This document shows positions 1-64,000 of a DNA stretch of 64,000 bases, one piece after another (position 1 is the stretch's first letter; every line of letters starts with the position of its first letter). The position numbers were made by a program, and so were the translations under genes. Under the pieces are notes generated by a model. It did no database searches and was not told where the DNA came from. It worked only from the letters and a program-made list of their open reading frames with translations. Source of the DNA: Comamonadaceae bacterium (GTDB lineage Bacteria; Pseudomonadota; Gammaproteobacteria; Burkholderiales; Burkholderiaceae_C); contig CANJPU010000013.1 in assembly GCA_947476285.1 (NCBI GenBank), positions 1-64,000 of the forward strand, read 5' to 3'.

Positions 1-1
1 C

Positions 2-109
2 AATTTCTACAACCATACAAGATTGCACTCGACGCTGGGCTACGTCAGCCCGATGACGTTCGAGCAACGCTGGATCGCGGCCCAGCAGCAAGACAGGAAG
101 TCCGCATAA
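2..109 (+). CDS. IS3-family transposase, C-terminal end (partial)
   Basis: The frame open from the left edge encodes 35 residues beginning NFYNHTRLHSTLGYVSPMTF. This is the hallmark end of the DDE integrase domain of IS3-family OrfB transposases (consensus YN..R.HS.LGY.SP..FE). The protein would catalyse strand transfer during transposition. Most of the gene, including the catalytic DDE residues, lies left of the window. The stop is followed 39 bp later by the probable element terminus. Confidence 0.85.
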   Translation, partial: NFYNHTRLHSTLGYVSPMTFEQRWIAAQQQDRKSA

Positions 110-110
110 T

Positions 111-148
111 GGGCAGCCTATGGAGTGCGGTAAACAGGGGCAAGGTCA
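111..148. mobile_element. Right end of IS3-family element with terminal inverted repeat
   Basis: After the transposase stop, about 40 bp of non-coding sequence ends in GGGGCAAGGTCA at position 148. Read on the other strand it begins TGACCTTGCCCC, matching the 5'-TG...CA-3' ends of IS3-family inverted repeats. The adjacent sensor gene stays open until exactly this point, which fixes the boundary at about 148/149. The left end is outside the window, so neither the matching repeat nor the target duplication can be verified. Confidence 0.65.
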
Positions 149-1171
149 TGCCACCGCCTCGAACTCGGCGAAGATATTCCAGTCCCTCGCCACTTCATCG
201 CGGCGCAATGGATCGCGGGCTTTCGTCAACAATCGTGTGGTGGCAAGCTTGAGTCGCCGGTAAAGCAAGATGGCCAGTAAAGCGGTCAACCCGGCGCTCA
301 GCAGGATCAATCCGACCAAAAAACCCACGGGCCTCATCAGCGGGGCATAAAGCACGCTCTGAGGGATGCCGATCAGCATCGTCCAGTCAGTGCCGGGAAC
401 CCGGTGAAATACGTTCAATATCGGAAATCCTTCGACGGACTTGTTGTAGATCATTCCGCTCACGGATCGCAGGGAAGCCTCTACCAGTTCCGGTCGGGTG
501 GGTTTGCCTATCCATTGGTCTTGATCCTTGCTGCGCGCAATGAAAACGCCATGTCCGTCGATCAAGGCAATCAGCCAGCCTGCCGGCAGCGATGTTCGAG
601 ACATGACTGTTGCGATGGCTGTTGCATCGACGGATAAGGTGATGACGCGTAGGCCTTCGGTGGTCGAAACTGGCGCATCCACAGTCACCACATAGTTGCC
701 CGCCATCTTGCCGGGGAAGAGCTCGGATGCGTGAGGACGGCCGCTGGCAATCGCCTTGCGCACCGAGTCCAGCGCGTCCCGCCGGGGAAGCGTCGCTCCC
801 AAGGGCAAGCGCGAGGACAGGAATTGATTGCCGTCGCCGTCTGCGAGTGTGACGGCGTGTCCTTGGTTTTCCGAAAAGCGCTTGGCTACCTGGTAGAACT
901 CAGGAAAGTGGTCCTTGCCCAGGGGCAGTTGCGAGAGCACTGCACTCGCTGTGAACATGGTTGTCACGTGACTACCCATGCTCTGTGCGGCGGCGGACGC
1001 CAACTGAACGGCTTCCCGTTCCTGGCGCTCGACCAATTGTTGCGCCGACCACCAAGCCAGAGCCAGCCCCAGCAACATACCAGGCAAGACAATGGCAAGG
1101 ACAAAAATCCAGAACAAGTGGAGCAGCGGCCGCAGCGGCGTCTTCAACGGGGAGTCGCCTGCATCATTCAT
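146..1171 (-). pseudogene. Cache-domain membrane sensor (histidine kinase-like), C-terminus removed by IS insertion
   Basis: This 341-residue product has a first membrane helix at about residues 15-42, a periplasmic double-Cache-like sensing region (about 45-270, with WTMLIGIP near its end) and a second membrane helix at about 280-305. A short cytoplasmic stub follows and ends abruptly in FEAVA. Proteins of this layout normally continue into PAS and histidine kinase or GGDEF output domains, which are absent. The TGA stop coincides with the first bases of the IS end, so the gene is most likely truncated. A ModA-like protein gene lies divergently upstream and could have been its partner (inference). 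Confidence 0.75.
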
Positions 1172-1719
1172 CGTTGTATCGTTGAACTCCGAGGTACTGG
1201 CATTCGGCGGCGAGGCTCAGTGCCGGTCACCGGGGTTGACCCCACCGTGTGCCGGGTCGTCGACGCATCGTATCCCAACTGGGTTCCAAAGCGGGGATCA
1301 CGTATTCGACGAATGTCTTTCATGCGTCCGGGTGCTGGCCAGCGGCCAAGACCCACAACCGGCAAGTTGCGCTGCACTGCCGCCGCACAAACTGGCGCGT
1401 CGAGAGAGTGAAAGACTCGGTAGTCAGCGTCAGCTTTGCCGCCAGCATTTCGTCGAATCGACTGGCCGCTGAGGGTCGAGACCCGAATTTCGTCAAAGTC
1501 ACCGGCGTGACCATTGATCACGAGGGCATGAGCCATCAATGGAGCAGGCTCCGATATGGACAGCGCGCTGTTGTCTGCAATGGCGATGGCTCAATATGGC
1601 AAATCGACCTATCCGCTTTCTTGATCGCGTTGAATGGATGTTCGCGTGGGCGCCGGAAGGACTACCATTGCCGCAACCACATTCGATTCGAGTTGGTCAG
1701 TACCATCACAAGGACGGCG
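1172..1719. other. 548-bp divergent intergenic region, no supported gene
   Basis: The region lies between the Cache sensor (reading left) and the ModA-like gene (reading right). Open frames cross it on both strands, but their translations are Arg/Gly-rich with no recognisable family, ribosome binding site or signal. It presumably carries both promoters. I could not identify a convincing -35/-10 pair. Confidence 0.5.
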
Positions 1720-2493
1720 ATGTTGACTTTCGGTTCCCGAATTGGTGGAGCGGCTCTACTGGTGCTCGCGACAGTCCTGGCATATCCAGTTCCGGCCGTC
1801 GCGCAGCTGCGGGTGATCATCTCGGGCGGATTTTCTGCGGCCTACAAGGAATTGGTCCCGGAGTTCGAGCGGACGTCTGGCATATCGCTCGTCACCGCAA
1901 GCGGCTCTTCGCAGGGCGACGGCCCGACGACCATCGGCGCACAACTGCGAAGTGGCGCGCTATTCGATGTCGTCATCTTGAACACAACAGGACTCGCCGC
2001 CCTCATGGCGCAGGGGCGCATCGTCAAGGGCTCCGAGCGCAGACTCGCCCAGGTGCTGACAGGCATCGGCGTCCGCGTGGGCAGCGCAGCGCCCGACGTT
2101 GGCACGGCCGACGCTCTCCGGCAGACGCTGCGCCTGGCCAAGATCATTGCGACATCAGCCAGCAGTGCGAATGGCGTTGCAGCCTTGCTGACGCGACTCG
2201 GCATTGGCGACGAAGTGACGGTCAAAGTCGGCGCTCGCTATTCGGACGCTAACTCGATGGTTGAACGCGGCGAGGCCGCGCTCTCCATTCAACCCGTGAG
2301 CGAGATTCTGAACATGCCTGGCGCGCAGTTGGGCGGCACCATCCCTTCCAACGTGAGGCCCGCCGGCTTATTCGTTGGTGCCATCTTTGCCGGCTCCACG
2401 CGCCTAGACGAGGCGGGTCGGTTGGTCGCGTTCTTGGCCTCCGATGCGGCCAGGGGTGCGATCGAAAGGGCCGGGATGGAACAACCCAGGTAA
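1720..2493 (+). CDS. ModA-like periplasmic substrate-binding protein
   Basis: The 257-residue protein has an N-terminal signal peptide (LLVLATVLAYPVPAVAQ) followed by LRVIISGGFSAAYKELVPEF, the opening of the PBP2 fold seen in molybdate-binding ModA and related extracellular binding proteins. The start was chosen at the ATG preceded by AAGGA at 5-bp spacing, just before the signal peptide; the frame stays open upstream but codes for nothing recognisable. No ABC permease or ATPase is nearby, so it may serve as a ligand-binding partner of the divergent Cache sensor, or the transporter may be elsewhere. The ligand is unknown. Confidence 0.75.
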   Translation: MLTFGSRIGGAALLVLATVLAYPVPAVAQLRVIISGGFSAAYKELVPEFERTSGISLVTASGSSQGDGPTTIGAQLRSGALFDVVILNTTGLAALMAQGRIVKGSERRLAQVLTGIGVRVGSAAPDVGTADALRQTLRLAKIIATSASSANGVAALLTRLGIGDEVTVKVGARYSDANSMVERGEAALSIQPVSEILNMPGAQLGGTIPSNVRPAGLFVGAIFAGSTRLDEAGRLVAFLASDAARGAIERAGMEQPR

Positions 2494-2789
2494 CCCCCTG
2501 AGCGCTCGCCCGACTAGCGCTGCGGCGCTTTTACCAATAGCGGCTTGTGGGACGACACAATCCCCATTGTGCGCAGTCACAGCCGGACCGGGGAGCGGTC
2601 GCGACCGCTGCGCGACAACGAGGTGATTTACTAGAGTCCGCGAATGTCGGCCTCTGGCCCACGGCCGCAGTATGGAAGTCTAACTAGATTTGCTGGCAAT
2701 GAGACGACTGTTACTGTACGAACTGATACCGCTTACCAATTCTTGTCCCCTAAGCTAAGCCAGAGGCAGCCATTGGCCGCCCCTGACAG
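2494..2789. other. Convergent intergenic gap with a 16-bp perfect palindrome
   Basis: No gene is supported between the ModA-like gene and globin 1. The gap contains AGCGGTCGCGACCGCT at 2594-2609, a perfect palindrome. It could be a protein-binding site or part of a terminator, but no T-tract follows it. Confidence 0.4.
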
Positions 2790-3161
2790 TCACACGCGAA
2801 GCACTTCACGCCGCATGGACCAGAGTATGGCGAGCACCTCATTGCGGGTGGAATCGTCGATGCCATTCTTCTGCAGCGCGTCCATGGCATCGTCAATCAC
2901 GGTCATGAACTCCTGCTCGTTGATGTTCATCCCCTTGTGGGTGGCGACCATGTCCTTGCCGGTGTAGGCCTCGGGCCCGCCAGTGCCGGCGCAGAAGAAC
3001 TCGACCGCGCGGCGCTCCACACGCGCGAGATCTTCGCTATTCATGTAGCGAGCATTCACCAGCGGATTGGCAAGGTGGTTCTTCATCAGGTCCGCAGTGA
3101 TGCGGGTAATACCCTCGCGGCGGCCAAGGCGCTCGTAAAGGGTGGTGGTAGCTTGGTTCAT
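2790..3161 (-). CDS. Group 1 truncated hemoglobin (globin 1)
   Basis: The 123-residue protein has the 2-on-2 truncated globin pattern: LYERLGRREGITRIT at the A/B helices, then MVATHKGMNI, in which His75 is the expected proximal (F8) heme ligand. Such globins bind O2 or NO and take part in NO detoxification or redox sensing. The start is the ATG with AAGGAG eight bases upstream; a longer frame adds 11 unlikely residues. A separate promoter region including a 25-bp repeat lies between it and the second globin gene upstream. Confidence 0.88.
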   Translation of the reverse strand: MNQATTTLYERLGRREGITRITADLMKNHLANPLVNARYMNSEDLARVERRAVEFFCAGTGGPEAYTGKDMVATHKGMNINEQEFMTVIDDAMDALQKNGIDDSTRNEVLAILWSMRREVLRV

Positions 3162-3226
3162 TTGAATCGCTCCTTGGGGTTGGCAGATCCACAATTGGAT
3201 CGGCTGGGTTGCATGCTATGGAGGCA

Positions 3227-3251
3227 GCGTTCTTGAATCGTTCCTGGCTCC
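3227..3251. repeat. 25-bp direct repeat, copy 1 (putative operator of globin 1)
   Basis: This segment, with core TGAATCGTTCCT, matches 23 of 25 positions of 3974-3998 in the same orientation. It sits 65 bp upstream of the globin 1 start. The other copy precedes the BTAD regulator gene. Position and conservation suggest a shared regulator-binding site. The GAA-TCG-TTC centre has imperfect dyad symmetry. Confidence 0.55.
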
Positions 3252-3270
3252 ATATCGGATCTTTAGCGGT

Positions 3271-3630
3271 TCAGCGCAGAGGTGGTGCAAGGGCGACGGC
3301 ATGGATAAGGCTCACCACTTCACGAACTTCATCCGCGCCGATTCCCTGCTCGCGCAGTGCCTCGGTCATATCGCCCAGCGCGGCGTGCAGCTCTTTCGGG
3401 CTGAAACGCATGCCGGCGCCAGGCAGTTCCACGCCGGATACCCTGGTACCGCAAGGTCCGCCGACCCGAGCGCTCAAAAGGCTCACGCCAAGCGCCTTGA
3501 TTTGCGGCAAGTCCCGGCCGTAGAACTTGTCAACCAGTAGCGGGTTCGAGGCGAGGCGGTCGACCGTGTTGTCAACGACGGCAGCCACAGCGGTTGCGCC
3601 ACCCATTCGGTCATACAGGCAGGCATTCAC
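3271..3630 (-). CDS. Truncated-hemoglobin-like protein lacking the proximal histidine (globin 2)
   Basis: About 119 residues from a GTG start preceded by GGAG. CLYDRMGGATAVAAVVDNTV matches the start of the truncated globin fold (LY.R.GG..A...VV), and the C-terminal helices align with globin 1 (MTEALREQGI against MDALQKNGI). Where globin 1 has THKGM with the heme-ligating His, this protein has PGAGM, so the proximal His is replaced by Gly71. Heme binding is therefore doubtful. An upstream in-frame TTG at 3666 lacks proper ribosome-binding spacing. The 5' end overlaps a short signal-peptide reading frame. Confidence 0.65.
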   Translation of the reverse strand: MNACLYDRMGGATAVAAVVDNTVDRLASNPLLVDKFYGRDLPQIKALGVSLLSARVGGPCGTRVSGVELPGAGMRFSPKELHAALGDMTEALREQGIGADEVREVVSLIHAVALAPPLR

Positions 3631-3826
3631 CGCACCGCACTCCGGATATTGGGGTCCAAGATGCAACCTCCAGAGCGCCGGGATCTGGCAGCCACGAGGC
3701 GTACTCGATGTCAGCGGCGCCAGGGCTACTCACTGCGTGCGCGGTAGCCGTACTGACGTAAACGCCGAAGAGGTAGCTACTTAACAAGGCAAGTTTGCTG
3801 ATAAAAACACGCTCGTTTTCATGCAT
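3611..3826 (-). CDS. Short reading frame with signal peptide overlapping globin 2 (possible frameshifted leader)
   Basis: A 71-codon frame starts MHENERVF and has a signal-peptide-like stretch (LALLSSYLFGVYVSTATAHA). It runs into the first codons of globin 2 in another frame and stops at 3611. Either it encodes a small exported peptide coupled to globin 2, or it is the N-terminal half of an exported globin separated from its body by a frameshift. The sequence alone cannot decide. No family was recognised. Confidence 0.35.
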   Translation of the reverse strand: MHENERVFISKLALLSSYLFGVYVSTATAHAVSSPGAADIEYASWLPDPGALEVASWTPISGVRCGECLPV

Positions 3827-4041
3827 GGCCTGCCCGTCCAGAAGATGAAGCAGGTTCAGCGGCGAAGGCAAGGTTTCCGATGCGCAGAGGTTGCTATTTA
3901 GACAAGTCATAGATAGTCTTAATGGTTTTCGCCAGTGGAAATTCACTTGGCGTAGCCGTAGATTGCCGGACCGGCGTTCCTGAATCGTTCCTCGCTCCCG
4001 GGGGGTTGTTGAAGCCACAACGCTGTCTTACTATTGTTGGC
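3827..4041. promoter_or_regulatory. Divergent control region between the globin genes and the BTAD regulator
   Basis: This 215-bp gap separates the leftward globin 2 leader frame from the rightward regulator gene. It contains the second 25-bp repeat and the AT-rich stretch AGATAGTCTTAATGG around 3910-3924. It probably contains both promoters. I could not assign -35/-10 hexamers with confidence. Confidence 0.5.
3974..3998. repeat. 25-bp direct repeat, copy 2 (putative operator of the regulator gene)
   Basis: It matches 3227-3251 at 23 of 25 positions, the two differences lying on either side of the TGAATCGTTCCT core. It lies 43 bp upstream of the regulator start codon, a position suited to autoregulation. 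Confidence 0.55.
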
Positions 4042-7000
4042 ATGAACATCAACCCGCCCAACATGCCTCCCGGCGCTATTACCCGACTCGACGCCTTCCT
4101 GCTCGGCCGCTTTGCAGTGGCCATCGACGGTGTGGAACTTGGGGGCGACCGATGGCCCAGCCTTCGCTCCGCTCAGTTGGTGCAATTGCTGTGTTTGCAG
4201 CCACGCCAGCGTTTGACACGCGACGAGGTAATTGACGCGCTGTGGCCGCAACTCGACCCCGAGGCTGGTGCCGCCAACCTGAGAAAGGCCGCTCACCACG
4301 CGCGCCAGGCACTGGGGTTTCACAACGGTATCGTGCTGCAGGCCGGCGAGGTGCTTCTGTGGCCCGAGCGTCCGGTGATGGTTGATGCGCTGCGCTTCGA
4401 GCAGCGTGCCGATGCTTCCCTAGCGCAGAGCGACCCCGCCGACTGTGCCGACGCTGCTGCCACCTATGTGGGCGACCTACTACCCGGTGCACGTTTCGAG
4501 CCGTGGACCGAAGCCACGCGCGAACGTTTGCGTGAGCGCCAGTTGCAACTGTTGCGCGCCACCGGCCAATGGGAGCGCGTGGCGCAGCTTGACCCGGAAG
4601 ATGAGGCGGCGCACCGTGCGCTGATGCAACGCGAACTGGTAGCTGGAAACCGCGCCGCCGCCTTGCGTTGGTATGCGCGCTTGCGCGAGGCGCTGCAGAA
4701 TGGCCTGGGCGTATCACCAAACGCGCAGACACAGGCACTCTACGAGCGCTGCATCTCCGGCTTGCAGGTTGCCAGCCCCGCCTTCGTCGGCCGGGCCCTG
4801 GTCTGTGCTCAAGCGCAAGCTTGGCTGGGCATGACCCCCAGCGAGCGGCCCGGTGGAATCATGTTACGCGGGCCAGCCGGCATTGGTAAGAGTGCACTAG
4901 GGCGCGAGATCATCGCGCAGGCGCAGACCCGTGGCTGGGCGGTGTGCCGCGTTGAGGCCCCGCAGAGTGGGCGCACTTATGCGGTCATGTGCGACATCAC
5001 CGAAAGACTGATCTTTGAGGACCGCAGCGTGCTTGACCGCATTGGCGCCCAAGCACGCGCAGTTTTGGCGCTGCTGAGCCCGCAAGCGGCACCAGCTGTT
5101 TCTCTGCCAGGCCCGCTGGGCAGGCACCAGGTGGTCGGCGCCATCCGGCGCATGCTGCTGGCAGCGACACCTGGCAAAGAAGTGCTTCTGCTGATTGACG
5201 ACGCGCACCACGCCGACGATGCCGATGTCGATGTGATCACGCAATTGGCGGCCAGCGGAGCCGGCTTGTGCGTTCTGCTAGCCGTCCGTCCGCCAGGGCC
5301 CGGGACCGCATTAGCGCGTGCCCTGGGTCGGCTTCAACGATCAGGCGTCCTTCAAGTGCTCGATCTGGAGCCATTGCCTGAAGACGAGTGCCGCCGGCTG
5401 GTGGCGCGGGCTGCCCCGCCCGGCGTGACTGACGATGTGGTGGCACGCATCGCGCGTGCGGCTGATGGCAACCCGTTCGCGGCTATCGAACTGGCGCGTT
5501 ATGCCACCGCCAGCACCGATCTGCGCTTGCCTGGCGGCGTGGCCGACGCTATCACTGCGCGGCTGTGCGACGTATCGGACAACGCGCTGAGTCTGCTCAA
5601 GTGGATGGCGCTGTGCAGCGAAGAATTGGACATCGCCATCGTGGAGGCGCTGGCGGCTGAGGCTCTGGTGCCCAGCCTGGAGTCCCTGGACGTCGCTTTG
5701 GCCGCTGGCGTGCTACTGCCACTGGCCACTCGTTATCGCTTCCGCCATCACCTAGTGCAACAGGCTCTGATTGACCAGATTCCTCCGCACCGCCGACTGA
5801 AGATGCACCGCCATATCGCCATGCGCCTTGCCGAGCTCGACAGCCCGCCGGCCGGCATTGCCCGCCACTGGCTCGAAGCCGGCCACCGGCAAGACGCCAT
5901 GCCTTGGCTATTGGCTGCCGCACGCGAGGCCGTGCGCCTGGCCGCCTTCAGCGATGTGCTGCGCCACCTCGAGCCGCTGCTTGCGTTTCAACCCGACCAT
6001 GCCGAGGGCCTGCGACTGCGCGCCGAGTCCCTGGACGCCATGGGAGAACCTGCAGCGCTGGCCGCGTACCACGCAGCTGCAGACGTTGCGACTGAATCCG
6101 AGAGCCACAATCTGCGTGCCAAGGCCGCTCTAGCCCAGGTAAAGCTAGGAGACCCCAAAGGTGCGCTCGTGGTGTTGGCCGGTCTAAAGCCCACCAGCGT
6201 TGAGGGGAAACTGTGTGAAGCACTGGCTTACAGTGGCGCGGCTGCACTCGGCACCGGCGACCCCGCTGTAGGTACCGCCAAGGCCGCGGTGGCACGGCAG
6301 CTAGCGCTGCAATCTGGTGACACCACTTCGCTGGTCATGGCTTCCTGGGCGCAGGCAGCGGCGGCACATGCGCGCGGCGACTTGCGCAGCAGCGTCTGGG
6401 CTGATCTACATGAGACCAGCCAGGTGCCACACCTGGCGCTGCGCGTGTTCGACGGCCACCTGTGCATCACCCAAAGATTTCTATATGGCGCCCGACCCTA
6501 CTCAGATGTCATCAATTTCGCCCAAGCCCTTTCCACGGAGGCCCAGCGGCTGGGCGCCGCACGCGGCCATGCTTTCGGTGTCACGTTGCGCGGCGAGGCC
6601 GAGTGGCTGGCTGGTAACCTGACTGAAGCACGCCAGCATCTGGTTGAGGGCGCCCGACTGCACCGCGCCATAGGCGGGCCGGTGGGAGAGGCACTGTCGC
6701 TGCAGCGCCTGGCCGAATTGGCCTTGCACGAGGGCCAGCGGGATGAGGCCCGCTCACTGATCGACGAGGCCCTGGACGTGGCGCGACAGACAGACATCGG
6801 CTTTCACCTGCTCGACCGCATCTACGGTACACGCATCAACCTGCATGCCGACGACCCGGGCGCCGCGCTATATGTGATGGAGGACGCCAGCGCCTCTGTG
6901 CGCGGGCCGCTTGAAACCTGTCCTGGCTGCCGCATTACCTTCGCCGTTCCTGCGGCCATAGCCGCCGCGCGCGCCGGCGAACTGGATCTGGCCGAAAAAC

Positions 7001-7212
7001 ATGAAGAACAGTGCGCCTACCTTGCCAACGTCGTCATGCGTCTGCCGGCCTGGTATGCCGCCCACCACGAAGTGCGCGGGCACATCGCGGCAGGGCGCGG
7101 CGAGACCGGTGAAGCGCGGGCAAGTTTTACCGCTGCTGCCGCGCGCTTTCGGGAAGCAGGGCACCCGATTGACGCTGCACGTTGCGATGGCTGGGTCAGT
7201 CGCTCCGAGTAA
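4042..7212 (+). CDS. Large BTAD/AAA ATPase transcriptional regulator
   Basis: The 1056-residue protein begins with a winged-helix DNA-binding segment (about 15-110, LGRFAVAIDG) and a bacterial transcriptional activator domain (about 110-235, ending NGLGVSPNAQTQALYERC). A STAND-type NTPase domain follows with Walker A GPAGIGKS near 277-284 and Walker B VLLLIDDAHHADD near 381-393. The rest resembles TPR-like helical repeats. This layout matches SARP-related ATP-dependent activators. The ATG was chosen because an upstream in-frame ATG would extend through the operator repeat. Adjacency to two globin genes suggests it controls them, perhaps in response to a gas or redox signal (inference). Confidence 0.85.
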   Translation: MNINPPNMPPGAITRLDAFLLGRFAVAIDGVELGGDRWPSLRSAQLVQLLCLQPRQRLTRDEVIDALWPQLDPEAGAANLRKAAHHARQALGFHNGIVLQAGEVLLWPERPVMVDALRFEQRADASLAQSDPADCADAAATYVGDLLPGARFEPWTEATRERLRERQLQLLRATGQWERVAQLDPEDEAAHRALMQRELVAGNRAAALRWYARLREALQNGLGVSPNAQTQALYERCISGLQVASPAFVGRALVCAQAQAWLGMTPSERPGGIMLRGPAGIGKSALGREIIAQAQTRGWAVCRVEAPQSGRTYAVMCDITERLIFEDRSVLDRIGAQARAVLALLSPQAAPAVSLPGPLGRHQVVGAIRRMLLAATPGKEVLLLIDDAHHADDADVDVITQLAASGAGLCVLLAVRPPGPGTALARALGRLQRSGVLQVLDLEPLPEDECRRLVARAAPPGVTDDVVARIARAADGNPFAAIELARYATASTDLRLPGGVADAITARLCDVSDNALSLLKWMALCSEELDIAIVEALAAEALVPSLESLDVALAAGVLLPLATRYRFRHHLVQQALIDQIPPHRRLKMHRHIAMRLAELDSPPAGIARHWLEAGHRQDAMPWLLAAAREAVRLAAFSDVLRHLEPLLAFQPDHAEGLRLRAESLDAMGEPAALAAYHAAADVATESESHNLRAKAALAQVKLGDPKGALVVLAGLKPTSVEGKLCEALAYSGAAALGTGDPAVGTAKAAVARQLALQSGDTTSLVMASWAQAAAAHARGDLRSSVWADLHETSQVPHLALRVFDGHLCITQRFLYGARPYSDVINFAQALSTEAQRLGAARGHAFGVTLRGEAEWLAGNLTEARQHLVEGARLHRAIGGPVGEALSLQRLAELALHEGQRDEARSLIDEALDVARQTDIGFHLLDRIYGTRINLHADDPGAALYVMEDASASVRGPLETCPGCRITFAVPAAIAAARAGELDLAEKHEEQCAYLANVVMRLPAWYAAHHEVRGHIAAGRGETGEARASFTAAAARFREAGHPIDAARCDGWVSRSE

Positions 7213-7250
7213 GAAGATTATGGGCAATATGGGACTTGCTCTGCGCTTGA

Positions 7251-7332
7251 CATCGGACTAAACCGCTCGCGCGGTAGACGCACCACCACCGCGTTGCCGG
7301 AGCGTCTACCGCGCGAGCGGTTTAGTCCGATG
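7251..7332. repeat. 31-bp perfect inverted repeat with 20-bp loop
   Basis: Arms at 7251-7281 and 7302-7332 are exact reverse complements over 31 bp, separated by 20 bp. The element lies between two convergent genes, 38 bp after the regulator stop. It could form a very stable transcript hairpin and act as a bidirectional terminator, although no T-tract follows. It could also be a REP- or MITE-like extragenic repeat. Confidence 0.8.
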
Positions 7333-7364
7333 GCCCAAAGCAGGGTAGTAGTCTTGGAAAGTGT

Positions 7365-8168
7365 CTATGCCGGACCTTGCGCCTGCGTGCCGCCGGTCAG
7401 CTCCGCCAATTCCTGTTCACTGAAGCCTGCCGCTCGCCGTGCGTCGAGGTTAAACGGGCCTCGCAGGCGCGGCGCCCCGAAGTGGCGCGCAAGTTCGGCA
7501 AACGTAGCGACGGGGTCAATGCCTCGTTCATCGCACACATGTCCGTACCACTTGTTCCCGATCCAAACGTGCCCGATCTCGTCGCGAAGAATGATGTCGA
7601 GGATTTCGCCGCCCCGGGTGTCGCCGGCACGGATCAACTTGGCCTTCACGGCCGGGGACGCGTCCAGGCCCCGTGCTTCTAGCGTCCGCGGGACCAGCGC
7701 GAGTCGCGCAAGCAGGTCACTCTTGGTCTTCTCGGCCATTTCCCACAGCCCGTTGTGCGCAGGGAAATCCCCATAGTCGAAGCCGACTGATTGAAGGTGG
7801 GCTCGCAGCAACTGAAAGTGCATCGCTTCCTCGCGGGCCACGGTGATCCAATCTCGGTAGAACGCCTGCGGCAAGCCATCGAAGCGCCACACGATATCCG
7901 CCGCCAGGTCGATCGCGTTCAGTTCGATGTGGGCAAGCGCATGGATCAGCGCCGCGCGACCGGCATCGGTGCCCAGTGATCGGTGTTTCAAGGACGTGTG
8001 GGGCACCAGAAGCGGACGCTCGGGGCGTCCCGGCACTCCCGGCGGTTCATCCAAGCGCTGGTTCTCGCCGCATTCGCCAGTCGGAGACATTTCAAGCGCG
8101 CGCGCTGCTTTGCTTGGCGCCTCGCTCTCGAGAAGCACTTCGAGGGCCTGCTGCCTGAGCGTCTTCAT
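7365..8168 (-). CDS. DUF455 family ferritin-like protein (complete copy)
   Basis: The 267-residue protein has the DUF455 arrangement of carboxylate/His pairs expected for a di-iron four-helix bundle: HIELNAIDLA, REEAMHF and DEIGHVWIG. Members resemble MiaE-type hydroxylases, but their substrate is generally unknown. The ATG overlaps the TGA of the upstream truncated DUF455 gene (ATGA), so translation is probably coupled. Its N-terminus differs markedly from the truncated neighbour, so this is not a simple tandem duplication. Confidence 0.85.
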   Translation of the reverse strand: MKTLRQQALEVLLESEAPSKAARALEMSPTGECGENQRLDEPPGVPGRPERPLLVPHTSLKHRSLGTDAGRAALIHALAHIELNAIDLAADIVWRFDGLPQAFYRDWITVAREEAMHFQLLRAHLQSVGFDYGDFPAHNGLWEMAEKTKSDLLARLALVPRTLEARGLDASPAVKAKLIRAGDTRGGEILDIILRDEIGHVWIGNKWYGHVCDERGIDPVATFAELARHFGAPRLRGPFNLDARRAAGFSEQELAELTGGTQAQGPA

Positions 8169-8485
8169 AGAGTCATTGCTCCTGATTGCGCGATGCGAGA
8201 TGAAATCGAATGACTTGCTGTCTTGATTGCGTTGAATTCAATGTGCGTGATGGCATGCAGCAGCGCGGCCAGACCCTCTGGAGTGAAAGGCGAACGGCGC
8301 GGCACCTTGGCCGGATGGATGAGCTCGGGCCGGGCAGGGCGGCCGGGTAGCTCGCGATCAGGGGCAGGCGCTTGCTGGGCGAGCGAAAGCGAAGCGACCC
8401 GCGCCCACAGATTGCGTGCCTGGGCGGCTTTTTCCAGTGGATCGGGGTTGCACAAGGCCTGCAGTGCGCATTGGCGTAGCTCCAT
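8165..8485 (-). pseudogene. 5' fragment of a second DUF455 gene
   Basis: MELRQCALQALCNPDPLEKA is a typical DUF455 N-terminus. Homology runs through LLHAITHIEFNAI, the first metal-ligand helix, and then breaks at about 8226 into unrelated residues ending SGAMTL. All later metal-binding motifs are missing. The frame stays open long enough to couple by ATGA with the complete copy downstream. It is best read as the native gene interrupted at a recombination or island junction. The start has GTAGGG just upstream. Confidence 0.75.
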
Positions 8486-8488
8486 CCC

Positions 8489-8494
8489 TACAAT
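8489..8494 (+). promoter_or_regulatory. Probable -10 box (TACAAT) of the carbonic anhydrase-hslO genes
   Basis: TACAAT lies 23 bp upstream of the ATG at 8518, in the 32-bp gap between divergent genes. No good -35 hexamer is visible at 16-18 bp. On the opposite strand the same segment reads TAGAAT close to the start of the truncated DUF455 gene. Confidence 0.4.
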
Positions 8495-8517
8495 TCTAGT
8501 TTTTACCAAGAGCAGTC

Positions 8518-9042
8518 ATGGCGATATACGAACTTGATGGAAAAGCCCCGCAACTGGCGCCCGGCGCCTGGGTGGCCGATAGCGCGCAGGTGATCGGTGA
8601 AGTGGAGATGGCGGAAAATTCCAGCGTGTGGTTTGGCGCCGTGCTGCGCGGCGACACTGAGCCGATCCGCATCGGGCGCAACAGCAATGTGCAGGATTTG
8701 TCGGTGCTGCATGCCGATGACGGCTTGCCCATGATTGTGGGAGACAACGTGACGGTGGGCCATCAGGTGATGCTGCACGGCTGCGTCATCGGCGACGGCT
8801 CGCTGATCGGTATTCAGAGTGTGATTTTGAATGGCGCGAAGATCGGCAAGAACTGCCTCGTTGGCGCCGGCAGCCTGGTCACCGAGGGCAAGGAATTCCC
8901 CGACAACTCACTCATCATGGGCAGGCCCGCGCGGGTGGTGCGCACGCTGGACGAAGCCGAGCGCGCGCGTCTGCAGGACAGCGCCGATCGCTACGTCGTG
9001 AACGCCAGGCGATTTGCAGCCAGCTTGAAGAAAATCGCCTGA
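8518..9042 (+). CDS. Gamma carbonic anhydrase family protein
   Basis: The 174-residue protein is made of left-handed beta-helix hexapeptide repeats (VIGEVE, SSVWFG, IRIGRN, SLIGIQ). Candidate metal ligands are His65 (SVLHADDG) and His82/His87 (VGHQVMLHGC), the zinc or iron triad of the gamma class. It may hydrate CO2 reversibly, though many family members (YrdA/PaaY-like) show little activity. hslO follows two bases later, so the two are likely co-transcribed. Confidence 0.9.
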   Translation: MAIYELDGKAPQLAPGAWVADSAQVIGEVEMAENSSVWFGAVLRGDTEPIRIGRNSNVQDLSVLHADDGLPMIVGDNVTVGHQVMLHGCVIGDGSLIGIQSVILNGAKIGKNCLVGAGSLVTEGKEFPDNSLIMGRPARVVRTLDEAERARLQDSADRYVVNARRFAASLKKIA

Positions 9043-9043
9043 G

Positions 9044-10030
9044 GTGCCTGTCTTGAGCGAATTGCATAAGTTTTTGTTCGACGGCCTGCCGGTGCGCGGC
9101 AGCATCGTGCGCCTGACCGACGCCTGGACCGAAATACTGGCACGCCGCCAGGCCAATGCCAGCACCGGCGCCTGGCCGCCGCCGGTGGCGCAACTGCTGG
9201 GAGAAATGGCTGCGGCAGGGGCGCTGATGCAGTCCAACATCAAATTCAACGGCGCCATGGTGCTGCAGATTTTTGGCGACGGACCCGTCAAGCTGGCAGT
9301 GGTGGAAGTGCAGCACGACTTGGGCTTGCGTGCCACAGCCAAAGTGGTGGGCGACGTGGGCATCAACGCCCGCCTGCCTGATATGGTCAATCGTGGCAAC
9401 AAGGGGCGCTGCGCCATCACCCTGGACCCCAAGGACAGATTCCCCGGCCAGCAGCCCTACCAAGGCGTGGTGCCGCTGTATGGCGACCATCAAGAGAAGC
9501 TGCAAAAGCTTAGCGAAGTGCTGGAGCACTACATGCTGCAGTCCGAACAACTCGACACCACGCTGGTGCTGGCGGCCAATGAGAAGGTCGCGGCTGGCCT
9601 GTTGATTCAGCGGCTGCCGTTGGCGGGCGAGGGCAATCTCGCGGGTAGCATGGTCTCAAAGGCCAATGAGGACGAGATTGGCCGCAACGAAGATTACCGT
9701 CGCATCGCCATACTGGCTGGCAGCCTGACGCGCAACGAATTGCTGGAGCTGGATGTGGACACCATCTTGCACCGCCTGTTCTGGGAAGAGAAGCTGCTGC
9801 GCTTTGAGCCGCAGACACCGCGCTTTTCCTGTAGCTGCAGCCGTGAACGGGTGGGCAACATGATTCGCAGCCTGGGCCTTGAAGAGGCGCAAGGCATTTT
9901 GGCCGAGCGTGGCGATATCGATGTGTCCTGCGATTTTTGCGGCCAGGACTACCGCTTCGATGCGGTGGACACTGCACGCATCTTCACCTCAGCTGGCGAC
10001 CAGCCGCCGGTCAGCCCCGCAGTCCAGTAA
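9044..10030 (+). CDS. hslO: Redox-regulated chaperone Hsp33
   Basis: The 328-residue cytoplasmic holdase has the C-terminal zinc-binding cysteines of Hsp33: Cys263 and Cys265 (FSCSCSRERVGNMI) and Cys296/Cys299 (SCDFCGQDYRFD). Oxidation releases zinc and activates the chaperone under peroxide or hypochlorous stress. The start is the GTG two bases after the upstream stop, or a TTG three codons later. The 3' end overlaps the convergent kinase gene by 20 bp. Confidence 0.95.
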   Translation: MPVLSELHKFLFDGLPVRGSIVRLTDAWTEILARRQANASTGAWPPPVAQLLGEMAAAGALMQSNIKFNGAMVLQIFGDGPVKLAVVEVQHDLGLRATAKVVGDVGINARLPDMVNRGNKGRCAITLDPKDRFPGQQPYQGVVPLYGDHQEKLQKLSEVLEHYMLQSEQLDTTLVLAANEKVAAGLLIQRLPLAGEGNLAGSMVSKANEDEIGRNEDYRRIAILAGSLTRNELLELDVDTILHRLFWEEKLLRFEPQTPRFSCSCSRERVGNMIRSLGLEEAQGILAERGDIDVSCDFCGQDYRFDAVDTARIFTSAGDQPPVSPAVQ

Positions 10031-10640
10031 AGAGGCGGTGTTCGCACTGCGGATCGCTGCATTTCTCGCAGGTCCATTTCCATGGCCGCGCAATGCCTGC
10101 CGGCGCAGCCTGCGCATCGATGGCCGCCAGGGCGTTGATACAGCGCTCGGGGCCACTGCCGTACACCACGCGATAGGGCACGCCCGCGTCGCCCAGGCAT
10201 TGGCGTATGAGCGTGTCCACGGGTTCGCGCACATGCGGGCCATCGCGCTGAAGGCCATCAGCCACCCATGGCAGATCCAGGCCGGTGAGCAAGGTGAAGT
10301 CGTAGCCGCGCTGACGCGCGAGGGCAAAGCGGTAGAGGCTGCCATCCTCAAACAGCATCGCGCTGTAGATGGCCACCATGAGGGCGGTGGTGTCGGTGAT
10401 CACGATGTCGTGCTCTGGTGCGGCCTGATCGACTCGGTGTTCTTGCTCCTTGGCGATGGGCATCTGCTCTTGCGGGCGCGGCGTGCGCTGCTCGCGTTCG
10501 CACCACTCGCGCAGCACTTCGGGTATGACAGCGACCGTCTTGCCTTGCGCGCGCATGTGCGTGGCCAACGCCTGCGCCAGCGATGTCTTGCCGGTGCTCT
10601 CGGCACCCAGGAGGGCGATTCTCACAGGCGTTTGCGCCAT
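10011..10640 (-). CDS. NadR-like nicotinamide riboside kinase (P-loop ATPase)
   Basis: This 209-residue protein starts MAQTPVRIALLGAESTGKTS, where GAESTGKTS is the Walker A loop of the NadR/Ttd14 kinase family. It also has VITDTTALM (Walker B-like), and GLDLPWVADGLQRDG is typical of the riboside kinase domain. It should phosphorylate nicotinamide riboside to NMN in the cytoplasm. It overlaps pnuC by 19 bp, so uptake and phosphorylation are genetically coupled. The C-terminal tail CEKCSDPQCEHRLF has a Cys/His cluster that could bind zinc. Confidence 0.85.
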   Translation of the reverse strand: MAQTPVRIALLGAESTGKTSLAQALATHMRAQGKTVAVIPEVLREWCEREQRTPRPQEQMPIAKEQEHRVDQAAPEHDIVITDTTALMVAIYSAMLFEDGSLYRFALARQRGYDFTLLTGLDLPWVADGLQRDGPHVREPVDTLIRQCLGDAGVPYRVVYGSGPERCINALAAIDAQAAPAGIARPWKWTCEKCSDPQCEHRLFTGLRG

Positions 10641-11224
10641 TCGCGCCAACCAATGATGCTCAGTGCGATGAACACCAGGTACAGGGCCACTGTGAGCCAC
10701 AGGCCCTTGTAGGCAAAGAGGCCCACGCTCACCAGGTTGACGACAATCCACACGCCCCAGTTTTCGATGAACTTGCGCCCCAGCAGAAACTGACCGACCA
10801 GGCTGGTGGCGGTGGGGAAGGCGTCCCACCAGGGGACGTCGGTGTCGGTGAAGGTCTTGAGGAAAATACCTGTGGCGGGCCACATCAGCGCGCAGGCTGC
10901 AACTGTGAGCACAAGGCCGCGCCGGGACAGCCGCGCCACACGCAGCGCCGAACCATCGGCGCGCCGGCCCTTGCGCCATTGCACCCAGCCCCATAGCGCC
11001 ACCACCGCGAAGAAGATCTGCAACGACGCATCGCCATAGAGTTTGCTGCGCCAGAAAAGCGCGAAATACATCAAGGAGCTGATGATGGCCAGCGGCCAGC
11101 CCCAATGAATCTCGCGGATGTTGCAGCCCACCATGGCCAGCGCGATCAGCACAGCCGCGATTTCCAGCCAGGTGGCGGGCGAACCCCAGAGGCTGAAAGC
11201 TTGTGCGAAGAGAAGGTCAGGCAA
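10622..11224 (-). CDS. pnuC: PnuC nicotinamide riboside transporter
   Basis: The 200-residue inner-membrane protein has several hydrophobic helices and the PnuC signature region (WLEIAAVLIALAMVGCNIRE, then SLMYFALFWRSKLYGDASLQ). It is the facilitator for nicotinamide riboside, trapped by the kinase encoded immediately downstream. The upstream ftsB gene ends only 9 bp away, so it may share the pyrG-kdsA-eno-ftsB transcript. Confidence 0.9.
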   Translation of the reverse strand: MPDLLFAQAFSLWGSPATWLEIAAVLIALAMVGCNIREIHWGWPLAIISSLMYFALFWRSKLYGDASLQIFFAVVALWGWVQWRKGRRADGSALRVARLSRRGLVLTVAACALMWPATGIFLKTFTDTDVPWWDAFPTATSLVGQFLLGRKFIENWGVWIVVNLVSVGLFAYKGLWLTVALYLVFIALSIIGWREWRKRL

Positions 11225-11233
11225 TTGGCGATG

Positions 11234-11509
11234 TCACTTGCTGATCTGCACAAAAATCTCATTGGGCTTGACCATGCCCAATTCCATGCGTGCGCGCTCT
11301 TCCACCATCTCCAGGCCTTCCTTGAGATCGCGCACCTCGGAGCTCAGCCGCTCGTTGGTCTGCTGGGCCTGCGCATTGGCGGCCTTCTGGGCATCGAGTT
11401 TTTGCTGCATGGCCGACACATTGCCGATACTGCCCCGGCCGAACCATAGCTGCGCGTGCACGATCAGCAGCAGCAGGATCAGAATGGCCGGGACGAGTCG
11501 CTTGCCCAT
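11234..11509 (-). CDS. ftsB: Cell division protein FtsB
   Basis: The 91-residue bitopic protein has a single N-terminal membrane helix (LVPAILILLLLIVHAQLWFG) followed by a coiled coil (about 30-70) and the ELGMVKPNEIFVQI end typical of FtsB. It links FtsQ and FtsL in the divisome. Its position directly downstream of eno matches the conserved order in proteobacteria. Confidence 0.93.
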   Translation of the reverse strand: MGKRLVPAILILLLLIVHAQLWFGRGSIGNVSAMQQKLDAQKAANAQAQQTNERLSSEVRDLKEGLEMVEERARMELGMVKPNEIFVQISK

Positions 11510-11522
11510 GCGGGGCCGTGGT

Positions 11523-12806
<1,284 letters not shown>

Positions 12807-12871
12807 TCATTACCTTTCAGTTTTTCAATTCTGCTTGGCGGGCACCCTCGCTTGGGGCGCGGCGCCTTCGT

Positions 12872-15483
<2,612 letters not shown>

Positions 15484-16320
15484 CTACGACAGCAGCGCCT
15501 TCGCGCTGAGCTTGTTCACGGGATCAACCAGTGTGATGCCCCCGCGCCAATGTCCATCGCCGTCACGGTAGCGGAACTGCAGGTTTTGCACCCGTTCGCC
15601 ATACCGGGTGCGCAAGTTGTCGTAGTGCTCCGAGATGTGGGTGATGTCTGTCATGTGCCCTGCGCAGCACACCTGAGCAGCTATGGGGTAGAGCAGGGCT
15701 GAGCAGATGAAATCCGTCATCTGGAGCCCCGCGTGGTTGTCGCTGTGCCCAAACGTAGGCACTTCTGCCAGTGCGGGGTACGGGTCGCCTGCCGCCTTGA
15801 ACCGTTGAGTGAAGACGGAGTGCGATACGATCGCGTTCTTGCCCTTCGTGCGACTGTCGGCAATCACCAGGCCAATGGAATGGATTGCGCTTAGAAATTC
15901 CTGAAACGTGGCGTACACGGCTTGAACAGTTGAGGTGTAGACCGCCGCGCCGTTGAACGCGGCGCCCACCGGCTTCACATAGACTCGCGCAACGATCCTC
16001 GCCTTGTGAGTCTCAAGAATTTTCAGAGCCGCATCAATCACTGTGTATGCAAAGCGACGCTCGTTTCGACTGCTGCTGCGCGCCTTCTTCCGGATGTCGG
16101 CTCCCTTTATTTCGGCGGCCATCCAGTCGTGATACAGCGCCCCCGCAGCCAACAGATTCGGGAAGAACCGCTGCTTGAGAGCCAGGAGCGCCCCGGTCAC
16201 CGCCCTGATGGATTGCTGATCAAGGATGACGCCGCCCAACACAAAGACGGGTTGTATGGGAGAGTTCACCGCAGGGAGCATTCCGGTGCAGCCGGATTCA
16301 TCAAGGTAGCAAATGTGCAT
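15484..16320 (-). CDS. DUF3800 domain protein
   Basis: The 278-residue protein starts MHICYLDESGCTG, the acidic DES motif of the DUF3800 family, whose fold is related to RNase H-like nucleases. Later polar motifs include VIADSRTKG and DNHAGLQMTDFICS, which recur in the family. The function is not established; members are often found in mobile or defence-associated contexts. It lies alone upstream of pyrG with its own strong promoter and a structured leader. Neighbouring toxin-antitoxin genes support an accessory origin. Confidence 0.8.
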   Translation of the reverse strand: MHICYLDESGCTGMLPAVNSPIQPVFVLGGVILDQQSIRAVTGALLALKQRFFPNLLAAGALYHDWMAAEIKGADIRKKARSSSRNERRFAYTVIDAALKILETHKARIVARVYVKPVGAAFNGAAVYTSTVQAVYATFQEFLSAIHSIGLVIADSRTKGKNAIVSHSVFTQRFKAAGDPYPALAEVPTFGHSDNHAGLQMTDFICSALLYPIAAQVCCAGHMTDITHISEHYDNLRTRYGERVQNLQFRYRDGDGHWRGGITLVDPVNKLSAKALLS

Positions 16321-16336
16321 GCGAGTCCAGAAACAA

Positions 16337-16386
16337 CTAGGGCCACTTTCGTGGCCCTAGGATTTACCGCCAAGGGAATGCTCCCT
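16337..16386 (-). ncRNA. Structured leader upstream of the DUF3800 gene (two hairpins)
   Basis: CTAGGGCCAC-TTTC-GTGGCCCTAG at 16337-16360 is a perfect 10-bp stem with a 4-nt loop, 16 bp before the start codon. A second hairpin, AGGGA-ATGC-TCCCT, lies at 16373-16386. Both would fall in the roughly 90-nt leader predicted from the upstream promoter. Structured RNA motifs upstream of DUF3800 genes have been reported in comparative surveys; whether this is one of them needs a covariance search. Confidence 0.5.
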
Positions 16387-16415
16387 GTTCGGTGATAGAT
16401 GATTATCTGCGCCCG

Positions 16416-16445
16416 ATTATACGTAGAAATTAGGCCACATGCCAA
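16416..16445 (-). promoter_or_regulatory. Strong sigma-70-like promoter of the DUF3800 gene
   Basis: On the minus strand TTGGCA (16445-16440) is followed after 18 bp by TATAAT (16421-16416), close to consensus. An inverted repeat CCAAGC-N8-GCTTGG (16442-16461) overlaps the -35 box and could be an operator. Confidence 0.6.
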
Positions 16446-16503
16446 GCAAAATTTGGCTTGGGCTCGCACTCTGGGCAGAGCTTGACTTTCCAGGCCACCG
16501 TGT

Positions 16504-16854
16504 TCAAGCCCCCGGTATCGGCATGCATTCCATGACTTCGACGCCTTCGCCGGGGAAGATGCTGAAGTGGGGGTGATTGATGAACAGCCGCGCGGCGGCT
16601 TCTTGCGTGGGGGCTTGCACGATGGTGAAGGCCGACAGGTTGTTGCGGATGTCAGTGATGCCCGCGGGGCTCACCAGCTTGGTACGGCTGAGCGGGCCGC
16701 CCATCTCGACAATCGCGGTGCTGTTGTCGGCGGCCCACTTGTGCCAGGCGGCGACGCCCGCAGCCAGCCGTTGGGCACGTTCGGCCTCTGACAGCGCTTC
16801 CAGCTTGGACATCGCGGTGGGCGATGCGGTGTAGACAGCAAGGAATCGTTTCAT
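16504..16854 (-). CDS. YCII/DGPF-related small protein
   Basis: The 116-residue protein MKRFLAVYTASPTAMSKLEA...FPGEGVEVMECMPIPG resembles the YCII-like/DGPF dimeric alpha-beta barrel family, whose functions are mostly unknown. The start was chosen at the ATG preceded by AGGAG at 6-bp spacing. No operon partner is evident. Confidence 0.65.
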   Translation of the reverse strand: MKRFLAVYTASPTAMSKLEALSEAERAQRLAAGVAAWHKWAADNSTAIVEMGGPLSRTKLVSPAGITDIRNNLSAFTIVQAPTQEAAARLFINHPHFSIFPGEGVEVMECMPIPGA

Positions 16855-16932
16855 GTCCATCTCCTGTTGTGTGATCAAGGGGGCCGAGTGTAAGCACCCA
16901 TGGGGCAGGTTGTCGATGGGGCTGGACCGCAG

Positions 16933-17094
16933 TCACTTCCAGCTCAGGTTGAGCTTTTTGTGTGTGGCCGCGCAATCACGCAAATACAGGTTGACGAGGC
17001 TTTGACACGGGATGCCAACCTCTTCAGAGACGGACTTGAAGTAGCCGATGGACTCCTCATCGAGGCGAACCGTGGATGCTTCGAGCTGCGGCAA
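16933..17094 (-). pseudogene. Remnant or short CopG/BrnA-like antitoxin
   Basis: A 53-residue stretch reads STVRLDEESIGYFKSVSEEV followed by GIPCQSLVNLYLRDCA, the ribbon-helix-helix signature of BrnA/CopG-type antitoxins. No ATG is available; the only in-frame start is TTG at 17094 without a visible ribosome binding site, and the usual N-terminal segment is missing. No BrnT-like toxin is adjacent. It is probably a remnant, or is translated from the preceding PIN gene, which ends 20 bp upstream. Confidence 0.55.
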
Positions 17095-17114
17095 GGGCGG
17101 AGCAACGGCGTTTG

Positions 17115-17546
17115 CTAAATATCTTTGGGCTCGACCGGCGTCCAGGGGTTGATCAACTGCACGTCGATCCCCTCAAAATCCCCCACATTGCGCGTGATCA
17201 AGTTGAAGCTGTGCTCCATTGCGGTCGCGGCAATCAGCGAGTCGCGCCAGGACATCGGATCGGGCACGTGCAAGGGCGCGCAGATGCGCGCTCCCCGAAG
17301 GGTGAATGGCAGGATGCGCCCGTCGAATTGCCGCTCCAGCGCGTCGATCCAGGCCTTGAGCATCGCGCCCTGCGCCGCATCCGTGCGGGCCTTGCGCTCC
17401 ATGCCCGCGCGCAGCTCGAGCACTGCCACGGTGGACAGGTAAAGGGTGTCGAAGTCCTGCGCGGCCGCCCAGGCGCGCACCGCCAGCGATTGGTCGCGTT
17501 TGCCGGGCCGCAGCTCGGAAATTACGTTCGTATCCAACAAGTGCAC
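17115..17546 (-). CDS. PIN-domain toxin (VapC/FitB-like)
   Basis: The 143-residue ribonuclease has the PIN acidic residues Asp5 (LLDTNVIS), Glu44 (LELRAG), Asp102 (WRDSLIAATA) and Asp123 (TRNVGDF). Such toxins cleave specific RNAs unless bound by their antitoxin. The GTG start is preceded by AAGGTAG. The Phd-type antitoxin gene lies 16 bp upstream, forming a toxin-antitoxin operon. Confidence 0.88.
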   Translation of the reverse strand: MHLLDTNVISELRPGKRDQSLAVRAWAAAQDFDTLYLSTVAVLELRAGMERKARTDAAQGAMLKAWIDALERQFDGRILPFTLRGARICAPLHVPDPMSWRDSLIAATAMEHSFNLITRNVGDFEGIDVQLINPWTPVEPKDI

Positions 17547-17562
17547 CGCGCACTACCTTTGT

Positions 17563-17844
17563 TCAGTTCAGGTCGGCGCCGGAGACCACACCTTCCAGAC
17601 GCGGCGGCTCGAACTCGATGCCGCCCGTGGCCGGCAGGCTGTCCATCACGTCTAGCAATGAGCGACTCGGCGCGCCGGCGTTGGCCAGCTGCCGGAAGTC
17701 CTCGATTTTCATGAGCGCGTAAGTGGGCCGCCCGCGGTCGGTGATGAACACGGGTCCTTCCTGGGCGGCGCGCTTGACGCCAGCCAGATCGTGCGCAAAC
17801 TCGCGCGAAGAGAACGTGGCGACGGGTTGGCGGTTGGCAGACAT
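17563..17844 (-). CDS. Phd/YefM-type antitoxin
   Basis: The 93-residue protein reads VATFSSREFAHDLAGVKRAA...GPVFITDRGRPTYALMKIEDF, the Phd/YefM N-terminal DNA-binding fold. The C-terminal tail should wrap and inhibit the PIN toxin encoded 16 bp downstream. The start MSANRQ was preferred over a GTG 13 codons upstream. Confidence 0.85.
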   Translation of the reverse strand: MSANRQPVATFSSREFAHDLAGVKRAAQEGPVFITDRGRPTYALMKIEDFRQLANAGAPSRSLLDVMDSLPATGGIEFEPPRLEGVVSGADLN

Positions 17845-17992
17845 GACAGCAGAAATTCTAGCGATGTAGTAATGTTCACACACCGCGCGCCAGTCGTCAA
17901 GCAGCAGCTACCGTCAGGTCAATGCTCGCTCTCTTGCGCGTCCATGAGGCCGCAATGCATCCCCCGTCCCCACCTCTGCTACATTGCCCACC

Positions 17993-19210
17993 ATGAACGA
18001 CTTGGAAGGCAAACACATCGTCCTGGGGCTGTCCGGGGGCATCGCCTGCTACAAGGCAGCCGAGCTGTGCCGGGCGCTGATCAAGGAAGGCGCGACGGTG
18101 CAGGTGGTGATGACCGAGGCGGCGCAGCAATTCATCACGCCGGTGACCATGCAGGCGTTGTCCAATCGGCCGGTGTATGACTCGCAGTGGGACCAGCGCG
18201 AGCCCAACAACATGGCGCACATCAATCTCTCGCGCGATGCCGATGCGATTGTCATCGCGCCCTGCAGCGCCGACTTCATGGCCAAGCTGCTGCATGGGCG
18301 GGCCGATGATTTGCTCAGCCTGATGTGCCTGGCCCGGCCCATCGAGACCGTGCCGCTGTTGCTGGCTCCCGCGATGAACCGCGAAATGTGGGCGCATCCG
18401 GCGACGCAGCGCAACCTGGCGCAGTTGTCGGCCGATGGTGCGCACATTCTGGGGGTGGGCAGCGGCTATCAGGCCTGCGGTGAGACCGGCGATGGCCGCA
18501 TGCTGGAGCCAGACGAGCTGCTTGATGACGTCATTGCTTTCTTTCAGCCCAAGCGATTTGCCGGTAAACGTGTGCTGGTCACTGCGGGGCCCACCTTCGA
18601 GGCCATCGACCCGGTGCGCGGCATCACCAATCTGTCCAGCGGCAAGATGGGTTTTGCCATCGCCCGGGCGGCGCGCGAAGCAGGGGCGCAGGTGACGCTG
18701 GTGGCCGGGCCGGTGAGCCTGCCCACGCCGCGCGGCGTCACGCGCATCGACGTGCGCTCGGCGCGCGAGATGCTGGCTGCCACCGTGCCGCAGGCCGAGC
18801 TGGCCGATGTGTTCATTGCCACCGCAGCCGTGGCCGACTGGCGGCCGGCTAACGCGAGCGATCAGAAGATCAAGAAGGATGGCTCGGGCGACACGCCGCA
18901 GCTTGCCTTCATTGAAAACCCCGACATTCTCGCCACGGTGGCGAAGTCGCCCCGGGCACTTTCGCGTGAGCTGTTCTGCGTGGGCTTTGCCGCCGAAAGC
19001 CATGACCTGGAGGCCAATGCCCAGGCCAAGCGCGAACGCAAGCGGGTGCCGCTTCTGGTGGGCAACATCGGCCCGGCCACTTTCGGCGCCGATGACAATG
19101 CCTTGCTGCTGGTGGACGAGAAGGGCACACGCGCCGTGCCCCGCGCATCCAAGCTCGAACTGGCCCGCCATCTGGTGGCTGATATTGCAAGCCGTTTAAA
19201 CCGCTCATGA
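17993..19210 (+). CDS. coaBC: Bifunctional phosphopantothenoylcysteine decarboxylase/synthase
   Basis: The 405-residue enzyme makes 4'-phosphopantetheine for coenzyme A. The N-terminal flavin-dependent CoaC half (about 1-190) includes [14 protein letters not shown], the active-site His in [12 protein letters not shown] and the PAMNREMW motif. The C-terminal CoaB half has [18 protein letters not shown] and [10 protein letters not shown]. The ATG is preferred over an in-frame TTG three codons upstream. dut overlaps the end by ATGA. Confidence 0.96.
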
Positions 19211-19653
19211 AAATCGACGTCAAAATTCTCGATCCACGCATGGTGGATCAACTGCCCGCCTACGCCACACCCGGCAGCGCCGGCCTGGATCTGCGTGCCT
19301 GCATCGACGAGCCGCTGACGCTGGCGCCCAATGCCTGGCGCCTGGTGCCCACTGGTATCGCAATCTGGCTCAAAGACCCCGGCTATGCCGCCATGATCCT
19401 GCCGCGCTCGGGCCTGGGCCACAAGCATGGCATCGTGCTGGGCAATCTGGTGGGCCTGATTGACAGCGACTACCAGGGCCAACTGATGGTCAGCGCCTGG
19501 AATCGCAGCGACACGGAATTCACCGTGCAACCCATGGAGCGGCTGGCGCAGCTGGTCATCGTGCCGGTGATGCAGGCGCAGTTCAATGTCGTTGAAGAGT
19601 TCCCCGCCACTCAGCGCGGCGAGGGCGGCTACGGCTCAACGGGCAAGAGCTGA
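19207..19653 (+). CDS. dut: Deoxyuridine 5'-triphosphate nucleotidohydrolase
   Basis: The 148-residue trimeric dUTPase hydrolyses dUTP to dUMP, keeping uracil out of DNA. The five conserved motifs are present: [41 protein letters not shown] and [10 protein letters not shown]. It is translationally coupled to coaBC, a common arrangement. Confidence 0.97.
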
Positions 19654-19671
19654 CTGCTCTCAGTGTGGATG

Positions 19672-20199
19672 TCAGTGCAAGGTGGCGTCGCCTGGCGCCT
19701 CACGCTGCACCGTGAAAAAGCCAGTGCCTGCAGTGCCGCTGCCGATTTCTTCTTCGGTGGCTTCGCGCACGCGTTCAACCTTCAAGTGCAGGCGAAGCGC
19801 GATGCCCGCCAGTGGGTGGTTGCCGTCCAGCACCACGTGCTCGGGGTAGATCTCGGTCACGGTGTAGAGCACGTCGCGCGGCGCTTCCTGGGTGCCGCCG
19901 GCTGGCACGCCCTCGAAAGTCATGCCTTCTTCCAGCAGGTCGGGGAAAATGGCGCGAGGCTCCAGGAACACCAGTTTTTCGTTGTAGTCGCCAAACGCTT
20001 CCTCGGGTTCGAGGTGCAGATCGACGCGTTCACCCGCCTCGTGGCCTTGCAGGGCTTGCTCGATCTTGGCGAACAGGTCGTCGCCGCCCACCAGAAACTC
20101 GACCGGGTCTTGAAGTTCGTCGAGCACCTCGCCCAAGGTGTCCTTGAGCGTCCAGGTGAGTGCGACTACGCATTGAGGGGTGATTTGAATGCTGTCCAT
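19672..20199 (-). CDS. slyD: SlyD-like FKBP-type peptidyl-prolyl isomerase
   Basis: The 175-residue protein has the SlyD arrangement of a split FKBP domain (LTWTLKDTLGEVLDE, HPLAGIALRLHLKVE) with an insert-in-flap segment (DLHLEPEEAFGDYNEKLVF...). It lacks the His-rich metal-binding tail of E. coli SlyD, so it is a short-tail form. It runs convergently with dut and divergently from the oxygenase gene. Confidence 0.85.
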   Translation of the reverse strand: MDSIQITPQCVVALTWTLKDTLGEVLDELQDPVEFLVGGDDLFAKIEQALQGHEAGERVDLHLEPEEAFGDYNEKLVFLEPRAIFPDLLEEGMTFEGVPAGGTQEAPRDVLYTVTEIYPEHVVLDGNHPLAGIALRLHLKVERVREATEEEIGSGTAGTGFFTVQREAPGDATLH

Positions 20200-20219
20200 A
20201 GGGCAGAATTGTCGCAGTT

Positions 20220-21347
20220 ATGACAAGCTCTCATCCCATCGCCATGCTGGGCGGCCTGACGGCGCAGCAATTCATGAAGCGCCACTGGCAAAAAAAACCA
20301 CTGCTGGTGCGCGGGGCCGTGCCGGGCATGCAGCCGCTGCTGCCGCGTGGTGAATTGTTCGAGTTGGCTGAGCGTGAAGAGGTTGAATCGCGATTGGTTG
20401 CGCACAGTCAGGGCAAATGGTCGTTTCGCCGCGGCCCATTCTCACGCCGGGCACTGCCACCCTTGGTGCGGCCAGGCTGGACCTTGCTGGTGCAGGGGGT
20501 TGATCTGCATGATGCGCGGGCCCATGCGCTGATGACGCGCTTTGATTTTGTGCCGCATGCTCGCCTGGACGATGTGATGATCAGCTACGCCAGTGATGGC
20601 GGCGGGGTCGGTCCGCATTTCGACAGCTACGATGTTTTTCTGCTGCAGGCGCAGGGGCGGCGGCGCTGGCGCATCGGTCGTCAGCTCGATCTCTCGCTGC
20701 GCGAAGACTTGCCTCTGAAGGTGCTGGCCCATTTTGAGCCCGAGGAAGAATACGTTCTGGAGCCCGGCGATATGCTCTACCTACCGCCCCGCTATGCCCA
20801 TGATGGCATTGCGATGGGCGAGTGCCAGACCTGCTCAATCGGCTTCCGCTCACCCGCGCGCGGTGAGCTGGCGCGTGAACTCCTGCAGCGCTTGTCAGAG
20901 GATGCCACCGAGCTGGTCGGTGAAGGGCTTTACCGTGACCCCACTCAATCGGCAACATCCACGCCAGGCGCCATTCCGCCCGGCCTGCGGCGATTTGCCC
21001 AAGACGCTTTGCGGGCGTCACTGAAGGACGGCGCCGCACTGGACCGCGCGCTGGGCGAATACCTCAGCGAGCCCAAGGCCAATGTATGGTTCGAAGCGGG
21101 CGCCGCACCGGCCATGCTGCGCTCGCTGACGCTCGATCGCCGCACGCGGATGATGTATGACGAACAGCATGTCTTCATCAACGGTGAGAGCTATCGCGCA
21201 TCCGGGCGCGATGCCGTGCTGATGCGGCTGTTGGCGGATCGGCGCGCACTGGACTCGCAGTCGCTGGCACGGGCCAGTGCGGCCGCCAGGTCGCTCTTGA
21301 CATCCTGGTGTGAAGCGGGCTGGGTGCAGATCGAGGAGGGCGTATGA
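20220..21347 (+). CDS. RoxA-like JmjC/cupin ribosomal oxygenase
   Basis: The 375-residue protein carries a JmjC-type cupin fold with iron ligands His133 and Asp135 (GPHFDSYDVF) and His194 (PPRYAHDG). It resembles YcfD/RoxA, the 2-oxoglutarate oxygenase that hydroxylates an arginine of ribosomal protein L16. The N-terminal FMKRHWQKKPLLVRGAV is typical of the family. A Burkholderiales gene of unknown function overlaps its stop by ATGA. Confidence 0.85.
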   Translation: MTSSHPIAMLGGLTAQQFMKRHWQKKPLLVRGAVPGMQPLLPRGELFELAEREEVESRLVAHSQGKWSFRRGPFSRRALPPLVRPGWTLLVQGVDLHDARAHALMTRFDFVPHARLDDVMISYASDGGGVGPHFDSYDVFLLQAQGRRRWRIGRQLDLSLREDLPLKVLAHFEPEEEYVLEPGDMLYLPPRYAHDGIAMGECQTCSIGFRSPARGELARELLQRLSEDATELVGEGLYRDPTQSATSTPGAIPPGLRRFAQDALRASLKDGAALDRALGEYLSEPKANVWFEAGAAPAMLRSLTLDRRTRMMYDEQHVFINGESYRASGRDAVLMRLLADRRALDSQSLARASAAARSLLTSWCEAGWVQIEEGV

Positions 21348-21859
21348 GTGATGGCACGCAGACAGGTCCCGCACACTGCGGTCTCCCTGAAGGACGATTC
21401 GAAGGACGCGTGGCTTTCCAGCAATTGGTGCGCGACGCATTGGCCTGCGCCGCGCGCGAGGGCTGGCGCGAGATCATCCTGTGCGACCCCGATTTCTCCG
21501 ACTGGCCTCTGGGCGAACGTGCCGTTGCGCAGTCTTTGCAGGACTGGTCCGCTTCAGGGCGGCACTGCACCTTGCTCGCGCACCGCTACGACGACGTCGT
21601 GCGCCGCCATGCGCGCTTCGTCACTTGGCGCAAGACCTGGTCACACATCATCGAAGCGCGCGGCTGCCACAGTGCGGACCCACTTGAGATGCCCAGTGCG
21701 ATCTGCAGCCCAGGCTGGGTGATGCAGCGGCTGGACCCTGTGCATTGCAATGGCTACAGCGGCAGCGAGCCACAGAGGCGCCTGCTGCTGCGCGAAAACC
21801 TACGCGAGTGGTTGCAAAAGAGCTCGCCGGCGTTTCCGGCTGTCACGCTGGGTTTGTAG
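21344..21859 (+). CDS. Conserved protein of unknown function coupled to the oxygenase gene
   Basis: The 171-residue protein has no signal peptide or membrane segment. Its frame is rich in conserved-looking aromatic and charged motifs (REIILCDPDFSDWPL, HRYDDVVRRHARFVTWRKTW). The central part faintly recalls phospholipase D-fold proteins, but no HKD motif is present. ATGA overlap with the oxygenase gene implies co-expression. Function unknown. Confidence 0.7.
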   Translation: MSDGTQTGPAHCGLPEGRFEGRVAFQQLVRDALACAAREGWREIILCDPDFSDWPLGERAVAQSLQDWSASGRHCTLLAHRYDDVVRRHARFVTWRKTWSHIIEARGCHSADPLEMPSAICSPGWVMQRLDPVHCNGYSGSEPQRRLLLRENLREWLQKSSPAFPAVTLGL

Positions 21860-21923
21860 CGCCTCTGAGATGCGGGCTAGGGTTCCCACCTAAGGGTTTC
21901 TCAGGCATGAAATTTTTCCAGCA

Positions 21924-22009
21924 TATAATCGAAACTGGCCGGTAGGTGCTCGAGTCCCCTTGCCGTCCTGTCTTTGGTCTCACGACCCCTGACAATTTCC
22001 GGAAGTTGT
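21924..22009 (+). promoter_or_regulatory. Promoter -10 and palindromic leader of the small lipoprotein gene
   Basis: TATAAT at 21924-21929 lies about 112 bp upstream of the lipoprotein ATG. The leader includes ACAATTTCCGGAAGTTGT at 21992-22009, an 18-nt self-complementary stretch with one G-T mismatch. A good -35 was not found. Confidence 0.4.
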
Positions 22010-22041
22010 TAACCCCCCCAAAAAATATAGGAAATCTGAAA

Positions 22042-22257
22042 ATGAACAAATCGCTCTTGTTGGCGACCGTGATTGCAGCCGCTGCCCTGGCTGCCTGTGG
22101 CAAGAAGGAAGTTCCGGCTCCTGCTCCCGTTCCTGCGGTTGCTGCACCTGCCCCTGCTGCTTCGGCTCCTGCTGCTGATGCTTCGGCACCCGCTGCTGCG
22201 GCTGCTGCTTCGGCACCCGCTGCTGCTGCCTCGGCACCTGCCAGCGCCGCCAAGTAA
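22042..22257 (+). CDS. Small Ala/Pro-rich lipoprotein
   Basis: The 71-residue product MNKSLLLATVIAAAALAACG has a short signal peptide and a lipobox LAAC ahead of GKKE. The mature part is low-complexity Ala/Pro/Ser repeats (ASAPAA units), suggesting a flexible envelope or wall-spanning tether. AGGA lies upstream of the ATG and a strong terminator follows, so it is a monocistronic, probably well expressed gene. Confidence 0.75.
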   Translation: MNKSLLLATVIAAAALAACGKKEVPAPAPVPAVAAPAPAASAPAADASAPAAAAAASAPAAAASAPASAAK

Positions 22258-22274
22258 TCGTTCAGTCGATTTGC

Positions 22275-22304
22275 CAAGAAAGCCGCCTTCGGGCGGCTTT
22301 CTTG
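22275..22304 (+). terminator. Rho-independent-like terminator after the lipoprotein gene
   Basis: CAAGAAAGCCGCC-TTCG-GGCGGCTTTCTTG forms a perfect 13-bp stem with a UUCG tetraloop 17 bp after the stop codon. The symmetric A and T runs allow function in both directions, serving the convergent MBL gene as well. Confidence 0.9.
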
Positions 22305-22336
22305 CGTCTGGAGATGAGCGTGCGAGTTTTGTTCGC

Positions 22337-23113
22337 TCAGGCGCTGAGCCACCCGCAGCCACTTGCCGCGTCGGCCACGTGGATTTCGCTTTCATCGCAG
22401 GCCATGGCGCAGGCCAGTGCCTGGCGGGCGAGGTTGGGGCGGTTGTTCTGCTCGCTCAGATGGGCGGCAACCACTTGGCGCAGACCCTGTGGCCGCATTG
22501 CCTGCGCGATGCCTGCAGCCGCGTCATTGGCTAGGTGGCCCCAGTCACCACCCACGCGGCGTTTGAGGAAAGGTGGGTAGCTGGATGCGGCGAGCAACCC
22601 GGGGTCGTGGTTGCACTCGAGAATCAGGCTGCCGCACCCGGCGAGCATGTCAAGCACATGGCTGGAGGCATGCCCTAGATCGGTCAGCACGCCCAAGTCG
22701 CTGGCGCCATCGCTGCAACGCAGTTGCAAGGGCTCGCGCGCATCATGCGGTACCGTGAAAGGGCGCAACTGCATGTCGCCCAGATCGATTGGCTCGCCAT
22801 CGCAGGCAATGTGCAGCAGGCCGTCGAAATCGGGCTCGCCGATTGCCAGGTGGGTGCCATGACTCATCCAGATCGGGATGCGATTTCGAATTGCCAGCCT
22901 GCGCGCACAGCCGATGTGGTCGGCGTGCTCATGCGTGATGAAAATGGCGTCGATCTGATCGGCCAGCATGCCAGCTTGGCCGAGGCGCGTGTCGAGCTCG
23001 CGTATGCCCAGGCCGCAGTCGATCAAGAGATGGGTCAGGCCTGTTGCGCCACGGGCCTGCACCAGGGTCGCGTTGCCCGAGCTGCCGCTTCCGAGGCTCT
23101 TGAAGCGAAGCAT
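22337..23113 (-). CDS. YycJ-like MBL-fold metallo-hydrolase
   Basis: The 258-residue protein begins MLRFKSLGSGSSGNATLVQA and has the metal motif THEHADHIGCA plus a later His in VPHDAREP and Asp in TDLGHASSH. It belongs to the YycJ/WalJ-type branch of metallo-beta-lactamase-fold phosphodiesterases or nucleases, whose role in proteobacteria is unclear. It is encoded just downstream of bamC on the same strand. Confidence 0.82.
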   Translation of the reverse strand: MLRFKSLGSGSSGNATLVQARGATGLTHLLIDCGLGIRELDTRLGQAGMLADQIDAIFITHEHADHIGCARRLAIRNRIPIWMSHGTHLAIGEPDFDGLLHIACDGEPIDLGDMQLRPFTVPHDAREPLQLRCSDGASDLGVLTDLGHASSHVLDMLAGCGSLILECNHDPGLLAASSYPPFLKRRVGGDWGHLANDAAAGIAQAMRPQGLRQVVAAHLSEQNNRPNLARQALACAMACDESEIHVADAASGCGWLSA

Positions 23114-23131
23114 TCGGGGCGGCTTGGCTTT

Positions 23132-24223
23132 TTACTTCAAATCGTCGGCGATCACCTGCACGATGCGCTGCGCATTGCCAGAGCCTTCGGGTTCACCCTT
23201 CTCGTTCAGGATGGAGACGGTGCTTGATTCGCCTTCGCTCTTGATGTTGATGCGGTACTTGATTGGCGCGGCGGGTTTGTCGGAGCTGCTGAACAAGCGG
23301 CTGAAAAAGCCCTTTTCTTCGCGGTTCATCGCGGGCTCGACATAGCGAACGAAATAAGTGCCCTGGCTGCGGTCGCGGTCTTCCACGGTGAAGCCGGTGC
23401 GGTCCAGTGCAAGACCGACGCGGCGCCAGGCACGGTCGAAGCCTTCGTCGAGTTGCACCACTGGCCGGTTGCCGACGCTGGCCACGCGCGAGCTGGGTTT
23501 GCTTGCCGCTGCTGCTGCCACCATGGCGCGCGACTGCTCTTGGCTCGCGCCGAGTTTGACCATCATCCTGCGCAGGAATTCGGCCTCAAGCTCCGGGTCG
23601 GCGGGGCGGGGTTGCCATGAGGTTTGCTCTTTGCTGGAGTTGGTGTAGACCTCGATCATGCCCCGGTGGCTGATGTAGATTTCGGTGCCGCCATTGGCGT
23701 TGCGTTCGAGTCGAGTGCGAAAGCGGTCGCGCTCTGCGGTGGAGTAGAAGGAATCGAGCACGCGGCCCAGTGCGCTGCGGATGAAGTCTTGCGGAATCTT
23801 GGCGCGGTTTTCTGCCCAATCGGTTTCCATGATGCCCAGGTTGGCTTGGTCCTGCGTCAGGAGAAAGCCGCTCTCTTGCCAGAATTTGCGTACCGGGCCC
23901 CAGAGCTGGTCGGCCGGGCGGTTGATGACCAGCCAGCGCTGCGTGCCGGCGCGCTCGATGCGTGCATCGCCGATGGCCGAGGCGGCAATGGGCATACCGG
24001 GCGCGGCCTGTCCCACCTGAAAGCCGCTGGCGGTCACCGGGCCGCCGCCGGGAATGGCGTAGCGCGTGTCGCGGGAAAGCTGGGTCAGGTCGGGCGGCAC
24101 ATCCAGCGAGGGCGACTTGCCAGAGCTCTTGTAGTCGATCCTGTCGCCTTCCAGCATGGAGCAGGCGGACAGGGCCAGGGCAGCGCACAACATGATCGCG
24201 CCGGTTCTTGCAGATTGGTTCAC
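23132..24223 (-). CDS. bamC: Outer-membrane assembly lipoprotein BamC
   Basis: The 363-residue protein has a lipoprotein signal (LCAALALSAC) then DRIDYKSSGKSPSLDVPPDL, the conserved BamC unstructured N-terminus that contacts BamD. Two helix-grip domains follow, each with a pattern such as RWLVINRPADQLWGPVRKFW and LDEGFDRAWRRVGLALDRTG. It is a non-enzymatic part of the Bam complex. dapA lies 33 bp upstream, an order known in proteobacteria. Confidence 0.9.
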   Translation of the reverse strand: MNQSARTGAIMLCAALALSACSMLEGDRIDYKSSGKSPSLDVPPDLTQLSRDTRYAIPGGGPVTASGFQVGQAAPGMPIAASAIGDARIERAGTQRWLVINRPADQLWGPVRKFWQESGFLLTQDQANLGIMETDWAENRAKIPQDFIRSALGRVLDSFYSTAERDRFRTRLERNANGGTEIYISHRGMIEVYTNSSKEQTSWQPRPADPELEAEFLRRMMVKLGASQEQSRAMVAAAAASKPSSRVASVGNRPVVQLDEGFDRAWRRVGLALDRTGFTVEDRDRSQGTYFVRYVEPAMNREEKGFFSRLFSSSDKPAAPIKYRINIKSEGESSTVSILNEKGEPEGSGNAQRIVQVIADDLK

Positions 24224-24256
24224 ATCATCCCCTTAAGGATTCAATTTCAAAAAGAT

Positions 24257-25144
24257 TCAGGCCAGCAAGCCACTGGCCCGCAGTGCGGCTTCCAGGCCGG
24301 CTTCGAGATCGGTGGACAGAGGCGTCATTGGCAGTCGAAGCGCAGGCCCGCACAGGCCCATGCGGGCCATCGCCCACTTGAGCGGGATTGGGTTGGCTTC
24401 AACGAAGAGCTGCTTATGTACCGGCATCAGCTTCATCTGGATTTCCATGGCGCGGCGTGCATCGCCGGCCACCGCAGCCACGCACAACTCGTGCATCAGC
24501 CGGGGCGCCACGTTGGCGGTGACGCTCACATTGCCCTGGCCGCCGCACAGCATCAGCGCGACCGCAGTGGGGTCGTCGCCGGAGTAGATGGCAAAGCCCT
24601 TGGGCACCTCGCGAATCAGCCACTGGGCGCGTTCGATGTTGCCGGTGGCTTCCTTGATGCCCACGATGCCGGGCACCTGGGCCAGACGAAGCACAGTGTC
24701 ATGCTGCATATCGGCCACGCTACGGCCGGGCACGTTGTAGAGGATGATGGGTAGATCGCCCACTGCCTCGGCAATGGCCTTGAAGTGGCGGTATTGGCCT
24801 TCCTGGGTGGGCTTGTTGTAGTAGGGCACCACCTGCAGCTGGCAATCCGCCCCGGTGCCGCGGGCGAACTTGGCCAGCTCGATGGCCTCGGCGGTGGAAT
24901 TGGCGCCACAGCCGGCCATGATCGGCACCCGGCCGGCGGCTTGCTCAACCGACACGCGGATGATTTCCTGGTGCTCTTGCACGTTGACCGTGGGCGATTC
25001 GCCGGTGGTGCCGACCACGCCAACGCAGTCGGTGCCTTCAGCGATATGCCAATCGATCAGCCGGCGCAGCGCGGGGTAATCCACGCTGCCGTCTGCTTGC
25101 ATCGGCGTGGCCAGTGCCACGATGCTGCCTGTAATGGGTGTCAT
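24257..25144 (-). CDS. dapA: 4-hydroxy-tetrahydrodipicolinate synthase
   Basis: The 295-residue class I aldolase condenses pyruvate and aspartate semialdehyde in lysine and diaminopimelate synthesis. Catalytic Lys164 (GIKEATGN), Tyr136 (ILYNVPGRS) and the GTTGESPTV loop are present. It is followed by bamC, probably as one transcript. Confidence 0.97.
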
Positions 25145-25232
25145 GTCGGGAATCTTGTTCGGTAAGCAGCGATTCTAACGAGCCGATTCACCTTGCGCGG
25201 CCCATATGTCGCGCCATTCGCTGTTTCCGGCT

Positions 25233-25775
25233 TTACAGAAGGTAACGCGGGTCTGCGCTATCGCGCGGCTGCCTGACTGCGGCGATGCGCTGCAGGTAGC
25301 GTGCAGGGCAGTCGAGGAAGCCGTCTTCGTAGGCAATCGCGCGCAGAGGCTCGCATACGCGCAAGAGCTCACCGGGCTGCAGCAAAAAATCGGGCCTGGA
25401 AGGTTTGCCCACGGTTTCGTTGCCGGCGCTGAAGGTCTCGTAGATCAGCAAGCCGCCCGGTGCCACGCTGCTCACGATGGCTGGCAGCAGGGGGCGCCAC
25501 AGGTAATGCGTGACGATCACGGCGTCGAACACTTCGCCGCCAAAGGGCCACGGACCGTTTTCAATATCGGCCAGCACAGTGCGCCCTACATTGGCGAGCG
25601 ACTCGATCGCCTCGGGCGAGCGATCCACGCCGCACACGCGATGACCCTGCAGGGCCAGCCAGCGCATGTGCCGGCCCCAGCCGCAGGCAACATCCAGCAC
25701 CGTGCCGCCAGGGGCGATGAGATGAGCCCAGCGCTGGACCCAGGTGGAAGGCGCTTCTTTTCCGTGCATGGGCAC
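25233..25775 (-). CDS. Class I SAM-dependent methyltransferase
   Basis: The 180-residue protein has motif I GTVLDVACGWGRHMRWLA, acidic loop GVDRSPEAIE, and VTHYLWRPLLPAI with VAPGGLLIYETF. These are typical of the small TehB/UbiE-like methyltransferases. The substrate is unknown. A 46-residue membrane protein gene ends immediately before its start, and an MFS gene is next upstream. Confidence 0.85.
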   Translation of the reverse strand: MPMHGKEAPSTWVQRWAHLIAPGGTVLDVACGWGRHMRWLALQGHRVCGVDRSPEAIESLANVGRTVLADIENGPWPFGGEVFDAVIVTHYLWRPLLPAIVSSVAPGGLLIYETFSAGNETVGKPSRPDFLLQPGELLRVCEPLRAIAYEDGFLDCPARYLQRIAAVRQPRDSADPRYLL

Positions 25776-25916
25776 TCAAGGACCGAAGCAAGCCCAGACC
25801 TGGTCCGCTAAGGAGACCAGCATCTGGGGCCGCGTGTACAAGGCAAACACCGCCACCAGCACCGCAGCCGCAGCCCCGTATGCCAGCAGCTTGCGCGCGA
25901 CCGGACTCATGCGCAT
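25776..25916 (-). CDS. Small single-pass membrane protein
   Basis: A 46-residue frame encodes MRMSPVARKLLAYGAAAAVL followed by further hydrophobic residues and PQMLVSLADQVWACFGP, that is, a basic N-terminus and one membrane helix. It sits tightly between the MFS carrier (5 bp) and the methyltransferase (0 bp), so it is probably translated from their transcript. A second ATG two codons in is equally good. Function unknown. Confidence 0.6.
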   Translation of the reverse strand: MRMSPVARKLLAYGAAAAVLVAVFALYTRPQMLVSLADQVWACFGP

Positions 25917-25920
25917 GGTC

Positions 25921-27141
25921 TCAAGCCCCCTGAGGCGCAACTGCGCGGTGAATGGGCGCCTCGCGCACCGGTAGATTGATGACCGCAGCGAACACGCCCA
26001 GTGCGATGGACAGGTACCACACCAGGTCGTAGCTGCCGGTGCGGTCATAGAGCAGACCGCCCAGCCACACGCCCATGAATGAGCCGATCTGATGGCTGAA
26101 GAACACAAAACCGCTGAGCATCGAAAAATGCGCCACGCCAAAGATCTGCGCCAGGGTGGCATTGGTGGGTGGCACGGTGGACAGCCACAGCATGCCCATC
26201 ACGCAGGAGAAGGCATACACAGTCATCGGCGACAGAGGTGCCCACAGGAACAGGGCGATAGCCACGGAGCGGCCTAGATAGATGAATGCCAGTATCTTGC
26301 GCCGGGCCAGCTTCTGCCCCAGGCTGCCCGCCAAGTAGGTGCCAACCACATTGAACAAGCCGATCAGGGCCAAGGCATAGCCCGCGACTTCAGGTGACAG
26401 GCCTTTGTCCTTCAGGTAGCTGGGCATGTGCACGCCAATGAAAACCACCTGAAAGCCGCAGACGAAAAAGCCCGCAGTCAGCAACAGGAAGCTCGGATAT
26501 CGGAAGGCCTCACGCAGGGCCTGCACGATTGATTGCTCGCGAGGGGCGTGCTTGCCGCCGGGCGAAGTGGGCTCGCGAAGGCCGAAGGCCAACGGCGCGA
26601 TCACCATGACGGCCACACCCAGCACCACCAGCGCCAGTTGCCAGCCCAGGCCGGCGATCAGCAGGTTCTCAACTGGCACCAGCAGAAATTGCCCGAAAGA
26701 TCCGGCCGCGCCCGCCACGCCCATGGCCCAGGATCGTTTGGCTGGATCGATCTGTCGCCCGATCACGCCGAAGATCACGGCATAGGTGGTGCCTGCCTGC
26801 GCCGCACCGATCAGTACGCCGGTGCTGAGGATGAAGGCCGCCGGATGGGTGGACCACGCCATGCCGAACAGGCCTGCCGCATACAAGAGGGCGCCCACGA
26901 TCATCACACGCAGGGCGCCGAAGCGGTCGGCCACCATGCCCGCAAAAATTCCGAAGAATCCCCAGCTCAGGTTCTGCAGGGCCATGGCGAAGGAGAACGT
27001 CTCGCGCGACCAGTTCTGAGTCTGCGTGATCGGCTGCAGCCACAGACCAAACCCGTGACGAATGCCCATCGACATGGAGGCGATGAGAGCGCCGCAGATC
27101 AGAATCTGGGTCATTGAGATCTTGTGCGGATGGCTTTGCAT
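25921..27141 (-). CDS. MFS transporter (OFA-like)
   Basis: The 406-residue protein has about 12 membrane helices. GMVADRFGALRVMIVGALLY is the MFS loop 2-3 signature (G..DR.G...), and the overall pattern resembles oxalate/formate-type or monocarboxylate MFS carriers. The substrate cannot be told. The start MQSHPHKISMTQILICGAL was chosen over a longer frame that crosses the divergent promoter region. Confidence 0.85.
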   Translation of the reverse strand: MQSHPHKISMTQILICGALIASMSMGIRHGFGLWLQPITQTQNWSRETFSFAMALQNLSWGFFGIFAGMVADRFGALRVMIVGALLYAAGLFGMAWSTHPAAFILSTGVLIGAAQAGTTYAVIFGVIGRQIDPAKRSWAMGVAGAAGSFGQFLLVPVENLLIAGLGWQLALVVLGVAVMVIAPLAFGLREPTSPGGKHAPREQSIVQALREAFRYPSFLLLTAGFFVCGFQVVFIGVHMPSYLKDKGLSPEVAGYALALIGLFNVVGTYLAGSLGQKLARRKILAFIYLGRSVAIALFLWAPLSPMTVYAFSCVMGMLWLSTVPPTNATLAQIFGVAHFSMLSGFVFFSHQIGSFMGVWLGGLLYDRTGSYDLVWYLSIALGVFAAVINLPVREAPIHRAVAPQGA

Positions 27142-27229
27142 GACCTGCACTTTAGCCAATGCGCGCGGCTGGCGGGTGCGATGTGCGAAATTCCCACGAC
27201 GCAGGGTGAAGCTTGTGGCCGGTCGTGGT

Positions 27230-27270
27230 CTGTACGTATGTACAGCCCGCCCGCTCAACGGGACTACAAT
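27230..27270 (+). promoter_or_regulatory. parE upstream region: palindrome and -10 box
   Basis: CTGTAC-GTAT-GTACAG at 27230-27245 is an inverted repeat with 6-bp arms, and TACAAT at 27265-27270 is a plausible -10 box 11 bp before the parE start. The palindrome lies where an operator for parE or the divergent MFS gene could be. Confidence 0.45.
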
Positions 27271-27281
27271 GCGCAGCTCTT

Positions 27282-29249
27282 ATGGCCAGCAAACTTCCCA
27301 ACGAATATTCTGAAGCATCCATCCGCGTGCTCAAGGGTCTGGAGCCCGTCAAGCAGCGGCCGGGCATGTACACCCGCACCGACAACCCGCTGCACGTCAT
27401 CCAGGAAGTCCTGGACAACGCGGCGGACGAGTCCCTGGGCGGGCATGGCAAGCGCATCAAGACGATTCTTCATGCCGATGGCTCGGTGAGCGTGGAAGAC
27501 GATGGGCGCGGCATTCCGTTCGGCCTGCACCCGGAAGAAAATGCGCCGGTGATCGAGCTCGTTTTCACCCGCTTGCATGCGGGCGGCAAGTTCGACAAAG
27601 GGCGCGGCGGCGCCTACAGCTTCTCCGGCGGCTTGCATGGCGTGGGTGTGTCGGTGACCAATGCCCTGGCCAAGAGGCTGGAAGCCACCACGCACCGCGA
27701 GGGACAGGTGGCGCACATTGTGTTCCAGGGCGGCGACGTGACCGAGCCGCTGCGCACGCGCAAGGCCCAGGAGGGCGATCGCCGCCAGGGCACCACGGTG
27801 CGGGTGTGGCCTGATCCAAAATACTTCGAGTCAAGCCAGCTTCCGATGGCCGAGCTGGCCCATTTGCTGCGCAGCAAGGCTGTGCTGATGCCCGGCGTCA
27901 CTGTTTCGCTGGTGAATGAGAAAACCCGAGAAACCCAAAGCTGGCAATACAAAGGCGGTCTGCGCGACTACCTCATGCAGACGCTCACTGGCGATCCCGT
28001 CATACCCTTGTTCGAGGGCGAGGGCTATGCCACCACCGATGACAACTTTGCCGAAGGCGAAGGCGCGCAGTGGTGCGTGGCCTTCACCGAAGACGGCCAG
28101 CCGGTGCGTGAGAGCTATGTCAACCTCATTCCCACCAGCGCAGGGGGCACCCACGAAAGCGGCCTGCGCGATGGCCTGTTCACGGCAGTCAAGAGCTTCG
28201 TCGATCTGCATTCGCTGCTGCCCAAGGGTGTGAAGCTGTTGCCCGAGGATGTGTTCGCGCGTGCCTCGTATGTGCTCTCGGCCAAGGTGCTTGATCCTCA
28301 ATTCCAGGGGCAGATCAAAGAGCGCCTCAATTCGCGCGATGCGGTGCGCCTGGTGTCCAGCTTCGTGCGGCCGGCGCTAGAGCTGTGGCTCAATCAGCAT
28401 GTCGAATACGGCCGCAAGCTGGCCGAGTTGGCCATCAAGGCGGCGCAGACGCGCCAGCGCGCCGGCCAGAAGGTCGAGAAGCGAAAAGGCTCGGGCGTGG
28501 CGGTGCTGCCCGGCAAGCTCACCGACTGCGAAAGCAAGGACACCGGCCACAACGAGGTGTTCCTGGTCGAGGGTGACTCGGCCGGCGGCAGCGCCAAGAT
28601 GGGCCGGGACAAGGAATGCCAGGCCATACTGCCGTTGCGCGGCAAGGTGCTCAACACCTGGGAAGTCGAGCGCGACCGGCTCTTTGCCAATACCGAAATT
28701 CACGACATCGCGGTTGCAATAGGCGTCGATCCACATGGGCCTGCCGACACGCCTGACCTTTCGGGCCTGCGCTACGGCAAGATCTGCATACTTTCAGACG
28801 CGGATGTGGACGGCTCGCACATCCAGGTACTGTTGCTCACACTCTTTTTCCGCCATTTCCCAAAACTCATCGAGGCTGGAAACGTCTATGTGGCCAAGCC
28901 GCCGTTGTTTCGGGTCGATGCACCCGCGCGTGGAAAAAAGCCGGCTTCCAAGACTTATGCACTTGACGAAGGCGAATTGACCGCCATATTGGATAAGCTG
29001 CGCAAGGAAGGCGTGCGAGAAGGAAGCTGGAGCATCAGTCGATTCAAAGGCCTGGGCGAGATGAGCGCTGAGCAGCTATGGGACACTACGCTCAATCCCG
29101 ACACCCGCCGCTTGCTGCCTGTACACCTGGGCAAGGTCGATTTCGCCCAGACCGAAAATCTGATTGGCAAACTCATGGGCAAGGGCGAGGCCGCCGCCCG
29201 CCGGGAGCTGATGGAAATACACGGCGATGCCGTGGAGATAGACATCTAA
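27282..29249 (+). CDS. parE: DNA topoisomerase IV subunit B
   Basis: The 655-residue ATPase subunit includes the GHKL site (EVLDNAADESLGG, DDGRGIPF, GGLHGVGVSVTNAL) and the TOPRIM domain (LVEGDSAGGSAKMGRDKECQ, LSDADVDGSHIQ). The start at MASKLPNEYSEASIRVLKGL follows the usual N-terminus; a longer in-frame start would cover the promoter. parC is 2.7 kb downstream on the same strand. Confidence 0.97.
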   Translation: MASKLPNEYSEASIRVLKGLEPVKQRPGMYTRTDNPLHVIQEVLDNAADESLGGHGKRIKTILHADGSVSVEDDGRGIPFGLHPEENAPVIELVFTRLHAGGKFDKGRGGAYSFSGGLHGVGVSVTNALAKRLEATTHREGQVAHIVFQGGDVTEPLRTRKAQEGDRRQGTTVRVWPDPKYFESSQLPMAELAHLLRSKAVLMPGVTVSLVNEKTRETQSWQYKGGLRDYLMQTLTGDPVIPLFEGEGYATTDDNFAEGEGAQWCVAFTEDGQPVRESYVNLIPTSAGGTHESGLRDGLFTAVKSFVDLHSLLPKGVKLLPEDVFARASYVLSAKVLDPQFQGQIKERLNSRDAVRLVSSFVRPALELWLNQHVEYGRKLAELAIKAAQTRQRAGQKVEKRKGSGVAVLPGKLTDCESKDTGHNEVFLVEGDSAGGSAKMGRDKECQAILPLRGKVLNTWEVERDRLFANTEIHDIAVAIGVDPHGPADTPDLSGLRYGKICILSDADVDGSHIQVLLLTLFFRHFPKLIEAGNVYVAKPPLFRVDAPARGKKPASKTYALDEGELTAILDKLRKEGVREGSWSISRFKGLGEMSAEQLWDTTLNPDTRRLLPVHLGKVDFAQTENLIGKLMGKGEAAARRELMEIHGDAVEIDI

Positions 29250-29257
29250 ACAAAACC

Positions 29258-29824
29258 GTGGCAACGACCGACGTCAACTCCTCCGATAGCCAGCGTGAAC
29301 GCGCGCCGGTGCGCTTGCGTTTGCGCCCCACCATGCAGAGCGATCTGGAATTCGTGCTCTCGCTGGAGCAGGACGATGCCAATTTGCCTTTCATTACACC
29401 GTGGGATCGCGTGCAGCACGAGGGTGCGATCCGTTTCCCCGATTTTCGCCATTTCATCATCGAGGGCGGCGTCGGGCTAGATGCAGTGGGCTTCATGATC
29501 CTGATTGGCTGCCGCAGCCGGCACCAGTCGCTGGAACTCAAGCGCATGGTGGTGCGCGACAAGGGCCAGGGTTATGGCCGCGCCGCATTGCGCATGACCA
29601 AGAAAGTCGCGTTCGATGACCTGGGCGCCCACCGTTTGTGGCTTGACTTCAAAAGCCACAACACCCGCGCCAGGGCGCTTTACGAGTCGGAGGGCTTCAT
29701 TGTGGAGGGCACCTTGCGCGAGGCAGTTCGTGTTGCCGGCGGGTTCGATTCGCTGGTGGTGATGTCCATGCTGCAGCCCGAGTTCACCGCCCGGCGTGGC
29801 CGCGCACTGGAATTGCACGCATGA
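29258..29824 (+). CDS. GNAT family N-acetyltransferase
   Basis: The 188-residue protein shows the GNAT acetyl-CoA-binding motif A (MVVRDKGQGYGRAALRMTKK) and the motif B end HNTRARALYESEGFIVEGTL. The GTG start 8 bp after parE was chosen because the frame then covers the whole acyltransferase fold. The substrate is unknown. It overlaps the next gene by ATGA. Confidence 0.85.
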   Translation: MATTDVNSSDSQRERAPVRLRLRPTMQSDLEFVLSLEQDDANLPFITPWDRVQHEGAIRFPDFRHFIIEGGVGLDAVGFMILIGCRSRHQSLELKRMVVRDKGQGYGRAALRMTKKVAFDDLGAHRLWLDFKSHNTRARALYESEGFIVEGTLREAVRVAGGFDSLVVMSMLQPEFTARRGRALELHA

Positions 29825-30669
29825 TCGCCAAGACACTCGCCCGCACCGCCGCTGCGCTGCTGCTGTATGGCGCGGCGCTTTGCAGTGCGCATGCCGATGT
29901 GTGGGGCTATGTCGATGCCAAGGGCGTGGCGCACTTTGCAGCACAGAAGCTGGACGCGCGCTATGAATTGTTCTTTCGTGGCGGTGAGAGTTTCGACACT
30001 GCCAAGGACATTGCTACACCCCGGGAAGTTTCGGTGCCCACCGCCCCGCCTGCGTTGGTTGCCTTCTTTGAGGTGTCCAATGGCTACAAGCAGGTCAAGC
30101 ACCACTTGCGCGAGGCCTCCCTGGCCAATGACATCGACTACGAACTGCTCAAAGCCCTGATCGCCACCGAGTCGGGCTTTGATGCGCGGGCGGTCTCGCC
30201 CAAGGGAGCCGTGGGGCTGATGCAGATCATGCCTACCACCGCACAGCGTTACGGTGTCAGTTCGGACAGCAAGACGCGGGTGGAAAGGAAGCTCACCGAT
30301 CCCAAGACCAATATCGGCACCGGCACGCGCTATCTACGCCACTTGCTTGATCTTTTCTCCGGCAGCATGGAACTGGCTCTGGCCGCCTACAACGCCGGCG
30401 AAGGCGCAGTGCAGCGCGCCGGCAACAAAATACCCAACTATCCAGAAACGCAGAACTACGTCAAGACTGTCATGCAGCTCTATCGGATGCTCAAGCCGCC
30501 TGCCATGAAGCCGCCGATCGCTGCCGCCGTCTTGCCGCCACCCGTGCGCGTTCGCATGGAGCTGGCTGCGGGCGGAGCCGTTGGGCGCGGCAACATGCCT
30601 GCGTCGCTGCAGGCGATGCCGCCGGTGGCCTCGGCCATGCAGTCAGTGTCGCTAAATGAGCGCGATTGA
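29821..30669 (+). CDS. Lytic transglycosylase (SLT domain)
   Basis: The 282-residue secreted protein has a signal peptide (AALLLYGAALCSAHA), a DUF4124-like start (DVWGYVDAKGVAHFA) and a C-terminal SLT domain with catalytic Glu117 in IATESGFD followed by GAVGLMQIMPTTAQRYGV and ALAAYNAGEGAV. It cleaves peptidoglycan with anhydro-muropeptide formation. A Pro/Ala-rich tail follows. Confidence 0.9.
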   Translation: MIAKTLARTAAALLLYGAALCSAHADVWGYVDAKGVAHFAAQKLDARYELFFRGGESFDTAKDIATPREVSVPTAPPALVAFFEVSNGYKQVKHHLREASLANDIDYELLKALIATESGFDARAVSPKGAVGLMQIMPTTAQRYGVSSDSKTRVERKLTDPKTNIGTGTRYLRHLLDLFSGSMELALAAYNAGEGAVQRAGNKIPNYPETQNYVKTVMQLYRMLKPPAMKPPIAAAVLPPPVRVRMELAAGGAVGRGNMPASLQAMPPVASAMQSVSLNERD

Positions 30670-30723
30670 CATGCCCACGAACATGCGTTGTGCTTCAAGG
30701 GTCAGACGATTGGAGGAAGCCAA

Positions 30724-31866
30724 TTGATCCCCTTGCCGAACGATTCCGACGTATTGGTGGCCTTGGGTGCGCTGGCCGGAGCTCAGGTGCTGATCGTTTG
30801 CCTGAGCGTAATCATTGCCAACGCCTACCGCGAGCGTGCCTTGCTGCTGCACGGCGCCACCACCATGATGGGCGTGCTGGCAGTGCAGACACTGGTGGGC
30901 GGACATGCGGTGGTTGCTGAGTCGGTCATGCTGATGGTGTTGGCATTGGGCGGCTTGCAACTGCGAGAGTTGGTCACCCACACCGGTGCGATGCGCACAC
31001 CCCGCGTGCTGTTGGTGGGCACCAGTGTGGTCCTGTTGCCGGCACTGGCCATCGTGGATTTCTTCACTGCCTGGCACCTGCTGCTGCCCGGTCTGGCTGT
31101 CTGGGCCGCAGTGGTCATGGTGGTGATGCTGCGCGCATGGCCGCAGAGCAAGCCCTGGACCTGGTGGCTGGTACCGGGCAAGCTGTCGCTGACCGCTGCC
31201 GCAGGCTGGCTTGGCTGGCGCTCACTCGATGCCCAGCCCGACCCTGCCCTGCCCTTGGCCGCCATGCTCACTGTCTGGACTGTTGCCGTGTTCCTGGCCA
31301 CCACCTGGCGCAACAGAATTCTTGGCGAAACGCAGTTGCGTGTGGATGCGCGCAACACGGTCGACCCATTGACCGGCCTGTCCACGCCGATGATTTTCTA
31401 CGACAGGGTGCAGGCTGTGCGCAGCCTGATTCGTCGCTATGGGCACCCCAGCGTGCTGCTGCTGGTTCACATCGAAGGTCTTTCGAAGCTGGCTGGCGAG
31501 TTCGGGCCCGAGACAGCCGAATCCGCGGTGCTCGTGTCTGCGGATCGCATTCAGCATGCCTTGCGCGACGGCGATGTCGCAGCCCGGCTGGCACATTCGC
31601 GCATTGCGGTCCTGGCCGAGGGCATGTCCCTGGCCGAGGGCGCTTCCAATCTGGCCAGTCGCATCCTGGTGGCTGGCCTGAAAGAGCCACTGCCTGCGGC
31701 GCCCACAGAGTTCATCCATTTCCGCATTGTGCTGGCGGCCATTCCGCCGACCGACATGCCTGCCAGGGCCTTGCTTCAACGCATGAGCGCTCTGCTCGAT
31801 GAGCAGGTGGCGTCTGGCTCGGACCGGCGCATCGTCACGCTCTCAGCCGAAGATTTTCGTTTGTGA
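30724..31866 (+). CDS. Membrane protein with degenerate GGDEF domain
   Basis: About 380 residues: six or so membrane helices (about 5-200) followed by a GGDEF-like domain beginning NTVDPLTGLSTPMIFYDRVQ. The catalytic loop reads LAHSRIAVLAEG in place of GGDEF, so cyclic-di-GMP synthesis is unlikely and a sensory or structural role is inferred. The start is a TTG with GGAGG seven bases upstream; an earlier in-frame TTG lacks such a site. It lies between the transglycosylase and parC. Confidence 0.75.
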   Translation: MIPLPNDSDVLVALGALAGAQVLIVCLSVIIANAYRERALLLHGATTMMGVLAVQTLVGGHAVVAESVMLMVLALGGLQLRELVTHTGAMRTPRVLLVGTSVVLLPALAIVDFFTAWHLLLPGLAVWAAVVMVVMLRAWPQSKPWTWWLVPGKLSLTAAAGWLGWRSLDAQPDPALPLAAMLTVWTVAVFLATTWRNRILGETQLRVDARNTVDPLTGLSTPMIFYDRVQAVRSLIRRYGHPSVLLLVHIEGLSKLAGEFGPETAESAVLVSADRIQHALRDGDVAARLAHSRIAVLAEGMSLAEGASNLASRILVAGLKEPLPAAPTEFIHFRIVLAAIPPTDMPARALLQRMSALLDEQVASGSDRRIVTLSAEDFRL

Positions 31867-31923
31867 GTTCGCGGCTTTGATATTCTTTTTTCTCCTTTTT
31901 GATTTTCGATTGACGACAAGTTC

Positions 31924-34257
31924 ATGGAGCAAGTGCTGATTTCCCTGGATGCCGGTGATGGCGGCGACAACAACGAACTGGACCTAGCCTCCTATGCCCA
32001 GCGTGCCTATCTCGAATACGCGCTCAGCGTGGTCAAGGGCCGCGCACTTCCTGATGTGTGTGATGGCCAAAAGCCGGTGCAGCGGCGCATTCTCTACTCG
32101 ATGTCGCGCATGGGGCTGGGCTTTACCGGTGCGGGTGGCGCCCGGCCGGTCAAGAGCGCGCGCGTGGTGGGTGATGTGCTGGGCCGTTTTCATCCGCATG
32201 GCGACCAGGCCGCGTATGACGCACTGGTTCGCATGGCCCAGGATTTTTCGCAGCGCTACCCCCTGATCGACGGCCAGGGCAACTTCGGTAGCCGAGATGG
32301 CGACGGCGCAGCGGCCATGCGCTACACCGAGGCGCGCTTGTCGCGCATCACCAATTTGCTGCTTGACGAAATCGACGAAGGCACGGTCGAGTTCATCCCC
32401 AACTACGACGGCAGTACCCAGGAACCTGCGCAACTGCCTGCGCGTCTTCCCTTTGCCTTGCTCAATGGCGCAAGCGGCATCGCGGTCGGGTTGGCCACCG
32501 AGATTCCCAGCCATAACCTGGGCGAAGTGGCGCAAGCCTGCGTCGCACTGATTCGCAATCCCAAGCTCGATGAAGACGAACTGGCCGTTCTGCTGCCCGG
32601 CCCCGACTATCCCGGCGGAGGCCAGATCATCAGCCCGCCCGCTGACATCGCGCAGGCCTACCGCACCGGGCGTGGCTCACTCAAGGTGCGTGCCTGCTGG
32701 AAGATCGAAGAGCTCGCGCGCGGCCAGTGGCAACTGGTGGTGCATGAATTACCGCCCGGCGTCAGCACGCAGAAAGTGCTGGAGGAAATCGAAGAGATCA
32801 CCAATCCCAAGGTCAAGGCCGGCAAGAAGGCTCTGGGCCAGGAGCAGGTGCAACTCAAGCAGACCATGCTGGCCGTGCTCGATGCGGTGCGCGACGAATC
32901 CAGCAAGGATGCAGCGGTGCGCATCGTCCTGGAGCCCAAGACCAGCCGCATCAGCCAAGCTGAATTTGTTGGCACGCTGCTGGCGCACACCAGCCTGGAG
33001 AGCTCCTCGCCGATCAACCTCACCAGTATCGGGCTGGATGGCAGGCCAGTGCAGAAGTCGCTGCGCCAGATGATGCTGGAGTGGATCGAGTTTCGCCAGG
33101 CCACCATCGAGCGGCGCTCGCGCCACCGGCTGGGCAAGGTCACCGATCGCATTCACATCCTCGAAGGCCGGCAACTCGTCTTGCTCAACATCGACGAGGT
33201 CATCGCCATCATCCGCCGCAGCGATGAGCCCAAGGCGGCGCTGATCGCGCGATTCGCGCTCAGCGACCGCCAGGCCGAGGACATTCTTGAAATTCGGCTG
33301 CGCCAGCTTGCCAGGCTTGAGGCAATCAAGATCGAGCAGGAGCTCAAGGAATTGCGCCTGGACCAAACCCGGCTTGAGGAGATTTTGGCTAGCCCCACCG
33401 CACTGCGCCGCCTGATGATCAAAGAGATCGAGCAGGACGCCAAACAATTCGCCGATGCTCGTCGCACCCTGATTCAGGCCGACAAGAAAGCGATTGTCGA
33501 AATCAAGGTGATAGATGAGCCAGTCACTGTGGTGGTGTCCGACAAAGCTTGGGTGCGCGCGCGCCAGGGTCATGGCCATGAAGCCGCGAGCTTTGCATTC
33601 AAGGCGGGTGACGGGCTCTACGGCACCTTCGAGTGCCGCACCGTTGACACCTTGCTGGCGTTTGGCAGCAATGGCAGGGTCTATTCAGTGCCGGTTTCCG
33701 CGTTGCCCGGTGCGCGAGGCGACGGCCAGCCCCTGACCACTTTGATAGAGCTGGAGGCCGGCACCCAGTTGCAGCACTACTTCGCCGGTGCACCCGGCGC
33801 ATGGTTGCTGCTGAGCAGCTCTGGTGGCTACGGCTTTCTGGCGACCGTGGAGAACATGACTTCGCGCTTGAAGGCTGGCAAGTCCTTCATCAGCTGCGGC
33901 GAGGGCGAAACTGTGTGCCGCCCATCGCCGGCCAACGTGGCGCCGCAAGCACCCGCGACCCACGTGGCGTGTGTGTCAGAGGGCGGTCGCATTCTCACGT
34001 TCGAGATCACCGAACTCAAGCCCATGGCCAATGGCGGCCGCGGCCTGATGCTGATTGACCTGGACGCCAAGGACACCCTGGCCGGTGCTGCGGCTTACAC
34101 CCGCAGCGTGAAGATCTCGGGCATCGGGCGCGGCGGCAAGGAACGCGAGGAGACCCTGGAGATTCGTTCGCTCAACAACGCCCGCGCTGTGCGTGGCCGC
34201 AAGGGGCGCGCATCAGATTTTGGCTTCAAGCCGACCTCGGTTGTGCGGGTGGAGTAG
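31924..34257 (+). CDS. parC: DNA topoisomerase IV subunit A
   Basis: The 777-residue decatenase subunit has [16 protein letters not shown], the active-site Tyr in [11 protein letters not shown] and a C-terminal beta-pinwheel region. In the quinolone-resistance region the sequence is [12 protein letters not shown], with Gln95 where E. coli ParC has Ser80 and Asp99 where it has Glu84. It pairs with ParE encoded upstream to unlink daughter chromosomes. Confidence 0.97.
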
Positions 34258-34273
34258 CGGGCATTGGCTGCTT

Positions 34274-34292
34274 GCGCCTTGGCCGCAGGCGC
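34274..34292. terminator. Possible bidirectional terminator between parC and ridA-like gene
   Basis: GCGCCT-TGGCCGC-AGGCGC is a 6-bp stem in the 46-bp convergent gap. No T-tract follows, so support is weak. Confidence 0.3.
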
Positions 34293-34303
34293 GGCCAGGC
34301 TCC

Positions 34304-34759
34304 TCAGCTCACCTCGGCGATCAGCTCGATCTCTACGCAAGCTCCCATCGGAATCTGCGCCACGCCAAAGGCGCTGCGCGCGTGCGCGCCCTTGTCGCCA
34401 AAAACCTGGCCCAGCAGTTCGCTGGCGCCGTTGGTGACCAAATGGTGTTCGGTGAAATCGGGGCTGGAGTTGACCAGGCCAAGCACTTTGACGATGCGAG
34501 TGACGCGGGTGAGGTCGCCTACAGCGGCCTGCAAGGTACCCATCAGATCAATGGCCACCGCGCGCGCCGCAGCCTTGCCTTCTTCGGTGTTCATGGTCTT
34601 GCCGAGTTGACCCACCCAGGCCTTGCCATCTTTCTTGGCAACATGGCCTGAAAGAAAGACCAGATTGCCGGTGCGCACAAAGGGCACGTAGGCGGCCGCG
34701 GGGGTGGACACTGGCGGCAGCGAGATGTTCAATTCCTTAAGTTTGTCGTAGACGCTCAT
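34304..34759 (-). CDS. RidA/YjgF-family protein
   Basis: The 151-residue protein has the RidA fold signatures LVFLSGHVAKKDG and the C-terminal GARSAFGVAQIPMGACVEIEL-like region. Canonical RidA deaminates reactive enamine/imine intermediates; this longer branch (YjgH-like) lacks an assigned substrate. The transglutaminase gene lies 19 bp upstream on the same strand. Confidence 0.85.
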   Translation of the reverse strand: MSVYDKLKELNISLPPVSTPAAAYVPFVRTGNLVFLSGHVAKKDGKAWVGQLGKTMNTEEGKAAARAVAIDLMGTLQAAVGDLTRVTRIVKVLGLVNSSPDFTEHHLVTNGASELLGQVFGDKGAHARSAFGVAQIPMGACVEIELIAEVS

Positions 34760-34778
34760 GTGGAGATCTCCTTGGGGT

Positions 34779-35693
34779 TCAGGAGATTGTAGAAGCCGGC
34801 GTCACCGTGACTGCCACTCGCAGTTTGTGCTTGGCCCCACCATGGATCACGCCGCGCATCGGCGAGACGTCCGAGTAGTCGCGTCCGGTGGCAAGTGTCA
34901 CATAGTCCTGGCCCGGCGTGCGGTTGTTGGTGGGGTCCAGGTCTGCCCACTCGCCCAAGCTGCCGGGCGGGCCGGGCAGATACAGCGACACCCACGCGTG
35001 CGATGCATCGCTGCCCACCAGTCGCGGCCGGCCAGGCGGCGGCGAGGTGAGAAGGTAGCCGCTGACGTAGCGTGCCGGCAAGCCCAGGCTGCGCAGGCAA
35101 GCCAGCATGATGTGGGCAAAGTCCTGGCACACGCCTTTGCGCATTTGCAGCACCTGCAGGGCCGGTGTGCTGACGTCGGTGGCCTCAGGCTCGTACTCGA
35201 AGTCGCTGTGAATGCGCTCCATCAGTTCGCGTGCTGCTTCGATCAGGGGCCTTTGAGTTGCGAAGCTGGGTTGTGCGTAGGCCAGAAAGTTTTCATGGCG
35301 CGGCACATAGGGCGAGGCGAAGGCAAACTCGGCTGCCGGGTCATAGGCAGCCTGCCGGTGGTAGCGCATGCGCTCGCAGGCGTCTTCCCAGGGCATGTCG
35401 TTGCTGATGGGGCTGGGCTGCGTGGTGAGCACAGTACTGAGGGCTACCACCTCCAGCGTGTCGTGCTCGGAGTTGAGGCTGAAGAAAGCGCGGGTGTTGC
35501 CGTAGACGTCGAAGGTCTCGCTGCGTTGTGCGGGGGTCGGTTCAATGCGCAGTTCGTGGCTGAGCAACTGCTGGCGCACTGTGTGCGATGGCTTCAAGTG
35601 CGCCATGTGCTGCGCGGTTTTGACGGGCGGTGAATACGCGTAGTGCGTTTCATGCACGACGCGCAGCAATAGGGGGGGCGTGGCCGTGCTCAA
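34779..35693 (-). CDS. Transglutaminase-like cysteine protease-fold protein
   Basis: The 304-residue protein has an N-terminal beta domain (LLLRVVHETHYAYSPPVKTA) and a transglutaminase core with Cys189 (KGVCQDFAHIML), His (SDASHAWVSLYL) and Asp (WADLDPTNN). No signal peptide is seen, so it is probably cytoplasmic. It starts 2 bp after the stop of the ATP-grasp/alpha-E fusion gene on the same strand, so the two form an operon. This family combination has been predicted to act on peptide-like bonds. Confidence 0.9.
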   Translation of the reverse strand: MSTATPPLLLRVVHETHYAYSPPVKTAQHMAHLKPSHTVRQQLLSHELRIEPTPAQRSETFDVYGNTRAFFSLNSEHDTLEVVALSTVLTTQPSPISNDMPWEDACERMRYHRQAAYDPAAEFAFASPYVPRHENFLAYAQPSFATQRPLIEAARELMERIHSDFEYEPEATDVSTPALQVLQMRKGVCQDFAHIMLACLRSLGLPARYVSGYLLTSPPPGRPRLVGSDASHAWVSLYLPGPPGSLGEWADLDPTNNRTPGQDYVTLATGRDYSDVSPMRGVIHGGAKHKLRVAVTVTPASTIS

Positions 35694-35695
35694 AG

Positions 35696-38293
35696 TTATG
35701 CCCCAACGCTGTAGCGAGCGTCACCCGAGTGCGTGAAATAGCGCGAGCCCAGATTGTCCGAAAGCTTGTAAGCAGCATCGGTGCAGGTTTGGAGTAGTTC
35801 CAACAATCGGGCGTAGCGGCCCTGGGCATCGCGCTCACACAGCGCTGACAGCGACCACTTCTTTGGATCGGGCACGGTCAAGGCGATGTCGGGCATTTCA
35901 CCCGGGGCGCTGCCGGCTAGCTTCGCAAGGCGCCCGCGCAGGGTTTGCGCCACCCAGGCCAGCGAGCGTGGGTTGTCGCGGTCCAGCAGCAGCAGGTCAA
36001 GCAGGGCGGGAATGTCGTGGCGCTGTTGGTAGCGCGCATGGAAGGTGATGGTGCTGTCGAACAAGGCAACCACGGCTTCGAAGCCGCCCTGGTCCAGCCA
36101 AGCATCTGTCTCGACTGCCCAGCCCAGCGCAGACGCAAGAAACCCCAGGCGTTCCAGATGCCGCCCGCTGGACAAGAGACGCCAGCCATCGTCGCGTGTC
36201 ATGCGATCGGTCTGGGCGCCGGTCATCGCGGCGGTGTAGCCCGAGAGCGTTTCGAGTGCGCGTAAAGCCTCCACCGAAGAGTAGTCGCCGCCCTCGGTGA
36301 AAGCCTTGCAATCGCGCGTGAACCCTTGCTCTGCTCGAACGATCACGTTCCATTGCTCGGTAGACAGGCGTTCGCGCACTGCGCCGGCCGCGCCGCGCAA
36401 GGCGGCCAGGTTGAAGCCGACGCTGGTAGCGCCGGTGGCATCGCCCAAGGCTGCAATCAGTGAGCGCTCAAACACCCGGCGTGCCTGTGTCGCGGCGGGC
36501 ACGGCAGGCACGATGAGGGCATTGTCCACCGCCATTTCGCTCAGCCAGGCCAGCAGTGGCTGGGATGATTGGTCTTCGCCGTTTAAGTTCTCGAGGGTGA
36601 GACGGGCCAGGCGTGCGCTGTTCTCGGTGCGCTCGGTGTAGCGACCCAGCCAGAACAGGTTTTCGCCGGCACGGCTGGTGACACTGCGGCTGCGGTGAGC
36701 AACGCTCGCTGCTGGCTGGTCGTGATGCAGCAGCGTGGTGGTGTCAACTTCGCCTTCGGTGAGCACCCAGGTGTCGGCGCTGCTGCCGCCGCGCTGCATG
36801 GAGGCGATGTCCAGGGTCGTGCCGGCGATGCGGGTGAGGCCACCCGGCAGCACTCGCCAGGACTGAGGGCCGTCTGACACCGCGAACACGCGCAGCATCA
36901 TGGAGCGCGGGATGATTCGCTCGCCAGCGAGGGTGTGTTTCCAGGTAGGCATCTGCGACAGAGGCAGATAAGCTTGTATGGTGTGTAGATCGGCTTCACG
37001 CACGATGCGACCTGTCCATTCGTCCAACTCGCGGCGCGAGAGTGATTTGCCGAGCACGGCCCCGGCGGTTGCGGTGCCGTAAGTGGGCTTGATGACACTG
37101 CTGGCCAACTGCGGCAGCACCGACTGCATCGCAGCGCGCTCACCGCACCACCAGGTGTCCAGTGAAGGCAGGAGCAGTTCTTCATCCAGCAGGTGGCGCG
37201 ACAGCGCGGGCAGAAAGCCCAGCATCGCGGTCGATTCGAGAAAGGCCGAGCCCGGTGCATTGGCCACGAGCACATGGCCTGCGCGTATGGCCTGCAACAG
37301 GCCGGGCACGCCCAGGTGCGAGTCCGCGCGCAGCTCCAGCGGATCGAGGAACTCATCGTCCAGGCGTTTTAGCATGCCGTGTACCGGCTCAAGCCCCTGA
37401 AGCGTCTTTAGGTAGAGGCGCTGGTCGCGTACCGTGAGGTCGCTGCCCTCGACCAGGTCCAGACCCAGGTAGCGCGCGAGGAACGCGTGCTCGAAATAGG
37501 TTTCGTTGTAGGGCCCGGGTGTGAGCAGCACAATGCGCGGCTCGCTGTCGGCCGGACACATGGCACGCAAGCCGTCGGCCAGGGCGCGATAAGTGGCGGC
37601 CAGGCGTTGGACCTTGAGTTCGCGAAACGCCTCGGGGAACATGCGCGAGATGATGAGGCGGTTTTCCAGCAGATAGCCCAGGCCCGATGGTGCCTGAGTG
37701 CGCTGGGAGACCACCTGCCATGAGCCCGCTGGGTTGCGCGCCAGATCGAATGCTGCAATGTGCAAGTGGGTGCCGCCAGCGGGTATGACCCCGTGCATGG
37801 TGCGCAGATAGCCAGGGTGGCCTTGCACCAGCGCGGGCGGCAGCATGTTGGCGGCCAGTAGCTGCTGCGGGCCGTAGACGTCGGCCATGATTCGGTCCAG
37901 CAGCTTGACCCGCTGCAAGACGCCGGTCTCGATCTGCTGCCAGCTCTGCGGTGAAATGATCAGCGGGAATAAATCGAGCGACCAGGGGCGCTGCGGGCCG
38001 TTGGCATCGGCATAGACGTTGTAAGTGACACCGTTGTCGCGCACCTGCCGCTGCAGATTTTGCGTGCGCCGGTTCAGATCGTCGAAGCCTTCGCGGCCGA
38101 GCTTGTCGAAGAATTGCGACCAGGGGGCAGCAGGCAAGGCGGGCACCGGCGCACCCGGCACAGCTGCTGCGCCGCGCAATTCGTCATAGTGTCCGGTGGC
38201 GCAGGGCGGCGCCAGAGATGCGGCAAATGCCGCGGGCGTCTCCTGGGCGTGCGCACCGAAGAGTGATCCAGCCGGGTCGTTGTGATTATCCAC
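35696..38293 (-). CDS. Circularly permuted ATP-grasp protein fused to an alpha-E domain
   Basis: The 865-residue protein holds a COG2308-type ATP-grasp region (about 70-500; SLDLFPLIISPQSWQQIETG, VLLTPGPYNETYFEHAFLAR) and, from about 535, a COG2307-type alpha-E domain (RAGENLFWLGRYTERTENSA). The same domains occur as separate proteins at 45360-47818. ATP-grasp enzymes join a carboxylate to an amine using ATP; alpha-E partners are of unknown role. The substrate is unknown. It is the first gene of a two-gene operon with the transglutaminase. Confidence 0.88.
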   Translation of the reverse strand: MDNHNDPAGSLFGAHAQETPAAFAASLAPPCATGHYDELRGAAAVPGAPVPALPAAPWSQFFDKLGREGFDDLNRRTQNLQRQVRDNGVTYNVYADANGPQRPWSLDLFPLIISPQSWQQIETGVLQRVKLLDRIMADVYGPQQLLAANMLPPALVQGHPGYLRTMHGVIPAGGTHLHIAAFDLARNPAGSWQVVSQRTQAPSGLGYLLENRLIISRMFPEAFRELKVQRLAATYRALADGLRAMCPADSEPRIVLLTPGPYNETYFEHAFLARYLGLDLVEGSDLTVRDQRLYLKTLQGLEPVHGMLKRLDDEFLDPLELRADSHLGVPGLLQAIRAGHVLVANAPGSAFLESTAMLGFLPALSRHLLDEELLLPSLDTWWCGERAAMQSVLPQLASSVIKPTYGTATAGAVLGKSLSRRELDEWTGRIVREADLHTIQAYLPLSQMPTWKHTLAGERIIPRSMMLRVFAVSDGPQSWRVLPGGLTRIAGTTLDIASMQRGGSSADTWVLTEGEVDTTTLLHHDQPAASVAHRSRSVTSRAGENLFWLGRYTERTENSARLARLTLENLNGEDQSSQPLLAWLSEMAVDNALIVPAVPAATQARRVFERSLIAALGDATGATSVGFNLAALRGAAGAVRERLSTEQWNVIVRAEQGFTRDCKAFTEGGDYSSVEALRALETLSGYTAAMTGAQTDRMTRDDGWRLLSSGRHLERLGFLASALGWAVETDAWLDQGGFEAVVALFDSTITFHARYQQRHDIPALLDLLLLDRDNPRSLAWVAQTLRGRLAKLAGSAPGEMPDIALTVPDPKKWSLSALCERDAQGRYARLLELLQTCTDAAYKLSDNLGSRYFTHSGDARYSVGA

Positions 38294-38450
38294 GTCGGGG
38301 CTATTGTCACACCCTCAAGGTCGCGCCATCTTTGCGGCTTCGATCAAATCGAGGGCTTGTTGCATGTGGACGACGTTGCAGCACTATCAAGGTGCATGCA
38401 TCGCGCGGGGAAACTGCTCGATCGGGCCGTGCTCTGAAGCACAATCGGGC

Positions 38451-39221
38451 ATGGCTTCGAATCCTCTTTCAGCGCCCTCATCGGCTCCACCCATCGATCC
38501 GCTCTTGCTGACTTCAGCGCGCGTCGTGACTTTCGACGGGCAGCGGCTGCTCACCAATGCCAGCGGCTTCTTCTTTGAACGTGGGGACAGATTGTTCCTG
38601 GTGACAAGCCGGCATGTGATGATCGACGAGCCAAGCAGGCATTTCCCCGATCGCATCGAGATCGAGATGCACATTGATTCGCGCAACATGACGCAGTCCA
38701 CCGGATTTTCAATGCCCCTGTACCGCGACGGCAAAAGCGTGTGGCATCAGGGCAGCGACACTGGCGGCGAGATCGACGTGGCGGTGATCGAGATTGAACG
38801 CAATGCCTTGCCTGCCACTTCTGTGTACCGCGCCTTCACGCCCAAGCATCTGTGCAACGCAAGCGATTCGGTGCCGCTTGGCGCATCGCTGCTTGTGGCG
38901 GGCTTCCCCTTGGGCTTTCATGATGCGCTGCATCACCTGCCCGTGGTGCGCCACGCAGTCAACGCTTCCCCCTTCGGCTTGCGTTTCCAGGGCAAGGGTT
39001 ATTTCCTGACAGATGCCAGAACCCATCGCGGCACCAGCGGCGCGTCCGTGGTGATGCGAGCGTCTGCGCGTGCCGACGGGCTGGGCGAATTGCCTTGGCT
39101 GTTGCTTGGCGTGCATTCATCGCGCATGGATGTGGGCACCCGCGATTTGAAATTGGATGAAGCCCTTGGACTCAATTGCGCCTGGTACGCTGACATTCTG
39201 CTGACCTTGACAAGGGATTGA
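38451..39221 (+). CDS. Trypsin-like serine protease, apparently cytoplasmic
   Basis: The 256-residue protein has a trypsin-fold triad: His55 (VTSRHVMID), Asp109 (GGEIDVAVIEI) and Ser196 (HRGTSGASV). No signal peptide or PDZ domain is seen, so it differs from DegP. The start was chosen at the ATG after ACAATCGGGC, which looks like a -10/leader. It sits between the ATP-grasp/alpha-E fusion and the DUF2126 gene, facing the latter. A role in that cluster is inferred only from position. Confidence 0.78.
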   Translation: MASNPLSAPSSAPPIDPLLLTSARVVTFDGQRLLTNASGFFFERGDRLFLVTSRHVMIDEPSRHFPDRIEIEMHIDSRNMTQSTGFSMPLYRDGKSVWHQGSDTGGEIDVAVIEIERNALPATSVYRAFTPKHLCNASDSVPLGASLLVAGFPLGFHDALHHLPVVRHAVNASPFGLRFQGKGYFLTDARTHRGTSGASVVMRASARADGLGELPWLLLGVHSSRMDVGTRDLKLDEALGLNCAWYADILLTLTRD

Positions 39222-39317
39222 GGAGGGCGGGGTTCATCTGCCTGTTTGACGGGCATGCCCCATCCGCACCGCATGAATACTGGTCCTGTGATAACTTTCC
39301 AGCGTTAACCAACAGAC

Positions 39318-39340
39318 TTGTCCACAGGCGCAGTGGATAA
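39318..39340. promoter_or_regulatory. Pair of DnaA-box-like sites in a convergent gap
   Basis: TTGTCCACA (39318-39326, plus) and TTATCCACT (39332-39340, minus) each match the DnaA box TTATNCACA with one difference, in opposite orientations 5 bp apart. They may be chance or a DnaA-binding cluster. Confidence 0.3.
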
Positions 39341-39357
39341 GCGGCCACCGGCCAATG

Positions 39358-42300
39358 TCAGCTTTGGCGAAGATCCAGCGTGAAAGGAAATTCTTTGCTA
39401 CCCGCCACATTGACGCTCGCCTGTGGTATGTGCACGGCGCCCGGCGTGTGGCCCATGCGGAAGAATCGCGCCAGTCGGCGGCTCTCGGCCTCATAGGAGT
39501 TGACCGGAAAGCCTTCGTAGTTGCGCCCGCCCGGATGGGCCACATGGTATTGGCAGCCGCCCAGTGAGCGCTTCATCCAGGTGTCGACGATGTCGAACAC
39601 CAGTGGCACATGCACGCCGATGGTGGGGTGCAGGGCAGATGGCGGCGCCCATGCCTTGTAGCGCACACCGGCCACAAACTCGCCCGCAGTGCCTGCGCTT
39701 TGCAGGGGCAGCGCGCGGCCATTGACGGTGATCACATGGCGGCTCTCATTGAGCCCGGTGACGCGCACCTCGATGCGCTCCAGCGATGAGTCAACATAGC
39801 GCACCGTGCCGCCCGCAGAGCCTTCCTCGCCCATCACATGCCAGGGTTCCAGCGCATTGCGCAGCGTGAGCTCGATGCCCATCGAATCGACTTGGCCGAC
39901 CAAGGGAAAGCGAAACTCGAAATGCGGCGCGAACCAGGCTTCATCGAATGCATAGCCGGCCTGGCGCATCTCTGTCAGCACGTCATTGAAATCCATCCGC
40001 ACAAAGCTGGGCAGGAGGAAGCGATCATGCAACTGTGTGCCCCAGCGCGTCACATTGGCGCGATAAGGCTGTTTCCAGAAGCGAGCCACCAGCGCACGAA
40101 TCAGCAACTGCTGCGCGATGCTCATGCGCGCATGCGGCGGCATCTCGAAGGCGCGCAACTCCAGCAGGCCCAGGCGGCCGGTGCTGCTGTCGGGCGAGTA
40201 GAGTTTGTCGATGCAAAATTCACTGCGGTGTGTGTTGCCGGTGACGTCAACCAGCACATTGCGCAGCGTGCGGTCCACAATCCACGGCGGCATTTCTTCG
40301 CCATGCTTCTCGCGACTGTGCTCGATCTCGCGCATTGCAATTTCCAGCTCGTACAACTGGTCATTGCGCGCCTCATCGACGCGCGGCGCCTGGCTGGTGG
40401 GGCCGATGAACATGCCCGAGAAAAGATAACTCAGCGATGGATGGTTGTGCCAGTACAGCAGCAGGCTGGCCAAGAGTTCGGGCTTGCGCAGGAAGGGTGA
40501 GTCAGTGGGTGTTGCGCCGCCCAGCACAAAGTGATTGCCCCCGCCGGTGCCGGTGTGGCGCCCGTCTGTCATGAATTTTTCCGCCGACAAGCGCGTCTCA
40601 AATGCGGCCTGATAGAGAAACTCGGTGTGCTGCACCAGTTCGCCCCAGTTGTGGGCCGGATGAATATTGACCTCGATCACGCCGGGATCGGGTGTGACCT
40701 GCAGGAGCTTCAGCCGGGTATCGCGCGGCGGTGGATAGCCTTCGAGAACGATTTTCACGCCCAGCGATTGGGCCGTTGCTTCGATCGCAGCCAGCAAATC
40801 GAGATAGTCTTCCACCCGGGCCAAGGGCGGCATGAAGACATAGAGCAGGCTGCTCTTGGCGCCGGTCTGTTCCGCCTTGGGCCCGCTTGCGCGGCGCGGA
40901 TCGCGCGCCTCCACACACAGCGCGGTGCGTGAGAGCCCCTTGGCTGATTCACGCAGGCGCGGCGCAACCTGCGCTGCTTCAGGCGTGACGGGTGCGCTGA
41001 CGCCAGGGCTGAGCGCATAGCGCGCCTGAAGGGTCTCTGGCTCGGGCAGGCTGTCGCGCGGTGCAGTCGGGTCGCGCTCGATCAGGTAGGGCAGGTCGGT
41101 GGGCTTGGCCCAGGGCAGGGAATCGAGCGGCAGGCGCAAGCCCATGGGCGAGTCGCCGGGGGTTAGCAGGAGGCGATCTTCGCGTAGAAACCAGGGTTGG
41201 GTTCGCCATGCGGGGCCGTCGGGCTCGTCCTCATCGCGCGGCTGCAGCGGCAGCACGTAGCCAACCTCGGCTTCAAGCTTTTGCTCGAACACGCGGCGCA
41301 GGCGAACGCGCTCCATCTCGTCGTCCAGGTGCGAATCGAAAGCGTCCACATTGACCGGCAGACGGCGCTGGCGCCACTGGTAGTAAAAGCTGTCCTCATA
41401 GCCGGGCCGGATGAATTGGTCAGTCAGGCCCAGGCGCTTGGCGAGTGTGCAGATGAATCGCTTCGCGTCATCGCTGGTGTAGTGGGCGCTCTCGCGCTCA
41501 TCGGCGAACAAGGCAGGGTTGACCCAGGCCGGTTGGCCGTCGGTGCGCCAGTAGATTGACAAGGCCCAGCGCGGCAACTGCTCGCCCGGATACCACTTGC
41601 CTTGGCCGAAATGAAGAAAGCCGCCGCGGCCGTATTCGTCGCGCAGCTTGTGCACCAGCTCGGTGGCGTATGCGCGCTTGGTCGGGCCCAGGGCGTCGGT
41701 GTTCCACTCAGCCGCGTCGCGATCTTGCGTGGCGACGAAGGTGGGCTCACCGCCCATGGTGAGGCGCACATCGCCGGCCTTCAATTCGCGGTCCACAGCT
41801 TCGCCCAGTGCCAGCACCTGTGCCCACTGCGCTTCGGTGTAGGGCTTGGTCACGCGCGGTGATTCATGGATGCGGGTGACCTGCATCTGGTGGTCAAACT
41901 CGACCTTGGCATCGTCCACCACGCCTTCGATCGGCGCAGCGCCCGAGGGCTGCGGCGTGCAGGCCAGTGGCACGTGTCCCTCGCCAGCCAGCAGGCCGGA
42001 GGTCGGGTCCAGGCCCACCCATCCGGCGCCGGGCAGATACACCTCGCACCAGGCATGCAGATCGGTGAAATCGACCGTGGTGCCGCTGGGGCCGTCCAGG
42101 GCTTTCACGTCGGGGGTGAGCTGGATCAGGTAGCCCGAGACAAAGCGCGCGGCCAGACCGCAATGGCGCAGAAGCTGCACCAGCAGCCAGCCGGAATCGC
42201 GGCAGGAGCCGCTGGCTTGCTCTAACGTTTGCTCGGGCGTCTGCACGCCGGGCTCCATGCGGATGAGGTACTTGATGTCATGCTGCAGCTTCTGGTTGAT

Positions 42301-42741
42301 GCCCACCAGAAAGTCGATGGTGGCCACAGGCGTGCGATCAATCGTGTCCAGGTAGGCCTTGAGGCGTGGCGTGAGCGGCAGGGCAGCAAGGTAGGGCGCC
42401 AGTTCCTGAGCCACCAAGGCTTCGTACTTGAACGGAAATTTCTCGGCGCTGGGTTCAAGAAAAAAATCGAATGGGTTGTACACCGCCATCTCGACCACCA
42501 GGTCGACCGTGACCTTGAACTCAGTGGTCTTGTCCGGAAACACCAGTCGGGCCTGGTAGTTGGCAAACGGGTCTTGCTGCCAGTTGATGAAATGCTTGGC
42601 CGGCTCGATCTTGAGCGAGTAGGACACCACGTGGCTGCGCGAATGAGGCGCCGGACGCAGCCGGATGACCTGAGGCCCCAACTGCACAGGACGGTCATAC
42701 TTGTAATGGGTGACGTGATGGAGTGCGGCATGTATCGACAT
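39358..42741 (-). CDS. Transglutaminase-DUF2126 fusion protein
   Basis: The 1127-residue protein begins with a transglutaminase module (about 1-290): Cys180 in GSCRDSGWLLVQLL, His in TDLHAWCEVYLPG and Asp in GLDPTSG. The DUF2126 (COG4196) region follows, starting near 320 with KAGDVRLTMGGEPTFVATQD and running to the end with many conserved acidic and His residues (GGNHFVLGGATPTDSPFLRK). DUF2126 is related to glutamine-synthetase-like folds in published predictions; its reaction is unknown. Large size and tight conservation suggest an enzyme. Confidence 0.88.
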   Translation of the reverse strand: MSIHAALHHVTHYKYDRPVQLGPQVIRLRPAPHSRSHVVSYSLKIEPAKHFINWQQDPFANYQARLVFPDKTTEFKVTVDLVVEMAVYNPFDFFLEPSAEKFPFKYEALVAQELAPYLAALPLTPRLKAYLDTIDRTPVATIDFLVGINQKLQHDIKYLIRMEPGVQTPEQTLEQASGSCRDSGWLLVQLLRHCGLAARFVSGYLIQLTPDVKALDGPSGTTVDFTDLHAWCEVYLPGAGWVGLDPTSGLLAGEGHVPLACTPQPSGAAPIEGVVDDAKVEFDHQMQVTRIHESPRVTKPYTEAQWAQVLALGEAVDRELKAGDVRLTMGGEPTFVATQDRDAAEWNTDALGPTKRAYATELVHKLRDEYGRGGFLHFGQGKWYPGEQLPRWALSIYWRTDGQPAWVNPALFADERESAHYTSDDAKRFICTLAKRLGLTDQFIRPGYEDSFYYQWRQRRLPVNVDAFDSHLDDEMERVRLRRVFEQKLEAEVGYVLPLQPRDEDEPDGPAWRTQPWFLREDRLLLTPGDSPMGLRLPLDSLPWAKPTDLPYLIERDPTAPRDSLPEPETLQARYALSPGVSAPVTPEAAQVAPRLRESAKGLSRTALCVEARDPRRASGPKAEQTGAKSSLLYVFMPPLARVEDYLDLLAAIEATAQSLGVKIVLEGYPPPRDTRLKLLQVTPDPGVIEVNIHPAHNWGELVQHTEFLYQAAFETRLSAEKFMTDGRHTGTGGGNHFVLGGATPTDSPFLRKPELLASLLLYWHNHPSLSYLFSGMFIGPTSQAPRVDEARNDQLYELEIAMREIEHSREKHGEEMPPWIVDRTLRNVLVDVTGNTHRSEFCIDKLYSPDSSTGRLGLLELRAFEMPPHARMSIAQQLLIRALVARFWKQPYRANVTRWGTQLHDRFLLPSFVRMDFNDVLTEMRQAGYAFDEAWFAPHFEFRFPLVGQVDSMGIELTLRNALEPWHVMGEEGSAGGTVRYVDSSLERIEVRVTGLNESRHVITVNGRALPLQSAGTAGEFVAGVRYKAWAPPSALHPTIGVHVPLVFDIVDTWMKRSLGGCQYHVAHPGGRNYEGFPVNSYEAESRRLARFFRMGHTPGAVHIPQASVNVAGSKEFPFTLDLRQS

Positions 42742-42808
42742 GGGCGGATACTAGCAATTACGGGGCCTGATCCTGACAAATCGCCAACTTGAGCCCAGTG
42801 CGGGGCCA

Positions 42809-45301
42809 ATGGCCGGGTCTGCTTGGTTATGCTGCGCGGCTCGAACGGCGCAGATGCATCACAACAAAAAATGGACTGGGGGAGGGTGGCTGGTGCCCGT
42901 GCTCTTGGGCACTGTGCTGGGCATCGCCCTGCAATTGCAGCAGCCTCGATTGTGGTCACTGGGTCATTACCTTTGGATTGTTGGGGCTGGCCTTGGCTTG
43001 CTGGCCGTGCGCTGGCGCTGCTGGCGCCTTGCCGCTTTGGCGCTGATTGCCGCCGCACTGCTGGGCTTTGGCCTGACGGGGCTGCGCGCAGCGCAGTTCG
43101 CTGAGCAGGCACTTGCAGCGCAGCTCGAAGGCCGTGACATCCGCATCACTGGCATGGTCAGCGCGATGCCTCAGCGCAACGAAGCGGGGATTCGTTTTCG
43201 ATTCAAGGTGGACTCAGCCGAAATGGACGGGCAGGCCTTGCACCTGCTGCGGCATGTCTATCTGGGCTGGTGGGGCGCATCCGGTGCGCAAGACGCAGCG
43301 CCGAATGTGCGCCCCGGAGAACGCTGGAGCTTCAGCGTGCGCTTGCGCGCACCGCATGGCAACAGCAATCCGCATGGTTTCGACTACGAGCTCTGGCTGT
43401 GGGAGCAAGGTATTCAAGCCACAGGCTATGTGCGCGCCGGGCCGCGTGATCTACCGCCCCAACGCTTGCAGGACACCTGGCAGCATCCGGTGGAGCAGGC
43501 ACGCCATGCGGTGCGCGCGCGCATTCTCGCGTATGTCGAGAACGCCAAGTCAGCGGGGCTGCTGGCGGCTTTGGTCGTGGGCGACCAGAACGCCATCGAC
43601 AAGACCGATTGGGACATCTTCAGGGCCACCGGTGTCGCGCACTTGATGAGTATCTCGGGCTTGCATGTGACCATGTTCGCCTGGGCCGCCGCTGCGCTGG
43701 TGGGCTGGCTGTGGCGGCGCAGCGCGCGCCTGTGCATGGCATGCCCTACGCAGCACGCTGCCCTGATCGGTGGCATTGCATTGGCCGCAGGCTATGCGCT
43801 CTTCAGTGGCTGGGGTGTGCCTTCGCAGCGGACCATCTGGATGCTGGCCACCGTGGGGCTCTTGCGACTGTGGGGGCGGCGCTGGCCATGGCCGCCGGTG
43901 TGGCTGCTGGCCTGCGCGGTGGTCAGTTGCATTGATCCCTGGGCTTTACTGCAGGCGGGCTTCTGGCTGAGCTTTGTGGCGGTGGGCGTGCTCTTTGCCA
44001 CCGATCCGGGTGGCGGTACCCATGCAGCCGAGGCGGACGACGGGGTCGGCGCGCGCGTGCCCCGCTTCATCAAGGCGGCACGCGCGATGATGCATGAGCA
44101 GTGGGTGGTGACGGTGGCCCTGACGCCTTTGTCGCTGTTGCTCTTTGGCCAGGTGTCTGTGATTGGACTGGTCGCCAATGCGATCGCGATTCCCTGGGTG
44201 ACGCTGGTGGTCACGCCACTGGCCATGGCCGGTGTCCTGCTCTCGCCGCTGTGGAGTGTGGCCTCATGGGCATTGCAGGCTTTGGGCATGTGCCTGCAAT
44301 GGCTGGCGGCGCTGCCCTGGTCTAGCGTGTCGGTGCCGGCCGCTCCCTTGTGGGCGGGGGTGCTGGGTGTCATCGGCGGGCTTCTGGTGGCGCTGCGCCT
44401 GCCCTGGCATGCGCGGCTGCTGGGCCTGCCGCTGCTGCTGCCGGTCTTGTTCTGGCAAGTGCAACGGCCGGCGCCGGGCGAGTTTGAGTTGATCGCTGCC
44501 GACATCGGCCAGGGCAACGCAGTGATCGTGCGCACGGCGCGTCACACGGTTTTGTATGACAGCGGCCCGCGCTATGGCACCGACAGTGATGCTGGCAGCC
44601 GCGTTCTGGTTCCACTGCTGCGCGCTCTGGATGAGCGCCTTGACATGCTGATGCTGAGCCACCGCGACATCGACCACACCGGCGGCGCGGCTGCAGTGCT
44701 GGCGATGCAGCCCACCGCCGCACTGACGGGCTCGCTGGAGGATGCTCATGAGCTGCGGGCCATGGGCACCTCCACCCGCTGTCAGGCTGGCCAGAGCTGG
44801 AGTTGGGACGGCGTGCGCTTTGAGGTGCTGCACCCGCAGGCTGCAGACTACGACCAGAAGGCCAGGTCCAACGCGATGAGCTGCGTGCTGCGTATCTCCA
44901 CCGCCACACGGTCGGCGCTGCTGGCGGGCGACATTGAGCAGCCTCAGGAAGCGAGGCTGCTGGCGCAGGGCGTGCCACTTGCAGCCGATGTGCTGCTGGT
45001 ACCGCATCACGGAAGCAAGACCTCATCGAGCGAAGCGTTCCTGCGCGCGGTGCACCCCACAATCGCGCTGGTGCAAGCGGGCTACCGCAACCGATTCGGC
45101 CATCCGGCCGCGCCGGTGGTGGAGCGCTACCGCATGCTGGGCGTTCGGATGATTGACACGCCGCGCTGCGGGGCCGCAACATGGAACTCCGCACGTCCTG
45201 AGCAGGTGGATTGCCATCGCCAGTCGGCCCGGCGGTATTGGCGCCACCGTGCCGATGCGGCCGACATCACCGATGCCGGTGACCAAAAAGAGCTGCCGTG
45301 A
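42809..45301 (+). CDS. comEC: ComEC/Rec2 DNA uptake channel protein
   Basis: The 830-residue inner-membrane protein has an N-terminal soluble region, the competence domain with HLMSISGLHVTMFAWAAAAL, about ten membrane helices, and a C-terminal MBL-like domain (AADIGQGNAVIVRTARHTVL, LSHRDIDHTGGAAA, VPHHGSKTSSSE). It carries single-stranded DNA into the cytoplasm during transformation. A second start (MHHNKKW) lies 15 codons downstream; no strong ribosome site decides between them. Confidence 0.93.
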   Translation: MAGSAWLCCAARTAQMHHNKKWTGGGWLVPVLLGTVLGIALQLQQPRLWSLGHYLWIVGAGLGLLAVRWRCWRLAALALIAAALLGFGLTGLRAAQFAEQALAAQLEGRDIRITGMVSAMPQRNEAGIRFRFKVDSAEMDGQALHLLRHVYLGWWGASGAQDAAPNVRPGERWSFSVRLRAPHGNSNPHGFDYELWLWEQGIQATGYVRAGPRDLPPQRLQDTWQHPVEQARHAVRARILAYVENAKSAGLLAALVVGDQNAIDKTDWDIFRATGVAHLMSISGLHVTMFAWAAAALVGWLWRRSARLCMACPTQHAALIGGIALAAGYALFSGWGVPSQRTIWMLATVGLLRLWGRRWPWPPVWLLACAVVSCIDPWALLQAGFWLSFVAVGVLFATDPGGGTHAAEADDGVGARVPRFIKAARAMMHEQWVVTVALTPLSLLLFGQVSVIGLVANAIAIPWVTLVVTPLAMAGVLLSPLWSVASWALQALGMCLQWLAALPWSSVSVPAAPLWAGVLGVIGGLLVALRLPWHARLLGLPLLLPVLFWQVQRPAPGEFELIAADIGQGNAVIVRTARHTVLYDSGPRYGTDSDAGSRVLVPLLRALDERLDMLMLSHRDIDHTGGAAAVLAMQPTAALTGSLEDAHELRAMGTSTRCQAGQSWSWDGVRFEVLHPQAADYDQKARSNAMSCVLRISTATRSALLAGDIEQPQEARLLAQGVPLAADVLLVPHHGSKTSSSEAFLRAVHPTIALVQAGYRNRFGHPAAPVVERYRMLGVRMIDTPRCGAATWNSARPEQVDCHRQSARRYWRHRADAADITDAGDQKELP

Positions 45302-45310
45302 GTTTGATTA

Positions 45311-45338
45311 TTGAACAAGGCCCGGAACTTGCTATCCT
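45311..45338 (+). promoter_or_regulatory. Promoter of the unfused ATP-grasp/alpha-E operon
   Basis: TTGAAC (45311-45316) and TATCCT (45333-45338) are separated by 16 bp and lie 21 bp upstream of the ATP-grasp ATG, with GGAGA as the ribosome binding site. comEC ends at 45301, so the operon appears to have its own promoter. Confidence 0.5.
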
Positions 45339-45359
45339 GTGGCGTGGAGATTAGCCTTT

Positions 45360-46856
45360 ATGCATAAATTCGACGAGATGTGCAGCACCTTGCCTGGCGA
45401 TGGACAGCTTCAGTTCCAGAGCCAGTCGCAAGGTGGGCGCAGCCAGCTTCAAATCCAGGGAGTGCGCGACCACTACAAGGGGTACACGCAGTGGCTGGCG
45501 CGCCAGACGCAGGAGACCATGCGCGCGCGTCGCGAAGAAGCCGAGATGATCTTTCGCCGTGTGGGCATCACCTTTGCTGTCTATGGCGCCAAGGACGAAG
45601 AAGGCGCGGGCACTGAGCGTTTGATTCCGTTCGACCTGATTCCCCGCATCATTCCGGCCAATGAATGGGCCAGCATGGAAAAAGGCCTGGTGCAGCGTGT
45701 CACCGCGCTCAATCGCTTCTTGCACGACGTCTACCATGAGCAGGACATCATCAAGGCCGGCATCATCCCGGCCGAGCAAATACTGAACAACGAGCAGTTC
45801 CGCAAGGAAATGATGGGCGTGTATGTGCCGCACCGCATCTACTCTCACATCGCCGGCGTGGACATCGTGCGCGCGCCCAATGCCAAGGGCGAAGGCGAGT
45901 ACTACGTGCTCGAAGACAACCTGCGCGTGCCCAGCGGCGTGAGCTATATGCTGGAAGACCGCAAGATGATGATGCGGCTCTTTCCCGACCTGTTCAGTTC
46001 GCACCGGGTGGCGCCCGTCATGCACTACCCCGATTTGCTGCTGGAGACACTGCGCGCATCGGCCCAACCTGGCGCGCCCGACCCCACGGTGGTGGTGCTC
46101 ACCCCTGGCATGTACAACAGCGCCTACTTCGAGCACGCCTTCCTGGCCCAGCAGATGGGGGTGGAACTGGTCGAAGGACAGGACCTGTTCGTCAAAGATC
46201 GCTATGTCTACATGCGCACCACGCGTGGCCCCAAGCGGGTCGATGTGATCTACCGCCGCGTGGATGACGACTTCCTCGATCCATCGGTGTTCCGCCCCAC
46301 TTCCACCCTGGGCTGTGAAGGCCTGGTCGATGCCTACCGCGCGGGCAACGTGAGCATCTGCAATGCAATCGGCACCGGTGTGGCCGATGACAAATCCATC
46401 TACCCCTACGTGCCCAAGATGATCGAGTTCTACCTGGGCGAGAAACCGATCCTGAACAACGTGCCCACCTACATGTGCCGCAACAAGGACGACCTGGGCT
46501 ACACGCTGGCAAACCTGAAAGACCTGGTGGTCAAGGAAGTGCACGGTGCTGGCGGCTACGGCATGCTGGTGGGGCCGGCCGCCACGCAAGCGGAGATCGA
46601 AGACTTTCGCAAGGCCATCGTGGCCAACCCGGCGGGCTACATTGCGCAGCCCACGCTGTCGCTATCGACTTGCCCAACCTTCGTTGAAAGCGGCATTGCG
46701 CCGCGCCACATTGACTTGCGGCCCTTCGTGCTGTCTGGCAAAGAGGTGCAGATGGTGCCCGGTGGCCTGACACGCGTGGCCCTGAAGGAAGGCTCGCTGG
46801 TGGTCAACTCGTCCCAGGGTGGTGGCACCAAGGACACCTGGATACTGGAGGTTTGA
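45360..46856 (+). CDS. Circularly permuted ATP-grasp protein (stand-alone)
   Basis: The 498-residue COG2308-type protein shares with the fusion protein the motifs RIIPANEWASMEKGLVQRVT, VLTPGMYNSAYFEHAFLAQQ and HGAGGYGML. It probably ligates an amino compound to a carboxylate using ATP; substrates are unknown. The start has GGAGA nine bases upstream. The alpha-E gene begins 2 bp after its stop. Confidence 0.9.
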   Translation: MHKFDEMCSTLPGDGQLQFQSQSQGGRSQLQIQGVRDHYKGYTQWLARQTQETMRARREEAEMIFRRVGITFAVYGAKDEEGAGTERLIPFDLIPRIIPANEWASMEKGLVQRVTALNRFLHDVYHEQDIIKAGIIPAEQILNNEQFRKEMMGVYVPHRIYSHIAGVDIVRAPNAKGEGEYYVLEDNLRVPSGVSYMLEDRKMMMRLFPDLFSSHRVAPVMHYPDLLLETLRASAQPGAPDPTVVVLTPGMYNSAYFEHAFLAQQMGVELVEGQDLFVKDRYVYMRTTRGPKRVDVIYRRVDDDFLDPSVFRPTSTLGCEGLVDAYRAGNVSICNAIGTGVADDKSIYPYVPKMIEFYLGEKPILNNVPTYMCRNKDDLGYTLANLKDLVVKEVHGAGGYGMLVGPAATQAEIEDFRKAIVANPAGYIAQPTLSLSTCPTFVESGIAPRHIDLRPFVLSGKEVQMVPGGLTRVALKEGSLVVNSSQGGGTKDTWILEV

Positions 46857-46858
46857 AG

Positions 46859-47818
46859 ATGCTTTCACGAACAGCCGATCACCTCTTCTGGATGTCCCGC
46901 TACACCGAGCGGGCCGAGAACACCGCGCGCATGCTCGATGTGAATTACCAGACATCCCTGTTGCCACAATCGGCCGCAGTGGCCCAGGTGGGCTGGCAGG
47001 GCTTGCTCTCCATCAGCGAACTAATGCCCGCCTACACCGCCAAGCATGGCGAGGTGATTCCCCAGCAGGTGATGGAGTTCATGGTCAAGGATGAGAGCAA
47101 CCCCTCTTCCATCGTCTCTTGCCTGAAGGCTGCTCGCGAAAATGCACGTGCTGTGCGCGGCTCGCTCACCACTGAAGCCTGGGAGACTCAGAACCAGACT
47201 TGGCTGGAAGTCAATCGCATGCTCAAAGCCGGCGAGTTCGAGCGCGACCCGGCTCATTTCTTTGAGTGGGTGAAGTTCCGCTCGCACCTCTCGCGCGGCG
47301 TTACCGTGGGCACCATGCTGATGGACGAGGCGCTGTACTTCATGCGCCTGGGCACTTTCCTGGAGCGGGCGGACAACACCGCGCGACTGGTGGATGTGAA
47401 ATTCCACGCGGTGCAAAGCGATTTCTTCGGCGCGGCCAACGAGAAAGACCAGGAGTACGACTTCTACCACTGGAGCGCGATTTTGCGCAGCGTTTCGGGC
47501 TTTGAGATCTATCGCAAGGTTTACCGTGATGTGATCAAGCCAGAGCGGGTGGCCGATCTGCTTATTTTGCGTGCCGACATGCCGCGCTCCTTGCATGCCA
47601 GCCTCAATGAAGTGGTGAGCAATCTGGCCATGGTGGCCAACGACCAGTCATCCGAAACCCAGCGGCGCGCCGGCAAGCTGCGGGCAGACCTGCAGTACGG
47701 CGCGATTGACGAGATTTTGGCGACTGGCTTGCACGCCTTTCTCACCCAGTTTCTTGATCGAATCAACGAATTGGGCGTGCGCATCAGCCGCGACTTCCTC
47801 ATACCGGCGCAGGCTTGA
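46859..47818 (+). CDS. Alpha-E domain protein (stand-alone)
   Basis: The 319-residue all-helical COG2307-type protein begins MLSRTADHLFWMSRYTERAE, the family hallmark. GGAGG is placed seven bases upstream of the ATG, so that start is preferred to a TTG two codons earlier. It partners with the ATP-grasp protein encoded just before. Its role is unknown; a scaffold or second catalytic subunit is inferred from the constant association. Confidence 0.9.
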   Translation: MLSRTADHLFWMSRYTERAENTARMLDVNYQTSLLPQSAAVAQVGWQGLLSISELMPAYTAKHGEVIPQQVMEFMVKDESNPSSIVSCLKAARENARAVRGSLTTEAWETQNQTWLEVNRMLKAGEFERDPAHFFEWVKFRSHLSRGVTVGTMLMDEALYFMRLGTFLERADNTARLVDVKFHAVQSDFFGAANEKDQEYDFYHWSAILRSVSGFEIYRKVYRDVIKPERVADLLILRADMPRSLHASLNEVVSNLAMVANDQSSETQRRAGKLRADLQYGAIDEILATGLHAFLTQFLDRINELGVRISRDFLIPAQA

Positions 47819-49530
47819 GCACACCCGATTCCGCCTTGAACCGGGGCCGCTTGCTGATGGAGCAGGGCCGCAAGCAGGAGGCCGTGCAGGCTTTTGGCCA
47901 GGCCTTGCGCCAGCAACCCCACAGCGTGGAGCCGCGCCTTGCCTTGTCAGAGGTTTGCCTGCGCATAGGCGATGGCTGGGCTGCGGCTGCGTGGCTGAGC
48001 GATGCGTGCAGGGTTGCGCCGCAGCAGGCGCAGTTGTGGCTGGATCTGGCCAAGTTGTTGGTGGCCCTCAAGCGCGAATCGGAGCTTGCACCGTTGTTGG
48101 GCGCGGCCACAGCTATTCACCCGCACAATGCACCGTTGTTGAACATGCAGGCCGAACTGATGCTGCATGCCCGGCAGTATGACCAGGCGCTTGCGCCGTA
48201 TCGCGCGCTGCGCGTCTTGCAGCCGCAAGACCGAGTCACGCTTCTTCACTACGCGTTTTGTCTGGAGCAGACCGGCTCACTGGAACATGCGGCGGCAGTC
48301 TTGCGCGAGGCAATTGCCCATCATCCCGGCTTTATGGAAGCGCATGTCAATCTGGCCGGGCTCCTGTGGCGGCTGGGCGAGTTCGATGCCACGCTGATTC
48401 ATGCGCAAAAAGCAGTTGAACTTGCGCCCACGCATGCCCATGCGGTGCGGGTGCTGGGCATGGCCTGGCTTCATCTGAACCAGCTTGAACAGGCGCAAGC
48501 ACACTTGCGTCAGGCACTTGAATTGCAGCCCGGATTTTCCCTGGCCGAAGTCGATCTGGCTTTCGCGCTGCTGTCGGGTGGCCAGATGCATGAGGGCTGG
48601 CAGATGTACGGCAGGCGCTGGCGCGATGTGGAACGCATGCACAGGCCCAGCTTCTTCAGGGCCGAGCTTGAATGGAAGGGCCCCGCCATGCAGCCGCTGG
48701 CGGGCAAACGTATCGTCGTCTATTCGGAGCAAGGCCTGGGCGATCAAATTCAGTTCGCGCGCTACCTGCCCTTGCTGCAGCAACAGGGTGCCACGGTTTC
48801 AGTGCTGGTTCATGCCGAGTTGGTGCCACTGGTGCAAGCCAGCATGCCCGGCGTCGACTGCCTCACCGCTGCGCGCAGCCTGGAGATAGACCATCATGTG
48901 GCGCTGCTCGATCTGCCCATGCATCTCGATACCGGGCTGGGCAACATCCCCGCGCAAGTGCCTTACCTGAAAGCACCCGATGACAGGATGGCGCAGTGGC
49001 GCGACAAGCTCGCACCTTGGAGCGACAAACCGCGCGTGGGCTTGGCGTGGGCCGGGGCGGCCGCGCATGTGAACAACGCCAACCGTTCCATGTGGCTCAG
49101 TCAGTTGGCGCCTCTCACAGCGCTTGACACGCTGCAGTGCTTTAGCCTGCAAAAGGGTGACGCCGGGAAGTGGAGCGATGTGGTGGTGGATGGCGCCAAA
49201 CTGGTAGACCTGACTGGGCACTGGCAGGACTTTAGCGACAGCGCCGCCATGCTCTCGCAGTTGGACCTGATCATCACCGTGGACACCGCCATCGCCCATC
49301 TTGCGGGCGCGCTTGGCAAACCAGTGTGGGTGCTGCTGCCGCCCAACCCCGACTGGCGCTGGATGCAGGCCCGCGATGACTCGCCCTGGTACCCGACGAT
49401 GCGGCTGTTCAGGCGTGGGTTCAAAGAGAGCAGGGCGGCGCAGGTGGTGCGGGTGATGGAGTTGCTGCAGGGCCAGGGCGGATCAGTCTGGCAGGTATCG
49501 CGCGGTGGGCTACCATCTGCCTGTTCTTGA
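47815..49530 (+). CDS. TPR protein with glycosyltransferase-9-like domain
   Basis: The 571-residue protein has about six TPR repeats (about 10-270, units such as AVLREAIAHHPGFMEAHVNL). A C-terminal heptosyltransferase-like region follows (about 300-550; VYSEQGLGDQIQFARYLPLL, LDLIITVDTAIAHLAGALG). Similar TPR-GT proteins may glycosylate proteins or lipids. The TTG start overlaps the alpha-E stop, so translation is coupled. Placement at the end of the ATP-grasp/alpha-E operon, where an Anbu-type hydrolase or a transglutaminase is often found, is notable. Confidence 0.8.
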   Translation: MSTPDSALNRGRLLMEQGRKQEAVQAFGQALRQQPHSVEPRLALSEVCLRIGDGWAAAAWLSDACRVAPQQAQLWLDLAKLLVALKRESELAPLLGAATAIHPHNAPLLNMQAELMLHARQYDQALAPYRALRVLQPQDRVTLLHYAFCLEQTGSLEHAAAVLREAIAHHPGFMEAHVNLAGLLWRLGEFDATLIHAQKAVELAPTHAHAVRVLGMAWLHLNQLEQAQAHLRQALELQPGFSLAEVDLAFALLSGGQMHEGWQMYGRRWRDVERMHRPSFFRAELEWKGPAMQPLAGKRIVVYSEQGLGDQIQFARYLPLLQQQGATVSVLVHAELVPLVQASMPGVDCLTAARSLEIDHHVALLDLPMHLDTGLGNIPAQVPYLKAPDDRMAQWRDKLAPWSDKPRVGLAWAGAAAHVNNANRSMWLSQLAPLTALDTLQCFSLQKGDAGKWSDVVVDGAKLVDLTGHWQDFSDSAAMLSQLDLIITVDTAIAHLAGALGKPVWVLLPPNPDWRWMQARDDSPWYPTMRLFRRGFKESRAAQVVRVMELLQGQGGSVWQVSRGGLPSACS

Positions 49531-49552
49531 CTCGCACATAGAGAGGCATCCC

Positions 49553-49891
49553 GTGACTTTCTTTGAATCCATTCGCACTTGCTTCACCAAATACGCCGAC
49601 TTCAGCGGCCGGGCGTCCAGGCCCGAGCTCTGGTGGTGGGTGTTGTTCGTTGTGCTCGCGTCGATGGCCTTGGGTGTCATCAGCCACAAGGCTTCAGCGG
49701 CCTTCACGGTGCTCACTCTGTTGCCCTCCTGCGCGGTCACCACACGGCGGCTGCATGACACCGACAGAAACGGCTGGACTCAGTTGCTGGGGCTCATTCC
49801 CATCGTGGGGCTCATTCTGATGATCGTCTGGTGCACCCAGCCGGCCAAGGAGCCCAATCGCTTCAGTGCTCAGCCGCCGGCGCAAGGCTGA
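49553..49891 (+). CDS. DUF805 membrane protein
   Basis: The 112-residue protein has the DUF805 pattern: CFTKYADFSGRASRPELWWW, three or four membrane helices, and TTRRLHDTDRNGW. The GTG start is preceded by AGAGAGG at 6-bp spacing. Function unknown. The 3' end overlaps the convergent HD gene by 22 bp. Confidence 0.88.
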   Translation: MTFFESIRTCFTKYADFSGRASRPELWWWVLFVVLASMALGVISHKASAAFTVLTLLPSCAVTTRRLHDTDRNGWTQLLGLIPIVGLILMIVWCTQPAKEPNRFSAQPPAQG

Positions 49892-50505
49892 AGTTTCTTC
49901 ACTGCCTCGCTCAGATTGAGCCGCGCCTGCGCTTCGCGTGTGGTCTGAAAATACGCCGTGTGGTACAGGGGTGAGTGGTCCAGAAAGCTTTGCAGGATGA
50001 GCGAGCGGCGCTCGCGAAAAGCCTCCAGTGGCACATGGGCATATTCAGCACGTACCTGCCGCTCGAATTCATCGTAACGCTGTGCGGGCGCACCCAGGAT
50101 GGACAGGTCCACGTCCACCAGCAGCATTGCATCAGCCTCGTCGGGCACGGCCGCATGCCGCGTGTGCATCACCAGCGCGTGCACGCGATCGGCCACCTGC
50201 ACACTCACGCCTGCAGCCAGCACACTCTGGTGCGCCCACTGCGCGCTGCGCAACTCGTTGTCGCCGCGGTGTGGGTCATAGAAGGCATCATGGAACCACA
50301 GCGCCAGGGCCACTTCACCGGGCTGCTCGGCCAAGCTGCGCACAGCCTCAAACTGCGACAGGCATTCGCTCAGATGCTGCATGCTGTGGTAGTGGCGATG
50401 CGGCTCGCTCCAGCAGGCGATAAGTTGGCCATGCAAGACTTCATCGCCTTTGGCAGCGCCGACATCGCGCCAGGCACCGTGCCACGAATCAAGGTGGACG
50501 TTCAT
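49870..50505 (-). CDS. HD-domain-like metal-dependent hydrolase
   Basis: The 211-residue protein has the pattern HYHSMQHLSECL and ALWFHDAFYDP, typical of predicted metal-dependent HD phosphohydrolases (COG4339-like). The substrate, possibly a nucleotide, is unknown. It overlaps mltB by ATGA, so they are probably co-translated. Confidence 0.8.
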   Translation of the reverse strand: MNVHLDSWHGAWRDVGAAKGDEVLHGQLIACWSEPHRHYHSMQHLSECLSQFEAVRSLAEQPGEVALALWFHDAFYDPHRGDNELRSAQWAHQSVLAAGVSVQVADRVHALVMHTRHAAVPDEADAMLLVDVDLSILGAPAQRYDEFERQVRAEYAHVPLEAFRERRSLILQSFLDHSPLYHTAYFQTTREAQARLNLSEAVKKLQPCAGG

Positions 50506-51611
50506 GATGGGCGATTGGCAGCCACAGCCTGTTTGACCTCGCGGCCCAGCTCGATCACCGCCATGGCGTAGTAGCTTGACCAGTTGTAGCGGGTGATGAC
50601 GTAGAAGTTTTCGGTGCCCGCGACATACTGCGGCGATACGTCACCGTTCTGCAGCTCCACCAGCGCCAGCGGGCCCTTGTGCGTGAGTGCCTCGCCTTCC
50701 AGCATCGCGCCCTTGGCCATGAAACTCTCAACGCTGAAGGTCGGCAAGATGTCTGGCGCCAGCAGCGCTTCTTTGTCCAGCCGCTGCATATCAAAGCTTA
50801 CCGGGTAGTGCGTGGGCATGCCGGTTTGCCAGCCATAGCTCTTGAAGTAATTGGCGATGGAGCCGATCACATCGGCTGGGCTGCGCGCGAGGTCGATGCG
50901 GCCGTCGCCGTCAAAATCCACCGCCCACTTGACCCAACTGCTGGGCATGAACTGGGGCATGCCCATGGCGCCGGCGTAGCTGCCCAGCGGGGCCATCGGG
51001 TCCACGCCCATGCGGCTTTGCAGGGAGAGAAACTGCTCCAGCTCACCGCGAAAATAGGCGCTGCGCTCGGCAGCGCGAGGATGCGTCGGCGGGAAATCAA
51101 ATGCCAGCGTGGCCAGCGCATCGATCACGCGAAAGTTTCCCATCTGCTGGCCATAGATGGTCTCCACGCCGATGATGCCCACGATCATCTCTGCCGGCAC
51201 GCCGTATTCCTTTTCGGCGCGCTCCAGTGTGGCCTGATTGAGCTGCCAGAAGCGCATGCCTGCGTCGATGCGCACCGGGTCAATGAAGCGGCTGCGATAA
51301 ACGCCCCAGTTCTTGGGCGTGCCGGCGGGTGCTGGCTGCATCAGTTTGACGACCACCGGCAGCAGCTTGGCGCGCGCCATGGCTTTTCGCACCCACGCCG
51401 GGTCGAGGTCGCGGCGTGCAGCCATGTCATCGGCCCATCGCATCACCTCCTGATTGCCTGCATAGGGCACGCCTTGATGGGCGGCACGTTCGGCCGTGCG
51501 GGGCTTCTTCTTGTTCTTTGATTTTCCGTGGCTCGCGGGCAGTGCAAGAGAGCAGGCCAGTAGCATGCAGGTGGCAAGGCAGACGTGTCGGATCAATGTG
51601 GGTTTGAGCAT
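50502..51611 (-). CDS. mltB: Membrane-bound lytic murein transglycosylase B
   Basis: The 369-residue protein has a signal region MLKPTLIRHVCLATCMLLAC in which the LLAC may serve as a lipobox, then an MltB domain with catalytic Glu150 (GIIGVETIYGQQMG) and GAMGMPQFMPSSWVKWAVDF. It cleaves peptidoglycan glycan strands. Its ATG overlaps the stop of the transglutaminase gene. Confidence 0.93.
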   Translation of the reverse strand: MLKPTLIRHVCLATCMLLACSLALPASHGKSKNKKKPRTAERAAHQGVPYAGNQEVMRWADDMAARRDLDPAWVRKAMARAKLLPVVVKLMQPAPAGTPKNWGVYRSRFIDPVRIDAGMRFWQLNQATLERAEKEYGVPAEMIVGIIGVETIYGQQMGNFRVIDALATLAFDFPPTHPRAAERSAYFRGELEQFLSLQSRMGVDPMAPLGSYAGAMGMPQFMPSSWVKWAVDFDGDGRIDLARSPADVIGSIANYFKSYGWQTGMPTHYPVSFDMQRLDKEALLAPDILPTFSVESFMAKGAMLEGEALTHKGPLALVELQNGDVSPQYVAGTENFYVITRYNWSSYYAMAVIELGREVKQAVAANRPS

Positions 51612-53659
51612 CAGGAGGGCCAGGCAATTTGCCTGAATTCTCGCGCAAGCAGCTTGAGCTGGATGCCAGATGAAGGCGCATAGCGTTGGCGTTCCAGTTT
51701 GAGCAGCCATTGCGCCAAGGTGGCGGCACGGTCACCAAAGTGCGATGTGACGGCTTGCGCAATTTGCCGCGGGGCGGCTGTGGGGGGCAGTTGCAGGCCG
51801 CTGCGCTGCAGGCGCCGGCGCACGCGGGCCAGCAGGCGCAGCCAGGGGTCGTGCTGGCTGCGCTCCCACAAGGTCCATAAGGCGCCGGCCAGGGCTGCCA
51901 GCACGATCAGACCCAGCAGCACATAGCTGAGGTCTTCCCAGCTCGGGGTCTTGAAGCCCAGGTTTTTGAGCAGATCGAGTTGCTTGCTCTGGGTGTAGTT
52001 GAGCACCCACTGGTTCCAGCTATTGTTCAGCGCCTCCCAAGCGGCGCGCAGGCTGGCTGCGACGTTGGGCGTCATCACATTGCCAAAGGCGGTGGCGATC
52101 ACACCGCGCGGTGCCAGCAGCCGCTGGAACGAACCCGTGCGGCTAGGTGCCACGGCCGAAGTCGGGTCCACCCGCACCCAGCCCTGGCCGGCCAGCCACA
52201 CTTCGGTCCATGCATGTGCGTCGCTCTGGCGCACCACCCAGAAGCCGTCCACTGCATTGCGCTCACCGCCCTGGTAGCCGGTGACGATGCGCGCCGGTAT
52301 GTTCATGGCACGCATCAGCACCGTGAAGGCTGATGCAATGTGTTCGCAAAATCCTTCCTTGCGGTCGAACCAGAATTCATCGGCCGTGTGCTGGCCGTAT
52401 TCACCGGGGCTGAGCGTGTATTGGTAGCCGCCCCGGCGCAGGCGGTTCATGGCTGCCTGCACCAGGCCAGCAGGGCCGGCAGCGGCCGCCTGCGGGTCGC
52501 GCATCAGCTCGGCGGCCAACTCCAGCGTGCGTGGATTGAAGCCGGGAGGCAGGTCAACGTAGTCGGGCAGCACAGCCGCAAGGTTGTTGCGCGGGCCATG
52601 CCGAAAGATCGGATAGCTCTCGGCGCTGTAGCGCAGCAGGTCGGTGACCGGTCGGCTGCCAATCCATAGCAATTCGCTGGTCATCAGCGTTTCCATGCCC
52701 ACGACTTTGGGTGGGCTGGCTGCCGCGTCCAGCACCATCAACCAGGGCCGGTTGCTCGGCTCCAGCGTCACTTCATAGCGCACAGGTGTGCCCAGCACCT
52801 GAAGCTGGGCATTGCCCATCGACGGTGCAAAGCGCGAGCCCAGCCTGCGTTCCAGCGAGCGCCATTCGCGCCCGTCGAAGTTCGACAGCACCGGCCCACG
52901 AAAATACAGGTCGCTTTGCTGGGGTACGGTGCCCTCGAACTTGATGCGCATCGCGATGCTGTCGTCCAGCACCAGGTTGGCGATGTTGCCCACCTGCATG
53001 GTGGTGGACAGGCCGCTGCGCCCGCTCATCGCATCGCTGGGTATGCCCCACAGCGGCCCGATGCGGGGGAACAGCACGAACATCGCTGCCATGATGGGCG
53101 CGCCCAGCAAGGCCATCCATCCGGCGGTGCGTGCGGCGGCCATCAAGGGTGGCTTGCCAACGGGCATGTGGGCATTGACCAGGGCCGTCATCAGGCCCAG
53201 CAGGCCCAGCAGCATGGCTGCTGCCGTGAGCAGCGACTGGGAGAAGAAGAAATTGGTGAGCATCGTGAAGAAGCCCAGGAAGAAGATGACGAAGATGTCG
53301 CGCCGGGCGCGCAGCTCCATGGTCTTCAAGGCCATCAGCACCACGATTAGCGTGACACCTGCGTCGCGACCCAGCACCGTGCGGTGGGTGGCCAGCGTGG
53401 CAACCAGCGTGACGGCGAGCAGTGCGAGCAGCCACCACTTGCCTGGCAAAGGCCGCAGCGTGATGGCCAGCCAGCCGCGCCACACCAGCACCGATGCGGC
53501 CAGCGCGCTGCACCACAGCGGCAAATTGCCCACCTGCGGCAGCACCACCCAGCCGATCACCAGCAACAGAAACAAGGTGTCGCGGCTCTCGCGCGGCAAG
53601 GACTTGAGCCGGGCCAGCGGATGAAGTGCGGCGTCGCTGCGCCTGGGTGTGGCTAGCAT
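51611..53659 (-). CDS. TgpA-like DUF3488/transglutaminase membrane protein
   Basis: The 682-residue protein has about six N-terminal membrane helices (about 20-210). A periplasmic transglutaminase domain follows with Cys438 (KEGFCEHIASAF), His (SDAHAWTEVWL) and Asp (VRVDPTSA), then a last membrane helix near 590. It matches TgpA from Pseudomonas, an essential protein of unknown reaction. The DUF58 and MoxR genes next to it form the conserved module. Confidence 0.9.
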   Translation of the reverse strand: MLATPRRSDAALHPLARLKSLPRESRDTLFLLLVIGWVVLPQVGNLPLWCSALAASVLVWRGWLAITLRPLPGKWWLLALLAVTLVATLATHRTVLGRDAGVTLIVVLMALKTMELRARRDIFVIFFLGFFTMLTNFFFSQSLLTAAAMLLGLLGLMTALVNAHMPVGKPPLMAAARTAGWMALLGAPIMAAMFVLFPRIGPLWGIPSDAMSGRSGLSTTMQVGNIANLVLDDSIAMRIKFEGTVPQQSDLYFRGPVLSNFDGREWRSLERRLGSRFAPSMGNAQLQVLGTPVRYEVTLEPSNRPWLMVLDAAASPPKVVGMETLMTSELLWIGSRPVTDLLRYSAESYPIFRHGPRNNLAAVLPDYVDLPPGFNPRTLELAAELMRDPQAAAAGPAGLVQAAMNRLRRGGYQYTLSPGEYGQHTADEFWFDRKEGFCEHIASAFTVLMRAMNIPARIVTGYQGGERNAVDGFWVVRQSDAHAWTEVWLAGQGWVRVDPTSAVAPSRTGSFQRLLAPRGVIATAFGNVMTPNVAASLRAAWEALNNSWNQWVLNYTQSKQLDLLKNLGFKTPSWEDLSYVLLGLIVLAALAGALWTLWERSQHDPWLRLLARVRRRLQRSGLQLPPTAAPRQIAQAVTSHFGDRAATLAQWLLKLERQRYAPSSGIQLKLLAREFRQIAWPS

Positions 53660-54630
53660 GTGGCCAGCACCTCCAGGCAGCGGCGCTTGTGTACTTCGCC
53701 GCTTGCGGGTTTGACCTCTTGGCCCGGCACGCGCAAGCCGTAGTCCAGCCCCAGGCGGTCGGCCTGCAAGACCCAGGCCGCCAGGCGAGAGAGTTTGTGC
53801 TCGATATCCAGGTGGCCGGCCTGCGCGTAGTCCAGCCAGAGCTCGTAGCGTTGCGTCTGCTGAGTGTCGCGGCTGACCAGCTCATCGGACTTGGCGGCTT
53901 TTTTCCAGACCACCAGCTTGAGCGGATCGCCGCGCCGATACGCGCGCACGCCTTCGAACTCACCGGAGCCCTGCGGCCGCGCACTGCCCGCACCGCCGGC
54001 ACGCGGCTCACCCGGTGGCAGTTGCGGTGGAAAAGGCTCAGGTGCGGGATAGACCAGCACCTGCGCGGCCGGCCGCCACACGGTCCAGACGCGGAAGGTG
54101 CCCAATGGAAATCTGGTTTCCGCCGTGAGCGCAGGCACCCTGTGCAGGCCGCGCCGCTGCGGCTTGAATGCCACATGCACCGTGCTTTGCCCCAGCGCGG
54201 GCACATCGGTCCAGACCCAGCGGTCCTCATGCGTGGCATCGACCATGGCCAGACCGATGCCGTGGCGTGTGGATGAACGCTCATTGGTGAGCACGATGGT
54301 CACCGTGGCACTGGTGCCGGCAAACTGCGGATCAGGCGCCAGCAAATTCATGCAGAGCCCGCGCAAGGTGCCGTGCGCCACATGCATGCCCACCACGCCA
54401 CTGCCCGCCAGGAGGAAGGTGAGCAGATAGCCCAGGTTAAGCTGGTAGTTGATGGACCCCACCAGCAGCACGATCAGCGTGACCCCCAGCATGAAGCCTG
54501 GCCGGGTTGGCAAGATGTAGACCGTACGCTGGGTCAGCGTGATGCTGTCCGACAGCGGCAGCCGGGCGTGCCACCATTGGCGAAATCGCCGGCGGACGAA
54601 GCTGAAGGGGTTAAGGGTCAGGGTGGGCAT
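53653..54630 (-). CDS. DUF58 domain protein
   Basis: The 325-residue protein has two membrane helices (about 45-90) and a vWA-like DUF58 region with GEFEGVRAYRRGDPLKLVVW and KKAAKSDELVSRD. It occurs with MoxR ATPases and TgpA-type transglutaminases; the set may assemble or activate an envelope complex. The start MPTLTLNPF is preferred over an ATG six codons upstream. It overlaps the TgpA-like gene by 7 bp. Confidence 0.88.
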   Translation of the reverse strand: MPTLTLNPFSFVRRRFRQWWHARLPLSDSITLTQRTVYILPTRPGFMLGVTLIVLLVGSINYQLNLGYLLTFLLAGSGVVGMHVAHGTLRGLCMNLLAPDPQFAGTSATVTIVLTNERSSTRHGIGLAMVDATHEDRWVWTDVPALGQSTVHVAFKPQRRGLHRVPALTAETRFPLGTFRVWTVWRPAAQVLVYPAPEPFPPQLPPGEPRAGGAGSARPQGSGEFEGVRAYRRGDPLKLVVWKKAAKSDELVSRDTQQTQRYELWLDYAQAGHLDIEHKLSRLAAWVLQADRLGLDYGLRVPGQEVKPASGEVHKRRCLEVLATC

Positions 54631-54685
54631 GGGGTCTGACCACAGCAAGCTAAACCAGCTCCAAAGAACAAAGCCAAACCCGATT

Positions 54686-55606
54686 TCATGGCAAGGCCAC
54701 CGCCTCTAGCATCGCCCTCACTTGCTCAATCGGCCCCCGCCCCGCATCGCCCACTGGAATCAGCCGGTGCGCGATGGTTTGCGGCAAGATGGCTTGTACG
54801 TCGTCTGGGGCCACGTAGTTGCGACCACTGAGCAGGGCTTGCGCTTTAGCGGCGCGAACCACCGCGATGCCGGCTCGCGGCGAGAGGCCTTGCAGAAACC
54901 ACCGGCCCGAGCGCGTGGCAGCCATCAAGTCTTGCACATAGTTAAGCAGCGGATCGGCCGCGTGCACGTCCATCACCTGTTGCTGCAAGGCTTGCAGATC
55001 GGCGGGCGTGAGGGTGCTGCGCAGCGATTCGACCATGCCGCGGCGATCGGCGCCGTTGAGCAGCTCTCGCTCGGCGGCCCGGTCAGGGTAGCCCAGCGAG
55101 ATGCGCATGTGGAAGCGGTCGAGCTGCGACTCGGGCAGCGCGAAGGTGCCCAACTGATCGTGCGGGTTTTGCGTGGCGATCACAAAGAAGGGGGAGGGTA
55201 GTGGCCGGGTCTCGCCTTCGATCGTGACCTGCTTTTCTTCCATGGCTTCGAGCAGCGCACTCTGGGTCTTGGGGCTGGCCCGGTTGATCTCGTCGGCCAG
55301 CAATACCTGGGCGAAAATCGGACCGGGATGAAAGACGAAGATTTCCTTGCCGCGATCGTAGATGGACACGCCCGACAAATCGCTGGGCATCAGGTCGGCG
55401 GTGAACTGCACCCGCGAAAAATGCAGACCGAAAGAGCGTGCCAGCGCATGGGCCAGGGTGGTCTTGCCAACGCCGGGCACGTCTTCGATCAACAGGTGAC
55501 CGCCCGCGAGCAGGCAGGCCACGCAATCCTGCACCTGGGCGGGCTTGCCGACGATCACCGTGTTAAGCTGATCGAGCAGCGACTTGAGTATTTGTGGTGC
55601 ATCCAT
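54686..55606 (-). CDS. MoxR-family AAA ATPase
   Basis: The 306-residue ATPase has Walker A (EDVPGVGKTTLAHALA), Walker B (LLADEINRASPKTQSALLEA) and sensor motifs (VIATQNPHDQLGTFALPESQ). MoxR proteins act as chaperones that assemble metal or redox complexes together with vWA partners. It heads the MoxR-DUF58-TgpA module. Confidence 0.93.
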   Translation of the reverse strand: MDAPQILKSLLDQLNTVIVGKPAQVQDCVACLLAGGHLLIEDVPGVGKTTLAHALARSFGLHFSRVQFTADLMPSDLSGVSIYDRGKEIFVFHPGPIFAQVLLADEINRASPKTQSALLEAMEEKQVTIEGETRPLPSPFFVIATQNPHDQLGTFALPESQLDRFHMRISLGYPDRAAERELLNGADRRGMVESLRSTLTPADLQALQQQVMDVHAADPLLNYVQDLMAATRSGRWFLQGLSPRAGIAVVRAAKAQALLSGRNYVAPDDVQAILPQTIAHRLIPVGDAGRGPIEQVRAMLEAVALP

Positions 55607-55650
55607 GAGGCAAGACGTTATCCGAAATCGCGTACCGATGAGCAAAGCAA

Positions 55651-56613
55651 GTGAATAAAACCGGGTATTTCACGCACTCCGATTGCAGGCGGCACGAAAT
55701 GGGGCCGGGGCATCCCGAATGTCCCGAGCGGCTGGACGCCATTGAAGACCGCTTGCTGATCACCGGTCTGGGCGACGCACTGGACCGGCGCGAGGCACCG
55801 CTGGCTTCGGTGCACGACATCGAGCTGGCCCATGACAAGCTGCATGTGGCGGCCATGCGCGGCCTGGGCCAGGAGCTGGCAGACGACATCGCCGCAGGCG
55901 GCCGGGCCTATAGCCAGATCGACGCTGACACTGTGATGAACATCCACACCTGGCCCGCCGCTTTGCGTGCCGTTGGTGCGGTGCTGGCAGCAACCGATGC
56001 GGTCATGGCGGGCGAGTTGGAGAACGCCTTCTGCGCGGTGCGCCCACCCGGCCACCATGCCTGCCGCGACCATGCCATGGGGTTTTGCTTCTTCAACAAC
56101 GTGGCGGTGGGGGCGCAGTACGCGTTGCACCGGCATGGCCTCAAGCGTGTGGCCATCGTTGATTTCGACGTGCATCACGGCAATGGCACCGAAGACATCC
56201 TGGCTGGCGAGGACAGGGTGTTGATGGTCAGCTTCTTTCAGCACCCCTTCTACCCCAACACCGGCATCGAGCCACGCGGCGCCAACATGCTCAATCTGCC
56301 CGTGCCGGCCTACACCCGGGGCATGGACATCCGCGAGCTGATCGTGCAATCGTGGATTCCTCGGCTGATGGATTTCAAACCTGAGCTGATCTTCATCAGT
56401 GCCGGCTTCGATGCGCACCGCGAAGACGACTTGGGCCAGCTTGGCCTGACCGAGCAGGACTACATCTGGATCACCTCGCGCATCAAGGACGTTGCCAACG
56501 CGCATGCCAAGGGCCGCATCGTGTCTTCGCTGGAAGGCGGCTACAACCTCAGCGCCCTGGGGCGCAGCGTGGAGGCGCACATCCGCGTGCTGTCCGATCT
56601 GTCGCATGGATGA
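55651..56613 (+). CDS. Histone-deacetylase-family amidohydrolase
   Basis: The 320-residue zinc enzyme has VRPPGHHACRDHAMGFCFFN (catalytic His pair), VDFDVHHGNGTEDI (zinc ligands) and ISAGFDAHREDDLG. Bacterial relatives deacetylate acetylpolyamines or acetyl-lysine. The GTG start is divergent from moxR. The stop overlaps the MscS gene by 8 bp. Confidence 0.93.
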   Translation: MNKTGYFTHSDCRRHEMGPGHPECPERLDAIEDRLLITGLGDALDRREAPLASVHDIELAHDKLHVAAMRGLGQELADDIAAGGRAYSQIDADTVMNIHTWPAALRAVGAVLAATDAVMAGELENAFCAVRPPGHHACRDHAMGFCFFNNVAVGAQYALHRHGLKRVAIVDFDVHHGNGTEDILAGEDRVLMVSFFQHPFYPNTGIEPRGANMLNLPVPAYTRGMDIRELIVQSWIPRLMDFKPELIFISAGFDAHREDDLGQLGLTEQDYIWITSRIKDVANAHAKGRIVSSLEGGYNLSALGRSVEAHIRVLSDLSHG

Positions 56614-57868
56614 AATCGACAAGCTGATTCGCGACCTGGGCCATGCGAGTGTGCTGCCGCAACTGGCCGCGCTGCTGGGCGGCTTGGCCCTGGCCTATGG
56701 CTTGAGCTGGTTGGCCGGACGCGGGCGGGAATCCGACTCGGTGTGGTTTGGCCGTGCGATCGTCGATGGCCTGTTGTTCCCGCTGCTGGCGCTGGTTTTC
56801 GCCTATGCCAGCTTGCTGGCGCTTGCGCAGCGCCAGCCGCTGGCCTTGCTCAAGCTGGCGGTGCCCATTCTGATTTCGCTGGCCGGCATTCGCCTGTTGG
56901 CCCGGGTGATGACGGTGGTGTTCCCGGGGCCGGGCCTGGCGCGGCTGGTTGAGCGCCTGTTCTCCTGGCTCGCCTGGCTCGCTGCCGTGCTCTGGATTTT
57001 GGGGCTGCTGCCACCGGTAATGGACGAGATGGACACCATCCATTTCAGTTTCGGCAAGTCCAAGGTCAGTCTGCTGGCCATCGCGCAAGGCGTGCTCTCA
57101 TCTGGCTTGGTGCTGGTGCTGGCATTGTGGTTGTCAGCCACGCTGGAGCGGCGCGTGTTGCGAGAGGCTGTGACTGATCTTTCCCTGCGCAAGGTCGCGG
57201 CCAACACCATCCGCGCGCTGCTGGTGCTGGTGGGTCTGCTGTTCGCACTGTCCGCTGTGGGGGTGGATCTCACCGCCTTGTCGGTACTGGGCGGCGCGCT
57301 CGGCGTGGGCTTGGGCTTCGGGCTGCAAAAGCTCGCGGCCAATTACGTCAGTGGCTTCGTCATCTTGTTCGAGCGCTCGCTTCGCATCGGCGACACGGTG
57401 CGGGTGGACAACTTCGAAGGGCAGGTGATGGACATCAAGACCCGCTACACCTTGATTCGATCGCTTACTGGCCGCGAGTCCATCGTGCCCAACGAGAAGC
57501 TCATCACCGAGCGCATCGAGAACCTGTCCCTGGCCGACCCGCGAATTTTGTTGACGGTGGATGTTGCAGTAGGCTACGACAGCGATGTGGACCAGGTGCA
57601 AGCCATCTTGCTGCAAGCGGCCAGCGCCTGCACCCGCGTACTGACCGATCCGCCGCCGGCCGTGCGCCTGGCCAAGCTGGGCTCGGACGGGCTGGAGTTC
57701 ACCCTGCTGTTCTGGATCGACGATCCGGCCAAGGGCCAGCTCACAGTGCAGTCAGAGGTGAATCTGAATGTGCTCAAGGGTCTGCGCGCGGCGGGGGTGG
57801 AGATTCCCTTTCCGCAAAGGGTGGTGCATATGAAGGTGCAGCCTGGCCGCGCTGCTGAGATACCGTGA
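56606..57868 (+). CDS. MscS-family mechanosensitive ion channel
   Basis: The 420-residue protein has several N-terminal membrane helices, the pore-lining TM3 (ALSVLGGALGVGLGFGLQKL) and the beta domain (RIGDTVRVDNFEGQVMDIKT, VPNEKLITERIENLSL). It releases solutes when membrane tension rises. It starts inside the end of the amidohydrolase gene and ends 6 bp from the convergent TRAP gene. Confidence 0.93.
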   Translation: MDEIDKLIRDLGHASVLPQLAALLGGLALAYGLSWLAGRGRESDSVWFGRAIVDGLLFPLLALVFAYASLLALAQRQPLALLKLAVPILISLAGIRLLARVMTVVFPGPGLARLVERLFSWLAWLAAVLWILGLLPPVMDEMDTIHFSFGKSKVSLLAIAQGVLSSGLVLVLALWLSATLERRVLREAVTDLSLRKVAANTIRALLVLVGLLFALSAVGVDLTALSVLGGALGVGLGFGLQKLAANYVSGFVILFERSLRIGDTVRVDNFEGQVMDIKTRYTLIRSLTGRESIVPNEKLITERIENLSLADPRILLTVDVAVGYDSDVDQVQAILLQAASACTRVLTDPPPAVRLAKLGSDGLEFTLLFWIDDPAKGQLTVQSEVNLNVLKGLRAAGVEIPFPQRVVHMKVQPGRAAEIP

Positions 57869-57874
57869 GTCATT

Positions 57875-59167
57875 TCAGCGCATCAGCGAGGGCAACCACA
57901 AGCTCAGCTGCGGAAAAGCGATCAGCACGATCAGCATCAGCACCATGCCGCCGACAAAGGGCCAGCAGCCCCGAAAAATCTGCCCCAGGCCGACTTCGGG
58001 CAGCAGGGCGTTGAGCACGAAAAGGTTCATGCCAACTGGCGGTGAGATCAGGCCGATTTGCACGATCATGACGATCAGCACGCCAAACCAGACCGGATCA
58101 AACCCCAGACTGGTGACGATGGGGAAGAACAGCGGAATGGTCAGCAAGACCATGGTGAGTTCTTCCATCACCGTGCCCAGCACCACGTAGATCAACATCA
58201 TCGCGGCGATGATCATGATGGGCGACAGCCCGAGATGCGTGATCCACTCTTTCAATTCACCCGGCATGGTGGTGAGATTGACGAAGTTGGCGAACATGGT
58301 TGCTGCGATCAGCAAGGTGAACAGCATGGCCGTGGTGCGGGCCGATTCGACCAGCACTTGGAACAAGATGGCCCAGGTGAGACGGCGCCGTGCCAGCGCA
58401 AATAGAAACGCACCAGCCGCGCCAAAGCCGGCGCCTTCAGTGGCGGTGAACAGGCCGCCATAAATGCCGCCCAGCACCACAAACACCAGGAGCAGCACGC
58501 CCCAAATGCCGCGCAAGGCTTGCCAGCGCTGCGGCCAGGTGCTGCGTTCGCCTGGTGGTGCGTGCTCCGGGTCGCGAGCGGTCATGAGCGCGATGACGCC
58601 CATCAGCACGCCTGTGGTGAGCAAGCCTGGAATGACGCCCGCAGCGAACAGTTTGCCGATGTGGGTTTCGGTGATGATGCCGTAGATCACCATGATGGTG
58701 GACGGCGGGATCATGATGCCCAGCGTGCCGCCTGCGGCCATGGCGCCGGTGGACAGCGACGCGCTGTAACCCAGTTTGCGCATCGACGGATAAGCCACCC
58801 GGCTCATCGTGGCGGCGGTGGCGATGGACGAGCCGCAGATGGCGCCAAAGCCTGCGCACGCGGCCACAGTGGCATGCGCCAAGCCGCCGCGCAGATGGCC
58901 TACGAATGCATAGGCCGCCTGAAACAACTCATGGGCCAGACCGGCGCGCGCCACGAAGTTGCCCATCAGGATGAACAGGGGAATCACCGACAGGGTGTAG
59001 GCAAAGCCGGTCTCTTGCACCACCTGGGCGGTGCTGGTCAGCGCGGGCAGCATGCCGCGCGTGGTGGCCATGCCGATGAATCCGACCAGACCCATCGCGA
59101 ATGCCAGGGGAATTCGAAGCAGCGCGAGCGCGAAGATCGCGGCAAAACCAAGCAAGGCCTCTATCAC
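57875..59167 (-). CDS. dctM: TRAP transporter large permease
   Basis: The 430-residue DctM-type protein has about 12 membrane helices and characteristic segments such as GSSIATAATMSRVAYPSMRK and GMNLFVLNALLPEVGLGQIF. It forms the membrane channel of a sodium- or proton-coupled TRAP carrier. It overlaps the small permease gene by ATGA. Confidence 0.93.
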   Translation of the reverse strand: MIEALLGFAAIFALALLRIPLAFAMGLVGFIGMATTRGMLPALTSTAQVVQETGFAYTLSVIPLFILMGNFVARAGLAHELFQAAYAFVGHLRGGLAHATVAACAGFGAICGSSIATAATMSRVAYPSMRKLGYSASLSTGAMAAGGTLGIMIPPSTIMVIYGIITETHIGKLFAAGVIPGLLTTGVLMGVIALMTARDPEHAPPGERSTWPQRWQALRGIWGVLLLVFVVLGGIYGGLFTATEGAGFGAAGAFLFALARRRLTWAILFQVLVESARTTAMLFTLLIAATMFANFVNLTTMPGELKEWITHLGLSPIMIIAAMMLIYVVLGTVMEELTMVLLTIPLFFPIVTSLGFDPVWFGVLIVMIVQIGLISPPVGMNLFVLNALLPEVGLGQIFRGCWPFVGGMVLMLIVLIAFPQLSLWLPSLMR

Positions 59168-59673
59168 AGCGCAGCCCCTTCGCCTTCGGCCAACTGCCTT
59201 GGCGGCTGGCCAGCCAGCGCCAGGTGCAAGAAGCCTGTCACGCCGCAGAGCACGGCTATCGCGTAGATGAAGGGCGCCTTCAGTAGCTTGAGCTGCGGTG
59301 TGGTCTCGCCTGCATCAGCAAACTGGCCGGCGGTGCGCCACATCAGCCAGGCCACGCCCAGCAGCATGGCCGCGCAGGCCAGGTTCACGATCACCGACTG
59401 CACCCGCCGCGCCCAGGCCGGCAGATAGGCGTCGAGAGAGTCAAAGGTGACATGCTCTCCCCGGCTGCTGACCAGCGGCAGAGCGGCGAAGATGACCGCC
59501 ACCATCAGCAACTCGGTCAACTCCAGCGAGCCGGGGATGGATTGGTCGGCGAACTTGCGGCCCAGCACATCGAAAAAAGTCAAAGCCATGATGGCGAACA
59601 AGGCCGTGGCAGCCAGCAGTGCGCAGCAAAACTCAAGCAGCTTTTTCAATGGGGAACCTTCGATCGCCCTCAA
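59164..59673 (-). CDS. dctQ: TRAP transporter small permease
   Basis: The 169-residue DctQ-type protein has four membrane helices and the pattern ALTFFDVLGRKFADQSIPGS. It couples the binding protein to DctM. A hairpin overlies its start codon region and may reduce read-through from the highly needed binding protein gene. Confidence 0.9.
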   Translation of the reverse strand: MRAIEGSPLKKLLEFCCALLAATALFAIMALTFFDVLGRKFADQSIPGSLELTELLMVAVIFAALPLVSSRGEHVTFDSLDAYLPAWARRVQSVIVNLACAAMLLGVAWLMWRTAGQFADAGETTPQLKLLKAPFIYAIAVLCGVTGFLHLALAGQPPRQLAEGEGAAL

Positions 59674-59681
59674 GAAGGGCG
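59665..59681 (-). promoter_or_regulatory. Hairpin at the start of dctQ
   Basis: CGCCCT-CAAGA-AGGGCG is a 6-bp stem overlapping the dctQ initiation region. In TRAP operons hairpins after dctP allow the binding protein to be made in excess; that role is inferred here. Confidence 0.35.
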
Positions 59682-59706
59682 CGAGACCGAAGCAGCATGG
59701 GCGGTA

Positions 59707-60720
59707 TTATTTTTCCGCCTTGGCAATTTCAGCGCGGAACTCGGCGATCACCTTGGTGGGGTCTTTCAGGCCGCGGCCCTTCGCATCGGCAATCCACTTC
59801 GTCTCAAGAGGTGCGGTCTTGGCCTTGATCTCGGCCACAAACTTGGCGTCGGCCTTGACCATCTGGACATTGTTGGCCTGCATCAAGGCGATGGCACGGC
59901 GGTCTACCTTGTCCCAGCCGCGACCGAAGATGCGCGCCGCGTTCTCACCGGACACCGAATCGACGATCTTTTTCTCGTTGGCGCTGAGCTTGTCGTACTT
60001 GGCCTGGTTCATCATGAAGATGAAGCTGGTGTTGTACAGGCCTCCGGGGAAGAGGGTCGCGTGCTTGATGATCTTGTCGATCCGGAAGGACTCGGTGGAT
60101 TCAGCGGGAAACAGCGTGCCGTCCATCACCCCGCCGGCGAGCAACTCATAGGAGTCGGGCGCCGGCTTGAGCGTGGAATTCATGTTGAGCACCTTGGAGA
60201 TTTCATTGACAATGCCGCCGCCGACTCGCCACTTCAGGCCTTGCAGGTCTTCCACCTTGGTGATGGGCCGCTTGGTGTTGAAGATGATGCCAGGGCCATG
60301 GGTGAAGTAGGCCAGCACCTTCATGCCCTGATTTTCGGCGCCAAACGCAGGGTACTTGGATGCGATCTTGTTGAACGCCACCGAGATGGACTCGGCCGAG
60401 TTACCCAGGAAGGGCATCTCGGCCATGGTGGGCAAAATGAAGCGGCCGGGCGTGTAGCCGTGCACGGTGTAGGACACATCGGCAAGGCCATTCTTGACTG
60501 CGTCCAGCGTGCCAGGTGCGGCCGACACACCGCGCGGCAAGATGTTGCATTTCATCTTGCCTGTGCTGGCCTTCTCCACCTGATCGCACCATTCCTTTTG
60601 CGCCGAGCTCAGCGCATGCGCGGGTGGCAGCCAACTGGACACGGTGAACACGGTCTGGGCCGCAACAGGGCCGGCAATGAGGGCTGCGGCCACGGACACG
60701 GACAGTGCGAATCTTTTCAT
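59707..60720 (-). CDS. dctP: TRAP transporter periplasmic binding protein
   Basis: The 337-residue protein has a signal peptide (MKRFALSVSVAAALIAGPVA) and the DctP-family body with TVHGYTPGRFILPTMAEMPF and LQGLKWRVGG. The expected carboxylate-binding arginine may be that in KWRVGG. The ligand is unknown, probably an organic acid. The start was taken at MKRF, three codons after an alternative ATG. Confidence 0.9.
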   Translation of the reverse strand: MKRFALSVSVAAALIAGPVAAQTVFTVSSWLPPAHALSSAQKEWCDQVEKASTGKMKCNILPRGVSAAPGTLDAVKNGLADVSYTVHGYTPGRFILPTMAEMPFLGNSAESISVAFNKIASKYPAFGAENQGMKVLAYFTHGPGIIFNTKRPITKVEDLQGLKWRVGGGIVNEISKVLNMNSTLKPAPDSYELLAGGVMDGTLFPAESTESFRIDKIIKHATLFPGGLYNTSFIFMMNQAKYDKLSANEKKIVDSVSGENAARIFGRGWDKVDRRAIALMQANNVQMVKADAKFVAEIKAKTAPLETKWIADAKGRGLKDPTKVIAEFRAEIAKAEK

Positions 60721-60859
60721 TGGAAACACTCCTTGGATGCGATGGCCTGACTGTAAGGCCAGCCAGAGTCATGAACGGTCCAGACTTACCCGGATTGGCC
60801 ATTTAACGTGGGTGGTCATGGCAATGCTCTCGTGGATGTCAGGGAGATGTCAGCAGGCC

Positions 60860-60886
60860 TATAATTGCCCAGCCGAACGATCGTTC
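60860..60886 (+). promoter_or_regulatory. etfB promoter with GAACGATCGTTC palindrome
   Basis: TATAAT at 60860-60865 is followed by GAACGATCGTTC (60875-60886), a perfect 12-bp palindrome lying around the expected transcription start. TetR-type regulators of fatty-acid degradation in beta-proteobacteria bind palindromes of this type, so it is probably a repressor site. The rest of the 60721-60993 gap contains no gene. Confidence 0.6.
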
Positions 60887-60993
60887 TTTTACTACTTCCT
60901 TGTTCCTGTGACCGAGGTCAAATGGCCGGACGCAGTGCAACATAGAATCGAATCAACGCAAAATTCAATTCCCCAACCTTAGGAGCCGCAAGC

Positions 60994-61743
60994 ATGAAGG
61001 TCCTCGTACCTGTCAAACGTGTGGTCGACTACAACGTGAAAGTCCGGGTCAAGTCGGACAACACGGGCGTCGACATCGCCAACGTGAAAATGAGCATGAA
61101 CCCGTTTGACGAGATCGCCATCGAAGAAGCGATGCGGCTCAAGGAAAAGGGCGTGGCCACCGAGGTTATCGCGGTTTCCTGCGGCGTGGCCCAGTGCCAG
61201 GAGACCCTGCGCACGGCCATGGCCATCGGCGCTGACCGCGCCATTCTGGTTGAAACCACCGAAGAGCTGCAGCCCCTGTCGGTGGCCAAGCTGCTAAAGG
61301 CGATTGTCGACAAGGAACAACCCGGCCTGGTCATTGTGGGCAAGCAAGCCATCGATGACGACTGCAACCAGACCGGCCAGATGCTCGCCGCCCTGTGCGA
61401 CCTGCCCCAGGGCACCTTTGCCAGCAAGGTCGAGATTGTCGATGGCAAGGCCAACGTCACGCGCGAGGTCGATGGCGGCATGGAGCGCCTGACGCTCACG
61501 CTGCCGGCCATCATCACCACCGACCTGCGCCTGAACGAGCCGCGCTACGTCACCCTGCCCAACATCATGAAGGCCAAGAAGAAGCAGCTTGATGTTTTCA
61601 AGCCAGCCGACCTGGGCGTGGAAATCAAGCCCCACCTCAAGACCCTCAAGGTCGTCGAGCCGCCCAAGCGCTCAGCCGGCATCAAGGTGGCCGATGTGGC
61701 CGCGCTGGTGGACAAACTCAAGAACGAAGCAAAGGTGATCTGA
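60994..61743 (+). CDS. etfB: Electron transfer flavoprotein subunit beta
   Basis: The 249-residue protein starts [20 protein letters not shown] and has [17 protein letters not shown], both typical of EtfB. With EtfA it takes electrons from acyl-CoA dehydrogenases to ETF-quinone oxidoreductase. etfA begins 1 bp after its stop. Confidence 0.97.
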
Positions 61744-61744
61744 G

Positions 61745-62680
61745 ATGGCATCCCTCGTAATTGCAGAACACGACAACGCATCCATCAAGGGCGCAACCCT
61801 CAACACCGTCAGTGCCGCGATCCAGTGCGGTGGCGACGTACACGTGCTGGTGGCTGGCCACAATGCAGGGCAAGCAGCCAAGGCGGCGGCCCAGATCGCC
61901 GGCGTGGCCAAGGTCATCCATGTGGAAGGCGAACACCTGGGCCACGGCCTGGCCGAGAACATGGCCGCGCAAGTGCTGGCCATCGCCGGCGCCTACAGCC
62001 ACATCCTCTTCCCGGCCACCGCCAGCGGCAAGAACATCGCACCGCGCGTGGCGGCCAAGCTCGACGTCGGCCAGATCAGCGACGTCACCAAAGTGGACAG
62101 CCCCGATACTTTCGAGCGCCCCATCTACGCGGGCAATGCCATCGCCACGGTGCAGAGCCTGGACGAGAAAAAGGTCATCACCGTGCGCACCACCGGCTTT
62201 GATCCGGCCGCTGCCACTGGCGGCAGCGCCGCAGTGGAGAGCGTGGCTGCCGTGGCTGACAGCGGCAAGAGCACGTTCCAGGGCAATGAGATCGCCAAGA
62301 TGGACCGGCCCGAACTCACCGCAGCCAAGATCATCGTCTCGGGTGGCCGCGCACTGGGCAGCGCCGAGAAGTTCAATGAAGTGATGACGCCACTGGCCGA
62401 CAAGCTGGGCGCCGCGCTCGGTGCCAGCCGCGCCGCAGTGGATGCCGGCTACGCACCCAACGACTGGCAAGTGGGCCAGACCGGCAAGATCGTCGCGCCA
62501 CAGTTGTACATCGCCGCGGGCATCTCAGGCGCCATTCAACACCTGGCCGGCATGAAAGATTCCAAGGTGATCGTTGCGATCAACAAGGACGAAGAAGCGC
62601 CGATCTTCAGCGTGGCAGACTATGGCTTGGTCGCCGACCTGTTCACAGCAGTGCCGGAGTTGGTCGCGGCATTGGGATGA
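61745..62680 (+). CDS. etfA: Electron transfer flavoprotein subunit alpha
   Basis: The 311-residue FAD-binding subunit has an N-terminal Rossmann-like half and the conserved C-terminal FAD domain: IIVSGGRALGSAEKFNEVMT, GASRAAVDAGYAPNDWQVGQ and YIAAGISGAIQHLAGMKDS. It forms a heterodimer with EtfB. Confidence 0.97.
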   Translation: MASLVIAEHDNASIKGATLNTVSAAIQCGGDVHVLVAGHNAGQAAKAAAQIAGVAKVIHVEGEHLGHGLAENMAAQVLAIAGAYSHILFPATASGKNIAPRVAAKLDVGQISDVTKVDSPDTFERPIYAGNAIATVQSLDEKKVITVRTTGFDPAAATGGSAAVESVAAVADSGKSTFQGNEIAKMDRPELTAAKIIVSGGRALGSAEKFNEVMTPLADKLGAALGASRAAVDAGYAPNDWQVGQTGKIVAPQLYIAAGISGAIQHLAGMKDSKVIVAINKDEEAPIFSVADYGLVADLFTAVPELVAALG

Positions 62681-62704
62681 AACCCTTGCCATAAGAAACC
62701 TGTC

Positions 62705-62780
62705 ATCCCGGGCTTGACCCGGGATCCACTTTTCGCGCACCCAGATGCCTGCTCCCGCACCCCACCGGACGCAGGCATCT
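62705..62780. repeat. Two inverted repeats after etfA
   Basis: ATCCCGGG-CTTGA-CCCGGGAT (62705-62725) is an 8-bp perfect stem. AGATGCCTGC and GCAGGCATCT (62743-62780) form a 10-bp perfect stem with an 18-bp loop. The first resembles the widespread extragenic TCATCCCGGG type palindromic element. Neither is followed by a T-tract; they may limit read-through into the acyl-CoA dehydrogenase gene. Confidence 0.6.
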
Positions 62781-62812
62781 TCAATTCAAGGCCGCATTCC
62801 TGGAGACCCAAC

Positions 62813-64000
62813 GTGAGCTACACCGCCCCCGTCAAAGACATGCTGTTCGACATCCGGCATCTGGCCGGCATTGACGATATTGCCAAAATGCCAGGCTTCG
62901 AGGAAGCCGGCTTCGACACCGCCCAAGCCGTGCTGGAAGAAAGCGCGAAATTCACCGGCAACGTGGTCGCTCCGCTCAATGCGGAAGGCGACCGCAACCC
63001 TTCAAGCTGGGCCAAGGGCGAGGTCACCACCACGCCAGGCTTCAAGCAAGCGTTCTCGCAATTTGTCGAAGGTGGCTGGCAGGGCTTGCAGCACCCGGTG
63101 GATTTTGGCGGGCAGGGTTTGCCCAAGACCATAGGCGCGGCCTGCGGCGAGATGCTCAACTCGGCCAACCTCAGCTTCGCCCTGTGCCCCATGCTCACCG
63201 ACGGCGCGATCGAGGCATTGATCACCGCTGGATCGGACGAACTCAAAGCGGTGTATCTGGAGAAGCTGGTCTCAGGCCAATGGACTGGCACCATGAATCT
63301 GACCGAATCGCAGGCCGGCTCTGACCTGGCCCAGGTGCGCACCCGGGCCGAGCCGCTAGCCGACGGCAGCTACAAGCTCTTTGGCACCAAGATCTTCATC
63401 ACCTATGGTGAGCACGACATGGCGGAAAACATCGTGCACCTGGTGCTGGCGCGCGTCACCGGCGCGCCAGAGGGTGTCAAGGGCATCAGCCTGTTTGTCG
63501 TGCCTAAGTTTCTGGTGGGGCAGGGCGGCACCATCGGCGCGCGCAACGACGTGCAGTGCGTCAGCATCGAGCACAAGCTGGGCATCAAAGCATCGCCCAC
63601 CGCGGTGCTTCAGTTTGGCGACCACGGCGGTGCGCTGGGCTACCTGGTGGGCCAGGAGAACCGCGGCCTGGAGTACATGTTCATCATGATGAACGCGGCC
63701 CGCTATGCGGTGGGCGTGCAAGGCATCGCGGTGGCAGAGCGCGCCTACCAAAAGGCAGTGGCCTATGCGCGCGACCGCGTGCAGTCGCGTCCGGTCGATG
63801 GCACGCTGGGCGCCAGCGCGCCGATCATTCATCACCCCGACGTCAAGCGCATGCTCATGACCATGCGCGCCTACACCGAGGGCTGCCGCGCGATGGCCTG
63901 CGTGGGCGCCGCCGCCTACGATGCGGCCCACCACCACCCCGACGCCGCCACGCGCAAGGAGAACCAGGCCTTTTATGAATTCCTGGTGCCACTGATCAAG
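62813..64000 (+). CDS. Acyl-CoA dehydrogenase (3' end outside window)
   Basis: 396 codons of a flavin-dependent acyl-CoA dehydrogenase of the long form (with a C-terminal extension expected beyond the window). Motifs include TMNLTESQAGSDLAQV (FAD and substrate contact) and ENRGLEYMFIMMNAARYAVG. The GTG start is preceded by GGAG. It probably passes electrons to the EtfAB pair encoded upstream. Chain-length specificity cannot be told. Confidence 0.92.
   Translation, partial: MSYTAPVKDMLFDIRHLAGIDDIAKMPGFEEAGFDTAQAVLEESAKFTGNVVAPLNAEGDRNPSSWAKGEVTTTPGFKQAFSQFVEGGWQGLQHPVDFGGQGLPKTIGAACGEMLNSANLSFALCPMLTDGAIEALITAGSDELKAVYLEKLVSGQWTGTMNLTESQAGSDLAQVRTRAEPLADGSYKLFGTKIFITYGEHDMAENIVHLVLARVTGAPEGVKGISLFVVPKFLVGQGGTIGARNDVQCVSIEHKLGIKASPTAVLQFGDHGGALGYLVGQENRGLEYMFIMMNAARYAVGVQGIAVAERAYQKAVAYARDRVQSRPVDGTLGASAPIIHHPDVKRMLMTMRAYTEGCRAMACVGAAAYDAAHHHPDAATRKENQAFYEFLVPLIK

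Follow-up and report, generated by a model that had tools for sequence, protein, structure and literature searches.

What kind of chemistry is performed by bacterial gene sets in which ATP-grasp, alpha-E, transglutaminase-like and DUF2126 proteins are encoded side by side? This question is raised by a stretch of 64,000 nucleotides from a Comamonadaceae bacterium, hereafter the window, where such genes occupy positions 34779 to 49530. The original prediction, made from the DNA sequence, regarded them as a likely uncharacterised peptide-ligation and processing system and included comEC, a protease and a TPR-glycosyltransferase in it. The set in the window is an unremarkable example of a gene set that is widespread in bacteria. 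Several aspects go beyond that prediction: one of the two ATP-grasp regions is degenerate, sigma-54-like promoters are present at two of the genes and the proteasome-related protein Anbu is encoded elsewhere in the genome. The parts of the set are common among sampled genomes, and an ATP-grasp protein with complete motifs, regular partners and a probable inducing condition can guide the choice of protein, mutants and medium.

Composition and conservation of the core

On the reverse strand, the window encodes TG1 (34779..35693), a transglutaminase-like protein with Bact_transglu_N and Transglut_core domains, AGE (35696..38293), which combines CP_ATPgrasp_2 and Alpha-E domains in 865 amino acids, and TGD (39358..42741), in which a transglutaminase is fused to DUF2126 (Pfam, 1334.6 bits). 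On the forward strand are found AG (45360..46856), a stand-alone circularly permuted (CP) ATP-grasp protein (CP_ATPgrasp_2, 552.9 bits), and AE (46853..47818), a stand-alone alpha-E protein (Alpha-E, 333.7 bits). Their genes adjoin with overlapping ends (open reading frames 45339-46856 and 46853-47818); the AG frame is listed from 45339 and the ATG at 45360, behind ggag, is the likelier start. The domains named in the original prediction are real and lie where it placed them, all exceeding the Pfam cut-offs, and its count of two ATP-grasp regions, two alpha-E regions, two transglutaminases and one DUF2126 is exact.

The co-occurrence of these families was evaluated in 274 genomes of the class, of which 79 carry alpha-E, 69 Anbu and 50 DUF2126. 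The association that the original prediction invoked holds: all 50 DUF2126 genomes possess alpha-E (Fisher 1.5e-34, shared ancestry ignored), and in 42 of them an alpha-E gene lies on the contig of DUF2126, at most 12 kb away. Alpha-E is likewise present in 66 of the 69 Anbu genomes. An AGE-like fusion occurs in 22 genomes, 20 of them with DUF2126. Because the AGE-like list was built from alpha-E fusions, its overlap with alpha-E is true by construction, and it is the further alpha-E, present besides the fused one in all 22 genomes among the listed places, that constitutes the real observation. The gene run TGD-AGE-TG1 is conserved in 66 of the 80 named loci, these being the best 80 of at least 593. 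Unrelated genes adjoining by chance would explain comEC, the protease and the glycosyltransferase, which are truly lineage-specific neighbours. For the core genes, this explanation has already been refuted by the Fisher value and the conserved gene order, and we give it practically no weight.

Both transglutaminases keep their catalytic triads. In TG1, Cys189, His232 and Asp253 are each found in 132/132 sequences; in TGD, the Cys and the His are kept in 124/125 and the Asp in 125/125. TG1 lies directly downstream of AGE in 104 of the 105 loci with room for it. TGD is present in 97 of 102 AGE loci, a figure that is biased because most of these loci were fetched through DUF2126; among the 20 loci fetched through AGE itself, TGD is found in 17 and TG1 in all 20. 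No sequence signature for the presence of AGE was found among 29 TGD, and on the tree of these proteins AGE presence changes at least six times, a number as low or lower being obtained in 46 of 1000 shuffles. The two transglutaminases in the window are the only Bact_transglu_N transglutaminases found in this genome, a 95%-complete draft.

A complete ATP-grasp protein and its degenerate sister

The two ATP-grasp proteins fall into separate clades (tree with midpoint rooting). They were also distinguished by score, the interval from 450 to 550 bits containing no sequence. Residue counts excluded duplicate sequences and hits covering 380 profile positions or fewer. In AG, E192, D193, N194, D350, D351, K352, D459 and N490 are all kept in 66/66 sequences, and the ExN motif, DDK and K399 are intact throughout. 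In AGE, E192, N194, D350, D351 and D459 are kept in none of 142 sequences and K352 and N490 in one each, so that all 142 lack ExN and 141 lack the lysine of DDK. The glycine loop is also disrupted (G405 kept in 12/142, G408 in 16/142). Inactive ATP-grasp sites, which the original prediction had named as evidence against itself, thus appear to be a property of AGE and not of AG.

AGE nevertheless appears to be a maintained pseudo-ATP-grasp, one that evolution has preserved without catalytic function, as judged from the loss of its motifs, the regularity of its TG1 partner and purifying selection (dN/dS below 0.5 in 12/12 pairs). A structure was predicted for it (AF2 pLDDT 89.9, pTM 0.84), and its closest fold in a structural search is 3n6x (E 1e-33). 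Nucleotide binding by AGE is possible, since K399 remains in 80/142 sequences. Outside Proteobacteria, AGE was found at a single locus (L132), in a metagenome-assembled genome labelled Opitutae that may be misbinned. If the pseudo-ATP-grasp reading is correct, AGE would provide a clean example of a pseudoenzyme subunit in an uncharacterised pathway, retained in at least two classes of the phylum alongside a sister protein with complete motifs.

Alternatively, AGE could be re-tooled rather than dead, its new letters (DRTQAPSG, E350-S/N351) serving another chemistry or another nucleotide. These letters show conservation of their own (R at 194 in 131/142, E at 350 in 136/142), which is more than decay would leave, and D175, R178, R461, R479 and D499 remain in at least 134/142. 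The disappearance of the ExN letters and of the DDK lysine and the broken glycine loop argue against this alternative, as does the absence of K399 in 62/142 sequences, unusual for an enzyme still using ATP; we consider it unlikely.

In AE, the alpha-E partner of AG, each of the two ER motifs retains its Glu and its Arg in 42 or 43 of 43 sequences. At one locus (L143), an AG with complete motifs is likewise fused to alpha-E, which suggests that the ATP-grasp and alpha-E domains act together.

AG is a direct relative of 3n6x (E 1.2e-212), the protein Mfla_0391 of Methylobacillus flagellatus annotated as putative glutathionylspermidine synthase. We know of no function assigned to 3n6x, and its name is a label. 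After 3n6x, the AGE model matches best eukaryotic glutathione synthetase and Escherichia coli glutathionylspermidine synthetase. The GSP_synth family has an E-Y-N motif that resembles E192-D193-N194 of AG; these synthetases differ in having other partners, and profile comparison of AG or AGE with GSP_synth was not significant. For the DUF2126 model, the best 20 Foldseek matches are all, by title, ligases of the glutamine-synthetase (GS) fold (GmaS, YbdK, GlnA). Their E values are 0.036 or worse, the alignments span some 300 of the 866 residues, unrelated folds appear among the lower ranks and profile comparison of DUF2126 with GCS2 was not significant; its assignment as a putative GS-fold amidoligase is therefore weakly supported.

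Promoter-like sites, nitrogen control in relatives and the location of Anbu

A sigma-54-type -24/-12 promoter-like site, AGGCCCGGAACTTGCT, lies upstream of AG on the forward strand (45318..45333) and agrees with the consensus at 10/12 positions. Such sites were observed upstream of AG in 29 of 47 regions, against 1.1 expected, and upstream of TGD in 40 of 97; they are about 20-fold more frequent at these two genes than in shuffled sequences, and rare at internal genes (7/228). In the window, the TGD site is weak (9/12 positions) and would leave almost no leader, while AGE, split from TGD by a gene on the opposite strand, is without a site (6/12). NtrC-like palindromes are few (AG 7/47, TGD 21/97). 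These counts excluded loci L035 and L036, any upstream region that was short, a duplicate or contained N, and TG1 hits below 30% identity; they were taken from gene starts placed at the ends of tblastn matches, in related species that are not independent.

Control by nitrogen, in line with such promoters, has been reported in relatives. In Pseudomonas putida, PP_2686-2688 are induced 11- to 15-fold by nitrogen limitation in the wild type, where PP_2685 (Anbu) hardly changes (1.12), and they are still induced 14- to 20-fold in an rpoN (sigma-54) mutant, as are the urt genes (PMC7801951), which argues against strict sigma-54 dependence in this species. PP_2685 and PP_2688 are also up on nitrate (PMC8050072), and increased expression of PP2685-2687 was reported separately (PMC3325844). 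In Burkholderia cenocepacia, the loss of ntrC changes the expression of I35_5080-5083 by log2 -6.0 to -9.4, and these genes are named as shared targets of NtrC and sigma-54 (PMC5491218). Anbu expression was unchanged under several other conditions (PMC5666114).

The prediction of systems of ATP-grasp, alpha-E, transglutaminase, Anbu and DUF2126 proteins dates from 2009 (Iyer et al., cited in PMC5666114 and in PMC6376114). As far as the operon is described in these citing papers, its AG, AE, transglutaminase and Anbu families all have members in the present genome, and nitrogen-limitation control, as reported in relatives, may be a further likeness. Differences lie in the position of Anbu, which is encoded behind mutS on another contig (G000:C25:4195-5019) and unlinked to the set, in the operon's own transglutaminase, which was not found in the 95%-complete draft, and in the addition of the DUF2126 protein and of the AGE-TG1 pair with its apparent pseudo-ATP-grasp. 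Inspection of this Anbu sequence revealed Thr1, Asp17 and Lys32. This kind of system is therefore not a new one: a description dates from 2009, and its control by nitrogen limitation has been published. Its usual proteolytic member, Anbu, resides elsewhere in the present genome.

Possible functions of the set

Ligation and processing is the best reading, because the co-occurrence holds and because AG, the transglutaminases and DUF2126 keep conserved catalytic-type residues, and it agrees with the prediction in print; it requires amendment for AGE, whose ATP-grasp motifs are lost throughout. We favor, at slightly below even probability, an amide-ligation and hydrolysis machine for nitrogen starvation in which one ATP-grasp subunit is catalytic and the other is not. 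Such a machine would make and break amide bonds, of isopeptide or gamma-glutamyl type, when nitrogen is short, NtrC, probably with sigma-54, turning on the genes. AG would convert a carboxylate to an acyl-phosphate and then couple it to an amine; phosphate release from ATP has been reported for a relative in Yersinia (PMC6376114). DUF2126 would be a second ligase, with the glutamine-synthetase fold, in which case the AG/DUF2126 pair would resemble the two-step logic of glutathione synthesis, where a GS-fold ligase is followed by a glutathione-synthetase-type ATP-grasp enzyme. The transglutaminases and Anbu could transfer or cleave the product. AGE, as a putative non-catalytic subunit retaining the fold and part of the site, could act by binding the substrate or the product, and by assembling TGD and TG1 or regulating them. 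No defined product of the set was found in the open-access papers covered.

The same regulation would also suit a polymer pathway for storing or salvaging nitrogen, in which AG and DUF2126 would build an amide polymer or gamma-glutamyl store and the transglutaminases and Anbu would free ammonia from it in starvation. Besides the nitrogen-limitation control (PMC7801951, PMC8050072, PMC5491218) and the sigma-54-like sites, the correlation of these domains with urea genes in marine metagenomes, as given in the accessible part of PMC3597751, fits this proposal. The accessible portions of the literature on the set report no such storage compound and contain nothing directly against it; its probability appears low. 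The ligases could instead attach a peptide tag to proteins, in the manner of ubiquitin or Pup, and Anbu would remove the tag or degrade the target. This is among the published proposals, as far as these are reported in PMC6376114, and Anbu is indeed proteasome-like and has been considered as an intermediate in proteasome evolution (PMC5666114). Yersinia Anbu, however, gave no peptidase activity and no complex with the operon proteins in tests (PMC6376114), and Anbu is without an AAA+ partner at the genomic level (PMC5666114), making protein tagging quite improbable.

The preferred reading of ligation and hydrolysis in nitrogen starvation may be extended to a proteobacterial nitrogen-stress machine for conjugation and deconjugation, in which AG would ligate, an ancient AGE would present the substrate or regulate TGD together with TG1, and Anbu would clear the product, an amide-linked peptide or protein mark of a new class. 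Taken as a whole, this more detailed scheme is rather unlikely.

Lineage-specific neighbours

The genes for ComEC (42809-45301, forward strand), the trypsin-like protease and the TPR-glycosyltransferase, which the original prediction had counted in, are neighbours in particular lineages and not general parts of the set. ComEC accompanies only 21 of the 80 named loci (best 80 of at least 593). Most of the 21 are from Comamonadaceae or from further Burkholderiales; no Pseudomonas locus among the 80 has it at the threshold used. It is also present at the locus of two genomes of the same family (L037, L183), and is a neighbour retained in one lineage. Among the loci compared, the window and Caenimonas are the only ones where the protein with TPR repeats and a weak Glyco_transf_9 match (47815-49530, forward strand) stands behind alpha-E.

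The protease gene (Trypsin_2, 38304-39221, forward strand, with ATG 38451 as the likelier start) has strong relatives in 11 of the 274 genomes, 10 of which are DUF2126-positive (compared by eye). In 8 of these 10, the relative is on another contig or far from the set, a separation that draft contigs do not always prove. Linkage to the set was observed in the window and in one other genome (G091), and the gene also lies beside the set in Caenimonas (L056); although rejected as a general part, the protease is retained as a lead.

Gene set and its recurrence

Each of the domains first recognized across the set at 34779-49530 was confirmed by Pfam. On the forward strand, comEC (42809-45301) precedes a stand-alone ATP-grasp gene (AG, 45360-46856) and a stand-alone alpha-E gene (AE, 46853-47818); on the reverse strand lie a transglutaminase and DUF2126 fusion (TGD, 39358-42741), an ATP-grasp and alpha-E fusion (AGE, 35696-38293) and a transglutaminase-like gene (TG1, 34779-35693). 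The host genome is a draft of 4.9 Mb in 117 contigs, 94.9% complete, where only two Bact_transglu_N and two alpha-E proteins were found, all inside the window. Its Anbu gene is located on a separate contig, directly behind mutS, and this pair recurs in L180 and L182, genomes of the same family, and next to TGD in a genome of Limnohabitans (L070). Among the named matches to TGD, Caenimonas soli ranked first (83% identity), and its locus is 91% identical to the window in AG, 94% in AE and 84% in AGE.

The observation that these genes form a real set stands. Among 274 sampled genomes of the class (222 genera), 79 encoded alpha-E, 69 Anbu and 50 DUF2126; alpha-E was present in 50/50 DUF2126 genomes (Fisher 1.5e-34) and 66/69 Anbu genomes (4.1e-46), and DUF2126 in 20/22 genomes with an AGE-like fusion (7.5e-15), all three tests ignoring shared ancestry. 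An additional alpha-E besides the fused one was carried by 22/22 of the latter, and in 42 of the 50 DUF2126 genomes an alpha-E gene lay on the same contig within 12 kb of DUF2126. Occurrence is nested: the AG-AE core comes first, then TGD, then the AGE-TG1 pair. Gene order was compared at the 80 top-ranked named loci from at least 593 matches. TGD, AGE and TG1 were consecutive on one strand in 66 of these 80, from Burkholderiales to Pseudomonas and Marinobacter, the other 14 being mostly short contigs or stretches with genes missing. The full order AG, AE, TGD, AGE, TG1 on a single strand was found at 13/80 loci, including Ideonella, Aquabacterium, Thiomonas and Marinobacter. The comEC-AG-AE block runs opposite to the rest in the window, as it does in many Comamonadaceae.

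The original prediction of a peptide-ligation and processing system is at its core an already published one, since Iyer et al. 2009 predicted a peptide-synthesis or tagging system, as cited in three later papers (PMC5666114, PMC6376114, PMC3597751). As reported in one of these, the Yersinia ATP-grasp protein released phosphate from ATP, peptidase activity was not observed for Yersinia Anbu, and the operon proteins were not found in a complex (PMC6376114). The window set is an instance of a known, still unexplained kind of system, to which the useful additions are a conserved, apparently inactive ATP-grasp and a predicted nitrogen control. Among the matches listed from the open-access literature there was no product for the set and no statement on AGE, and no paper matched DUF2126; because this literature omits most subscription papers, the inactivity of AGE may be in print already, not least in Iyer et al. 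2009.

A fused ATP-grasp domain without its motifs

ATP-grasp domains from the compared loci were aligned to one profile, retaining unique sequences covering more than 380 profile positions. Their scores were bimodal, with none between 450 and 550 bits, and separated 66 AG from 142 AGE sequences; in a midpoint-rooted tree (48 and 92 thinned sequences) the two form separate clades. The AGE set includes 17 families in the phylum but outside the class, probably alphaproteobacterial. Inactive ATP-grasp sites, named beforehand as evidence against the prediction, are what AGE appears to display and AG does not: E192, D193, N194, D350, D351, K352, K399, D459 and N490 are kept in 66/66 AG sequences, whereas in AGE E192, N194, D350, D351 and D459 are kept in 0/142, K352 and N490 in 1/142 and K399 in 80/142, the glycine loop being rarely kept. 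The window AGE has S196-Q197-R198 in place of the E-D-N motif, and AGE has conserved letters of its own, R at 194 (131/142) and E at 350 (136/142). By analogy with the E-Y-N motif of GSP_synth, structural matches to glutathione synthetase and ligand assignments, E192 and N194 of AG would bind metal; the alignment of the GSP_synth and ATP-grasp profiles was not significant.

The dN/dS of AGE ranged from 0.04 to 0.49 in 12 pairs, mostly slightly above TGD and above AG, the two highest values occurring in pairs where other genes were also high. TG1 directly follows AGE at 104/105 loci with room for it, and TGD accompanies AGE at 97/102 loci, a count biased by retrieval through DUF2126, and at 17/20 when retrieval was through AGE. 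Because of these values and this pairing, AGE is regarded as maintained rather than decaying; judged from its residues, it appears dead yet is so maintained, as a conserved pseudo-ATP-grasp. Unlike the AGE motifs, the transglutaminase triads are intact in TG1 (132/132) and TGD (124 or 125/125).

At one locus (L143, G258:C5, 3817-13202) the order is AGE, TG1, a complete-motif ATP-grasp also fused to alpha-E, and TGD. This is another case of these domains being fused, which suggests that they cooperate.

The AGE model (mean pLDDT 89.9, pTM 0.84) matched 3n6x first (E 1e-33), then glutathione synthetases and then glutathionylspermidine synthetase. The DUF2126 domain model was weaker (pLDDT 76.5, pTM 0.82); its top 20 structural matches were by title all glutamine-synthetase-fold ligases, each covering about one-third of the domain and none reaching significance by itself (best E 0.036), and comparison with the GCS2 profile was not significant. 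These matches are suggestive of a possible glutamine-synthetase fold. If this is right, the set would pair such a ligase with a glutathione-synthetase-type ATP-grasp, as the pathway that makes glutathione does. In DUF2126, the conserved acidic, histidine and arginine residues are kept in at least 123/125 sequences, except H870 (116/125).

Sigma-54-like sites and published expression

The 300 bases upstream and first 30 inside each gene were scanned with the sigma-54 -24/-12 consensus, a site requiring at least 10/12 positions and expectations coming from dinucleotide shuffles. Sites preceded AG in 29/47 cases (1.1 expected) and TGD in 40/97 (2.2 expected), AGE in 5/84 and TG1 in 2/77; at this threshold none was found at AE (0/43), comEC (0/24) or Anbu (0/10). 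In the window, a 10/12 site (45318-45333) lies in the gap separating comEC from the AG start codon at 45360; the TGD site is weaker (9/12), with room for hardly any leader, and no site is present at AGE (6/12). NtrC-like palindromes were enriched but few (AG 7/47 vs 1.5 expected, TGD 21/97 vs 4.4).

Published expression agrees in part with the predicted nitrogen control. In wild-type Pseudomonas putida, nitrogen limitation raised PP_2686-2688 11- to 15-fold, assigned to NtrB/NtrC, and hardly changed PP_2685; but PP_2686-2688 also rose, 14- to 20-fold, in an rpoN mutant (PMC7801951). Nitrate versus ammonium gave log2 changes of 4.4 for PP_2685 and 4.0 for PP_2688 (PMC8050072), and PP2685-2687 were up in another report (PMC3325844). 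In a Burkholderia cenocepacia ntrC mutant, log2 changes were -8.2 for I35_5080 (DUF404/DUF407), -9.4 for 5081 (DUF403), and -9.4 and -6.0 for the transglutaminase proteins I35_5082 and 5083; I35_5080-5083 are named among the shared NtrC and sigma-54 targets (PMC5491218). In the accessible text of a Caulobacter NtrC study, the one transglutaminase homologue named is a different gene, hvyA (PMC10274813).

Neighboring and related genes

Between AGE and TGD, a trypsin-like protein (38451-39221, forward) has a triad intact by eye. It occurs also in L056, L042, G107, G120 and others, shares 49-75% identity between families in the class sample and is found at unrelated locations, and DUF2126 is present in 10/11 genomes with a strong match, shared ancestry confounding this count; the gene is possibly mobile or co-selected. 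Three consecutive DUF2126-type genes occur at L158 (G163:C104): a full copy, a diverged copy (1029 bits) and a 718-aa frame whose match is confined to the DUF2126 part; 713- to 716-aa frames with matches chiefly to its second half were seen in G043, G048, G154 and G184.

TPR-glycosyltransferase relatives adjoin Anbu in the window's own genome (L035, G000:C25, 1-5100) and another sits behind alpha-E in the window; at the Anbu genes of L180, L182 and L070 no such neighbor was seen. Immediately upstream of the set, at 27213-34257, a lytic transglycosylase gene is flanked by a B and an A subunit gene of gyrase/topoisomerase IV type. Outside the set, a third transglutaminase-like gene of a separate family (TgpA_N and Transglut_core, 51611-53659, reverse strand) lies near a MoxR-type AAA ATPase (54686-55645).
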